Shown piece after piece: positions 1 through 64,000 of a stretch of DNA of 64,000 bases. The stretch comes from Filobasidium wieringae (taxonomy: Eukaryota > Basidiomycota > Tremellomycetes > Filobasidiales > Filobasidiaceae). The first letter of the stretch is position 1, and the number at the start of each line of letters is the position of its first letter. Under the pieces are notes generated by a model, which worked only from the letters and a program-made list of their open reading frames with translations, had not been told where the DNA came from and did no database searches. The DNA lies in the NCBI GenBank assembly GCA_001600055.1, contig BCIV01000009.1:620001-684000 (forward strand), in the 5' to 3' direction. Made by a program: the position numbers and the translations under genes.

Positions 1-3000
1 ATCGTCTCGTTCTCATCCCTCTCGAAGTGCACAGACCCCCCCAATGCCCTTTCCAACAGGCTCGATCATGCCTCCTGAACCCCGAATCACACGCACTCCT
101 CCACTGGATGATATGAGCATTCGAACTCGCTCCGACTCTCCGCACGACAGCCAGGCCGGTCTAAACGGAAGGACAGATAGCATGTCATCCTCGGCAGTAG
201 GAGCAAACGGGGTGGGAGTTAGTGCCAACACTGGAGGAGCTGGCAAGAACCCTCTGGTAGATTTGGTGGAGACTGAGAAGCTATTTGTGGAAAGGCTTGG
301 ATTGATCGTGAGAGTAAGTCGAATGGTTTCCGTTCCGACGATAAGCTTTGCTGAAAGAGGTTCGTGTCAACAGAAAGTAGCTGCAGCCTGGTCTCGCACC
401 AATCTACCGCCTCCCGCTCTCGACAAGATGTTCCGCTCGATAGAGGGCGTGTATAAATGTAGCCGAGGTTTCTTGACGGTTCGTAACTAGTTTCCAACGA
501 AGAAAACGTTCCAAATTGATTCGTATCTTCACAGCGATTGGAGAGTATTGGCTTGAACCCCAGCTCGCCGAAGATCTTAGGAGATCTGCTGATTCAATGG
601 GTGAGTTCTCAGGCTGAAAAGATTGCTAAACATGTGCTCATATCGCCTGTCTTCGTTTTAGATCGACGATCTTTCCGTCCCATACGAACGATATTCGGAG
701 AATTATATGATCAATTTCGACTCGCATCCTGCCATCACAACAAACTCGCAATTGGGCTATATTTTGAACGATTTGACCATGTCGCATCCTCCCCCACTTA
801 CCTCTTCCTCGCCGACAATATCTTCCTCTCGGTCGAATCCGGTTTGGACAATTGACCTGTTCTTCATTCTGCCTCTCGATCGGCTGCAATACTACCGAAA
901 ACTGTACGACAAGCTGTTGAGAAGCACAAGAGAGGGAAAGAGCGACTGGAAATTGTTAAAGCGAAGTTGCGAGAAACTGGAAGTGCTCGTCGAAGGCGTC
1001 GAGAACAAGTTGGGAGCAGACGTCAATGTCACTGGCGATAGTAAAGGCCGATTTTCCGTTGCTAGCTCAAGGATGGACAGCTCGTCTGTGGAAGGAAACA
1101 TGTAAGTTTGACCTGAGTTCTTGAAGCTGTGGCATCTGCTAACGCGATCCTGTCAGAATGTCACCGATGGCCTCGATGGGCCAAACTCGCACCTCAGATG
1201 GTTCTGGCGGCTCATCGAAGCAATACCCGTCGAGTTCAGATCGACATGCTTCAGACCCGATAGAAGTTGAATTGCCCATCTATTCCCCGACTCCGCAGGA
1301 TCCTATTCGTAGTTTGACTCCAGTTGAGCGGTCAAGTAACACTCCTTTGACGGATCTAGAGGTGCGTCTCGACACGAATCGAGCCATAGACCTGTTCACT
1401 ATGAAACCAAAAGTAAGTCTGATAGTAAGATAAGTAACCCGGTCGACAAGCCGCTTAACCTGAAGTTTCGTATAGCAATGTCGATTGCAAATGGCCCCGC
1501 CTACTTTGGCTTTCAGACGGGAACAGCGGAAAGCTGCCGATTGCATGATCTACTTTACGCCTACTTCCACTCGTAAAGAAGTCATTCACCGCCGATCGCA
1601 GGTCTTGATCCTAAGCGATCTTTTCCTGATGTGCGAACATATGACTGCTACCGAAAAGGCTCAAAAGGCTCAAGAAGTACTGAGGAGACATCCTGAGAGA
1701 GCTGGTGACGGAAGTCCGTTTCCCGAGATGTGGCTCTGTTACCCACCTCTGGCTGGACGACATCTCACTGCAACCACAGGTGGTGTCGAGAATGAATTGG
1801 TAGTCGGTGTTATGGGGCGAGAAAAGTTCTTGCTGGTTTTTGAATCTCGTGAAGTAAGAGACGAAGTGTTGGAGGATATGGAAGCATGCATTCAGTTCGC
1901 GGGCACCGGTGAGCAGCCTTCCCTCAATTCACTTGCGATGACCTGTAGTAATTGACGCTAAGAGTTCGTATCTGTGCCGATCAGTCGGGAAGTCATCAAC
2001 ATCAAGGAGCGCGCCTGTCTCGCCAATGCCGGATATGCAGCCAAATGGGCGAGGCCTCTCTCTGCATTCGTTACAGACAGCCTTACCCTCAGTTCCACCC
2101 AAGGAAGCGACGCATAACCGCAGACCTTCAAGTGAAGCAGCGAACATATCGACACTGCCCCCGCGCAACGCGAGTTTACGTTCACCTATCCCTCATGATG
2201 GGCCTACCTACCCCATTGGAGCTTATCCTACCGGTACATACACGCCGTCGCCACCACTCACTCAGTCTGGAAACCGTCCACCGGAGCGGAACTTTTATTC
2301 GCCCAATCAACAATACTCCAACGGAGGAATGGTACCGCCGCGATCAGCTCCTCTAACGACACAGAACCCTCATAGCGTGCCCTATCCGATGCAGGCTTCT
2401 CGCTCACATGATGGTCATACCCGACAAAACCCTGGAAATCCGCCACCATCTGGGTATCAGCATCACCTAGGAGCGCACCAAGGGCTGCGACATGCACAAT
2501 CTACAGAAGGGCTGAGAGTCAACCGCCCGTCTCCACAGCACCTTACGATCCCTTCACCAATTGAGCGAGGATCTTACGATGACGACTTGGATGACTCTCC
2601 TATTTCGCCTGTTGATGCACAACCGGTTCGCGATGCAGGCCCCGCCGTCATCTCGGCACAAATGAAATGCAAGGTCTTCTTGAAGCAGAGCCATCAGCAA
2701 TGGAAGGCATTAGGAGGCGCTCGTCTGAAGCTTTATGTTCAGACAAGTACCAACATCAAGCAGCTAGTTGTCGAATCGGACAACAAGGACAAAACCATGC
2801 TGATCTCTACGATCGTGCTTACTGATGGTGTCGAACGAGTCGCCAAGACAGGCGTTGCTGTAGAAATCAGCGATGTCTCAGGCGCGAGGACTGGGATCAT
2901 CTATATGATTCAGCTTCGGAATGAGGAAAGTGCAGGAGGGCTTTTCGATAGCCTAATCGCGGGGTCGGATCGAGCATCCGGGGGGATGACGCCACGACGA

Positions 3001-3009
3001 GGACGATAG
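1..3009 (+). CDS. RhoGEF (DH-PH) protein, 5' end outside the window
   Basis: Guanine-nucleotide exchange factor for a Rho-family GTPase, expected to act in polarity or wall signalling at the cell cortex. Exons read as 1-313, 374-478, 535-600, 662-1101, 1157-1412, 1476-1908 and 1985-3009, all GT-AG and phase-consistent. The spliced protein shows a DH-type start (LVETEKLFVERLGLIV), PNPSSPK-like loop spacing, and the DH conserved region 3 (DLFFILPLDRLQYYRKLYDKL). A PH-like stretch follows in the exon at 1476-1908 (MIYFTP...LILSDLFLMCEH...EKFLLVFES). A Pro/Ser-rich linker then leads to a C-terminal folded region at about 2650-2960. The reading frame is open to base 2, so the start codon lies to the left. 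A GEF1 gene is known in the Cryptococcus MAT locus, but I cannot say this is its orthologue. Confidence 0.72.
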
Positions 3010-3269
3010 CGCGAAGCGGACGACAATCGAGGTTGACTAACGAAAGATAATGAGGAACGAACATGTACGAGCTTCACGGGAATATTATGCATAGAAATGA
3101 AGTTTCTTTCGCATCGTGCTCTCGCTGTCAACGTATCAAGCACATCACCTAACCTATACAGATTTTATGTCTCGACAACTGGGATAGCCCGTTATTCTTT
3201 ACCGACAGTGGCCTCTTCATCGTTCGAGTGCGCCACGGGCCATTTCCCATGGATAGCATCCCGCTCGTC

Positions 3270-3806
3270 TTACGTCAACTCGACATTAGACGCCACCCAT
3301 CTATTCTTTCCAGCTGAAGTACATCTAAGCCGGGTGGATATCTTTCCAGGCTGAAGTCGAGCGAGGATTTCTCCGTCTGTAAAACCAAGTTGTCTTTCGA
3401 GGTTGAAGTATGTTTCTCGCTCAGAGGCAAAGTGGTCTGCGTGGTGGCGGGATCAACGAGTCAGGGTAAGATCTCCGGATCTTATCGTACCAGAGCTCAC
3501 CTAGAAACCGGTTCCAAGCTTCCCTTTCATTACTATAGTGGATCGTCTCCGTGGCCAATCTTTTCAAAGCATTGTATTGACCTGTCTGTCGAGCGGTATC
3601 CATCCGCTGACTGTTAGAGACGATCCTCGCGTTGAGTTTGTGCAGGGCCGTTTTCGCTTCGTAGAGTCTGGCTTCTCCGCCTGCAATGATGAGATGTTTG
3701 CGAATAAGTCAGGGGAGTGCATGTCAAAGGGAACGCATACGACGTTGTATGTACCTCTGGCTTGCCATTTGACTTCTTTCGCTTGGGACCACTTGGGTTC
3801 AGCCAT
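3270..3806 (-). CDS. Unrecognised small helical protein, three exons
   Basis: Not recognised. Splicing exons 3806-3755, 3680-3501 and 3436-3270 on the minus strand gives one open frame of 399 nt (132 aa) from an ATG to a TAA, with GT-AG borders at both introns. The middle exon is strongly helical and charged (EARLYEAKTALHKLNAR, then RLATETIHYSNEREAWNRF). The last exon continues with SERETYFNLERQLGFTDGEI before a basic tail. This looks like a short coiled-coil subunit of a complex. No single long ORF exists here, so the gene is only visible after splicing. The start at 3806 is the first ATG in frame, and further 5' exons towards 4130 are possible. Confidence 0.45.
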
Positions 3807-4299
3807 GATCGTACGTATATGTGGTGATGTGGACAGATCAGATCGCGCATCGTTCAGATATCATCCTGATCGTTATATCTAGACTTTCGGACTCTACAAG
3901 CTCTACAAGATCTACTCTGAGGTTACATACAGATGAAAGGAAGACGACTACGGGTTGAAGGGGTAGAGTTATGCATGCGATGTCTGTGTAAAGGAGGTCT
4001 TCTGGGTTAGGCAACCCAGATGCATATCGAACGATAGGGGTCGAAAATCGTGCCCTCGACGGATCCCTACGTCATGACGATTCCTGGTATCAAGTCCAGC
4101 TGACTATCTTACCTGAGTGATCTTGTCAGGGCAACTGCCGAGTAGGAATATCTTGGTGAGTCATTCATTCCCCTCGGAATCAGCAGTTAATCCGCGCGAG
4201 TCGTAGCAGCGCAGTCAGATGTCTCGGCGGATGATTCGCCGATCAATACGGTTGAGGAATGAGTCTTGGGTCGCCACTGGAATGGTGTTTTGTCATTTG
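3807..4299. other. Interval without a supported gene
   Basis: No convincing coding frame on either strand. Read on the minus strand, 4109-4130 forms a 22-nt segment between a consensus acceptor and a GTAAG donor, so an upstream exon of the 3270-3806 gene could lie here. I could not join it in frame with confidence. Confidence 0.3.
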
Positions 4300-4697
4300 T
4301 CAACTGCTGGGCTGGGCGATCGTCCTGGCGCGATCGACAGGTCGAGAGCTAGCGATTTGTGTTTGCCGCGTAGAATAAACTTCGGTGAGATCTGGTATTG
4401 TGTCCCTGAGAGCGTATACGATGGAGATCGTGAACGTGTTCACGGATGGTTGTTTGTCAATACCAGCGATAAGCCAAATGACGGAAGCGGATCTGCCACC
4501 GCCAAAGCGAACAGCGGATGATATCATGGGCTTAGCGGGAGTGTCCACTCTACATGTTTCAGCAAAGAAGTGGCTAAAGCTCCCTTGACCGGTGAATGGA
4601 GGTAACTATCGAAGGGTGCTGCCATTGGGACATTGAAGAGGTCATGGAGGTGAAGGATGAATCGATGTTGTTTGCCCACTCTGCTGAATCCAAACAG
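4300..4697 (-). CDS. Possible exons of an unrecognised minus-strand gene
   Basis: Not recognised and weakly supported. On the minus strand an open segment from about 4697 to 4554 (including KQHRFILHLHDLFNVPMAAP) can be joined through GT-AG introns to 4492-4464 and 4405-4300. That continues as HIRFRHLAYRWDTIPDLTEV and stops at 4302-4300. The phrase HLHDLFNVP is reminiscent of the N-terminal C2 (EEIG1/EHBP1) family, but the rest does not follow that family clearly. No start codon was identified; the most plausible 5' exon lies near 4820. Competing open frames exist on both strands, so this may be a chance assembly. Confidence 0.22.
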
Positions 4698-5224
4698 TGG
4701 AAAGTTTACGTTTCAGGGATCAAATTAAGGGTCAGCAGTGACTCTCGCAGCGTCGGCAGGAACCTCGGCGCGGTGGTTTTCAGGAACAAGCCGAGATCGA
4801 AGCCACGATAAGAAAGGCTCAAACATGGAAACGACCCTTCTTCGCTGTTTCCATCAACATTCCATCGCTCACTCGCTCACTCGCTCACTCTCACACTCAT
4901 CTAAAACAACAAACACACCACCCACAACCTTCGTCGCCTCTCCAAAGCCACAGATCGACAGTCAGCCACCACCAAACACTGCTCGCTACTGGATCTCGGA
5001 GGTTCCGCTACTGGAAACGTATATATACAACACCAGCAATTCGACATTGCCCCTCACATTCGTTTGACATTCCTTTCCTCACACAACGGTCAACAACAGA
5101 ACGCTAGTCGTTCCATTCTCCATACCTTCATACCTTCCATCGGTGTCAGAGACATCGCAGGACATAACACAGACTTTAACAAAACCACCACATCGACGCT
5201 CGTTCATCAATACATCCACCTATC
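4698..5224. promoter_or_regulatory. Promoter and leader region of the DUF1996/WSC gene
   Basis: No gene seen. A TATA-like stretch (gtatatatac, 5019-5028) lies about 200 bp before the ATG at 5225. CT/CA-rich leader sequence follows, including short CACT/CGCT repeats near 4865-4895, typical of highly expressed fungal genes. Confidence 0.45.
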
Positions 5225-7343
5225 ATGCTCTTCAACTCGATCACTTTTGCCGCAGCTCTCCTTCTGCTGTCTGCCTTGCCCGTCACCATTCGGGCCGACG
5301 TCAACTATGCCAATGACGGTTGGCATATGGACCATGTCTACAAGCTCGTCGACGAGCAGCTTGATCCAATCGTAAGCATCCAATTCTCTCTCCTCTCTCC
5401 TCTCGTTGAAGGCTCATCCCCTCTCTGTACTCGTGTACAGGTCAGCCCTAATGCTCAGAGTTCTCATATGCACCGGGTCGTCGGAGGTAGCAACTTCCGA
5501 GCCGGTTACAGCTATGCCGGAGCTCAATCGAGCAAGTGTAGTTCGGTAGCCATTCAGGGAGACAAGTCGAACTACTGGATGCCTCGTAAGTGTTTTCAAC
5601 ACGACGTACTCGCATCATCATCGCCAACTCATTTCGACGACAGAACTCTACTGGATCAACAGTCCTACCTCTTTCACTCCTATCTATGCCAACATTCGAT
5701 TCTACTACTTCTTGGCTCCTAACAACGCCGCTGATCCCGTCACCCAGTTCCCTGACGGTCTTCGAATCCTCTCCGGAGATCCTAACAGCAAGACCGCCAA
5801 CGCTCAAAACTACGCCTACACCTGTCAGACCGACAAGACCACCCGTGCCAACGACCTGAGCGGGCTCGACTTCAACTTCCCAAGGGACTGTCCTGCAGGA
5901 ATGAAGTCGAACCTCTACTTGCCACAGTGCTGGAACGGAAAGGATCTGTGGCTTGCCGGTGGCGCTCACATGTCTTTCCCTACCGGAGGCAGTAGCCGAG
6001 CTGGGGCTTGTCCTTGGTCTCACCCCGTCAAGCTTCCTAGCATCATGTTGGAGTGCGTACATACGTCTTTCCACTCTTCCAAGATCATCTACTGATACGG
6101 TTGTGCTCGATAGATACACTTGGATGACTAACGATCTCAGGCCTGGTCAAACTTTGAAGGGAAAACTCGCTTGGGCTAACGGTGATACTACCGGTTACGG
6201 AATTCACGGTGACTTTACCAATGGGTATGTTGTGCTTTGAATTGCAGAAGGTTACGAGTCGTATACTGAACTGCGCATCTCGATATCAGTTGGGATAGGA
6301 GTCTTTTGCAGAAAGCTATGACCACTACCGGCTGTGTCCATACTGGTGGAACGATGTAAGTGAACTTTATCGGCGTCAGGTAGATCAGGTAGATTTCGGT
6401 GGCTAATGTCCGCTTTCTCTCAACAGTGCTGCCGATCAGTGTTCCGTTTTCAAGGCGGTTTACGACATTGGTAAAGCTCAGGCTTGTACTCCTGACGCTG
6501 GGGTCTTGACCGAGCGGGAGGGTAACGGAGATAGTATGAACATCACTCGTCTTCCAGGATGCAACCCTTTGTGTGAGTCTATTGTCGGGTCTTGGGGGAA
6601 GCTTTAGCTCATTACGGGTTTGTGACTTTTCCAGGGGGAACCGGTTCCAAGCCCGCTTGCTCCAACGCTCCCCAGTACAACGTCGACCCATTCAAGGCCA
6701 CCGATGGATCCTACACTGCCGTCTCCGGCCAGAGGAAAGATCGAGCAGTTCCTTCCTCTGCTGGTTGGATTCCTCTCGGATGTCTCAAGGAATCTTCGTC
6801 GTTCCAAAGTTCCCAGACCTACTTGTGGCCCAAGAACTTGACTCAGGATGGATGCATGAAGCAGTGCACCAAGGCTGGATATACCTTTGCTGGAATGGGT
6901 AACCATGCTGACAACGTGAGTAGTCCGATGTCTCGGCAGAAAGGACGAATCTGACTCTCTCATCCCCTCCTAGTGTGTCTGTGCAAAGGGAATCAGTCCT
7001 GATGCTCAGGTGATGACGGGTTTGTGTACCACTCCTTGCCCCGGTAACAGTGCTCAAACTGTGAGTGTCTGCCTGCGTGGTGGTGCCGACTCGACCAACG
7101 CTGATTCGTGGTCTTCACGCTCGTTAGTGTGGTACCGACTACGCCTTCAGCGTGTTTGGAGCTGGTCCTGGAACAACAGCGACGTCCCCAATCAAGACGT
7201 CTGGAACCTTGAGGCGATCCGAGATCCCAGAGCAGCTCGAGGAGCGAAGTGTTTGGGAAGGGGTTGTCGGGAACGGAGGTAAACGTAGGGTGTCCGTTGA
7301 GCGAGACATCGAGGATGGTGTTTTCAAAGTGGGTGTCGAGTAG
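5225..7343 (+). CDS. Secreted DUF1996 plus WSC domain protein
   Basis: Predicted secreted or wall-bound glycan-binding protein. Nine exons (5225-5371, 5441-5585, 5644-6052, 6114-6224, 6290-6355, 6427-6572, 6635-6915, 6974-7060, 7128-7343) give 535 aa in frame. A signal peptide covers about residues 1-24 (hydrophobic FAAALLLLSALPV, then RAD). The DUF1996 domain follows, with LDPIVSP, SSHMHRVVGGSNF, YWMP, QCWNGKDLWLAGGAHMSFP and a conserved Cys pattern. Near the C-terminus is a WSC cysteine domain (GWIPLGCLKE, then DGCMKQCTKAGYTFAGM, CVCAKG, CTTPCPGN, CGTDYAFSVF). No GPI or membrane anchor is seen at the end. DUF1996-WSC proteins are common in basidiomycetes and their substrate is not established. 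It sits beside another wall-type gene at 8759, in the same orientation. Confidence 0.85.
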
Positions 7344-7782
7344 AAGATGTAGGACGGGATCCTACGGTCGTTGATGGCACCCTCGCTGGTCGAGAGTGCC
7401 GGGTAGTTTGGTCAGATATACGAGACTGGTCATTAGACACACACACACACTGTAGCTGTAGGACTGTAACCAATATTTCCCATGGTTTCTGCCAGTACAT
7501 CTCCAGCTCCGGTTTGTCAGGTTCGATGGGATGTTTTCGGCGCCGGTGCTTGAATTTCCCGTAGACAGCTACCCTGATTCTGCTACACGGTTGTCACCTT
7601 CCATTCGATCGGCTGTTGTTCCTGCTAGATTGGCTCCAGCATGGACTGGAGGATACACATCCATCTATGTGAACGGTAACTACAGTTGAGTCGTTCTTTA
7701 GTGACGGTCCCCGACTACTGTAGGCAAAATGATGCGAAGGAATCGGACTCGTATTTCAACCGCGAAGAAAATGGCAAAAAGG
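7344..7782. other. Intergenic interval, no gene seen
   Basis: 3' flank of the DUF1996/WSC gene. It contains a short CA run (7438-7449). No tRNA or coding frame was recognised before the tRNA relic at 7783. Confidence 0.4.
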
Positions 7783-7805
7783 ATTCTCGCTCCCCAGATT
7801 GAACG
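7783..7805 (-). pseudogene. Relic of a tRNA-Thr 3' end
   Basis: These 23 bases match 20 of 23 bases of the 3' end of the complete tRNA-Thr at 7932-8014 (T-loop plus 3' acceptor strand). Both copies are preceded by gcaaaaag on the plus strand. The D arm and anticodon arm are absent, and the T stem no longer pairs well. It is best read as a decayed partial duplicate lying about 150 bp from its source. Confidence 0.6.
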
Positions 7806-7931
7806 CAAATGAGCACAACGAGAGTAATATTATGACCTGATGCTCCGGGTTCTGTGAGGTTCGTTCGATGTATGCACCTGGACCCTAAAATCAGCTTGAG
7901 ATACGTTCGAGAAAAAGACAGTGCAAAAAGA

Positions 7932-8014
7932 TTCTCGCTACCCGAATTGAACGAGCGACCGCTACATAAACCAGGTGATACTAGTGTAGCGCTCTACCAC
8001 TGAGCTAAGCGAGA
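7932..8014 (-). tRNA. tRNA-Thr (anticodon AGT) with an 11-nt intron
   Basis: On the minus strand the acceptor strands TCTCGCT and AGCGAGA pair over 7 bp with discriminator A. A canonical D arm follows (TAGCTCAGTGGTAGAGC). The anticodon stem CTACA/TGTAG encloses an 18-nt loop that begins CTAGTA. Removing an 11-nt intron after position 37 leaves a 7-nt loop with anticodon AGT. The T arm is GCTCG-TTCAATT-CGGGT. The intron sits at the usual eukaryotic position and would be removed by the Sen endonuclease, one subunit of which is encoded at 24770. The anticodon predicts decoding of Thr ACU/ACC after A34-to-inosine editing. Confidence 0.9.
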
Positions 8015-8758
8015 TCTGATATGATGAGACAAATCAAATAACAATATAAAGTTTTGTAATACCTCTGACCGATATCATGATGTCAGGGGACAGTTCCATA
8101 CATCGACCTCTTTGTTTCCTCAAGGTTCTCGTAGAAGTTGCCCTTCAATCGGAAGATCTCTCCTCCACCCTAGATCATTGCCACTGTAGATCCTTCGGTG
8201 CACTGCATACGTACGAGAGCAGGGGATTGCATTGTCTTGCTCATGGAAGTGGTATATCTACAGTTAGTAGTATACACCTGCCTTCTTCGTTTTTGTCCCC
8301 CGCTTTACCGCAGATCCTGGAACTACTTCTATTGTAGTACCTGTGGTGTATTCAAGCCAATGACTAGCACATCCGGCATGATCCGATATCACCTCGAAGA
8401 CACATGCGAGCAGGATACATGCACGTGAGGGCTGTGGTCCGAGCTGTGTTGTTGTTGTTCTGACGAAACACGGAGGCGTTTCTGATTTCTGCATCCGGTG
8501 CCTCGGTTAGCTGAGCAGCAACAACAACAACAAATAAATAGCCGTTCCTTCCCTTGATCGATTCTTCCTATTTTACCTGCGCCTTCATCGCCTTTCTCCT
8601 CTCACCTTCACCGCCTCGTCTTCACACAAAGCTATATATCGACCCATCTCAATCTCAACCTCGCGCTGCTACACTCTTTCAACAACACACTCGTTTAATC
8701 TAATCCGCAACCGGCTCATCTCTCTCACCGATCAATCAAATCAAATCAACAAACAAAA
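8015..8758. other. Intergenic interval and promoter of the Kre9-like gene
   Basis: No gene seen. A TATA-like element (ctatatat, 8632-8639) lies about 120 bp before the ATG at 8759, followed by a CT/CA-rich leader. A short caacaacaacaacaa run lies near 8518-8532. Confidence 0.4.
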
Positions 8759-9638
8759 ATGTTCGCTCGTCTTTTCACCATCGCCTCCATCCTCGCCGTG
8801 GCTGTCAATGCCATCAAGGTCACTTCCCCCACTGGAACTCAGAACTGGGGTACTACCGGAGCCCAGACTGTCTCATGGGAGTCGGTCTCTTCGGACCCCA
8901 CCAGCTTCTCGGTCACGCTCGTCAGCCCAGTCAGTCGATTTCGAATTCACTCTGTTATGACCTATACTTATTCTACCTCGCTATCTACTCTAAAGACTCT
9001 CGAGAGTGTCACTCTTGTAGCTAACCAGTCTACTTCTGCTGGTTCCACGACCGTTACTCCCCCTAGGTAAGCTACGCTCTCAACGATGGTCTCAATCCAT
9101 TCATTCCTTCTGACGAGGCGGCTCTTTGTTGACACAGTGGTACTTGGCCTACCGGTGATCGATACACGATCAACCTCGTTGCTGCTAGTGCCATCCTGGT
9201 GAGTTTGACGTGACTCATCACGAAAAGTATATCAATAGAGCTCTTACTATGACTACCTGAACATCAGGCCCAATCTCCCTCCTTCAACATCACTACCTCC
9301 GGAGCTGCTGGATCTTCCATCATGTCTTCTGGTTCTTCTTCTATGATGACTTCAGTCTCTGCGTCCAGCTCGGGAGCTGCTACTTCCACCATGATGACTA
9401 CTGCCCCAATCGAGACTCCCAGTTCCAGTTACACTGGAAACGCCATCCCTCCTGTATGTATGAGATACGGATCTAGACCCCGTGGTACAGTTGATTGACC
9501 AGATTCTCTAAATAGGCTGCCACTTCGAGCGGTGCTGCTGTTGCCGGAGCCAGCGGAAACGTATGGTCCATCGTCGCTCCCCTTGCTGTTCTCGGATTGG
9601 CTGGGATGGGAGGTGCCGGATTGATTGTAGGAGCCTAG
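8759..9638 (+). CDS. Kre9/Knh1-family GPI-anchored Ser/Thr-rich wall protein
   Basis: Small cell-surface protein with an N-terminal Kre9/Knh1-type domain, a family linked to wall beta-1,6-glucan. Exons 8759-8929, 8996-9066, 9138-9198, 9268-9453 and 9516-9638 give 203 aa. The signal peptide covers about residues 1-18. The domain shows VTSPTGTQNWGTTGAQTVSW, then SFSVTLVSP, TVTPPSGTWPTGDRY, INLVA and a final AQSPSFNIT. A Ser/Thr/Met-rich spacer follows, and the C-terminus is a GPI-type hydrophobic tail (VWSIVAPLAVLGLAGMGGAG). The first intron (8930-8995) is 66 nt and its frame stays open, so retention would add 22 residues; the acceptor AAG is weak. Its neighbours are also surface proteins. Confidence 0.82.
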
Positions 9639-10361
9639 GTTATACCAAGCCAGTATATGATGACCGGTTCGAATTACTAGATACTTTTTCTTGGCCTCGT
9701 TTGCAATCCCATGTACATATTCTAGCAAAGCAATCAATGATCGACGCGATGCACCCGTCCGCTCGCAACAGCCTTGAAGCTGTTTTTCCCGCGCCTTGCC
9801 TACAAGTGTAAATATTGAGGTCCTTATCAGTTATCAGCCACTCTGTAAACTTATAAACGACATGGCGACCTGATGAAGCGAGAGTGATCGAAGTGAATCA
9901 CGCAGGAGGATTCGCGCTTTTCCTTTTGACAAGGTTTCTAGTGCGGGCGCGAGAGTTGACGAAATGGCACACAGAAGATCGTCTCAGTTCATCAAATTGA
10001 TCGCAACAAGGAGTTCAAGGGATCGTTGATCAAAGGAATCTACTCTCAACGATAAAGTATACATCAAGAAGCTGGTCTTCTCAACATATTTATACGACAT
10101 CTACCTCTGCTCTCGCACGACCAAATCAGCAAGAAAAATCTTTACGACTCGAACAGGAAACAAACAATAGCTACATCACAACCACCCTTCACGCACTCCC
10201 TTTTCACGACCCAATTGTACTTTTCACCGAGCCTTTTAGTTCTCCAAATCCTTCACCAATTTCAAGTCCACTTACACGTTCCCTTTACGACACTATCATT
10301 CGAACCGAACCTTATACCCTAATCTCTGCTCTTCATATCGCAAACAACCACGACTTTTAAC
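9639..10361. promoter_or_regulatory. Intergenic interval and promoter/leader of OPY2
   Basis: No gene recognised. An AT-rich TATA-like stretch (catatttatacg, 10084-10095) and a long CA/CT-rich leader precede the ATG at 10362. Confidence 0.35.
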
Positions 10362-12314
10362 ATGAACCACCATCGTCGCGAACCTCGGAGTGCGATACAT
10401 CGCAGCGGCTCTACGATGTTCAAAAGAGCATGCGTATCGTGTCCTGGTGAAACCCCAAGCTGTAATTGTGCACCTGACCAGGATTGTGTGCTGACCAGTC
10501 GGTATGTGAAGACTGGATATACGTGGAGCAAACAACTTGTCCTAATTGTCGGTGCTCAATTCCACTACAGAACGTGCGATCAATGCCCTCAAATCCAATG
10601 CAACCCTAAATCTGATTCTGGATCCAACTCCTCAAGCAAAAGCGGAGTAAATGCAGGAGTTATAGCAGGACCGGTTGTTGCGGTTGTCGTACTGGTGGCT
10701 ATCAGTGCTGGGTTATGGTGGTTGTGGAAGAGACGAAAGGTCAGCGTGAACAGCGATATTTGACCCACATCTACCTGCGTGGACTCATCTTACCTTCTCC
10801 TCCATCAGGCACGAGACCTTGCAGCCTTAGAATCCTTTGAGAAGCGTACCACTCTGCAACGCTCTGTACACTCATCAAACACGCAACAACGAATGCATTC
10901 ACCTCTTCCTGATCTCGGTCCCCGAACGGGCAACAACTTGCTCTCCACCTCTCCGAGCGGCGATTTCCCTAGCGATATACGACCTAGTATGGACACTTTG
11001 CATGTGATGGGAGGCGGAAATGCTCAGAGAAGAGTGTATCATGGCGACGGGAATATCGATTTGTCTCGTTCTGGTCAGCATGATCCGTTTGACGATGGCA
11101 GAAGCGTGGCTACGGATCAGATATCGTTCGGCTCAACAAACGTCATTCCAATTGCATATGTGCCACCCAGCCGAGATGAGACAGACGGAGCACAGGATAA
11201 GATGACGGCAGGAGAGAAGCTAGATGCAGCGAGAAGAGCACTTGGATCAGGGTTCACCGGAGTTGGACCGCCTACTCGACCTGCTCGCTCACCTGATCTC
11301 GATCTGAGGCTGAGGCCTGCCAATGGCATCAACAAACCCCCAACTAGTTATAATCACCAAGAGCTAGTCGAGACCCTGGGAACCGGTTCGCGCGATCTCA
11401 CAACGTCCCGAGCGAGTGTACTCACCACTCGAACGGGCGTCAGTGCCGTACCAAGTTTCATGTCCGGCTCGACAGAGTTTGCCTACGAAGCGCCCCAGAT
11501 TGTCACTCGACGAGAGGTCCAGACTGGCGTGGTTCAACAGGCCGCTGTCGTGGACTTGTCAGCGAACGATCCAACTGGAAACGGGTCTTATGGTCGTAAT
11601 CTGACCGCGATCGATAGGAGACACGGGGATGGACACAATGGGGGTGATCAGAGCCCTAGCGCATCATCTATGCGATCAGGGATTAGCAACACATCCGATC
11701 CGTTCTCTGATCGGCGAGCTGATCGGTCCAGTGGGAATACATTCGGAAAGATGCTCTATTCTACCGATGGACATGGAGCTAATGAGTCTGAACGCCTTCC
11801 TATGTCGGAATCGCAGGTTCAGGGATTCGGCATCCAGGATACCTCGGACGATCTGAGATTCTCTATGGGCAGTCTGGCTATGGGAGGATTGCATGGGAGA
11901 GATTCCTATGGAAGCACTATGACTGGGTGGTCAGTGGGACAAGTTCAGGTTGGGCAAGCTCAACGAGTGAACCTGACTCCGCATGGACCGACTTATCGCA
12001 CGATGGATCCTCGAGAAAGCGTGGTATCTGCTAGATCCGAAGCGAGCTCTTTCTTGAACGCGATCATACCACCAACTGCGAATGGGGGAAATGGCATGAA
12101 TGTGGCACCCAACTATCCTCGTGAGCGGTTGCCAACCAACATGTCAGCCAATACTTTAGATCACGAGTCGAGATCGGTTCAAGGCAGGGAAGCAGCTGCA
12201 GGAGCGCGCAGGGCTCTAGTATCGACGACGAGTGAGGGACTGAGCGGCTTCGATTTCGCGTTTGAAGATGGACCGCCCCTACCTGTTCAACCAGCCCAGA
12301 GACGCCCAGCTTGA
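10362..12314 (+). CDS. OPY2: Opy2-like membrane anchor of the HOG osmosensing pathway
   Basis: Single-pass membrane protein. In yeast, Opy2 recruits the adaptor Ste50, and with it the MAPKKK Ste11, to the plasma membrane. Exons 10362-10501, 10571-10739 and 10809-12314 give 604 aa. The N-terminal region carries the Opy2 cysteine motif (ACVSCPGETPSCNC, then DCVLTSRTCDQCPQIQC). A Ser-rich juxtamembrane stretch follows, then one membrane segment (AGVIAGPVVAVVVLVAISAG) and a basic stop (KRRK). The long cytoplasmic tail is Ser/Gly/Asp-rich and disordered, as in the family. There is no obvious cleavable signal peptide if the ATG at 10362 is used; an internal ATG lies at 10416. It lies next to two wall proteins, in the same orientation. 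Confidence 0.78.
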
Positions 12315-13103
12315 TCGGCCAGGATGTCTGAAGAGCAAACACAATACTACCGATTGTAATCCAAATGTACACCATGCCCTGTTGTAATCACATACCTGAG
12401 TCATCGTCCTCATGTCAGTCTCTCTCGGGTTGGACGGGATGGTACGGGAACCGGCCGAGGGAGATTGTCAGGTCCGAGCGCGAGACGACGTTTGCATCTC
12501 ATCGGCTGTTTTCTGCGCTTCTTTTCTGATGACGGGACGAGAAAACTGCCCGGAGCCCCCATCGAGATCACGCCCCTCTTACCCGAAATAGCCTGTGCAC
12601 GTGATCAGGAAAGGCTTGATCAGCGAGTGAGCGCCTAAATTTCGTGTCTACCCCGCATGAAATCGTCCAGTCGAACGCTTTGCCTCGCGCTGTTTCCTCG
12701 TTTTTCACCTCGTTTAGACGATCTGGACCGGTTGAATCTTGGGCCGATTGGACCGAACGAGCGAGAAAATGAGGGGAAATGTAGCGCAGCTCCCACGAGA
12801 GCCGACGTCGGAGTTGAGTGAGAATTATCCAAAGTGGGCAGGCCACCCGGGCTACTGGCCACTCAGCGTTCAGCGGTTGCGTAGTTTCCCTCGATTATCC
12901 ATCAATAGCTCCCACTGCTCGCTTTACTCAGGCAGATAGTAAATTCTCTTATAGTCTTGCTTCACTAGATCTTACTGTCCCTTCCTCTCTTCAACTCATA
13001 TCCACCACGCCAGAACTCGTCGACACCAAATCACCTTCGACTTTTTCTCTCAAAGCTCTTCTATCATTTCATAACTCCACTCGTCTTCGGTCTTCTCCCC
13101 ACA
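12315..13103. other. Intergenic interval with promoter of the amino-acid permease
   Basis: No gene seen. Frames near 12568-12862 have no family match and read through GC-rich sequence with several competing frames. A CT-rich leader precedes 13104. Confidence 0.35.
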
Positions 13104-15191
13104 ATGGACTCCGAATCTGCTGTCTTTCAGCGAGGCTCATCTGCGGAACACGCCATTGAGGCGCCTCACCCCAGCAACCTTGAGAAACAGTCTATCTACA
13201 GCGAAACGACCAACGCTTCGCTCGCCGATGAAAAGGCGGCCGACAAGTCGAGATATGTTGGCGACATCAGGGAGCCTCCTATTCCTGAAGAGGACGAATT
13301 CGCTCAAGATGTCTTTAGTGCCGGTGCGGAAGGCAAGGACGATCATATCGAGTTCAGGACCATGGGATGGGTCCAAGCCGGATTCGTTTGTCTTGCTGAG
13401 GTAAGCGGAGTCTCCATCGTTGGGCGATTCGAATCTTACTCAGCTGGGTCATCTTGCTCTAGGCCATTGCGCTCGGTCTTCTCTCCTTTCCTTCCATCTT
13501 TCAAAGGTTGGGACTTGTCGGTGGTTTGATCGCCAACCTGCTCTTGGCTGGATTGGCTTATGTTACTGCGTGGATCTACATTGATTTCAAATTACGATAC
13601 ATGGGATGTATGAACGTAGCCGACGCCGGTACTATCATGTTTGGTAGGATCGGGGGAATCATTTTCGGAGTCGGTATCATGATCAAGGTGAGTCCCGACA
13701 AAATACGCAACTTGCACCTTTCGCTCACAAGCTCACTCATCTCTTGCATTTGTGATCTGCAGTCCGTCGGTCTCGCAGCCTCGCATGCCTTGGCTGGAGA
13801 GATCGCGCTCTCTAGCATTTCTAACGATGCCGTTTGCAAAGTCGCTTTCACCGCCATCATCTGTGTAGTCTCCGTGCTGGTAAGTCAGTTCCACAACACA
13901 TTGCGGGTGTCACGCAGTTCGACTCATTACTGGCCGATACTAGCTCTCTCTTCAAAGACATTTTGGCAAATTGACATGGCTCTCTATCGCCTCCGTGTCC
14001 TGTATCACCGTCGCCTCTTTCATCACTATCATCGGCACCGGTGTGCAAGATGATTCTGTTCTTGTCAAGAACAACGTTCCCATCCACTGGAAAACTATCA
14101 ACCACGAAGCCAGTCTCAGCGATGTGATTGGGGCCCTGACCAACAGTGAGTTTCATATGAAATTGGAAAACCGTCATGTACCGTACACTGACGCCTCTCC
14201 TGGTACAGTCTGCTTCACCTATGGTACCAATCTGGCGGTTTTGTCGTTCTGCTCTGAGATGAAGAACCCCAAGCATTTCAGAAAATCTTTTGTCATCGTT
14301 CAAGGATCGCAAGTCTTCCTCTACACTCTTGTTGGAGCCCTTGTATACGTCTTTGGTGGCCAGTACACTCAGGTGAGCATAAAGTCAGGATATTCAGTTC
14401 GAGACGCGTCTGATCTGAATTTGAACGTAGAGTCCCGCCCTTACCATGACCACCCGACCCGTCCATATCGTGGCATACTCCTTCGCTCTAGTTACCATCA
14501 TCATCTCCGGAGTAGTAGCCGTCAACATTGGAGCCAAGTACATGTATGTCACGCTGTTCAGGAAGACTGCAATCTTAACGTCAGGGTTAGTACAAGCATA
14601 TTTGAGCTCTTTTCGAAAGGATCGAGAATTGACGATATTGAAACTGTTGTAGTGGTTGGAGAGCGCAGATGTATTGGGTCGCAATTGTGGTTGCTATGTG
14701 GATCGGCGGTTTCATCTTTGCGGAATTGATCCCGGTAAGCACGTTTTCCCGTAATCGCTTGCCCTCTCGCCCCAACTAAATTTATCGTCGACAGTTCTTC
14801 AATCAATTACTTACCATCATCTCTTCCCTCGTCTCCACCTGGTCTGCATTTGGAGTACCTGGAATTATTTGGTTCTTCATGCGAAAAGTCCAACTACGAG
14901 AGCAAGGTTGGCGCAAGACCTACTTCGATAGCTTGTTGACTGCATTCTTCTTCTTCTGTGCAACCATCTCTGTGAGTTCTACATCGAACACGCAGTAGTC
15001 AACCTAAGCTAACTCCGATTCCGTAGATTCTCATCAGTGTCGTCTTTATGCCTCTTGGTATCTATTCCGCCATCAAGGGTATCATTGACGGGGTGAGTTA
15101 ACAAAATCGTTGCCATTTCACATCTCTGTTGACCCTTCTTTTATTCATGCAGTACTCCAAGGGAACCTACAGTCATCCTTTTGCCTGTTGA
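13104..15191 (+). CDS. AAAP-family amino-acid transporter
   Basis: Proton-coupled amino-acid permease of the amino acid/auxin permease (AAAP) family, close to the Mtr/Avt type. Ten exons (13104-13400, 13463-13687, 13763-13879, 13944-14145, 14209-14372, 14431-14585, 14653-14734, 14795-14971, 15027-15092, 15153-15191) give 507 aa. The acidic soluble N-terminus (about 85 aa) is followed by the first membrane segment with the family's GLLSFPSIFQRLGLVGG signature. About ten further hydrophobic segments follow, including SVGLAASHALAGEIAL, FTYGTNLAVLSFCSEMKNP and ALTMTTRPVHIVAYSF. The substrate cannot be read from the sequence. It converges on TFB4, 123 bp away. Confidence 0.85.
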
Positions 15192-15314
15192 TCCATAACA
15201 CACAATATGTATAGCCGCATAAATAGACTGGAAGATACAGTGTAATATAATAGGGAAAGCTGCAGTACATGCTTGTTATATGACAACGATGTAACAAGGG
15301 TGTTTATGGGATTT

Positions 15315-16776
15315 TCAAGCGGGCACACTTGAGGCGGAAGGCGCGGAAGGCAACGCGAACCTGAGCCCGTTTTTGTGATAAGTAATGGATTGCACAGGGA
15401 ATCGTGATCTGCGAACTGAAATGTAAACCACTGTTTCGTTTTGTGATTGCAAGTCTGACTACTCACTTGCACGTATGGCAGATCGGTATGGGCTCGCAGA
15501 AGACTGAAGGACCAGCGTCAGACAGGATGTTTCGAAGTCCCAGTGGCTGAACTTCACTCACTACTTAAACATACGCTGCATACAAATCCTACGTCCACAA
15601 CTCGATGGTGACAAAAGCACACCGCTCGGAAATCCACCTTATGTTGTGAAGGTAGACCAAGCTGTTTCCGTATCTCCGGCGAAGCTATGAAAATGAGCTG
15701 CAAGGATTGCGACGTGAAGTTATGGTTAAGAATAGAGACGAATCAAATCTGCGTACGTTGAGATATTGTAATAAGCCTTCTCGTTCAGGGAGACGATAAT
15801 AAATCCCATGAGTCAGATGTGATGCTTGCTGCAGGAAGATCGAGTCTTCCGCGTGTAGATTGACCACATCGATGGGCGTTTTCTGTTGTTAACCACGATG
15901 CAACAGTCAATAGCACTGTTCCACGTATCAGGTAACATGATCGGAAGTCGTACACGTTTCTGAGCGGCAAATACCGCATTCATTAGTCCAACATATCCCC
16001 CACTTCCGTTTTCGTGCGAGTTGTTGATTATCATTATTCTTGCCCTCGCTATGCTCTCGCTTTCATCCGTAACATAATGTCCCGTTGCCGAGGACTGAAT
16101 GTTTTGTATACCGCTTTGAGACTCAGCAGGATGTATACGATTGATATCTAATCAATTCAGGAGTCAGTTGTATGGGACAGGTCTATCAGTCTCTGGTTGG
16201 ACGCACGACACAATGCACGTAGTAGTGCCGGGACAATAGCCGGGGCACCTAACCCAGAGTAGTGTGTACTTTGTCAGGCCGATCTCGAATCGATATGAAC
16301 AGTATCCCACCTTTTACACGCAGGCCGTCTTCTTGCGTCTCTGCTTCTTGATCCTGACCGTTTCTTATCTGCTTTGCCATGAGCTGCCTCAGGCGGCTTC
16401 TAATAGTCTCGGAGGTCGCATGGAAAGGCTCAAACATATTGGGATCTACGGGATGTTGTAACGATGCAGAGGGCGCTTGCGAGGAATATAGTAGTTCTCT
16501 GTTTCCAGGTCAAAACCGAATCAGAAGCTATCACCACAAACTCTGTGGAACTGCTTACGATTTTCCATTTGCCATTGCAACATACAAAACCAACTCATTG
16601 CCCCATCTCATGGCGAGGTGAGTATTGAAGAATACCAAAAGCTGATTTAGGGCATTCGTAATACTGAGGAAGCTAGACTTAAGATCGTCGGGCGTCGAGC
16701 CAGCCTGAGCTTCCTCAGTCCACGAAAGTGGATGGACATCTAAGATCGCCACGAGAACTGAAGGCGTATCATCCAT
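15315..16776 (-). CDS. TFB4: TFIIH core subunit Tfb4 (p34)
   Basis: Subunit of the general transcription and nucleotide-excision-repair factor TFIIH, in the nucleus. The gene is split into many short exons and shows only as fragments. The N-terminus is MDDTPSVLVAILDVHPLSW with FLSITNALNQLLVFFNTHLA (vWA-like fold of Tfb4). In the middle are GYVGLMNAVFAAQK, then FLQQASHLTHGIYYRL and EGLLQYLN. The C-terminus has the zinc-binding C4 motif spliced from VCFCHHRVVDVGFVCSVCL and FCEPIPICHTCK. The last exon reads out through 15315. The start at 16776 matches the usual short N-terminus of the family; the frame stays open upstream but without homology. It is divergent from the histidine phosphatase gene. 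Confidence 0.85.
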
Positions 16777-17167
16777 GTATATGCTGTATGTTCGCGATGT
16801 CCTAGAGCATGATTTATATGAGGGCAGGAACTTGCATGCATCGTCCATCGGGTCCATGATATGTCGGCGGATGAGAGCTCTCGAGAGATCGCGTGCAAGG
16901 CATATCATATGCGTTACAGATCTTACAGATTACAGAAACGGTCAAGCGGTGAAGGATGTATAGGAGAGGACATCGCAGTTCAATTTCACATCCTACTTAG
17001 TCACGCAGGTTTTGCTGCGTCCGAAGCAAAGGAAGACAGATACATGTATGTTGTAGCTCTTCATAGGCTCCATAGGAGATAATTTAATTATCCAAACAGT
17101 TGAATTCATCGCACATCACAGCGTTTAGTCGAACTCAAAGAGCTGTCTTCTCTACATACTCGTCCTC
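16777..17167. promoter_or_regulatory. Divergent promoter between TFB4 and the histidine phosphatase gene
   Basis: 391 bp between two divergent start codons. No distinctive element recognised. Confidence 0.35.
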
Positions 17168-18037
17168 ATGTTGGAAGTATATTTCGTAAGACACGGCCAA
17201 ACGGAAGCGAACGCCCAGGGTATTATACAGGTGGACAATTACTTCTGCAAAATTGATCACCAAGGGCGAGACTGACAGCCAGACGGTGCTCGTAGGGGTT
17301 TCTCGATACCGAACTGAATGAGACTGGCTTTGCGCAAGCCGATCGTGCGTCGCAACGGCTGGCGAATGTACATTTTGACAAGATATTTACATCTCCGCTG
17401 AAGAGGGCATACGATGTTAGTACAGCCGGGGTCAATTTGAATGAATAAAGCAAACCCAGAACCTTAGACCGCAGCTTGCATAGCGAGAAGACAAGGAGGC
17501 CTATGCGAGATGGTCCTCTCACCCGCACTCAAAGAGCGTGACATGGGCGAATATTCTGGCACCAAACGGAAGATTGTTCATCCTTTGCCCGCAAGCGTAG
17601 AGAGTGGCCACAAGTGAGTGGATGCAGTTCACATTTTATATGACTGTTCTTATCCTGTCTTTGCCAGATTTGCAAAGCGATGTAGCGATTGGTTTGAAAC
17701 GGATGTGGTTCCGCTTACGACTGCTGGCCAAGCCCGCATCTTGGTCGTGAGTCATGGGGCTTTCCTATCGGTGAGCAAAATCCCGAAAATTTTGCAGCGC
17801 ACGAGCTTGAATATATGGCATCAATAGACATTGTTCCAATTATTCCTGGTTCCTAAAGCTAAAGGCGGTCGATTCGGCTTTGCCGCAGAGTCTGACATCC
17901 GATTAGGCATTTGTGCGAACACCTCCATCAGTATCATCAGGCTGGATAGTGACGGTGAAGGCAGAATCATAAGCTATAACGACATGCAACATATCCTTCC
18001 CAATGAGGACGTCGCTGGGCGTGATCTCGCTGCATAG
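17168..18037 (+). CDS. Histidine phosphatase (phosphoglycerate-mutase-like) protein
   Basis: Member of the histidine phosphatase superfamily, small TIGAR/Pho-type branch. Exons 17168-17230, 17296-17415, 17468-17613, 17668-17770 and 17828-18037 give 213 aa. Catalytic features are the N-terminal RHG motif (VYFVRHGQTEAN, residues about 5-16), a second arginine site (FTSPLKRAYDTA), the acid donor region (LKERDMGEYSG) and the second histidine (ILVVSHGAFLS). The spacing fits a complete domain. The substrate (sugar phosphate, fructose-2,6-bisphosphate or another) cannot be deduced. It is convergent with the flippase gene, about 145 bp away. Confidence 0.85.
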
Positions 18038-18183
18038 CATATTTGTACAATATAATGATGATGTGATTTATGTGAAAAGCTCTATAGATGGATATGTATA
18101 ATAAATCAATTCCCTGTAACAAACCATAGTGAAAGCAAAAACGAAAGGATCGGTTGGCCAAAGCAAGCAATTGCCGTCTTTGC

Positions 18184-21100
18184 CTATTCATCGGGACCAC
18201 GCTCTCCGTTCATCGCCCGCGTCTGATCGTAGAACCCTTTCTTAGGCTTCAAGACTGAACCAGCCCGGCTCCTGAGCGAGTTCAGGCCGAGGCCGATGCT
18301 ACCTGCGCGAAGTCGTCCTTTGGTCGGTGAATCTACAGGGGTACTCTGAGCTTGCGCTTGGTTCTTTTGCCGATTCGAGAACTGTGAAAGCCGAGAGTTG
18401 AGCCTTTGTACCGCAATAGAACGTTCCTCCACATCGAAGTCGAATCCACGAGACTCTACCCTCTTGAGGCCGTTAGACACTGAGACACCACACGATCAGA
18501 TTATCTCAAATCGAACCAAGCACGACCTTGACTTACTGTCGACTTCAGACCCTCTCATGGACGAAGGTTGCGTGCGACCGAGAGCATCATGCCGCTGGGC
18601 GCTGTAAGAAGGCCTGGACAGCATCTCCGGTAGTTGGTCGTCGTCATTGGCTGCACCAAAATGACGAAGGCCAGGCCCTCCCGCAGAAGGTTCCCGGGAC
18701 ATAGAAGGCCTGTTGGCTAGGGGTTGCGAAACTGACGCCTCACCGCTTTTGCCACCCAGTTGAGGATGAGAGGCGATATCCGTCTCAGGATGCTGTCGTC
18801 TGGATATCATAACCAACGATCAATCAGCATTTTGCAGTCAAAACGTGTTTGAAAGCGATAAATACCTGATGTTATTCATGATATCGATATCCGATGGCGA
18901 ATATGTCCGCTTGACGTAACGACCAATATATTGCGGAGCAAGAGCGACCGTAAACACAAAAATCCATCCGAACCAAAACAATCCAGAACGGAAGAGATAA
19001 TGACTAAATTTGAATTTTATAGATTAACCAACGTCAGGCGCGAATGACATGACCTTCGGATACTCACTCGTTACCATACGCATTGCTAAGTGAAGAACAA
19101 GCCTATCGTCAGCCGCGAAGAAGGGGGACGATCGATGTGTAATCCAAACTTACGTGGCGAAGGTAGACGGAGGAATGATAGAGTAGATCGCCTATCGCAA
19201 TGCAAGGTTTCATCGATTGGACTTTCGATTGTACAGTACATCGCCATTCAGAGAAAAAGACTTACTGTGTAAGCCCAGATTAGGACTGGACCGACGAGGA
19301 CGGAGATCCACACCCATACTGTCCAAACTTCCGTGTTCATACCGGTGAAAGCGTTTGCAACCATGACAGCTCCGATCACCATGACCTGATAAGCATTAAG
19401 TGGAAGTCAGAATGACTGCATGATCTGCTCCAATTGATCAAGGGACGAACTGTAGACATCTCGTACTGGCCCACGCTGTACCCATCTGAACGCGCTGTAG
19501 TAGTGACATAGGCGTAATTGACAAAGAAAAACACCACAGCCGACTGTGCAGCAAAAATAAGGTATGAGCTGCATAGTAAGACTCAAGCTGCACAAAGCTG
19601 CCTTACTTGGTAAGCCCCCTGAAAAATGAAAAACATGAAACGCTTGATGCTGAATCGATCGCTCTCCTTTCCTGTACGGTACAGCTCGGGCAACGCCATG
19701 AGGATATCCGCGTCTACAGACAAGCTGTCAATGACAACGCGTCATTCCGGATGTCGACATACTTACCAATATTACGATCAAATAGTCCAAGAGCGATGAC
19801 TGGAAGCAACGTCCAGAATACGTTCCAGAATAGCAGATAGGTATACTCGAAAACGCTGTAACAAGACTTGACGTAAGCTCACCACGCTGAATCTCGCTAA
19901 ATACAGTAGCTTACTAGGTTGTACTCCATCCACAATAGATCTGGAACCAGAACAAGACTCCGACACCCATCACGTTCTTGTAGAAAAAATTACTGAACAA
20001 TGGGGCATCTCTTTAGTTCAACGACAACAGTCCGCACGTGTAGAGAAAATACACACAGGATCATGTTTGAATTCCTGAGATAAGACCAATGACCATGAAC
20101 GAATAGAAGACGTTTGAGATAGCGGAACTGTAGTCAGAAAAGACAACCCTCAGCATGCCGAAAAGCCTGGCACGGTTTACGCCCACACTAGCAGGCGAGT
20201 CCTCACCTGGGCGATGGCATAATCGGATGAATTGACCGCTTGCAGACCTTCTTCACCGGAAATACCGACACCTATATCTGCTGCCTGGATCATGCTAACA
20301 TCGTTCGCGCCATCACCGATGGCTAGACACATCACGCCGAGGTTGTCCTTGATCAGTCGCACAATCTGTGCTTTCTGCAGAGGGGAAACTCGACAACAAA
20401 TGACGGTGTTGCACTGCGTTGACAGATGAAGCAAGAGCTCCTCGGTAGCAGGATCTTGAAATGCCTAGTAAGAGCATGAAATCAGTTCTTGGCTTCGCGG
20501 TCTGCCTTTGTTCTGGCTTACATGCCGCAGAGCACCGCCGTCGATCACTAAGGAATGTCCACCAGGACGTGTACCATTGTCCTTTCCCACCAGTGAGGTC
20601 ACACCGGTATCCAAACGGCGAAGTTCATGGCCACTGGTGACCGGATGTAAATTACCTTCGTGGTCCATTTCACGAACCTCCTCATGAAAGAATCCTTCGA
20701 TAGCGTTTTTCAACTGTTCATAGATTGTATGCGAGCCTTCACGAACAATGATCATGTTACTGTCGTTGGTCAGGAGGTTCGTCGTGTATCCGATAGCTAC
20801 AGCTGTCTCCAGCTTATCTCCAGTCGCAACCCAGACTTTGATACCGGCTCGCTTGAGATCCGCGATCGTTTCGGGTACACCGTCCTGCAATCGATCTTCA
20901 ATAGCAGTTGCACCCAACAACACCAGATCGCGCTCGATGACTTCTGAGACTTCTTCAATTTTGCCTTCTCGGTCTTCTATAGCAACGCTCGCTTCGTGAT
21001 ACTGCTTTGCCCAATCCTCATATTGTTGTTCTGTAAATTATTAACGGCTGTAAACAAGCCGTAAAACATCCCTTCAGCTCTGAAAGACTGACCTTCAAGA

Positions 21101-23813
21101 ACCCTGTAACCAAGACATAAAGTACGCAGTCCTTCTCCTGCAAAGTACTGCAAATCCGCGTCAGTCTTCTTCTTGTTCTCGTCGTTGCCATCAGCAAGTC
21201 TTTCGAATATGACGTTGTCTGCTCCTTTACACAACAAGAACAGCCTGTTGTCTTCGTCCATTTTTCGCAGGATTACGGACATTCGTTTCCTGGTCGAGTT
21301 GAACTCCAAAACATGAAGCAATTCGTATTCGTCCGGGGTATCAGAAAAAGGGGTATTCAAGCGCATGATATTGCGATCACGTCCCCGGAATACGAATCCT
21401 ACATCAGCAGCCGCTTGAACCAGAGCAGCTTCGTCAGGAGATTGGGCTTTGTATTCAATCAGACCTGGCTCTGGCTCTACGGCAAGGGCCGTATGACATA
21501 GGCCGAGTACAGCGAAGAAGCCGTGAAGCAAACGAGATTGCTCGCTGTCCGTGTCATTGAGGTCGTGCAGCAATTCAGGATCATGGAAGGGGGCGAGGAC
21601 CTCCTTGGGCAAAATGGTCTTTGGAACGCCATTTGAAACAGGTTCGGCCTTTTTCAGGGGTGTATCCGAAGAAGTTTGCGAAGGAACGTCGCTTTTTTCC
21701 AAGCTCGTTTTGCCATCAAGGATCGTGTTTTCTGGGATCAAGCCGTCACCCGTGTAAACCTAAGACGGATTTAGCCTGAGCGTACTTCTGAGGACTGTCG
21801 TTAATACAAGACTTACCTTGCCACCGATAGAGCATTGTCTAAATACCATGGAATTTTGAGTCAACGTGCCGGTCTTGTCAGAGAACACGTAGTCGATCTG
21901 CCCTAGGTCATCAGAGAGATTCCAAGACCTCGCAGTAGTTCTGGTAGTAACGCCGTTCTTCACGTATTTGATAGCATGGTCCCAATAGATGAAGGCTGCT
22001 TGAGCAGTACGGACGAACTCGATCGATATGTATAGGGAGATGGGCACGATGTTCTGGAACGTGATGAATGCGTTGGCGAACGTGATGAGAGCATTGATGC
22101 TTGGGTTATCGCCACCAGAATCCGCGTATAGTTCCCAATAAGCTTGCTGACGATCCCATCTCTTCTCGTTGAAGTAATCAACAATCGCACACACCACAGC
22201 TACTACAGCGAGCAGGACAAGGTTGAGCAAGACTTGAGGATTCATTTGTCTTTCCACCCGCGATCGTTTGGACGGCGTTCCACCAGAGTTCATGATGATT
22301 TTGCTATCTTTTCCAGTAAACAAGACAACTCCGATCACCCAAGCCGTGTTCCGAAGGACACAGCCACGCAGGATGGTAGTTTGAAGATCGATCGGATGTA
22401 CCAAGGGTTTGCCATCCGGCGCTTGTCCCTCCTCGCCTGGCAGAATGACGGCTCCGTTCAATTTATACATGTTCACGTCTGCTGGTTCAGCATCAACACG
22501 GAATCGAGCTTGACCGCACATGGCAGCCGTACGCAGGTGTGAGAGCTCAGGAACTCCATGTCGAGACTTCAGGTTGGTTTCTCCATCCAAATTTTTGGTT
22601 TCGATGAAACACACATCCTCTTCTTCAGAAGAACAACACAAAACAACATCTAAATTGAATGAAATGCAATAGTCTAAACGTCAGATCACGATTTTCTCTA
22701 CCATTCATAAGCGATACTTGCCCGCTGGGATCTGCTCATTGTCATAGATCTTGATGAAATCGCCGACCCTGACATCCTCCCATTTGGTTTGTTGCCAACC
22801 AAGTTCTTTGATATCGTCAAACGCTTCAGGATCACTGGCGGGACTGTTGATAACCTTCTCGGTGTGGGGTCCGTTATGATCGGCGAACGGACTTTCATCC
22901 CCGACCATCCCATGACCGCCCCCAGGTCTAGGGCTCTGCCAATCTTTATCACCGGCCGCAACTACGCCTTGAGACAAAGCATCGGTAGTAGCGTTGGCTT
23001 TAGCGGAAGCTTTCCTTTTCTTGCCCTTTGGAAGAGGAATCGCAGGAACAAAGGTTTTACTTTTTGCGGTCATAGCGTTATAGTTGTGATATCCAGGTTT
23101 AGGCTCTGTCAAGGAGCTATCGATGTGGTGATTCAGAGGACCTTCATGATATCCTTCCCCACCTTTCAAGATGTACACGATGGAATGATTGATCTTACGA
23201 TCGGCCTGATGTCGTTTGATGTCCTCGTACCCATCTTTGAGTGCAGTGATGGCTAGCACAGCCAAGAGCGGAAGGATAACCAGACCAGGTGAAACAGTAG
23301 CGAATTTAGGGAAGAATTGTAGGATGGCGATGGCTAAAGAGAATCGTAGCGTAAGAAAGCGCTAGCCTTGAGAGCTTACAGCCACCAAGAATCGAAGGCT
23401 TACCGAGGAAGAAAACTATGCAGATAGAGAGAAAGGATCAGTCAAGATCCCATGATTTATTCACGTTAGGGTCACCCACTATTGGCGACACGTCTGAACT
23501 GCTCGAAAAGGTTCCTGGGCAGGAAAGTGATGATAGTATATTTGGAAGTGATGTTCTGGTTGGTAGGGTATATTCTTTCTCTAAGTGGATGCCCCTTTTT
23601 ATCTCGCCATTCAGGCCCAGTGGGTAATGGGCTGTTGACAAGGATAGAACGGGCAGCGGGAGGGAGCTTTTTCCCAGCGAAGAGAGCTGCAGGGTTCAGC
23701 TTGTTGAGAGCCCTGTTGAAGCCCGCGAATCTGCTGGGCGGCTTCTTGTGTTGAGGTATGTATATTTTCCTTCCATCAGGTCCGATGGTCACGTCGTTAT
23801 CTCGTTTGACCAT
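18184..23813 (-). CDS. P4-type ATPase, phospholipid flippase (Dnf1/2-like)
   Basis: Aminophospholipid flippase of the plasma or Golgi membrane. From the ATG at 23813 the minus strand encodes the Dnf-type N-terminus ([19 protein letters not shown], then [12 protein letters not shown]). Next come the DGETNLKS motif of the actuator domain, the phosphorylation site [24 protein letters not shown] in the nucleotide domain, [14 protein letters not shown], and the hinge motif [21 protein letters not shown]. The C-terminal membrane segments lie in small exons between about 18,850 and 20,150. A basic Ser-rich cytoplasmic tail ends at 18184. A glycine/proline-rich insertion near 22,850-23,200 lies between the first membrane segments and the actuator domain, as in Dnf1/2 types. 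Exon borders in the C-terminal third were not all resolved. Confidence 0.9.
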
Positions 23814-24769
23814 GGCGGCAAGAGGCTCAAGGGGCAGCTGATACGGTTTGAAAGTTGAAGTGCTAGGAGAAATAGGATGATAACCACCGGTAGATGCGCC
23901 GAGAGCGGTCTACGGTGTGTCGAGTCGACCAAGAAATGGTACGACAAGCTGAGTGGAGATCCCGTTTCAAGAGAGTGAATAGGGATCGATTGCCAAGCCA
24001 GCCGCTTGCAAAACAAGCCTTTGCAGAGATGGATGCTCGACTGCTAGAGCAGTTGAAGGCTATCCTTTGAGGTTCCACTACAATAAGAGGGAGAGGAGAA
24101 GCGAAGGGGTTGTATCGAATCGTCGATCGGCCCAACGGTATTGAGGGTGTCGATTTGTGTGGATGATCAAGCTCGTGAGAGTGGGCAAAAGGTTCAGTTT
24201 TGCCGGAAGCTGGAAGCCGACGCGTCTGACTGACTGATGGCGCGGCCGAGCCAAAGATGAGATGTGTAAGCTAAATAACTGTCTTGCTCGAGACTCCCTG
24301 TATCGGCTGTACCGCCATGGCAAATGATCTTATAATCGCTATTGGCCAAAAAGCCTGTAGATCAACTCTAGAGCTTCCGTGAGAGCACAGTCAGATTGAG
24401 AGCAGTAGGAAGTGTAGTGACCATGAAGAGTTGGATCGCTCCGGATCACATGGCATGACCAATTACTCAACAACGGTCGCATCCGGGCTCCGTAGAAGAA
24501 CGGGCATATCGGAGGCTTTATCACTATGATAATGCATGTACATCTACCTCATGCGATATCATAGGAGCTTTTGGTCGAAGCAGCAGTGGTTCTCTGATAA
24601 TTAGCAGAGTAATCTACTTCTGATAAAATCAACCAACTCCTCCTGTGAGAGAACGTATCCTACGATGCAAGCAGATCCGGTCGTCAGTCTTCCATAGTCA
24701 ATTTTCTTGATTCCCAAACGCTCAAGATCCTGCTGCACCCATAGTACCCAGCTCTCGCAGACCTGCTGA
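23814..24769. other. Intergenic interval between the flippase and SEN15 genes
   Basis: 956 bp between two divergent start codons. Only short frames without a family match. It probably holds the two promoters and 5' leaders. Confidence 0.4.
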
Positions 24770-25335
24770 ATGACTACCCCGCTCAAGCGGGTTGCATCTA
24801 CTCCACCTATGCTGACCTTTCTCTTTGTACGTATACTGTTTGTCCTAATTCGCTCACACGCAACGTGTAGCATCGTTCAACACGTATCTGTTTTCATAAC
24901 GCAGCTCAGCAGTGGAAGGATCTGAGGGTACTCGGCCTTCCCGAGTTAGGTTGGGCTGTATTGTTCGGTCGAAAGAGCTTCGAAGTACGCGCTCGAGGCA
25001 GATCCTCAAGAGTGTCTGAATTAGCTGATCTGATTCTTGCCTCATTGTAGGACCCGATCAGGATGGTCTTACCTCTACACTTGCAGGCCAGCAACCTCAC
25101 GCCAAAGGTACTCAAAGCTCTGTATGATCAATTGGATCGATTGACAATAGAATCGCTTCCATCAACTCTCCCTGCTCCCATTCAAGACAGGACGCGGACG
25201 ATAGCCGATGATCAACTAGCGTCCACCTTGGATATCAAGACGATATACATTTCTATGGTTACCCCAGACTCTTCCGTAGTCTATTACAAATTGACCAAGG
25301 GAATCAAAAAGCCCGATGACGTTCCCGATGAATAG
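24770..25335 (+). CDS. SEN15: tRNA-splicing endonuclease subunit Sen15
   Basis: Structural subunit of the Sen2-Sen34-Sen15-Sen54 complex, which cuts introns out of pre-tRNAs. Exons 24770-24826, 24871-24984 and 25051-25335 give 151 aa in frame. The Sen15 signature is visible after splicing: AAQQWKDLRVLGLPELGWAV, then the beta strand IRMVLPLHLQASNLTPKVL, and the C-terminal IYISMVTPDSSVVYYKLTKG, which is close to the family's DSTVVYYK motif. The first exon (MTTPLKRVASTPP) is short and least certain. Minus-strand frames over the same bases are shadows. The 3' end converges on the MFS transporter gene, 110 bp away. Confidence 0.82.
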
Positions 25336-25445
25336 TACCGACGCAACGGTGCGAAGCATGCTAGCGGACATAGTCCGGCTTCGTTCAAAGTTGCATGGAA
25401 TGTTAAAATCGAGGAGCAAGTACCGAGTAGACTGATGAGCCATGG

Positions 25446-28204
25446 TCACCGCAAGGCCTTCTCAAAGGGTAAAAAGACGCTACAAATGGTCGTAAACGTA
25501 AATATTACGCTAGAAGCCATGAGTGGAAGAGAAGCATCTGTAGACAGCAAAACACCAGCCAGCGCAGGAGCGAGTATACCCGAACTAGAAGAACCTCATA
25601 ATATAAGCAGCGCTTCGGTCCGCTTGCGAAGGGACAAAAGGAATCACTCACATTCTACTGGTAGCGGCTAGAAATCCTACAGCGGAACCGCGTAATGATG
25701 TCTTTGCAACAACCATTATGAACATGTATAGATCAGGCTACCTGGTTGTTCAATCCAGACTGACCGTGAAGATTTCTGGCGTCATTCCATCTACCAAATG
25801 AAACGCAATGAGATAGAAGCCAGATCCCGATACCGTCCTCTAAAAAGGAACGCATAATTTGCTTACATAAGACGGCATACATTGTAGTAGCTGCATTTCC
25901 TAACAAGCATGAAGCTATAGTCTGTCCTGCTTGAGTGGTTGTTTGGGTGAATAACAACGTGGTTAGGCCAGTTGCGGCGGTCGATATGGCCAGACTTTTC
26001 CTCCTGCCAAGTTTTGTCTCAATGGCGTAGGCGCCGATCTGTTGAACATGGTAATTAACGAATTTACGTGCAGAAGAGGGACCCAAGGATCCTAGATGCT
26101 TACCAAAGATCCAGGAGTACCCGCCACGGAATACCTTCGCCGGCGACTGTTGTCAGCTGAGATATCGCATACAGGAGTGCAGAACACCTTACCATACGTA
26201 TTCCAGTAATGCGTCATATAAGGTATTTCCTGCAGATCTAGATCTCTCTTCCAGAACCGTTGGAAGCCAAACATTAAACCTAAGGAGCTCCCATATCGAT
26301 CGTTACGAATCTGAGCGCATATGTTGACAAGGGACTCACATTCCATAAGCTGTGAACGGTTAGATTCAGCGACACTAAGTGAGCCCAAGGGTGACAAACC
26401 TTACCAAGAGCCATGGATGTCCATATACACCACATAAGCAGCGTCGTTCGGCGCCAATACGGACCAAACAAGACTTTGAACCGATCGCTCCATTGCGATA
26501 GGCTTCGATCCTTGACTTGTAGTTGGAGAGCAGTTCTGCTATCCGTATTCGTATCCAAGTAAGAGTCACTGTTCAGGTCTGTCCCAGCCCTGATCAAGTC
26601 TTCATCAGAACCATTTGATCGATTCATATTGCGTGTCGGAAAAGACCAGTCTGCAGTCGATTCCTCAGGATCCAAGGTCGCAGTTTTCACGGTATCAGTT
26701 ATACGAGAGGTATTTCCGTAAACTGGTGAGCCATGTACTGCCGTCCTGGTGTGTCGATGCAAGATGGGTAAGGAAGACGATAATCGTTCTAAAGCGGGTA
26801 GCTCAGGTTGGGGCGCGACTGATTCCTGGTTTTCAACGCCTGGAAGCAAATTGTCTCTTAGGGCTTCATACATGTGAAGTTGTTCACTGCGGTCCGTTCT
26901 TCCGTTGATAGCTACGACCAATGACAAAATCCTATCGCGATCCCCGTGCAAGCCGAGAGAACTGAGATACCGAGGCGATTCATGCACTCGGAAGAGCAAG
27001 GATCGAGCTACAAACATGGCGAAATCCTAAAACCACGTTTTCTCGTTATGGAACATGCATTCGATAGAGGATTGAGCGGACTTGCCAGGAGAGCCAAAAT
27101 CAAGAGCATCTGCCTCCATCCGTCGTTTTCGCCCTGAGCAATGTCGCAACTCTCAACACTGGGACACGAGGTTGAAGGGAGGACCAGAATGGCCAAAACA
27201 CTTGACAGTACTGCCCCGAGGGAAAAGAAGACCGACAAGAGAGTCAGGAGGTATTGCTTTTTTAGAGGCAGCCATTCTATCAAATGCCAATTAGAGCCTT
27301 CATGAACTGTTTCGTCGTATGGTATGATCGAGATATACCCACCTAGAAACAATGTACCATCGCTGCAGGAGATTGAGCTCGATTTGGGGAAGTTTTTACT
27401 TATTGTGACCTACGTAGGCATTGACCCCCCAACAGCAGTTCCAACCGCAAACATGCAGATGCACAATTCTAGGAAAGATCGAGAATAAGACGCTCCCAGG
27501 TTAAAGATAGCTGTCAATAAGAGAGTTGCATGGTATGGGTATACACGACCAAAAGAATCGGCAACACCACCCCAAAAGATGGATCCAAGCATCATCCCTG
27601 CCTGAGGTGCAAAAACCAATGGATCGGAAGTACGACCAGCTTTTTCCGACCTCACGTACTGACCATCGTAAGCGCGGATAGAGCTGAAACACCGGTCGGC
27701 GTAAGGTCGAAGTGAATTTGAATTCTGGGAATCATAAGTGCAACACACTTGTTCCACATCTATCAGCATCAGGCGTTCGGTTCACAGTAAGGGTGGCATT
27801 GTTACCTGCAGCGTTGCATTGTCCGAAAGCCATCCAAGACCGCACAGCAATAAAAGTTGTACTTGGTATTTGCCTATCACAACCGAAAGGACCTGATTCA
27901 GTTCATGAGGGGTAATTTTGAGAGCACATCACCACAAAGGATTCATACCGAAACCGATGTTATTTATCGCATCCTCGCATCCATCGCTGTCACAACCTTG
28001 CGAATACGATTCCGTGCTGGACCTGGCTTCCGTCGAACCATCTCGTGTCTGTCGATCCATAAACCTGAAAGATGATAGGAAAAGCTTGGACGGACGACCG
28101 CACAGGAGTGGATGTTTCGACAGTGCCTCAAGTGGATCAACAGGAAGCAGCTTTTCAGATGTTTCGTAACCGTAAGTATGGTTCGCAATCGTCACCCATA
28201 TCAT
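25446..28204 (-). CDS. MFS transporter of the SV2/SVOP type
   Basis: Major facilitator superfamily transporter with an N-terminal cytosolic extension. Reading the minus strand and splicing gives IGFGKYQVQLLLLCGLGWLS (first membrane segment), then GMMLGSIFWGGVADSFGR (motif A) and AVGGSMPTDGTLFLEWLPLK. A long polar central loop follows (about 26,450-26,950), then YSVAGTPGSLIGAYAIETKL, GRRKSLAIS, YGMTPEIFTTSLRGSAVG and a final membrane segment ending LPFEKALR at the TGA (25448-25446). A 20-nt microexon at 27343-27362 encodes the DGTLFL segment. The substrate is unknown. The first in-frame ATG is 28204; an ATG at 28060 also gives a plausible N-terminus. It is divergent from ESF1. Confidence 0.82.
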
Positions 28205-28351
28205 AAACAAGAATCACGTGACATCGGATAGACGTGATTTCACCACCGCTCTTCATCGGGGCGAGTAACAAGATTGATGATACCAGTTAGTATCGACCCA
28301 ATCCGTGATTTGAGATCTACCACTGTCTAGGACTCTGGACTCTCAAGCAAT

Positions 28352-30952
28352 ATGCCTGCACCTAAGACTAAAGATAGCAGGTTCGCTCGGTTGGAGACCG
28401 ACCCTCGGTTTAGAAGGCCGAAGCAGAAACAGCTCAAGGTCGAAATCGATGACCGATTCAAGGAAATCATGCAGGGGGAAGAATTTTCCAGCCAAGGAGC
28501 TGCGAAGTCTTCGAAGAGGATAGGTTGGTTTTAAGAGTCCCTAATAACCCTTCATCCGTTTGAGGCTTACTGTCTTAGGGTTTAGACAAATATGGTAGAC
28601 CATTAGCAAAGTCCCATCATGCAGACCGCTTGAAACAGTTTTACCGTCTCCCATCACCCGAATCCAATGAACAGGCCCAAGGGTCTGATCAGTCTGGTTT
28701 CGTGGATTATGCGAGAGGAGAAGGGTCACTAGAATCATCCGGATCAGAGGCTGAGGAGGACGATGAAAATTCTGATCTAGAGGAGGAAGTCGAAATGGGG
28801 TACCATGAGAAGCGGGCTATTCCTGGTCGAGCGGAGGCGTATACCAGCGACGAAGATGAAGATCCTGATCAGCTTCATGTCAACTTGACTGAAGGGAGCG
28901 ATCAGGAGGAGGAGGTCGCATCGAAGCCTTCACTTCAGAATTACTCTACAGACGACATCTCAAATGAGGAAGATCAAGGAGAGCCAATTGATCCAACCAA
29001 AAGGTTCGCGATCGTCAACATGGATTGGGACAATATGCGTGCTATCGATCTGTACACCGTCTTCTCGTCAATACTTGCATTTGCCCAGTCATCTAGCACA
29101 AAGCGGAAGGAGATGGGCTCGGACAACCCTCCTACCGGTAGATTACTCACTGTCAGGGTATACCCGAGTGAATTCGGTAAAGAGCGTATGGCAAAAGAAG
29201 AAATCGAAGGTCCTGCTGCTGAGGTCTTTCATGCACGTCCAGTATCAAGTACCGGCTCTTACCCCAAGGAGATCACCCTTGCGCCTGAGCTCTTTCGCCT
29301 GGAGTCTCAAGGTGGATCGGATAAAAGTGCGAACGTCGAAGAAGATGGAGAGCACACTGTAAGCTCTGTGGGAGAGTTTGAAGCTGGAGATGACTCTTCG
29401 AGCTGTGAGGATCTTGACCATGAAGACTCGGTATCTGAAGCCATTTCAGATCTGGAAGAGAATAATGGTCTCGACATGGATAAGCTGAGGAATTATCAGT
29501 TGGAAAGACTACGGTACGCGTTGACCGTAGACCCTATCCTATTGCGTCTACATGCACTAACGAGACTTGCTTCAGGTATTACTATGCTGTCGCTACGTTT
29601 TCAGACGTGTCTGCGGCTTCATATGTCTTCCAGGAGGTCGGTGGAACAGAATTTGAGCGTACCGCCAACATCTTCGATCTGAGCTACGTGCCCGATGACA
29701 TGGGTTTTGAAGAGGATTTCCGAGATGAGGCGACTGAAGAGGTCAAAGGTTACAAGGGAAACGATTTCGTTACAGATGTAAGACCTCCTTGCTTTGCTCA
29801 GCAGTCAGCTAATCGTGTTGTGGCCCGTAGGCTTTGCGCCACTCTAATGTGAAGCTGACCTGGGATCAAGATGATCCCAATCGTACGAAAGTCCTGAGAC
29901 GCGCGCTTACGAGACAGGAAATCGAGGAGGACGATTTCAAGGCTTATCTGGCCAGTTCAAGCGAGGAAGAGGGCCTCGAGTCGGGCGCAGAGGAACAGAA
30001 TAGAGTGCTAGACAAAGCTCGGAAGGTAAAGAACAAGGGGAATGCTGCCAAGCTCCGAGATATGTTGCTCAGCGTGAATGAGGAAGATGACGTCTGGGGC
30101 AAAACCAGTCGGGCTCTTAACGGATCATCTGAGTCAGTGGCAGATAATGTCGAGATCACATTCAAGGCAGGTCTGTCAGGGCGGACTACGAATAGCGTCG
30201 ACGATGAAGATTTGACGACTTTGGAGAGATATAAGAGACGTATGAAGGAGAAGAAGGATAGGAAGAAGGAGAAGCGAGATTTGAAGGTTGGCAGCAAGGC
30301 TGCAAATACGAATGAAGACGATCGGAACGTAGGCATAATCACCGATGAATTCTTCGGGGCCAGCGACGGTGAAGCGGATAGCTCTGCCGCTATCGATCTC
30401 GTTCAAACGAAACCGACTAAAGCGCTTAGACCATTCGATGTACAGCCAAGAAAACCCTTGGAACAATCAGATGCCCCAGCATCAATCGATGATGCTAAAC
30501 ATTTCTCCATGGCTGATATCGTGAAAGCAGAAAAGAATGAACTGAAGAAGAAACGGAAGCGCTCTCGAAAAGACAAATCAGCCCAGGAAGCCGAACTCGG
30601 GGACGAGACCTTCCAAGTTGATGTCAAGGATGACAGGTTCAGAGTTCTATATGAAGAACCTGAGTTTGCGATTGACCCTTCAAACCCTCGGTAAGCTGGT
30701 CCATAATATTGAAAGCCTGGCTCTTACCGGCTTGATAATTCTACTAGATTCGTGAAGACCAAAAGCATGTCAGATCTGCTTCAAGAGGGTACGCGCAGGC
30801 GGGCCAAAAAATCGGACAAAACGACCTCGCCTTCAGGTGTCACCCTACGGGATCAGTCAGTACAAGATCTCGTTTCGAGCATCAAGAGATCTGCAGCTAC
30901 CGGGCCAACGCAAAACGAAACACAGCCGAAACGAAAACGCCGAAGGCATTGA
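28352..30952 (+). CDS. ESF1: Pre-rRNA-processing protein Esf1
   Basis: Nucleolar factor for 18S rRNA maturation (small-subunit processome). Exons 28352-28523, 28586-29513, 29576-29777, 29831-30690 and 30748-30952 give 788 aa. The N-terminal Esf1 signature is RFARLETDPRFRRPKQK, then KVEIDDRFKEI and IDKYGRPL. A very acidic stretch follows, then the RRM-like core RFAIVNMDWDNMRAIDLYTV, TVRVYPSEFGKERM, the tyrosine-rich RYYYAVATFSD and NIFDLSYVPDDMGF. A lysine-rich coiled-coil C-terminus carries the NUC153-type segment DDRFRVLYEEPEFAIDPSNP and ends KRKRRRH. Length and order match the family. Confidence 0.92.
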
Positions 30953-31127
30953 GCAGTTAATTTTGCAAACGAACGCCGTGCATATCGAATTGTACATGAT
31001 TTTGTAACGACAGGCTTATTCATATCCGTTATTCGATCTGATCTCACCGCTCAATCTTGGGCGACGATTTTATTCGTACGTTATATAGGTATTCGAAGCT
31101 TCTCACTGCAGAAGCAGCAAATCATCG

Positions 31128-32819
31128 ATGATGGACACCGATCTGAAAGAGGCGAACGATTTAGATCGTATAATAGATGACTTGCTGGGATCGACAGACC
31201 TGGATGAACGATCGGAACAAGTAATATTGGAATTGCAAAGCATCCTCGCGATCTATCCAGGTTCCTGTCGACTACGGAACCCACAAATGGAGGATTTCAT
31301 AGGCGGGAACTCTATCGCCGTATTACAAGAAAGGCTACGTTATGAGCTTGACCTGAAACTAGACAGCTTCGACATCAGTGACGAGGATACCCCTGTCATC
31401 CGAATCCTGGTCACAGTAGGTAACTTGTTACAGAACCACTCTCCAGTCCCTGATTAAGAGAAATTCGAGGGATAGCTAGAGCCGGACTATCCAATGACAC
31501 CCCCTCAGTCAGTTTGTTGTGACTGTATGTCCGACCGATCATAACTGAATTCGTTCTCGTCTGACTAAAGACTGCAACTATTGGGAAAATACATAGGACC
31601 GTAAGTGCCGTGTCCTTTGACTCTGCTAAGAACTATGTACATTGCTAATCTTTTTTCCTGCAGGTACGTAATTGATTACGAGCTTTGTAAGGTTGCTGCT
31701 AGCACTACGGTTGAGATACGATCTGACTTATGATGGCTTCCAGTCGGGGAAGTAATCCGAACATTCATAGCTCAAGATGGCCCTTCATTCTGTCTAGGGC
31801 AAGTTTGTGTGTTCGAGGGTATTTCTGATGTACTTTCCAGGGCCGGTCGTTGGTTCAAACAGCAAAGGATAGAAGACCTCGCTAAAGAACAGGAACGAGC
31901 CAAGATTCGGCCTGCATTCGCTGTGGAAGGTCAACCAGACATCGGTACACCTGAGCGTTTAGATACGGATGCCTCATTGCCCGTAGCACGAGAGTCTCGG
32001 TCAAGCGGACCGTTCGCAAAGTAGGTCTGCCAGGCTATATGGCACATGAATGCAACTGATACGTTGTCTTAAATCAGCTCGATGATCAGTAGCGAACCCC
32101 TTACCTTGTGAGTGATGCCTTGCTCATTCCAGCAACGGACGTTCAAAGAAGGTCAGATGGCCATAGGTTTCGGTCGGTATTCATCGGTCACTCAGCAGCT
32201 GTCACTGATCCGTTGCAAGTTTCGCAATACCTGGATTCGCTCTTGCAAGACAAAAAGGTTGCAAAAGCTACGCACCCTACGATATACGCTTATCGAATCG
32301 TCAGGGAAACACACTCTGCGCCTCTCAAAGAGCCCGTCATTATTGCTGGTGAGCAACCAGTTAGATAATATTCAGTTGACCTCCGCCTTCATATGCCACA
32401 ATACCAGACAATTTTGACGATGGTGAGGCGGGTGCCGGTAGAAATCTAGCGCATCTGCTTCAAATCTTGGGAATACAGAGTCGGTCAAGCGTGCATATGT
32501 CGTTTCGACGTCTAGCTTATATGTTGTGCCAAAACAGACGTTCTAGTCGTGGTTAGTCGATGGGTGAGTTTGGCAGCGATGCGAAATCTTCCGAGCTGAT
32601 TTGGTCTACGTGTTCCATTTCCCTCAGTATGGAGGGTGAGAAGTATTCACAAGTTGCCCTGAGGTTGGAAAGCCAACAACTGTTGTTGTCGAATACTACA
32701 GCACTCATCTGGGACCGGATCGCTTCAAAATGATAAATCAAGCGGCGAAAGATGCCCTGGAATTAGCAGGCTTCTTGGATGTCTCGCAACGTCACGTTGG
32801 AAGTAAAAGGCAAAAATGA
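31128..32819 (+). CDS. YIH1: Yih1/IMPACT-type RWD and UPF0029 protein, 11 exons
   Basis: Regulator of translational control; Yih1/IMPACT competes with the kinase Gcn2 for Gcn1. Exons are 31128-31415, 31482-31507, 31571-31600, 31664-31686, 31744-32020, 32078-32107, 32149-32348, 32408-32479, 32538-32563, 32628-32635 and 32702-32819, giving 365 aa with every phase matching. The N-terminal RWD domain (QVILELQSILAIYP, then YPMTPPQLQLLGKYIGP) ends FEGISDVL. The C-terminal Impact domain has FRSVFIGHSAAVTDP, ATHPTIYAYRI, DNFDDGEAGAGRNLAHLLQI, NVLVVVSRWYGGTHLGPDRF and INQAAKDALE. The exon at 32628-32635 is only 8 nt long and supplies most of the YGG motif. It is convergent with DBP10, 80 bp away. Confidence 0.88.
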
Positions 32820-32899
32820 CCGATTGCATAGAGTCTGTAGCCGAAATCACAATGTATACGAAAGCGAGCGAACGCATCCTGCAAAATGCGAATCCGGAG

Positions 32900-35800
32900 T
32901 TATCGTCGCGATCGACCCTTCGCTCCCTTTTTGCTGGGACGGGCATTCTTCGCGCGGCGCTGCGATGAGCAATAGAGCTCAGTACCGTGCCATCTCTGTT
33001 TGTAATTGTGTCGACTTACCTGTTCCTGTACTTTGCGCACTTTACGAATATCGTTCACGCTTCGTAACTCTGATCTGGCCGCTTGTCTACCTTGCGATTC
33101 GGGTTGTGAACCGAAATCGCCATTTTGTGCAAGCTTTTCCGCCTTCTTCTTTGCGATATAAAGCTTCTTCTCGTAGGTGGTCGATTTGCTATCAAGAGGT
33201 TTGGCGTCGGTGCTCTGGTTGTGGCGGAACTTTTTCATACCAGATGAGCCAGGAACCTTAGCGGTATCACCCTCAAGGTCACCAATCTTGGGCAGATGGA
33301 TACGCTTCTTAGCCTTCCATTCATCGAACCTTCCACTTCTGAACGAGGCCGGAAGTCGGGCACCACTCTCGGTCTTCACTAATTTTTTGTTATCCGAACC
33401 AGTCCCGTCCCCCTGTACAAACTTCTTTTTCTTCCGATCCCACGTGAGCAGGCTTGCTTTCTGTTGGCGTGCAACAATTCCATCATCACCGGCAAGATCA
33501 AATGTGGCATTACGTGCTTGTTCCACAAAGGACTGCCCATCCTTGAGCGAATATCTGCGTGACGACGGTTCGAATGGTCAGCTTGGATGAACTTCTTCGA
33601 TACACTAGACGTACCCTCGATCGGCAGCAGCACCTGATTGGAAATGAGACATGTAGAAGTCTTCATCCCTGAAACCGGAAGAATTCCGTGCATAAGACAA
33701 GCTGTCTGCTGCCGGAGTCTTTCAATACGATGGGTTCAGTTTGCCTAGAGTCTCGGAGTACAGACCACAAGACTCACCTCCGATTGCTCCTCATCATCAT
33801 CTGACATTTCTATATCGCTGTTGACTTGATCAGGTACCGCTGCGTCAGCCACTGTAGGTACCCTGCTTTCACCTAAAGCAGATCCGCTGCTTTGTTCTTC
33901 TTGTATTCTACGTTTTTTTACGACATGGTCGAGAGTCTTGCGCCTGCCTTTCATGATCTCTGCCGCAATCGAGGATTTCCCGCGGGTTCCCATCTCGAAG
34001 ACGGTTTCTGCAGGTTGAAATCCTGAGACTCGAGCCAATATAGCTTTGCGAGCAGCAGCTAAATTTGCCGAGTGGGGTCCTGCTTCACTATGCTGTCTCG
34101 CGGCAACACCCTCGTAGATCGGATGGACTCGATTGGCCGCGGTGAGGCTGCCTTGCAACTGCCATGCAGGATCTTTTACCATTGCTTTGGCTCGCCTGTA
34201 GCTTTCCTGGCTTGCCTTTCCTTGACTTCTCTCGTACATCGCTTGTCCCTTGCGGACCACGTCTTTTAAAGGCTTGAGGGTAGGAGCTCGCTCAGCAAGG
34301 GTCGTCGACACATGTTCGTTTTCGGTATCAATCGAGTCTCGAGGAAGCGGTCCAAAGATTAGACTGGACGAATAGTCTGTGTCATCACCTGAGTATCCGG
34401 TCGGCGGAAGAAGCGGTCGCCCCAAAAATAGTTGAAGGTCAAGGAGATACGGTAGCTCAGATGTTGTAACAAAGGACCAGGCCCAACCCTTTCTACCGGC
34501 TCGAGCAGTCCTACCGACACGATGAACGAATACTCTCGAACCTGTAGGGAAGTCGTAGTTGATGACATTCTCCATGATCGGAATGTCGATTCCTCTAGCG
34601 GCTACATCTGTGACAACTAGAAGATTCGTCAATCCCCTCCTGAAGCTGTCCATCTGAAATTTCCTTGCAGTTTGATCGAGCGATCCATAGATATGAGAGG
34701 TCGAATAACCGGCAGTCTGAAGGAGAGTGGAAAGGTATTCAACGTGATGTTTTGTTGCGGTGAAGATAATAGCCTGATGGGAAGCCATCGGCTTGAGTTT
34801 TCCGTTCGGTTTGCCACGATCTTTGTAAGAGCGCTTCTCGCGCTTCCGCAAGTCGTCCTCGCCGTCGTCTAAGTCATTCCGTGCGAGATTGACAGGTTGC
34901 GACAGATCGATCGGAACTTGAATAACCTCCTTGAGGAGGCTCAAAAGAGCCGCCTCCTTGTCAGCGGGTTTGACTGAAAAGAACGACATGCGCAGGTCTG
35001 AGCTGATTTTGCTCTCGGCATCTAGCCTGACCAATTTGGGATTGGTCAGTCCAGCTCGAGCGAAGTCAACCAGCGATTTAGGCAGCGTGGCGGAGAACAG
35101 AAGAGTTTGCCGAGTCGGGGGCAATCGATGCAAGATCTCGTGAAGTTGAACCTCAAAGCCCATTTCGAATAGACGATCAGCCTCATCGAATACGAGGTAT
35201 TCGATAGATCGTAAATCCAGATTCATCTCGACGATCAGATGCAGTAGACGACCTGGTGTTGCGATGATAACATCAGGATTGCTAGCAATCATGGAGAACT
35301 GCTCGTCAAGACCTTCACCCCCTACTACTAGGCCCCATCGCAGATCTGAAGAATGAGGATCCGCGTCATTGGTATCTGAAGCATCCCCGTCTCCAGCATG
35401 CCTTGATGTTTTATTCTGTTTAAACCCACGAGCCATATCTTTGCCAACACGCAAGATCTGGACGGCTAACTCTCGACCTGGGCATAAAATCAATGCCCGG
35501 GGGCCAAATTTGATCGAATGCTTGGCTCCAAACCGTTGCAACAGTGGGATCATGTAGGCTAACGTTTTACCCGATCCGGTTCTTGCCATGCCCACAAGAT
35601 CTCTTGGCGGAGACGCGATCGCAGAGGGTATGGTAGCACGTTGAATAGGAGTGGGCGTCTTGTAACCTCGGAGCAGTAGGGAACGCAGTAATGACGGTAC
35701 CAAGCCTGGAGAATAGGGAACATGGAACGCTCCGATAAGCCAGACGTAATGTTTGGACAACGGGGACCAAAACACTTACCCATGCTTTGCCAACTTCCTC

Positions 35801-36239
35801 CTCCAGTCAATCCTTTGGTTTCCTTCTCTTTGCCTTTACCCTTGGCGGCTATCGTTTTGACAGTTGACAGTCCATCCTGCTTGAGTTTGGTCCCCATCAT
35901 CGCTTGTATCTCCGCCTCTTCGTCCTCTGTGACATCACTTCCATCGATCTGTGAGAATTTCCGTCCAGATAACGCCTGAGATATATCTAAGTGATTGTCC
36001 TCCTCCGATTCGTCCTCTAGCGAAGTTGCCCGGTGAATAGGTACCACTTCATAATCCTCGTCGGCCTCAGCCAAAAAGTCCAATTTCCTTTTCCCATTTG
36101 GGGTGGACAGGCCAGCCGAACGAGGAGGTCTTGGTTTCATGTCCTTGCGCATGTTATTATGTGAGGAGTATGCGTCTGTAATTTTTGCTGGATTGTAGGG
36201 TGCAGTCATGACAGTCAGTTGATCCCTGCGCAATTGCAT
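32900..36239 (-). CDS. DBP10: ATP-dependent RNA helicase Dbp10
   Basis: DEAD-box helicase of 60S ribosomal subunit assembly (nucleolus). From the ATG at 36239 the N-terminus is acidic, followed by GGGSWQSMGLVPSLLRSLLL and the Q motif GYKTPTPIQRATIP. The helicase core has ARTGSGKT (motif I), PGRELAVQ (Ia), ATPGRLLH (Ib), DEADRLF (II), SATLP (III), TDVAARGID (V) and HRVGRTARAGRKG (VI). The C-terminus has the Dbp10CT domain (ATFDLAGDDG, ASLLTWDRKKKKFVQGDG) and a lysine-rich tail ending KGAKGRSRR at 32900. One intron interrupts the start of the core at about 35,728-35,778. An internal ATG at 36209 is an alternative start. Confidence 0.93.
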
Positions 36240-36340
36240 CGATATCTCGTTGACATTTCGGTCAAAGGCTAGTCACGTGACACGGGCCAGAAGCAGCTAC
36301 TACTAGGGCCTCTCGTTCTCTCGCTCCTCCAACAGCCTAG

Positions 36341-37404
36341 ATGACATATGACACTAGATGTAGACCGGACAGGTCGGCACCACTCATGAGCGTTCGTATC
36401 GCAGTTGAAATGGCTGGAACTCCGCACAAACTGAGCATTAACTTTGAACAGAAACGCAAAAGAGGATACGAAGGTCAAGATGCTTTCTCCAAGCTGCAAG
36501 ATAGCTTCTGGTCATCCGCGTCATCAATCGAATTGCGTTCCTTGAGCGAACTGCCCTCCGTCTCCTCGCATCGCAATTCGTCTGAGGAGTCTCGCCGAGC
36601 ACCGGAATTATCTTATAACACAGATCCTGCAAGAAATGCACAGCCGTTGCGTCCCATCACATTAGGTGTTGATAGATACGCATCCTCCGGTCCTTCATAC
36701 CGATACCCTTCGCAAGGCGTCTCCAGCCCTCTCAAGCCATTCACGCAACCGGCATCATTATTGGTGCTAGAGCCTCCTAAGTCTGAACCTCACCTATCGA
36801 TCTCGACGCAGAAGGTGATGCCAGTCGGGAAAGGCAATGGCGATATCAGTGTACAAGGCTCAAAACAAGCCTGGCAACCGGAAACATCCGCACAGTGAGC
36901 TACAAAGACAGACTCAACTCCTTGTTGGTAACCGAGCTTGATGTGCGGCCATTTGCCTTCAGTTCACCTCTTGCTGCCCGACTGACGCGATTAATCACTA
37001 AGCGCCAAAGGTCTATCGCTCTTTTCAGGTCAAGTAACAGCGCTGCTAGCTGTACTAGGCTGCTCAAGAATCGTGTTGTGCCGTCGACGCCTAGCCTGGT
37101 AGTGATACCGGTCCAGATTCTGTGTAATTATGGTTCGACGCCTGTATTACAGTGTCAAGTCATCGACCCGAAGGTTCGCGCCGTCCCGGGCTCGACGTAT
37201 AGACTGCTCAGCATCGCTTTCACGCCGACAGACGAAGCGACCTTCTACGATTTGAGCCTGATAGTGTCTAGCCTGAAAGGCCGGACCCTACCCGTACCTT
37301 CAGTCGCTGTGTGGTTGCCTTATTTGGCAATGAGCGTCGAAGATGGCCAAGTAATTTTCTGCTTGCGTTATATATCTGAGCGTGCTGCTTCTCCCATAAC
37401 CTAG
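36341..37404 (+). CDS. Unrecognised protein, at least two exons
   Basis: Not recognised. Exon 1 (36341-36894) encodes a Ser/Pro-rich, probably disordered region (KLSINFEQKRKRGYEGQDAF near the start). A 68-nt GT-AG intron (36895-36962) joins it in phase to exon 2 (36963-37404). That exon has a compact, beta-rich stretch (SLVVIPVQILCNYGSTPVLQ, then VRAVPGSTYRLLSIAFTP and SVAVWLPYLAMSVEDG) resembling an OB-fold or other small beta domain only in general character. Further introns in exon 2 are possible, and a donor at 37350 could extend the gene. ATGs at 36341, 36386 and 36410 are all possible starts. It is divergent from DBP10 and ends 8 bp from the transporter stop. Confidence 0.5.
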
Positions 37405-37411
37405 TCGACAA

Positions 37412-39557
37412 TCATACACATATCTGCTTGTGGCGCTCGTTACCATTGTACAACTTTTTCAACCCCAGTAATAGACTTAGTAACATGACTATCATTCCGA
37501 AGCAGGTACATGCTGCCGCACATATCTTCTCCTTCCGATACCACGGCCCGGAAAGCAATTTGTAATAACAGGCTGCCGGAAACTGTAAGAAGATTTCCGT
37601 CAATATCGAATGGATAAACTGTATCACTGGGACATACCAGAAACGCCAACGCGGTTGCGCTGATGCCACCTGTCAATTCCAAAACTAAACACGCATAGCT
37701 CAGTTCTCGGCGAGCCGAAACTACCTGTACGCACTCACCTATACCTAGATCACAAGTTCGCATGGAAACAACCATAGCACCAAAAACTAGTAGAGTAGTG
37801 ACAGCTATATGTTGCAGGTAATTGAAGGGTTTGTTCCGCAACGTTTCCATGACCTGCAGGCCAGGGGCACCAAAGTTTAGTCGGAAGCACATTCGTTGCG
37901 ATACAAGCGTTATATGGAGCGAACCTCTCGACAAACAAAGACTTCCAGGGGCAGGGTGGTGAACATGTTCAGACCAAAGCACAGCCGAGCAATGTTGATG
38001 ACCGGGTCGTCCTGTGATGTACCAAATGAGCTCGCGTAACGTGATGAAACTCCTTCCAGTCGCCTACGTCAGGAAAGTTGTTCAAAATGTTACCCTATAG
38101 AGATTGATCATGGCGTGATGGGTACCGGATGGGTACGTAATGTATTCAGGGTTGGCGCACCTGAGTTTTGTCCGTGAATACAACGTAGCCTGCCGTAGAT
38201 AGCACCACACAACAGAGCAGGCTTGTCATAGTAGACACGTGGGTGACCAGATCAAACCTACCAGATCATGGACCTTCGATTAATACTTGACAAAACGTAA
38301 TATGATCTCCCATTTGCTATTGCTGACCTGTCAAGCGTCGGGGTCTTCAGGCTGCCGTAAATTAGCAATGAGTTGTGATGGCATACATACTGTAATTGGT
38401 CAGGTAGTGGCTCATGGAAATTCGCCATTTCTCAAGCAGGACTTACTGCAAAACTGATGACCCCGATCGCTTCGAAGATCTGAGGCTTGAACCAGGTGAA
38501 AACTTCGTCATGCGAACCTCGCAGTGCGGGATCGACAGCAGGACCTCGAACGACAACAGATAGAACGATCACGAACATCGACACTAGAGCTATCCGTTTA
38601 GAAAGGTCGTTATCAGCAGCCTGAAACAACGAATCCCGCGGATAATCTTACCGAAACTGGAAGCCTGGGCTAGTTTGCTTATATCCCGATATAGCGAGAG
38701 GGGATAGGCAACGCATCCTATTGCGAGACCGATTACTATCCGTCGATTCACAAGTAATTGTCCCAGTGAACTAGAAGTAAATACGTCTGGTAGAATATGC
38801 CGCATTACTTGCGGAATAGTGTCGCCTGTCAACAAGTTGTATCCAGTCAATTAGCTCACTTTATGATGGCTCGCTCAGAAACTCACCAATTATGACTCCT
38901 GCATAAGGAGAACACCTCAATAAGCAGGTCCCGTCTTAGTTTTGAAGATGCCCACCACATGCTGCCATGCCGCCGCAGGCAAAAGCAAACTGGAAAGCTG
39001 ACACGCTCACTCTGCCATAGATCCCAAAACTACGCTCCATGATCTGGCATCGATTCGTTACGTGTGGCACCCATAAATAGGATTCAAGCTACGTACCCCG
39101 ATGTAAGAGTTCGTTCCGCTGAGTTTGGCATTGATGGCTATCAAGCGAATAGTCCTATAGGTACGACGCCGCCGCTTAAATACACGTACCATGTCCGATA
39201 AGGGGTTAAAGCTACTAACCAGTTCGTAACACCACATAAGACAATCAATAGGGCAATACCAGAAAAAAAGCCAGCTTCTGAGATGGCGAAAGGGAGACCT
39301 ATATAGAGCAAGAATCGAGAAGAAATTGGGCACTCGTCAGACCAATCATTGTGCTTACCGATGATCCCGGCGCCCAATATACTGTTGGACATGTTGGCGA
39401 TACCCGAAAAGAGACTGCTTCCGGCAGCCGTACGAAGCGGTACCTCTTCACCCCTCGAGGAATCGTCAATGTCAAATTGGCTTAGAACAGCTTGTCCGTT
39501 CACGCCCAACGAACGATCATGCTCCGCAAGCAGGGGAACTTGTGACTCTTCCGTCAT
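37412..39557 (-). CDS. AAAP amino-acid transporter of the Avt/SLC38 type
   Basis: Second amino-acid/auxin permease in the window, probably vacuolar, as Avt proteins are. From the ATG at 39557 a soluble N-terminus is followed by the family's first segment SSLFSGIANMSNSILGAGII. After an intron comes LPFAISEAGFFSGIALLIVL, then RLIAINAKLSGTNSYIG, QFAFACGGMAACV, VIIGDTIPQVMRHILPDVF, VNRRIVIGLAIGCVAYPLSL and ALVSMFVIVLSVVVRG. The C-terminal segments are in several small exons ending near 37412 (GMIVMLLSLLLGLKK). The pattern NSILGAGIIG...LPFA is diagnostic. Exon borders between 37,980 and 38,430 were not fully resolved. Confidence 0.78.
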
Positions 39558-40188
39558 GGTGGGAAGGGGAAATCTAAGCTATAGGCCCTATAGGTTAAGC
39601 TCGAACTAGACCGAACGATGAAGAAAGGATGACCTTCTACGATGTGCTGTACGTAAGCTACGCATTGTATGTTCGCCACTACTACAGCACTGCCTACGGT
39701 CAATGGCTCGCTCAATATGCGACGCAACTAACGTATGAGCTATATTATATATGAGCTATAATATCTATAATAATAATAGCTATACTATGATCATGATCTA
39801 TACCTACCATATCGCCATGCGCCATATCCTACTATACGCGCTGTACGTACTATGAGTAATCGAGTATATCACATAACTGTGATAACGAGACCCATCGCGC
39901 GTGAGAAGAGCAAGCCAGTTAAGCCAGCCTAAACAACGGTGACGCGACGCGTTGCATGTGTAGGTATACATGCATGGGGTGCTTACTTGCTCGGTGCTTG
40001 ACTCACGGACCTCTTAAATCTATTCCCAGGTGATCTTAGCAATTACACACAAGACTTTGCAGTTTACATCCATATCGATTACGGTCAGTCCTTTCTCTAC
40101 GGCGGAGGTACTGCTGTCGATCTAATGCGTTGTCTCACGTCCGTTTAAGTCTGTGTCCGTTTAGCACTACTGCCTTTCGATTTCAACA
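39558..40188. other. Intergenic interval with an AT-rich block
   Basis: No gene seen. Between about 39,732 and 39,800 the sequence is a run of ta/ata/gctata motifs (gagctata occurs twice), much more AT-rich than its surroundings. It may be promoter or replication-related sequence; nothing more can be said from composition alone. Confidence 0.4.
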
Positions 40189-40794
40189 ATGCCCAAGGCT
40201 TCAACCGAGAAGAAGGCAGGCAGCAGAGCCAAGAAGGATCCGAACGCTCCAAAACGGTAAGAAGCAGTCGCATCTGATGGAGTCGGTCTGATCTCAACGA
40301 CACTTTATTAGAGCTCTATCCGCGTTCATGTTCTACTCTACTGCTCAAAGGGACAACGTCAAGAAGAACAACCCTGGTATCGGATTTGGTAAGCCATACA
40401 CAAGTCACACGCTGGCTGTTGCTGAAGAGGTTGTGCAGGGGAAATCGGGAGAGAACTAGGAGCGCAATGGAAGAAATTGGATGCTGCTGAAAAGGCCGTG
40501 AGCGAAATTTCGTTATCGTTCAGTCACCGCCGTGTGCATTGCTGAGTCGAGATGCTTCCCTTGTAGCCCTATGAGAAGCAAGCTGCTGCCGATAAAGTTC
40601 GAGCCGAGCGTGAGAAGAAAGCGTATGATGCAATCTCGACGGGTCCTAAGAAATCAGCCAAAAAGGCTGTTACTACGTGAGATCGTATTGCTGGCACAAT
40701 GTACCGTATTGATACTGATCGTTATATCCCTCGATAATGTTGACCTGATTAAAGGGCTCCGGATGATGAGGACGAAGATGAAGATGAGGATTAA
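40189..40794 (+). CDS. NHP6: Nhp6-type single HMG-box protein
   Basis: Non-histone chromatin protein that bends DNA without sequence specificity and works with FACT. Exons 40189-40256, 40312-40388, 40439-40497, 40567-40676 and 40755-40794 give 117 aa. A basic N-terminus (KKAGSRAKKDPNAPKR) leads into the HMG box (ALSAFMFYSTAQRDNVKKNN, PGIGFGEIGRELGAQWKKLD, AAEKAPYEKQAAADK). The tail is acidic (DDEDEDEDED). Box length and hallmark aromatic residues are intact. This is an architectural HMG protein; the sequence-specific mating HMG factors (Mat2/Prf1 type) are much larger. It is the nearest gene upstream of the pheromone precursor, same strand. Confidence 0.92.
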
Positions 40795-41188
40795 CGGAAT
40801 GCTCTCATTGGAATTTGACATCCGATTTAGTTGCCCGCACTTCGTTTTCGTCTAGTCTTTTTTTCCTATTCTTAATGCGCCAGGACGTGCATGTTCTAAC
40901 CTGGATTTGTATTATTGTCGTATCATTCATATTTTGTGTCGGGCACAGCTGTGGTCACCGAGTCGTCCCAAGCGGATTGATCAACAACGATGTCCGTCTA
41001 ATAGAATGATATATGGCCATGTCCGTCTATCACAATAGCGGCGCGCTAAGGTGACAAAGAGCATGAAGGACCAAAGCGATGAAACGTGTCTCGAATGAGA
41101 GACAAAAACAGAAGAGGCCAATAACCTAACATCTTGTGAATTGTTGAAGAAGGATGAACCGACTGAGTGGATGAGTAGCCCCTAAGCG
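40795..41188. other. Interval between NHP6 and the minisatellite
   Basis: No gene seen. The sequence gatgaaacg (41079-41087) resembles the Ste12 pheromone response element TGAAACA in six of seven bases. Such short matches occur by chance. Confidence 0.2.
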
Positions 41189-41541
41189 AAAGCAAGAACA
41201 AAAGCGAGAACAAAAGCGAGAACAAAAGCGAGAACAAAAGCGAGAACAAAAGCGAGAACAAAAGCGAGAACAAAAGCGAGAACAAAAGCGAGAACAAAAG
41301 NNNNNNNNNNNNNNNNNNNNNNNNNNNNNNNNNNNNNNNNNNNNNNNNNNNNNNNNNNNNNNNNNNNNNNNNNNNNNNNNNNNNNNNNNNNNNNNNNNNN
41401 GAGAACAAAAGCGAGAACAAAAGCGAGAACAAAAGCGAGAACAAAAGCGAGAACAAAAGCGAGAACAAAAGCGAGAACAAAAGCGAGAACAAAAGTGAGA
41501 ACAAAACAAGCGAGAACAATACAAACGAGAACAAAACAAAC
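41189..41541. repeat. 12-bp minisatellite (gagaacaaaagc) broken by an assembly gap
   Basis: Direct tandem repeat. Left of the gap (to 41300) there are about nine units. Right of it (41401-41496) are eight units of gagaacaaaagc, then three 15-bp variant units (gagaacaaaacaagc type) to 41541. Positions 41301-41400 are exactly 100 N, the usual placeholder for a gap of unknown size, so copy number is not known. Because 12 is a multiple of 3, all minus-strand frames stay open and give repetitive pseudo-proteins; these are not genes. Each unit contains AACAAAAG. The array ends about 214 bp before the pheromone start codon. Confidence 0.95.
41301..41400. other. Assembly gap (100 N)
   Basis: One hundred undetermined bases inside the minisatellite. 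Its true length is unknown. Confidence 0.99.
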
Positions 41542-41624
41542 GAGAATTTCGGCCACTAGTCGAACAAACGGGTTCAACCCTGTAAACCACTACTTCCTTC
41601 ATTGTTCATTAGGTTCCAGTCACG

Positions 41625-41633
41625 TATATATAT
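41625..41633 (+). promoter_or_regulatory. TATA box of the pheromone gene
   Basis: The sequence tatatatat lies 122 bp upstream of the ATG at 41755, followed by a CT/CA-rich leader with no ATG in the pheromone frame after it. Position and sequence fit a strongly regulated TATA promoter, as expected for pheromone genes. Confidence 0.55.
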
Positions 41634-41754
41634 CGAGCCTTTTCATGGAGTTGTTACACCTCAATATCTTCTCCATCCCATCACACCTTCATCACACTCA
41701 TCTCTCAGACACTTTTCAACCAACTTCAAACCTACACTCAACCGATCCCTTACA

Positions 41755-41952
41755 ATGGACGCCTTCACTTCTACCTTCGTTTCTTCCGTCGCCAACAACG
41801 ACTCTGCCCCTGTCAACGAGGAGCGCAACGCCAAGAACGCTACCATGGGGTACGGAGTCGCTTGTGTGATCGCCAACAGGGCGCCTGTCAACGAGGAGCG
41901 CAACGCCAAGAACGCCACTATGGGGTACGGAGTTGCCTGTGTCATTGCTTGA
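41755..41952 (+). CDS. Mating pheromone precursor with two tandem pheromone modules
   Basis: Lipopeptide mating pheromone precursor of 65 aa, single exon. It opens MDAFTSTF, as Cryptococcus MF pheromone precursors open MDAFTAIF, and ends in CVIA, the same CAAX farnesylation box. Residues 18-40 and 43-65 are identical 23-residue modules (APVN, EERNAKNATMGYGVAC, VIA) separated by Asn-Arg. By analogy with Cryptococcus, where the mature peptide follows APRN, the mature product would be EERNAKNATMGYGVAC with a farnesylated, methylated C-terminal Cys. Only the second CVIA is at the protein end. The first needs an internal cut right after it before it could act as a CAAX box. Multi-copy precursors of this kind are known from Rhodosporidium (rhodotorucine A). 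Its partner receptor class is the STE3 type at 60437. Confidence 0.93.
   Translation: MDAFTSTFVSSVANNDSAPVNEERNAKNATMGYGVACVIANRAPVNEERNAKNATMGYGVACVIA
41806..41949 (+). repeat. Tandem coding duplication inside the pheromone gene
   Basis: Copy 1 is 41806-41874, a 6-bp linker is 41875-41880, and copy 2 is 41881-41949. The 69-bp copies differ at eight positions, all third codon positions and all synonymous. Both encode exactly the same peptide. Confidence 0.95.
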
Positions 41953-42461
41953 TTGGTAAGTCGAAATGTCGATCCCCCCGAAATCCCGTATTCTGACCCT
42001 ATCCACATCACAGCACTCGGAAGATCACACTGTGGAAGGATGGATGGAGCTTGGAGTTTTGAATTGTAATAAATTTAGTGCATGGCAACGATAAAAGTCA
42101 TGCGTTCAAAAAACTCCGCCTAGTCCCTCCCTTGACGTGCCGATGCATATCTGTGGCTCATGCTCTTGTCTGGACTACACTGAGGCTCGTGCGCTCGTGC
42201 ACGGGGAAGGAAGCATGGCTGTTGTTTGCCATCAAGATGATATCGCAATGGGTATGATCGATCGCACATGGAGTAGTCTGTTAGATTTTTTTCGTTTCAG
42301 GATTTGGTAACATATTAACATCGCTAATGACAGTGGCGCAATGACCAGATGCGAGGCCAATTCATACGGTGGACCCGCGCACTAAGTGACAATGTCTAGC
42401 GTGCAAGCCGAATATCAGTAGCTGGTCAGAAGCCGCACATTGGCTTAGCTGCAAGAAGAGC
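41953..42461. other. Interval between pheromone and kinase genes
   Basis: 3' flanks of two convergent genes. No further pheromone-like CAAX frame or other gene was recognised. Confidence 0.4.
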
Positions 42462-45400
42462 TTACTCTATAATAGTGTCGTAAACCGATTTATAAGCCCA
42501 AACGTTCCCACGAAGGCGCTTAACGTCCAGAGATAAAAGCCCTGGCAGATTACGCAACCTGGTTAACTCGACGGAAAAACGAATTTCTTCCCCAGAATCG
42601 ATACTAGTGTATATAACGTTAACTGAAGTAAAACTCATGCTTTCCAGGTCATAGCGATACTTACAGAACAGGTACCTGGTTGTCCGATCTTTTTGGACTG
42701 AGTATAGCCGATCCACTGGTCACTAGCGCTTGAGCGACATCTAGCAGTGGTGAAGGCAAGCGGCCGGCACTCCCTTGTTGCGAAACGTATGAAGAGGTGC
42801 GTCTGGACAGCAGGTTTTTCAAGCTAGGTGATTGCTGCCCAATGTGATGTGTGTGCTTGGCATCTCCATCCATTGACTGAAAGACGATACGACTGTTTGT
42901 CAGAGTTGAATCACTTCCGGCCCGCGATACTTACAGGTATGTGCTGATCAAGACCGTTGGAAATGCCAGACGTCGTCGCAAATTTCAATCGATCTGGAAC
43001 GACAACCCGCTTGCTTCGGGGTCTCAAGCACCTCAATTTGCAAACGCCCTCTAGCTTGACGTCAATGCCCATATCAAGAAGGACCTGATTCACATCCCGC
43101 ATGATGTCTTCTGGAGATCTCGTGCTTAAGGTTGCTTGGTCGACAACGCCTGTATGGAACCGCAGCATGTTTTCTGTGAGGATTGGTGCGGGAGGCGTTA
43201 GGCCTTTCGTTGAGCCGACCGGTTTGTCGCCCAAAGTAGATTGCCTAGGAGAAGGTCCTGAACCGTCTTTATGGTTCGTGTCGCTACGAGTGGATGAGAG
43301 TTGGGGAGCAACTTGTCTAAGATCCGGCTGTCGTGCGTTGTCACCGCGCAGGGACGCAGCCGAAGGTACCATCACCCCAGGAGCCGAGAGATCTTCCACG
43401 GTTGTCTTTTCCCCTGCGACAGTAGTATATGCAGCTGTCCTTGCTGAACTCTTTCTTCGAAACCAATCCATCACTCTCTTTGCTGCAGAACTTGACGTCC
43501 CAGAAGTGAACGGTCCTCGTCGGTTGTGTTTCTCGACACCTGGCTGCGTATTGCGACCGGAGGTCATCGTCCTCTCTTCGCCAGATTGCGTTGCCCTGTT
43601 CGAGGCATGTCGGATATAAGTACCACACGGTGATTACAGCCCATCCGGAAAACTTACTCAAGACGAGGGATCATTCTGGCATCGAGCGATTGCTGATTCG
43701 CGGCCGATATCGGGGGTCTAGGTGCGTTGATCCTGCCTGGCGAATTTTCTGTAGGTATCTTTACATCCAGATCATTTCCAAGCGATTCGTGCAGAGGAGT
43801 GGCACACGAGAGAAGTTGCCTATCCGTAGGGATGTTCACGACCAAGTCCTTCGCTTGATCCTGTACCGCCTTGCTGGCTTCCGGCAACTCGCTAAATCCA
43901 TGAGCTGTCTTATCGGGGTCCACAACACTGGGCACGACATGATTATCGATAGTGTTCGAGTACGGTGTCGGTTTACTAATCGGTGCAGACATCTGCTGCG
44001 AACCCGTAGTTCCTTTTCGTCCGAGCTGTGCTACATCAGTCTGGACGTTGGTACTCGGTGTCTCTCTCTCAGCTCGAGCATATGATCTTTCCTGCTCTAC
44101 TGGGATCGCTGTGTACTCCACCTGTATCGTGTGCCTATTAGTGATTCTGGCTTTGGCCTTGCTATCATTGGATGACGCAAGAGCTTCGCTAGGGGCTTTG
44201 TTCTCTGGTATTTGAAGGCGATTTTCGATAGGCATGAGAACCGTCTTGGTGTCCTCAGAAACAACGGAGGCTTCTTTGCCATAGCTCGACGGAAAGTTAG
44301 ACTACGAGGCAGGAACCCAGAAACCAAATCAGCAAGAAGTTTCGACATGTCCAGGTAAGATACGTACAGAAAGGTCAAACAGAGATGTACTGTGCTCTTT
44401 TCGTACAGTTAAGTCTGGAGGATCCTTCGGCAAGAAGGCCTGATGAGCAAGACGATCAACCCGAATGGATTCTTGCTGGCGCATGCGTGTCTGCATGGCT
44501 TTCCTGGATATCGCACGCTTGTGGGTTTGCTGCTCTTGAGCGATCGCTTCAAGCTCTGACTCGCTCCTGTCGAATAGAGGGCGATATGCGCTTAACCATG
44601 GATGAGCCATAATGGCGTGAATGTCGCACCGGTTCAAAGGATCAGGAACCAGCATGCCAGCTAAAAGATCCCGAGCGTTGGACGACAGGTAATCGGGGAA
44701 TGTCAACGGGGTGTTAACGATATAACGGTAGAGTAGGTTGATGTTGTCCCCATCCGGATTGGCGGGATCGTCATCGAATGGTAGATATCCCGAAAGCATT
44801 GCGTATAAGATCACGCCGCAGGACCATATATCTACGGCCGAACCGACGTAGAGCCCTTCGGAGATCACCAACTCTGGCGCGGCATAACAAGGACTCCCGC
44901 ATGAAGTCGACATAAGGTCGTCCTGTTTCTGCTCAAATCGATTTGCAAAACCGAAATCTGTGATGATCACGTTGCGATGCTTGTCTAACAGAAGGTTTTC
45001 GAGTTTGAGATCCCGATGTACGATCTTTTTCTGATGCAGGTAATTCACTCCAGAGATCAATTGTGCGAAGAGCTTAGCTGCGTCCTTTTCCTTAAGATAG
45101 CGATGAGCTAAAATATGGTCAAAAAGTTCACCGCCTGAGCAGCACATACTGATGTCAGTTACGAACGTCGTACGATTAGAGCTATCCTTACCATTGGCAA
45201 AGTCTAGTATGATACCGATGTACTTCTCGGTTTCAATCACATCGAACAAGCGTACGATGTTGGGGTGACATACCGCCTAATCGACCACACAGGTTAGATG
45301 GTACCATGAAGACATATGCGACTACTCACCTTGAGCACACTAATCTCCCGCTCTACTTTACTCAATCTGGTATCGCTATCTACACTGCCTCTCCTGATCA

Positions 45401-45893
45401 ATTTGACTGCGACCTCCTCGCCATAATCTTTGTGTATCCCAAGCTTGACTTTTCCGAATTCGCCTTCACCTAGAGTTTGTAGCAGGACGTAAGGGCCAAA
45501 ATTGATTAGAGACCGACGAGGGTGGGCTTGTTGGTAATTGGCAATTGAGGGATGTAACGTATGTTCAGAGGAAGTCTCGGCCTCGGCGTCCAAAAGAGGT
45601 GTTCGAGAAGCGATAAGCCGAGGGTCGTATGTAGCCCTTTTAGTCAAGATGGTAGGTGATCCCTTAGTGAAGACCAGGGAGGTCCCTTGTGAAGGAGCTT
45701 GATTCATGGCCGAGTGAGAAGGGGGATTACTTTCGATGACCGGAATAGAGGGAAGAGTCCGTGACTGCGACACATTGGGACCGTACTTTGAGGTTGAAGT
45801 ACCAGGTGAAGGGCGAAAACTAAGGTCCTTTAGTAATTCTCCTGCAGGTAGGCTCTGATGACCACTAGGTCGTGAATGGTTTGTCATGACCAT
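42462..45893 (-). CDS. Kin4/Ppk1-type Ser/Thr kinase with C-terminal KA1 domain
   Basis: CAMK-group protein kinase. From the ATG at 45893 a Ser/Pro-rich N-terminus (about 120 aa) precedes the kinase domain. Motifs are [11 protein letters not shown] (P-loop), VAVKLIRRG (catalytic Lys), [12 protein letters not shown] (catalytic loop), DFGFANRF (metal site), [11 protein letters not shown] (activation segment) and [20 protein letters not shown]. The insert [20 protein letters not shown] is typical of Kin4/Frk1. A long disordered region follows. Two small exons then form a KA1-like domain: [20 protein letters not shown]...KLRCLRPR and [20 protein letters not shown]...[14 protein letters not shown]1 domains bind acidic membrane lipids. 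It is not Ste20 or Ste11, the kinases usually found at MAT. Confidence 0.87.
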
Positions 45894-46825
45894 AAGTTGC
45901 GGAGTATGTTGATGACTTGCAGGTTGATTTGAAAGCAGCGAGAGGGCACACACGTAGATGCAATAGTTTAATAGTCGAAAGGGTGGACCATTAGGTTTTC
46001 AGTGATCAGTCTTCCGTTTGATGACACTGAGATTGTTGATCAGGTAAATTCTGAGACCTTGAACAAATAGTCCGTTATATGCTGCTAAGGGCTACTATCG
46101 GCAAGGTTAAAGCGACTCTTGCTGCCCTCGCTGCATGAGTAATCCTATGTATCTTGAAGTAGAAATTGTAGAAAGAGAGGTAGGCGTGATGTGGCTTATG
46201 TCGTTTTGAACGTTTTTCTAAAATGAGGAGCAAAGACTTCGTGAAACAAATTGTCTCGCATGCCTCGGCTAGATGGCGGAGTTATCGGAATGATGATGGT
46301 GTCGATGCTAGCGAGACAACGATAATAATAATGATAACAATGTCTTGACGATAGCGACAATGTAGAATGTACAATGCACAATGATGTACTACTATGATCG
46401 CATGATCGGTGATGGATGCATTCATTTGTTGATCTTGTGTACCTTGCGCCAAATGTGCCAATGTTGTTTTTGTTTTGCCTACAGGCCCTATGGCCTAACA
46501 GCCGCGACAGTACGACAGTACGATAGTCCACACCCTTGTACATTTTCGTGATGCCACTTAGAAATTTAGTCCAATCGCAGACAGCTATCTACAGCTATCT
46601 GACTGTCGCAGATACCGTATCAATGGGCGGAACTCATTGCAAAGGATCTTTTACTAGATCAGTTGGATCAGTAGTAGGTGTTGTCACGCTGACCGGCAAC
46701 ATTCGGAATCTCTACATGTGCTCATCGTTCATATACAAGCTGTTTTGTGGATAACAAGGCGAGAATCGCTCCGTTCGATCATACGATTTGACTACGGTTT
46801 TTCCTAATCAGGTCTGTATGTCGCT
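45894..46825. other. Intergenic interval upstream of the kinase gene
   Basis: 932 bp with no recognised gene; it holds the kinase promoter and the 3' flank of BRR2. Short direct repeats (agctatct twice near 46583, acagtacga near 46505) are the only structure seen. Confidence 0.4.
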
Positions 46826-49800
46826 TCATTCCCGCATCTCATTGTCACTACTATCTTCATCTTCGGACTCTGACTCAGAATCCTCCGCCTCCGCAACGAT
46901 CAGCTTTTGCAGATCGAAATCCTGGTCGGCACCTTTTGTCAAAGGAATATGAGAGGCATGCTAAGGCTTCGCTTCGGCAGGGCTTACCAGTGTAAGAATC
47001 GCAAATCAGATATAGTTTCAGTTGATGCGAGCCTTGCGGCAAGGTGAACTGCAGTTTTGTCTTGAGAGTTTGCCTCACGGTCACTTTCTTTATCCCGTAT
47101 AGAGCACGGGAAGAATGGTCTCCCACTACCAACCACCAATTGACAAGCTTCTTGCCAGGGAACAAAGGCGCGTCAGCGATTTGGTCGTCAGCGGCGATAT
47201 CGGCTTCATCGACATCTCGACTAAGAGTAACCTCCATGGTGATCGGTTCTCCGGAGATCAGCGTTTGGCTTTCGTCCAGCCGATAATTCACCTCCATGTT
47301 TGGATAGGCATTAACAAACCGAGCCACCCGAGCCCTGAGGGAGCAATGTGTCAACGAGTAGGATAACTTGTGGTGGATCAAAGTCACCTACATTTCCCTG
47401 TCATCGAGCTTCAGTAAGCTGTTCCGCTCGTCATCTTCCAACTCCATCAGGTCGTAAACAGAATCCAAACCGGTCGCCTTGCACCGCATGAGCAGATCCT
47501 TATCAAAATATGGAACCTGCTTCAAGGGCAAATCCGAATCCCAAACAGCTTGCACACACATCTGGCTGAGATCCATAGCTCCAAGTGCGTTGAGATACGA
47601 GTTCGACGACATAACGTCTACGCATGCTGACAACAAATTCGAGATCCGTCTGAGCACGTTCTGCTGGTCGATTACGAGATCAGCCGGAAGTTTCATTCTC
47701 GAGAAGTGAGCCTGCAGCAGGAGGAAAGTCTTGAAATGGGGACTACTGTAATCTACCGCGTCCAGCTTGACCGGCAGTCTTTCATACAGTCGCCTTAGAA
47801 GGATGTCTTCGTGATGCCTGATAGGCACAGTTTCGAATTCTGCAGCGGATGCTACGATTTCTAGCAATCCCTTCAATTTAGTTCTCTCCTTTAAGGACAG
47901 ACTGAACGTCTCTACCGTGAGATAGGAAATATAGTAGAAAGCTAAGACAGATCAAATGAGCGTGTTTGGCAGCGATGCTACTGGGGAAATGAACGCTCAC
48001 AGCAGATCATGCCCAGATTGATTGCAGTAGTATCCATGTCATCTATAACGGCTCGACCAGATCAAAATGTTGTCCGACCTTCGACAGGATGTGAGTATCT
48101 CACCTTCAATCGTAATGCAACGCTTGTCTGCGAGATCCGATAAAGTGGTCTCCACAAGCTCACTGAGGTGATCCGACAGGTGTCGATGGCTGGTGCCTTG
48201 TAGATTATAGAACTAGCAGGGATGGGGGAAAAGTTACGCTATTAGAGCTTTCGATGATTTTGTGTGAGAAGCACTCACGCCTGGGTTTTGGGTCATGCGG
48301 CGATAGAACTAGCAAATGGGACGATCAAAAACCTGCTCGCTTCCTGGTGCTTTGCATCGCTTCACTTACCCATGTCCAAGTACACCAATCAACCGCATCT
48401 TGCTTGTTCTCGATGGTCCTCGCAACAATCTCCGCATTGAAATGGTCCCATAAGTTACTAGGTAACATAGACTCAACGGGCAAAGCTTCGCTTAGAAACT
48501 TGGTGAAGAAGTCCTTCCGCGTCTGCTGAAGCATGAGGACGCAACGACTGGACGCATCCACTGAAGGCCTGCAAGCTCGACCCATCATCTGGAGTACGTC
48601 TGCAATTGCATAGTCGACATATCGATGTTCGCGGCCCTCATAGGTTTGCACTCCCATAATGATCACGAGATAAGCCGTTGATGGTAGGCTCCAAGCAGAA
48701 TCCTGTCAGAAATGCCAATCAGAAAGGACACCATGAGATGTTATGGGCAACGACTGACCTTCGATGCTACCATCACTTTGATGGCTCCTGCAGACATCAG
48801 GCTCGAGACAATGCGCTTATCCTGCTTACTCAGCGCTTCATGATAGTATCCTATCCCGAATTTCAAGCATTCGATTAAGCCCTGATCGTGTAGATGATCG
48901 AGATGTGGTTGTAATTCAGCTTCGGTCATGTTGAGAAATCGTCGAGGATTGGTTTCCGCCAAGCAATAGCTAGCAAGGTCATTAGCTGTGATTTTGCACT
49001 GCTTGCGAGAAGGAACGAAAACGATTGCCGGCTTGTTCTGAGCCATTTCGGTCAAGGCGAGGAATGCTGGCTTGACCATCGACAGCATTAATGAAGGGAA
49101 ATGTGGAACGTTATAGCTTTGGAGGTGAACTTCCAGTGGAGTCGGCCGGGAACTAGCAGAAGCGCTGGTCAGACAATGAATATCGGTGCTGAACTACAAC
49201 TCACCTTGGGGAGAAATTGAAAACGGCAGAGGTGGGCGCACCCAACCATTCACCTACGTCTCGGGCATTGGCAAGAGAAACACTCAGCGCAACAATCCGG
49301 GTCTTTATCTCTACCTGAGCAGCCACGTATCGCGCTCGTGATAGGATGACCTCATACGTAGCACCTATTTCACCACTGCCTATTAGGTGAAGGTCGTCGG
49401 CTATCAGAAGCGCAATTTCCTGAACATCCTTGCGGCGTTTCCATCCACGACTACAAGCATCCCACTGGAAGCAGGCACCGAGTCAGCTCAAAGGCACATG
49501 CACGGTGACGAATCTAACTTACCTGAGAAGGGGTAGCGACAACCAGATCTGAACCACGCAGGGTGGCCAGATCGGCGGTAGTATCACCTGTGAGCGAAGC
49601 GATCGTCTTTCCAGCACCCAAGCCGCCCAAGCGGGACTGCCAATCGGCGGTTCTTGCTTCTACCATCTCCGGATACGGAAGGATACATACAGCTCGAGAA
49701 GACCCGGGCTTCGCCCACAAACGGAAAAGGGCAATCTCCGCACAAACAGTTTTGCCGCTGCCAGTTGGAGCACCGATGAACACGTTATCATCTGTGGAAT

Positions 49801-52800
49801 AAAGCGCATGGAAGGCTTGGTTCTGTATTTTGTTGAACTGTAAGAAGCTTTGTTGATAGATGGCTTGATAATCCGAATGGTGCATTGCCGTGACAGGCAG
49901 TGGTTGCAGGTCGAGGAGAGGGGTATGAGCTGGGAAAGGCTCCGGGCGGATCAAATGCTGGAACGATAGGGGTAGTCTTGTTTCGGAATGTAACCAGCGA
50001 TCCGATATTATGGATATATAGTAGTTCGGCGGAACAGGTTCAGAGATGGGCACAGAAAGAGTGATCACATGCTCGTCCTCGGCGTACCGTTGACGCAGGG
50101 AGAAGGTGTCATGATAAAGCACTTTTTCGCCGTCTACGTCTTCAACCAAGATCCAGAAAAGCTGATTGTTTCCATGCTGCTGTTCGTTCCATTCAAAGTC
50201 CGGCATAACGGTAAGGACTATCCGCAAGAGGGACCGAGTGATGGGCTGTACTAAGGCTTGTAACTCAAGCTTGGGAAATTGATGGACTAGGCGATGCAAC
50301 CGCCGACCTTCGTTTGGTAGCCCGACCAGTTCTCCTAGCTCAGACGGCTGTAAATCGAAATATCGATACCATGGGAATTCTTTGCGTTCCGCTTTGTAGA
50401 CCACATTCGCGGGGATGTTCTTGAACTGGCGAAGCGGCGTCATAGAACGCCACATACGCCGTTCAACCATTTTGCAGAGGTCCAAAGCCAGTCGAGTTGG
50501 GCCGGCCCACCCTCTTTTCAAACACATCTCAAACATCGCTCGTAAGATTCGGCCTGCGGATTGTTGCACGAAAACCATATCGGCTACTATGGTGAACCCG
50601 TCCAACTTCAAGCCGGAGATATAGGCTTGTAGCAGGACATTGACCTTTGCGATCGGTTCGTCCACATTCTCTTTGACCGGGATAGGAACTCGTTCCAAAA
50701 GTTTCGCAAGTTCTATTTTTTCCTCTTGACGAACAGGTATAAGACGAAACTCGTTGGACAAAGCGAACACCCGAAAGACGTCAATTACGTTCATGGTAGG
50801 TCGCAAGTGCTGATTATACGTTGCCATCGAGGTGTAAGTGATATAGTAATGAGAAGCAATCCTCCCTAGTTCAGTGCCCTTGAATGATCCGCTTTGCCGA
50901 TCATATTTGATCAAACTAGTCTTTTCCAGTAAGCAAGCTGCTGTATGAATCAGATCGGCTGCAGAGAGAGCTAGTCAGCTAGAACGGCATGTTCGGGGTA
51001 AAGTTGTACAAACCTCGTTTTTGCAGCAGCCCAGGGTCACCTTCCATGTAATCAGCGCCAACACTGTAGAGCGCCGGAGAAGCTAGCATCCGAACGTAAC
51101 TGCAAACATGTTCTTAGCATTTAAGAGATGCTTCGAATCGAAAAACTTACAGATAAGTGTAACCCAACCAGTTGATGGCTTCGTCTCGGTTGCGAATCGA
51201 CCCCAAAACTATCTCAGCATTCAGGTTGTCAACAAGTCTGGAGACCAACTGAGATTCGATAGGTAATTGCTGATTGAGAAGACTAGTGTAGTATTGTAGC
51301 TCGGCGTGATTGGTAATGATAATACCTTCGCCAAATTGGTCATGTTGAGGACGACCAGCTCGACCAAGCATTTGAAGGACATCTTGAGGGGAAAGTTCGG
51401 ACCACTTGCCCTTCTCTGGGTTGTAGATTTGTGTACCCTTTATGATAACCGCATGGGCAGGCAAGTTGACACCCCATGCAAGAGTGGCAGTGCAAACGAG
51501 GACCTTGATATGCCTTTCATTGAATAGTTCTTCGGTCACAGCTCGATCCTCTCTGTTCATACCAGCGTGGTGTATCCCAAATCCAAACGCCAGCAAGTCC
51601 TTCAGGCTGGCGTCATTGACCTTGGCAGATTCCTCCTCTAAGACCGCACGGCTAGCACCGTTTGGGTTGATGAATTGAGCTTGCTGCTCGCGCTCCAGTG
51701 CTAGATCCCGCAAGAACTTAGCTGTCTTGGCAGTTTCCTTCCGCGAGTGCACAAAGACCATCACCGGGTTGTCCTGACTAACCTGATCAAGGACTTTTTC
51801 GTAGCAGACCTCGTTCATGATCTGAAAGCGCTTGATGGCTTTCTTCTCAGTTACACCGATGAACTGCTGACGAAGAGGACACGGTCTATAGGTAGAATCG
51901 AAGTAAAACAAGCCTTTATTGACATCCACGCGGAGAAAAGAGGCTACATCCTTGTAATTTGGTAACGTCGCGCTCAATCCTACGATGCGGACGTCATCGT
52001 GATTCTGATTCATGCGACGAACCGTTCGTGCTATCACGCTCTCCAATACAGGTCCGCGATCGTCGTGTAACAGGTGGATTTCATCGACAATGAGTAACCT
52101 CACCAGATTGGTGTAGCTTGTATCGGAATTTTTTCGGGTAATCACGTCCCATTTCTCCGGTGTAGTAACAATGACTTGTGTCTCTGCGATTTGCTGTTTG
52201 GTCATCTGAGAATCTCCCGTAAGCTCCGCTACCTTGATGCCAAGCGGCGACAGACGTGCTGAAAACTGCTGCACTTGCTCTTGAACCAATGCCTTCATTG
52301 GTGCTACGTATACGATCTTGAACGCATCTCGGTCGATCAAGCCGGTCTCGTCGTTGCGATACTGTCCGATCGTCCTTAACATGGTAAGCATCGCGCAATT
52401 GGTCTACAAATGTCAGCAGGATATTACATCAACTGGCATGTATCTCTACGGGCATATCGAGAGCTTACCTTTCCAGCCCCAGTAGGAGCACATAGCAACA
52501 TCGGTTCGTCCGTTTCGAACGCTATAGGATACACCTTGCTTTGGACAGGATTGAGTTGCGTGGTCTTCCCCCATACTGCGTGAGTCCAGATGGGCAAGCT
52601 CGCGATCTTCACAGGCAGTTCATCCGCGGCAAGAACTCTCTTCTCTGGAATGGGAACGTGTATCTCCTCGTATCCTTTGCCTGTCCGTTTGAAACTTCCC
52701 TGTGGTAATTTGACTTTCTTGTTGGACATCAAATGTCCGCCCTGCGTAAATATCAGGCTCTCTATATCCACGGTTCTGTGTCCTGTGGGTGCAGAGCGAG

Positions 52801-54103
52801 CGGACTCATCGGCGATGGACATTACACTATCTTGCAAAGAGCCGGAATTCTGTTCGATCGATGTATGAGCTCTTGCGCTGCCGAGCGACCGTAAGATCCA
52901 CCCGAGGCCTTTTTCTCGCATAGCCACTTCGATGTCCCGCTTTTCCTCGTCATTGCTTCTGGCAAGTTTGGTACACCATACGATGGCATCTCGATTTTTG
53001 GTTAATAAAGCAATTAATTCGAAATTCTCGTAACCAAAAGTTTCCGCAAGGGAATTCTCCAAATCACGTAGATCCATATCCGAAGAAAGGCATTCCAGGG
53101 CTTTGCTAGTCAACTCCGCCGATTGTATCGAGTCTGGGTACGCAGAGGTGATGACTCGTTGAAGCCAGAAACCGTCGATATCGTGTGGCGAAATCTTTCC
53201 GTCTGATGATTTGGCTTGACGCGGTTGAGTTGGCGCACCCAAAACCAAAGCGCCGGCATCGTCTTCCTCTGACTGTCCGGGACCAGAGTATTCCTGCTCG
53301 ATCATTCGGCCTTCGTCCTCCTCATCACTTTCTTCATCTCGCACCTCATAGACACCTTCGTCGTCATCTTCTTCGTCGTCGTCCCCGAATAAGACAGCGA
53401 CCCCTTCCTCTCCAGCCAGATTTGTTCCATGTAAACCGGCTTCATCGTGCTTGCTTAAGGTAGTTGATTCGTCGACAGAGTAATCGGTGATCTTCTTCGA
53501 GAGATTGATAAGCTGACTCCATACGTCACCAGCTACTGCCCCCATGATGCTTTCCACTTCCTTTTTCCGGTCAAACTCTTTCATATCTTCGCTTTTCAAT
53601 ATTTCCAACACCGTATCTGTTGCAGATCGAACGACATCCTGCGCTTGATCACCCAATGATTGATGAACTATACCGAGGAGTAGCTCATATATTTCCCGAG
53701 TTTCAGCAGTTTTCGGTCGGTAGTTCAGCCCTTCGAGATCTTGTGTGGCTTCCAGAATGTCAGAATAGCGTTGATCATTGCGAGTACTAGCTTCCGCCCT
53801 TCGACGGACTCCACGTTCTGAAATCTCAGTAGATGCTGAATCCGCCTTCCTCTTCTTCTTTTCTAATTCCTTAGGTCCATCTCTGCCAGCCCGAGAGCCC
53901 ATATCTTTGATCGAGACTCGCCCAGCAAGTGATTCGGCAATACCGGTTGGTTCGTTATCGCGTCTAAAGCCTCGCTCTATTGATAATTGTCATCAGAAAA
54001 CCCACGTCTTGTACAGGATGAAGAGATAAAGCTTGCCTTGGTTAACTACAAGACTGCTCATCGCCCCATAGTTGAACTCGGAAAGATCGCGTTTAGGCGG
54101 CAT
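46826..54103 (-). CDS. BRR2: Spliceosomal RNA helicase Brr2
   Basis: Ski2-like helicase of the U5 snRNP that unwinds U4/U6. Start at 54103 ([20 protein letters not shown]). N-terminal region: [20 protein letters not shown], then an acidic stretch. First cassette: [81 protein letters not shown] first Sec63 unit follows ([20 protein letters not shown]). Second cassette: [20 protein letters not shown], and the characteristic inactive DDLHLIG near 49,395. The C-terminal Sec63/C2 unit ends in an acidic tail at 46826. The degenerate second cassette marks Brr2 rather than Slh1. The first intron (53977-54036) uses a GC donor. Many introns; not every border resolved. Confidence 0.93.
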
Positions 54104-54442
54104 TTTGGCAGGAAGACTAGGGCAGAACGCCAGGTGACTGCAAGGAGATAGGCCACTAATCCGAGCGTCTCAGAATGCGGAGCGGGAAGCAATTGATGTG
54201 GGGAGTTACTAATTAGGTTGTGATACAGGCCTCAGTAGTGGTTAACGATACGCAATCCACATGTTGCAATGGATGGCATACATGACTGGGGGCGAAACAA
54301 TTAGAGAAGCCGCAACAACTGCGCGGACTTCTGGCAACACAGAAAAGTACCCGACAGACATGGCAGATGACAAAAGAGCAGCGACAAGATGCCTATCTGC
54401 TTACTCTGTAGAGATTGAGGCACGTCTCACCCTCCTAGACTT
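54104..54442. promoter_or_regulatory. Divergent promoter between BRR2 and the SET3-like gene
   Basis: 339 bp between two divergent start codons. The short frame at 54261-54446 has no homology and is probably leader sequence. Confidence 0.4.
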
Positions 54443-57409
54443 ATGATGGATCTGTCCCAGCCTTTGGGTGTTACAATGACCCATGACGATGAAGCCGCTC
54501 TATTGTTGTTAGGCCTGTTCGATCCAAAGGAGAGTCAGCCGGTGATATCTACTGGAGGTGCACCTCGACCGGACTCAGAAAGACAGAGTTTATCCTTGCC
54601 ACATGGCCTTGACAGGATTAACACGTCGGAAGCGTCTCAGGCTACATTATCAGAAGACGATCCGCCAAGACAGTCAGCATCTTATGAACCACAACCAACC
54701 GGCTCACGGCTGAATGATATAGGACGGTCAACATCACCCTTGCTACATCCTCGCAAGCGTAAACGAACTTCCGCGGGAAATATCAATCATATTCGGTCGC
54801 AAGGAATGAATCGGATTTCACATGAACTTCAAGCCGAAGCATCTCTCAATAATACTTCGTTGGCTCTACCTTCTAAAGCCCGGCCGGACCTGGAACACTT
54901 TATGGGGTATGACAATCAGCTCTATCGGTGCATATGTGGGACCACGATGGAACCAGACGAAGGAATGTCTATACAGTGTGAGAGCTGTCTTGCGTGGCAA
55001 CATGCAGGATGCTTTGGCTTGTCCGGATCCGATCTCGAAGGTGATTCCTATTTCTGCCAACTATGCGACCCCGACCGCGAACATTCTGTGAATGAACCTT
55101 ACATCATCCACATCAGACAACTCGCGTACGCCGTTGAAACGACGGCAAAGGCCCCTGAGTCTATCACCTCAGCTGCTACAGGCGATGCTGCTGCTATGCG
55201 AGATATCAAACGTGCCAAGTTAGCCGGGATTCCTCGAGGCAAGGGTCGTGCGCGTCCTGGTAGCGCTTCAGCGAGACCCTCTGATTCTCCTATCGACAGC
55301 GTGAGTACGCGGACAGAAGAATCGCTGGTCAATGCTGGTCCATCAAGAGGGGTCAGGAAAAAATCCTTGATGAACGTTCGCTTGCATAAAGGAAGAAACC
55401 TTACTTTATCCTCCGAATATGGGGAACAGGTATCACGCAAGAACGAGCCATCGATTGAACGTTCTGATAGTAATTACGATCAGGACTTCGTATCGAGGCA
55501 ATTGGACTATGTAAATATCACGTCCAACATCGCCAGAGATGAGGCGACCTGGATTGTACTTGAAGCGTTGCGACGCGATGCGTTAACAGCTGCCCCACTT
55601 TTTGGCTCCAACCATAAGGATGGGAAGATCACATGCTCTGATGAGGATATTGCTATTCCAGCAACGATGCGTTTCGGATTGTTGGATGCCCCGATTCCGC
55701 CGATACACTCTCGTCGGGGTGCAAAAAGCCTCAACGATGTAACCTCAACGATCGCTGTCAAACGTCTTGATGAAGAGCGTTCCTCTCAAATTGCCGCTCG
55801 AACTCAGGATGAGCTTCTGATGAAGACACAAGAGAAAGCAAAGTATGCTGTATATGCCTGTACTGATATCCATCCTGGCGCTTACGTAGGCGAGTATCGA
55901 GGGGAAGTGTATTCTTCTATGGAGTATGAGTTGAACCGAGCAAATCAATACCTTAGTCTGGGGCTACCAAAGGCCTTCGTGCGCCGGCTAGGTTCACCGT
56001 TAGATCTGGTTATCGACTCTCGCAAATACGGGTGTGAGATGCGGTTCATCCGTTCAAGTTGTCATCCCAACGTGGTTATTAGGCCTATGCAATCAAGTGA
56101 AGGACCGGTCAACGATTCTCAATCTCGACTGATCTTTGGCGTATTCACTGTAGAACCCGTATTGAGAGGAAGTGAGCTGACACTAGGATGGGAATGGGAC
56201 GATCAGCATATCGCACATGAGATTTCGGCGATACAGACTCCGTGCGATGTTCATACGTCAAACCGTATGCAGGAAGTCATCAGAAATCTCACACGAGCTC
56301 TGCCGGGTTGTGCTTGCACTGATCCTCGCTATTGTGCATGGGCCCAATTGTCTACAATGTCTACAAAGGCAGCTGGTCCCAATGAGCCTATTGCCAAAAA
56401 TACTCATTTTGGCCCGCTTATTGGGGTAACGAGGCAGTGGAGGATATCGTCAGAGGACTTCAAGTCCGCCATAGAAGACTCGACAGAAGATGCTGTTCAT
56501 TCTGATCCGGTCATATACAGCTTGTATCCGGACGACCAGGACTTGACAGGATGCCTCGAAACTGCGTCGCCAGGCGCTTTCAAAGCGGCTTCGCTCGCAT
56601 GCTCACGGCAAGCAAGCTTAACTCCGCCTCGTACACCAATCAGTCTGCCTGCACCGAACATGGAGGAATCTGGCTCTCGCTTTTTTCCGTCTCCTGAGAA
56701 TGTGGAGTCCGAATATGATTACGGATCTGATGCCATTTCCGAAAGCTCAACTCTCACAGAACCACTTTCTCCACCTATCTTCGATACGGCAGACACTAGC
56801 GAAGACGTGATTCTCTCCTATGGTTCCATTACGGAAGGCCAAGACAGTTCGGCACTACCTTCCTCCCTGTCGTTACGAACAGCTGAAGCGGCCTCGAGGC
56901 GGTTTATGCCACAGCTATCCGAAAGTACACCTTCCCATCTGGGACTGCCGAGCACGACCCATGTGCTCGATATTCGACCGCTCCCGGCTGTCGATGTCGA
57001 GAGAAAGGAACAACTCGACCTCGCGGAACCAACTGAAGGGACTCAAAACGCTTTAAACGCTTCGTCGGACATTGTTCAGTTGTCGAAGAAACGGCGTATT
57101 GACCTGACAAGATTCATGCTGGATGACTCGAGTCCTGTTCATCGACCTCAGAGGAGCGAGAAGAAAGCGCCAAAACCGGACGTAGCCGCAGTCACTGCGC
57201 AGATACTGCATCCAGTTGAATCTCCATACACCCTCGATGTTGCGCAGGATCATTTGGAAGATGGAACTTCGGATGCGCCTTGGTGGCGATCGACAATCAA
57301 TCCGCCTCTCGTAGGTGCAGCTGGGCTTAGTAAAGCTTCTGCAACAGGATCTGTTTCCGGAGAACATGATGGCCTTACTGCGCTACAGGCTGGGCAGTCA
57401 TCCGACTAG
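54443..57409 (+). CDS. SET3: PHD-SET protein of the Set3/MLL5 type
   Basis: Core subunit of a Set3C-like histone deacetylase complex. One unbroken exon of 988 aa, unusual among these intron-rich neighbours. The PHD finger (about residues 155-200) has YRCICGTTMEPDEGMSIQC, ESCLAWQHAGCFGLS and YFCQLCDP. The SET domain (about residues 470-595) has KYAVYACTDIHPGAYVGEYR, DLVIDSRKYGCEMRFIRSSC, HPNVVIRP, LIFGVFTVEPVLRGSELTLG and WEWDDQHIAHEI. The usual NHSC and catalytic Tyr of active SET enzymes are changed (SSCHPN), as in Set3, which lacks demonstrated methyltransferase activity. A Cys cluster (PGCACTDPRYCAW) follows. The remaining C-terminal third is Ser/Pro-rich. A second ATG directly follows the first. 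Confidence 0.87.
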   Translation: MMDLSQPLGVTMTHDDEAALLLLGLFDPKESQPVISTGGAPRPDSERQSLSLPHGLDRINTSEASQATLSEDDPPRQSASYEPQPTGSRLNDIGRSTSPLLHPRKRKRTSAGNINHIRSQGMNRISHELQAEASLNNTSLALPSKARPDLEHFMGYDNQLYRCICGTTMEPDEGMSIQCESCLAWQHAGCFGLSGSDLEGDSYFCQLCDPDREHSVNEPYIIHIRQLAYAVETTAKAPESITSAATGDAAAMRDIKRAKLAGIPRGKGRARPGSASARPSDSPIDSVSTRTEESLVNAGPSRGVRKKSLMNVRLHKGRNLTLSSEYGEQVSRKNEPSIERSDSNYDQDFVSRQLDYVNITSNIARDEATWIVLEALRRDALTAAPLFGSNHKDGKITCSDEDIAIPATMRFGLLDAPIPPIHSRRGAKSLNDVTSTIAVKRLDEERSSQIAARTQDELLMKTQEKAKYAVYACTDIHPGAYVGEYRGEVYSSMEYELNRANQYLSLGLPKAFVRRLGSPLDLVIDSRKYGCEMRFIRSSCHPNVVIRPMQSSEGPVNDSQSRLIFGVFTVEPVLRGSELTLGWEWDDQHIAHEISAIQTPCDVHTSNRMQEVIRNLTRALPGCACTDPRYCAWAQLSTMSTKAAGPNEPIAKNTHFGPLIGVTRQWRISSEDFKSAIEDSTEDAVHSDPVIYSLYPDDQDLTGCLETASPGAFKAASLACSRQASLTPPRTPISLPAPNMEESGSRFFPSPENVESEYDYGSDAISESSTLTEPLSPPIFDTADTSEDVILSYGSITEGQDSSALPSSLSLRTAEAASRRFMPQLSESTPSHLGLPSTTHVLDIRPLPAVDVERKEQLDLAEPTEGTQNALNASSDIVQLSKKRRIDLTRFMLDDSSPVHRPQRSEKKAPKPDVAAVTAQILHPVESPYTLDVAQDHLEDGTSDAPWWRSTINPPLVGAAGLSKASATGSVSGEHDGLTALQAGQSSD

Positions 57410-57906
57410 ACTGGTAACTGGTAAGTCATGATTCCGCATAAACATCAAGGCGGTGATACTGAATCACATCTCGGACCTACTGAATATCAGTGCGTTCGTG
57501 ATGCTCGGGGATGAAATGGCGTCGAAGTGATTCCTCATGTAGGAAGATGTGAGAAGCACTCACAACATGCGCCATAAGGGTTATGTATCAGAACCTTTAA
57601 CTTATATAGCGACCCAAGATACGGTTCAGAATATTATCTATCGGGATGCAATCTTGCTTTTGACGCGTGACGGCTAAACAATAATATGAAACGCATTTTG
57701 CTTCCGGTCCCATCAGCTCGACGGTCAGCGTGTCGCGTGCATGCGAAAGCTTCACAGACACGCACCTAGCCTAGACTTAGCCATGTTAGCCAGGTCTAGC
57801 TAGGGTAAGAGCTAACAGATCAAAACGTAACTAGCAATCACTGTAAACCACACAAACACGTCCGAGCTCTCGAGTGCGGGGCCACCTGAAAAGCAGTCGG
57901 TTAGGG
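57410..57906. other. Intergenic interval, no gene seen
   Basis: 497 bp between two co-oriented genes. A short palindromic-looking tract (agccatgttagccaggtctagctaggg, about 57,779-57,806) is the only structure noticed. Confidence 0.35.
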
Positions 57907-59473
57907 ATGTCACAGCTTCTGAATCCTGAAGCGCAAGTCTTCGAGGTGAAGCAGCAGAGCGAGGTCAGTAATCATGAGCCAAATGTAACCGGACACTCCC
58001 AATTCGCAACAAACCGTTCCAATCTGGCCACTTACTCTCCCCTGAAGATAAAACCCGTAGTGCGCAGAGACTCAAGTTGTCGATAATGCGGTTCTCGGTA
58101 CTTACTTCGATCACGGCTGACAAACAGGCATACGTCAGCCATTCATCTTTGGAAGACATTCACAGTACACTCTATACTTTTCGGAACGATGGGACCCAGA
58201 TGAAGTCACATCAACGCTCGATGATAAGCACAGGAGGAAACAACCAGGTCAGCAAGTGATGGATCTGGTCTGAACCGCCTTACTAAGCGAATCTGAGCGA
58301 TGAATGCATAAAAGCAGACAAGCGGCGCCCAAAGGATGTTGCCGTCGATAGACAGTCCAGAACGTCCCGAAATGCCTTTAGTTGCAGATGAATGGGCGTC
58401 TGTTGAGCCAAACCACAGATTGTATGGCCATATGAGTTAGTACTTCCTCCGATAGGACCGTCCTTTGATCGGGCTCAAAATGCTGGAATTAACAGCAAAC
58501 GCAGCCAAGCGAACTCGAAATCTGGCTCACCAGTCCCTGAATACGGACTGGCACTGTCGAGGTTGCGGGACCTCGTATACTGGTGACGTCGGAAGTTGCG
58601 TTCTGTGAGTGAAGGTCGATTGGCCTGTCTCTAAAATCATACCCTTTTGATGGCTTTGGGAATCAGCTGTGTAAATAGGAACTCCTTCCGGTCGATCGAA
58701 AGATCGGATGTTCAAGCATGGCCAGATAGTACTCAAGAATCTCCGGAATCTAATCGTCCTTTGAATCTCCATTACAACCAAAAACTATCAGTCGGGAATG
58801 CTGCTTCTCCTCCGAGAAGTTTCGAAATGTACCCTTCGCCGACTACCACACTAGAGAAATTATCTAAGCATGTACAGGCGCTGGTCAAGATCGGTCAATC
58901 TGGAATAGGTCTGAAGGATGTCCTGGTTGAGGGGGATATAAGCCTTTGCATGGACCTGGGTATGAAAGGTTTGATTGTCAGTGAGCAATCCGATACACAT
59001 CAAATACCCGGTCCTGAATCAACAAAACAGGGCAGAGAAGCTCTAAATCCATGGAAGAGCCTGTCCATCAATATTCCAGTATGTCTACGAATAGCCGCTA
59101 TGGCTAACCGCTAATGAGCTGGACGATCAGGACCAACCTTTCATGAAGCAGATTCCCAAGCCACCTTTGGGCAGTGTTGCGGGTGACTGGACATGCTCGT
59201 GCGGACGAGAGGTTGGCTGTTGATCTGCAATCTGAAACATATCAGAGCTGATGCTGTCTTCCAAAACAGAACTGGGCCAAGCGAACGGTTTGTTCACGTT
59301 GCTTCCCTGGCATCGAACCGGAGTACAAGGCGATCGTTTACGACAGGGTTCGGCCAGTCTTGGAGCTTTTGGCATCGCAAATGCGCGAAGTATATACTCA
59401 ATGCGAGGAGGATCGGTTGACGTCTGAAGAACGAAGACTGCGTCGCGAGCAAAATTATCCTCCGAATTTGTAA
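57907..59473 (+). CDS. Putative RNA-binding protein with PAM2 motif and RanBP2-type zinc fingers
   Basis: Partly resolved multi-exon gene. The start at 57907 gives MSQLLNPEAQVFEV, a PAM2 motif (LNPxAxxFxP-like) that binds the MLLE domain of poly(A)-binding protein. Exon 1 (57907-58056) joins in phase to 58128-58247 (AYVSHSSLEDIHSTLYTFRN), possibly an RRM. Further exons contain DWHCRGCGTSYTGDVGSC (58,550-58,605), a helical segment (TLEKLSKHVQALVKIGQSGI), and the last zinc finger, DWTCSCGRENWAKRTVCSRC, spliced from 59131-59211 and 59270-59473. The C-terminus ends ERRLRREQNYPPNL. Borders between 58,248 and 58,679 are unresolved. RanBP2 zinc fingers commonly bind single-stranded RNA. It lies in the pheromone-receptor interval, next to STE3. 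Confidence 0.6.
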
Positions 59474-60074
59474 ACCGATTTGCCCCCTTCTTCATATGTC
59501 ATGCTTTCGCATTTCTAGTCACAATACTTCAACCGCCAGTAAGAAAGTGTGGCAGCTATTAAGTTTGTGTTTCTGGTGGTCAAGGTCGTCAGCGGCTACA
59601 GGACGCTGCGCACCCGGAAGTAAAGTAGATCGATATCATAAAGATTACGTTCGATAACATTGGGAATGCGGGACCCATTGCAATTGCAGAACCGTAGTAA
59701 TAGAGGAAGGTCTCGTTGCTCGCGTTACGATACTATCTCGTCGAAGATGTCCAGCGACCATCTGCCCTTTGTGACGTTGCGATCAACATGTTGCACCGTC
59801 ATATCGAATCAATCATTCACACGAGTTGGTTCCACTTATTGCTCGGCCTCCGATCTTGCCCATCTGTTTCACGCTGATATGCAACTCGGTACACGAGACT
59901 GTGAGCTCTGTCATTTCAGCTTTTTGTAAGGTTTGCAGAACCCGGCACGTAGATAGAAGGATTGGATCCAAAGGTATGACCCATCAGCAGCCCGCGGTAT
60001 CGAACTTTGGGTTAGTTCGACAAAATGGAAGCAATTGTTCTGATATCGGCCAGAAGCAGACAAACGCGCAAAAA
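59474..60074. other. Intergenic interval, no gene seen
   Basis: 601 bp between the zinc-finger gene and tRNA-Leu. Only short frames without a family match. Confidence 0.35.
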
Positions 60075-60169
60075 TGATGACTGTGAGATTCGAACTCACG
60101 CCCCGAAGGACCGCGGATCAGATACTGATAACCTTAACACGGCGGATTAGACCACTCTCCCAAGTCACC
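60075..60169 (-). tRNA. tRNA-Leu (anticodon AAG) with a 15-nt intron
   Basis: On the minus strand the acceptor strands GGTGACT and AGTCATC pair, with discriminator A. The D arm is GGA-GAGTGGTCTAA-TCC. The anticodon stem CCGTG/CGCGG encloses 22 nt beginning TTAAGG; removing a 15-nt intron leaves a 7-nt loop with anticodon AAG. A long variable arm (CCTTCGGGG) marks a type II tRNA, and the T arm GTGAG-TTCGAAT-CTCAC is perfect. A TTTTT Pol III terminator follows directly. Anticodon and variable arm fit Leu. Confidence 0.93.
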
Positions 60170-60310
60170 GAATATGAATGGCTTTGAGGTAGAAATAATA
60201 TATACCACTTGTCCAGCATTTACACAACGCTCCTTTTGTTCCTACTTACCACCCCGCTCTTCTTTTGTTTCGCCGAACAAAGCGGATCGAAGGGATTTTG
60301 TCCATGTTGA

Positions 60311-60328
60311 CTATATATATATATATAG
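60311..60328 (+). promoter_or_regulatory. TA tract acting as TATA element of STE3
   Basis: An 18-bp run ctatatatatatatatag lies about 110 bp upstream of the receptor ATG at 60437. Its position matches the TATA stretch of the pheromone gene (122 bp upstream). Confidence 0.45.
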
Positions 60329-60436
60329 TGCTCAAGCCATGTCATACGGCCATGTATGTATTCATCCTTTCCAGTTATGTTTCGGCAACGTACACAGTTA
60401 ATCGAACATAAAAATTAACTACGGCCAATCCATATC

Positions 60437-61733
60437 ATGCGACATCCAGGGTACCCGATCTTTGCGCTCCTCGGGCTTCTGGCAGTTTTACTACCCTCAC
60501 CTTGGCATTGGAGGACTCGGAACGTCGGAACCCTCGGCCTGATATTCTGGCTTAGTCTGACAAATTTCACAATCTTCCTCAATTCCTTGTTATGGGCCGA
60601 CAACGTGGTGGATCGAAGTCCGGGCTGGTGCGATCTAAGTCAGTACAGACGACTATAAACGATCCGAGCTGGACCCTAACCAAATAGGTAATCTCAGCTG
60701 GGAGAATCTTCATCTCTGCCTCTGTAGCCGTGCCGGCCTGTTCGTTCACGCAGATGCGTCGATTAGAGGCCGTTGCCTCGACCAGGCGAATTGCTTTGTC
60801 ACATGCCGAGCGAGTCCGTCGTATCGGACTGGAGATCTTCGTTTGCTTCGGTTTGCCTTGCCTACAATTGGTTTTGCGTTACGTCACCCAGGGTCACCGC
60901 TATGACATATTTGAACACATCGGATGTCAGATTCCTTCATACGTGTCTTGGCCTCACATAGTCATCCAGTACATCTTCCCTCTTGTCTTGGCCGCAGGAG
61001 CGGCCATCTATGCAGGTGAGCTGCTTAGCATGAGTAACGATACATACACACACGAAATTTAATGCCCTATAATTCCGTTGTTTCAATACAGCGCTGGCAT
61101 TCCGATGGTTCGTCCTGAGGCGTTTGCAGTTCAAAGCGGTCCTTCACGCATCCAAGACGGGCTTGACGACTGGCCGGTATCTTCGCTTGATTGCTTTGGC
61201 AGTTACAGACGTCACGCTCGTCTTCATCGGGACACTATTCGTGTTGATCAGCACAATACATCTAGAGTCGATACAGCCATACTCATGGAGGGCTGTGCAT
61301 TCCGACTTCTCCCCAATCTCCCAGTACACCGAAGACTTATTGGGATCGTCCTATTCTACCTACGCCGTTTCCATCTATTTATATCCCCTCTATTCGTTTT
61401 CGTTCTTCATTTTCTTTGGGTTTGGAGAGGAGGCGATTAACGAATATGTGGCAAAGTGGACGCAGTTGCGAGGAATAATGTCCAAGTTATGCGGCAACTC
61501 GTGAGTGTCTAAGCTGCGACAACTCTGGAACGCGGTGACCATAAAAGTTGATTTCTAGTGGTAGTTCCTCTGATCCTAGCGAATGGCAGATGCCCACACT
61601 AGGTACGCAAGCGGAGGTAATCCATCACTCGCTACAAATGGATCCCGTCAAGAGCGGAGATGCGACTGAACCGAAACTACCTCGCAGAGGCAATTTACCC
61701 ATTCCTGTATCGATTGAAATATCCGTTGTATAG
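60437..61733 (+). CDS. STE3: STE3-type pheromone receptor (7TM GPCR)
   Basis: G-protein-coupled receptor for farnesylated mating pheromone, in the plasma membrane. Exons 60437-60638, 60698-61015, 61092-61500 and 61559-61733 give 367 aa. The STE3 pattern is clear: MRHPGYPIFALLGLLAVLLP (TM1), WHWRTRN (first loop), GTLGLIFWLSLTNFTIFLNS (TM2), WCDLTGRIFISASVAVPACS (TM3), and the TM4 region RIGLEIFVCFGLPCLQLVLR. Then come HRYDIFEHIGCQIPSYVSWP (second outer loop), IFPLVLAAGAAIYAALAFRW (TM5), LRLIALAVTDVTLVFIGTLF (TM6) and YPLYSFSFFIFFGFGEEAIN (TM7). The cytoplasmic tail is short (about 75 aa) and Ser-rich. Together with the pheromone gene it defines a P/R mating-type locus. Its 3' end is 39 bp from the convergent VPS35 stop. 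Confidence 0.95.
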
Positions 61734-61772
61734 TAGAACCCATCCTTATTCATACAAATCTGAATTCATGTT

Positions 61773-64000
61773 CTAGGACATGCCCATCTTCTGCATGGCC
61801 ACGGCTAATTCTACTTCGCGCCAGCTGGACTCGACCTCCGTCTGTTGGCGATAGCGCATGTGAGCGAGAGTGTTTTTAAAGTGCTAGAGGTAAATCAGCA
61901 ATAGCAAAAATCATCGCCTGAATCAAGCTCTCTCACTTGGGCTGTATTGGGATTGCCGCGCCAGCGGTCAACTTGACTTCTCGCAGCGGTTTCACTTTTC
62001 GAAACTGCCCAATCGATGTTACTGGTTATTAGCTCAGTTAAGCTATTGATATACTTTGGAGTGACCTGCTAGCGTATATCAGCAGCACTCTTCAGCAGTG
62101 TGGTATAACCAAAGCGCATACCTCATTCACAGCCTGTTCAAAGTAATATACGTAACTGTCCAGTGCCTCAACATACAACTGGATGCTAGACGCTTCATCC
62201 ACACAGGAGCTAGCAATACGCAGGGCCTTCTGCAAGCATTCTAGTACCCGTTTGCCGTCCCGTGATACGATCTACAAAAAGTGCATATTAGCTGTTGTTC
62301 CCGCTAAACTGAGCCAAGGTGAGCAGTCTAGCAACGTACTCCAGATGCATCACCGCAGCCGGGTACTTCCGTCTGCCACCACATATGACTGGCCGACAAA
62401 ACAGCGACTCCTTGATGCGGCTTCTTCAACAACTTGGATCCATGCAGAGCAGCTTTTGTGATCAACGTGTCATAATTGTCTGCCCCAAAGATGCGCGTAG
62501 ACTGGAGATGCGATATAATTTCGGTGATGGCGTCGACCTGAGCGTAACTCTCTGATATGCTTTCTTCGTATATCACAAAAGCTTGTACGAAGAATTCGTA
62601 GGCGAGATCTTCCAACTGACACTCTCCTGCCATCTGCGCAGCCGACAGGCACAACCGCAACCCTATATCGGACGGCTCAACCTGAGTGTACAAAGTTAAG
62701 ATAGTCTGATGAGTGAATTTCAATATATCCCTGATCGCCTCTTTCTCCTGTTATTGATCATAATTTAGCTTAGATATTCGTCGAGTGGGAAGCGGGCCTA
62801 CCGTTGTCGGAGATATCATACTGTCGCGAGCTAAGCGCAACGAGGCAGAAATCAGAGCAGGGTAGGTGTAACGAATGCGTTGAGCTCCTCGCGCAAGGTG
62901 TTGTCGTGCGACTTTCATCAACTGACCGATAATAAGCATTTTCAACGTTAATCAATCCTATGTGGTTTTGTTCGAAGGGACTCACCTCGAACTGAACACC
63001 AGGATCTTTAGCAACGAAGAGATGGATCATCCGCGCCAGCCATCCTTGCTGTTCAGCCATCGCGATGGGGTCGAGATGAGCGGAGGACGCGTGTGAGGCG
63101 TTGTCGCGACCGTGCAGCTCAAGATCCATCACAAGGTCCTTGCACAACTCGAGAATCCCATTAACGTCCAAAGCGGACTCGATACGGGTAGCATTTTTCA
63201 GAATTGATGCCACTATCGCCTGACCTATGGAGATTCGGGTACCGATCGGCTGTTGTTCGAGCAGCCCTTTGTACGAGGGAATTGCTAAGAGGGTCAGCAT
63301 AGACGCGTACGACGCCACTGGTGCCAGGAGTAAGGATAAGAGGTTGTTGGTTGTCTGACTCGAGAAAAGGTCGGGACTAGGAAACTCAAATCAGTGTCCT
63401 GCTCAAACGTGCCTCATTCCCAAGGTCTCTCACTTGGTCTTGAATTCCTCTATCTTCTGGCGTGCAAATAGAAGGAGATGGTCAACATAGTCTAGCCGAT
63501 CCGGATAGCAGCTCAAAGCTAGGTTCAAAAGGGAAACCAGAAGAGCTGTGATGTCTTGAATAGCAAGATCCGGACGCAACTGTGAAAATCATGCTCGGTT
63601 AGCAGTAGGTCGCCGAATTGAGGTTGTCTACTTTACCAGGATCAGCTGCACTACTTGCTGCCAGAAGATCTCAAACAGTCGAACGTTTGTGGGTATACCC
63701 CTGAATGTCAATGTGGTTGTCAACGAGGTCTGTTTCTCCGTCTGTAAGCTGGAATCGTCTGCCGAGTCGCGTTCTGGTACAAAAGCTGAACCGTCAGACT
63801 GGCCAGGCGAAATCTGTTCTTCGGTCACTTGGTTTGCTTGAGATGAGGAACCAGGGATTGAAGCATCGTTCTCCGAGGACTCCCTCCCGCGGATAGATTG
63901 TATCTTGGTCGCCAAACGTTGAGCAGCTTCCTCTTCCCCCCGCCGGCGCTCCTCAGAAGTTTCATTCTCCGACTCTCTGGCTGCAAACGCAGCAAGGCGA
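61773..64000 (-). CDS. VPS35: Retromer subunit Vps35, 5' end outside the window
   Basis: Alpha-solenoid core subunit of retromer, which returns cargo from endosomes to the Golgi. Several exons are read on the minus strand: TNVRLFEIFWQQVVQLIL, then LALSCYPDRLDYVDHLLLFA, LLAIPSYKGLLEQQPIGTRI, ESALDVNGILELCKDLVMDL, QQGWLARMIHLFVAKDPGVQ, RIRYTYPALISASLRLARDS, SDIGLRLCLSAAQMAGECQL and EDLAYEFFVQAFVIYEESIS. The C-terminus ends EVELAVAMQKMGMS at 61773. The order matches the C-terminal half of Vps35. The frame continues past base 64000. A low-complexity acidic and Gln/Ser-rich stretch (63,700-63,990) is an insertion typical of fungal homologues. Confidence 0.92.

Follow-up and report, generated by a model that had tools for sequence, protein, structure and literature searches.

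A predicted Cryptococcus-type pheromone precursor with two identical in-line modules in the P/R mating-type locus of Filobasidium wieringae

Pheromone precursors with several modules in line are already known in fungi, namely in red yeasts, Microbotryum, cereal rusts and Hypocreales. In the RHA precursors of the red yeasts Rhodosporidium and Sporidiobolus, tandem peptides are parted by CAAX-like sequences (PMC3068285, PMC3236058), and only synonymous changes are reported for RHA2 of S. salmonicolor and S. johnsonii strains (PMC3236058). Several tandem pheromone repeats per precursor are likewise described for Microbotryum and for MFA1 of cereal rusts (PMC10977897), and several CAAX-like motifs occur in one small precursor in the h-type (HPP1) of Hypocreales (PMC3068285). 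Removal of the Kex2 sites from the h-type precursor of H. jecorina did not abolish fertility (PMC3068285).

For Tremellomycetes, precursor lengths of 37 aa in C. depauperatus (PMC9296135), 39 aa in C. heveanensis (PMC2873909) and 41 aa in Cystofilobasidium capitatum (PMC8545103) are given. Heterothallic Cryptococcus species carry several separate pheromone genes per mating type (PMC12510652), whereas the locus described here has one gene with two modules. Main-text passages on Kwoniella and Cryptococcus (PMC12510652), Cystofilobasidium (PMC8545103), Phaffia (PMC4915694, PMC5103461), C. depauperatus (PMC9296135), Filobasidium (PMC9210288), Trichosporonales (PMC6730849), Naematelia (PMC13085929), C. 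heveanensis (PMC2873909) and the C. amylolentus complex (PMC6561019) make no mention of in-line modules. The statement of the initial annotation that a poly-pheromone route is undescribed in Tremellomycetes agrees with this main-text literature, supplements and figures aside, and the gene reported here may tentatively be regarded as encoding the first two-module precursor in the class. A published survey rule, M-X(15-60)-CAAX-stop (PMC6730849), would just admit a precursor of 65 residues.

We analyzed a window of 64,000 nucleotides, bases 620001-684000 of contig C9, from the F. wieringae genome (19.76 Mb in 33 contigs). An ORF on the forward strand (41755-41952) runs from ATG through TGA and encodes 65 residues (Table 1). 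Its translation bore out what had been noted from the letters: residues 18-40 and 43-65 are the same 23 residues, APVNEERNAKNATMGYGVACVIA, with every letter matching, and both modules terminate in CVIA, with Asn-Arg linking module 1 to module 2. Module 1 is preceded by ..VANNDS-APVNEER and module 2 by ..VIAN-R-APVNEER, which have A-N and APVNEER in common, and the duplicated block appears to consist of the pro-segment tail, the peptide and the CAAX box. Because the linker and module 2 repeat the tail of the pro-segment (A-N ... APVN), module 2 would have an N-terminal cut or maturation site of its own. On reading the 65-aa precursor we found no dibasic KR, RR or KK. A search of the 19.76 Mb genome with the protein matched the ORF alone, giving one copy and no second pheromone gene. 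The cleanest intron pattern in the region is a candidate intron that lies directly 3' of the stop codon and leaves the protein unaltered. We also tried 12 donor/acceptor combinations (introns of at least 40 nt, simple GT/YAG patterns), and none would end the protein at the internal CVIA, so exposing the internal box would need proteolysis.

Table 1. Features of the pheromone gene and its surroundings, in window coordinates
Feature	Position	Strand	Basis or remark
Pro-segment MDAFTSTFVSSVANNDS, residues 1-17	41755..41805	+	Translation; MDAFT common to Cryptococcus MFalpha P0020 and P0021
Module 1 APVNEERNAKNATMGYGVACVIA, residues 18-40	41806..41874	+	Putative maturation motif PVN(E/E)R; internal CVIA
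Linker Asn-Arg, residues 41-42	41875..41880	+	Translation
Module 2, residues 43-65, same 23 residues	41881..41949	+	C-terminal CVIA; TGA stop at 41950-41952
Candidate 58-nt intron in 3' UTR (GTAAGT ... CTGAC ... CAG)	41956..42013	+	Sequence pattern only
12-bp tandem array GAGAACAAAAGC, upstream of pheromone gene	41189..41506	+	Broken by 100 N at 41301-41400
STE3 pheromone receptor gene, 367 aa	60437..61733	+	PF02076 exons, gene model, relatives
STE3 exons	60437-60638, 60698-61015, 61092-61500, 61559-61733	+	Four-exon model, splice sites picked by eye
Part of DBP10 RNA helicase ORF	33745..35772	-	6-8 kb left of pheromone gene
Protein kinase gene, between pheromone and STE3 genes	44329..45998	-	PF00069 in 44329-45273; ORF list
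BRR2/SNRNP200-like helicase, between pheromone and STE3 genes	46875..53989	-	
PHD/SET-domain protein, between pheromone and STE3 genes	54419..57409	+	

From its sequence, the product of the ORF is predicted to be a Cryptococcus-type lipopeptide mating pheromone precursor with two in-line modules, in support of the pheromone-precursor reading of the initial annotation. The ORF is short (65 aa) and ends in a CAAX box (CVIA), and the protein exceeds the curated cut-off of Pfam PF08015 (fungal mating pheromone) with 27.1 bits against 22; as yardsticks, two MFalpha proteins scored 21.2 and 22.7 bits, and one module with the pro-segment scored 18.8. A putative N-terminal maturation site (P19, N21, E23) precedes the peptide, and a STE3 gene lies 18.5 kb downstream in the same locus. 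When residues 1-40 were compared end to end with MFalpha3 of C. deneoformans (P0020), 17 of 43 aligned positions were identical (E 5e-7 for this single comparison), and the alignment score was reached by none of 2000 shuffles in which M and CVIA were held fixed. The five sequences of alignment A2 all agree at several columns, including P19, N21, E23 and C37. The MFalpha precursors P0020 and P0021 (the latter of C. neoformans) share with the window protein an MDAFT start, the motif (A/V)P-x-N-(E/Q)-E and a C-terminal CVIA. However, they have 38 aa and one module, whereas the protein described here carries two modules, and its predicted mature peptide is distinct and longer. A precursor of this family would give a farnesylated secreted peptide that activates a STE3 receptor.

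Searching the protein database with the window protein alone returned no relative, and there was none among viral contigs or solved structures. We additionally searched with a profile of two rows, the window protein and an MFalpha sequence; all four candidates were Cryptococcus MFalpha, an outcome given by construction, with P0022 lacking CVIA and P0023 being partial. The independent evidence for relatedness is therefore the direct P0020 comparison with its shuffle test, not the profile search. A two-module relative was found neither in the protein database nor among viral contigs nor by the profile search. A genome search with C. deneoformans MFalpha gave no match, even to the F. wieringae gene itself, and is hence uninformative, and a six-frame PF08015 scan of the whole genome missed this gene, which marks its sensitivity limit, and gave one sub-threshold match on contig C7. 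The pattern C-V-(I/V/M)-A followed by TRR occurred 27 times in the genome and 24 times in a reversed control, which is chance level. Four small ORFs in the window have a loose CAAX end, namely the pheromone gene and ORFs ending in CTFS, CLLF and CVTK; the latter three bear no resemblance to the pheromone gene and were rejected as extra pheromone genes. Scanned in the same way, 30 kb of flanks contained a single such ORF, ending in CATA (L034:4000-4092, ~6.3 kb to the right of STE3), which is without the MDAFT and PxN motifs and probably arose by chance.

The internal repeat itself is not a product of composition. When the protein was shuffled 2000 times, exact internal repeats reached at most 5 residues, against the 23 observed. 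We also scanned the window for stop-to-stop frames of at least 40 aa, omitting frames that contained N and skipping words with fewer than 6 different residues. Repeats of at least 7 aa occurred in 4 of 905 frames; the pheromone ORF had the repeat of 23 aa, and the other three (10-13 aa) were other frames of the same DNA. The shuffles and the frame scan together rule out a chance repeat. Start to start, the modules are 75 nt apart in the DNA.

The initial annotation had raised the prospect that a module was duplicated by assembly error. An assembler may have doubled one module near a gap and a repeat array, and both are present upstream of the ORF: a gap of 100 N lies inside the 12-bp tandem array, 354 bases from the ATG. 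However, the gap is outside the ORF, which it leaves untouched, and an assembler-made copy is expected to be identical, whereas the two modules differ at 8 nucleotides with the reading frame preserved. An artefact of this kind is therefore very improbable.

The same differences bear on whether module 1 is a product. Across their 69 nucleotides, modules 1 and 2 show 8 differences; each falls at a third codon position and each is synonymous, giving dN 0 and dS ~0.79 over 16.3 synonymous sites. With transition weights ranging from 1 to 4, the chance that all eight would be synonymous is 4.6e-4 to 1.3e-3 with constraint on the C-terminal module only and none on module 1, and 1e-5 to 4e-5 if neither module were constrained. 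Shorter stretches were also compared, with module 1 taken as free: GYGVACVIA alone has 5 of 5 synonymous changes (P 0.014-0.022), CVIA alone 3 of 3 (P 0.06-0.09) and the VIA codons alone 3 of 3 (P ~0.1). These sequence comparisons make a good case for constraint on module 1 taken as a whole; for its internal CAAX box they give a weak indication of constraint. The synonymous-only pattern fits purifying selection on both modules and makes it probable that module 1 is a working product. It is not accounted for by gene conversion, because changes after the last conversion should again hit amino acids. As a control, an MFalpha pair differs at 6 of 24 pro-segment residues and at 0 of 14 later residues (Fisher P 0.067); this comparison of two proteins is small, and it agrees in direction with a pro-segment that drifts faster than the mature part.

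The chief rival to two working modules is that only the C-terminal module is processed. By this account a 75-nt tandem duplication was gained, and module 1 became part of an extended pro-segment, which cleavage at the second APVN/E(E)R site removes. The terminal CVIA would then require no new protease, the N-terminal cut site is present in each module, and the test on the internal VIA codons (P ~0.1) puts little pressure on such a scheme. However, it must accommodate 8 of 8 synonymous differences at dS ~0.79, for which a free module 1 gives P 0.0005-0.0013. MFalpha pro-segments differ at 6 of 24 residues, so a module serving as pro-segment should drift in its amino acids. We regard processing of the C-terminal module alone as unlikely, and as still less probable that module 1 is freed with a tail (CVIA-N, CVIA-NR or CVIA-NRAPVN) and is either unprenylated or prenylated at an extended box, acting as a weak pheromone or a decoy. 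Such a tail would fit a precursor that has no clear cleavage signal immediately behind VIA, and in Coprinus work prenylation only increased pheromone efficiency (cited in PMC3068285). However, a tailed product leaves the identity of the internal CVIA unexplained, although that part of the divergence test is weak.

The reading that we favor, and consider somewhat probable, is that each precursor yields two farnesyl peptides, prenylation being preceded by cleavage between VIA and the second APVN. CAAX farnesylation is taken to require a free C-terminal box, and if both modules are products the cut must precede CAAX processing. A cytosolic endoprotease would separate the two modules at or close to VIA/Asn-Arg, leaving module 1 with a free CVIA end of its own. 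Each half would then be farnesylated on Cys, stripped of VIA and carboxymethylated, and a cut on the N side before E23 and E48, or one residue earlier, would be followed by export. The output would be two molecules of one farnesyl peptide ((E)ERNAKNATMGYGVAC) per precursor, and the benefit would be dose. That the first copy needs a cut before CAAX processing had been put forward in the initial annotation; the synonymous-only divergence and the splice test speak for it, whereas the test on the internal VIA codons does little for it, and we infer release, farnesylation and the cut site. Against the proposed cut stand the lack of a dibasic site and of a known protease for VIA/NR, and an N-terminal cut alone would leave a CVIA-NRAPVN tail. 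For the later steps of this route, the genome contains matches to the beta-type prenyltransferase, Ste24-type M48 and ICMT families, which any fungus should have and which therefore favor none of the readings.

Mature tremerogen a-13 begins at a Glu that is conserved in Cryptococcus pheromones (PMC2873909). Because the invariant Glu in the protein described here is E23, the mature peptide is probably ERNAKNATMGYGVAC-farnesyl-OMe, with the one-residue-longer EERNAKNATMGYGVAC as an alternative. The longer form, which had been named as the mature peptide from the letters of the ORF, thus stands as one candidate, and ERNAKNATMGYGVAC is at least as likely.

RHA-type precursors of Pucciniomycotina resemble the protein described here in having in-line modules that each carry a CAAX or CAAX-like box. 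RHA spacers finish on a basic residue that comes directly behind the box. In the window protein a basic residue is present but follows an Asn (NR after VIA), and VIA leads into Asn-Arg and a repeat of the tail of the pro-segment. The synonymous-only divergence (P 0.0005-0.0013) is an indirect pointer that more than one module may mature. To our knowledge, the cutting of rhodotorucine-kind precursors is poorly defined. Rust MFA1 has three similar, non-identical repeats (PMC10977897), whereas the two repeats here are identical. Hypocreales h-type precursors carry three copies of (LI)GC(TS)VM, with Kex2 sites in H. jecorina (PMC3068285); the window protein has no such triplet and instead has two 23-aa CVIA modules, each ending in ACVIA.

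Multiple identical pheromone genes in Cryptococcus are seen as raising the output of a poorly diffusing peptide (PMC9296135), and by analogy the same dose pressure could favor in-line duplication. We tentatively propose, with slightly more doubt than confidence, that in F. wieringae dose is raised by in-line duplication and not by extra genes, that a cytosolic protease uncovers the internal CAAX box before farnesylation, and that this is a second, independent basidiomycete origin of poly-pheromone maturation, outside Pucciniomycotina. If true, pheromone dose has been raised in two ways in one fungal class, by extra genes in Cryptococcus and by in-line modules here. An internal CAAX box that is conserved suggests that proteolysis comes ahead of prenylation, and a gene with two modules offers a small, tractable test case for the use of internal boxes.

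The pheromone gene sits in the P/R mating-type locus. For the STE3 protein, the best 8000 candidates were scored and 17 relatives listed; the top named among these 17 are from Naganishia liquefaciens, Kwoniella mangroviensis, Cryptococcus sp. DSM 104549 and C. gattii, and Agaricomycetes stand lower among them, a ranking that most likely reflects a tremellomycete gene. DBP10 lies inside the P/R loci of Kwoniella and Naematelia (PMC12510652, PMC13085929). A locus of the Kwoniella/Cryptococcus type was considered and rejected for F. wieringae; DBP10 is nearby, but STE12 is elsewhere, with STE12-family exons found solely at C10:860584-861017, on another contig, and none inside the P/R locus. Cryptococcus P/R loci have a lower G+C than the genome (PMC12510652), whereas the G+C of the P/R core here (41755-61733) is not lowered, at 0.490 against 0.489 for the rest of the window.

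The 12-bp array upstream of the pheromone gene has ~9 copies of GAGAACAAAAGC on either side of its 100-N gap, and all 12 exact two-unit matches of GAGAACAAAAGC in the genome fall in this array. The 755 bases that precede the pheromone gene contain 17 occurrences of the word AACAAAAG, and the 1000 bases before STE3 contain two, both reversed. These sequences may resemble HMG-type pheromone response elements. Upstream of the array (window 40190-40796) there is an NHP6-like HMG-box gene of several short exons; the NHP6 reading was made by eye, and the Pfam match of one exon, at 19 bits, is below the cut-off of 25.4.

The nearest described layout is that of Filobasidium floriforme CBS6241, in which the pheromone and STE3 genes lie within 21 kb and the HD genes are on another contig (PMC9210288). 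In F. wieringae the P/R region spans ~20 kb, and a likely HD mating-type locus is also on another contig, at C5:648994-650717, where matches to a KN-type and another homeodomain lie ~1.5 kb apart in divergent orientation. These matches likely represent a divergent HD1/HD2 pair, apart from the P/R contig, and by this comparison the layout resembles the unlinked P/R of F. floriforme more than the Kwoniella or Cryptococcus one. F. floriforme has one precursor gene, and its genomes measure 26.4-27.4 Mb against 19.76 Mb here (PMC9210288). A second STE3-like gene is present outside the P/R locus at C5:736536-737167 (-), ~86 kb from the likely HD pair, and the corresponding loci L004 and L006 contain no CaaX ORF of 20-90 aa. 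On the P/R contig, a homeodomain match of 31 bits was found in a 337-aa frame at C9:745136-745282 (L057), ~63 kb to the right of STE3.
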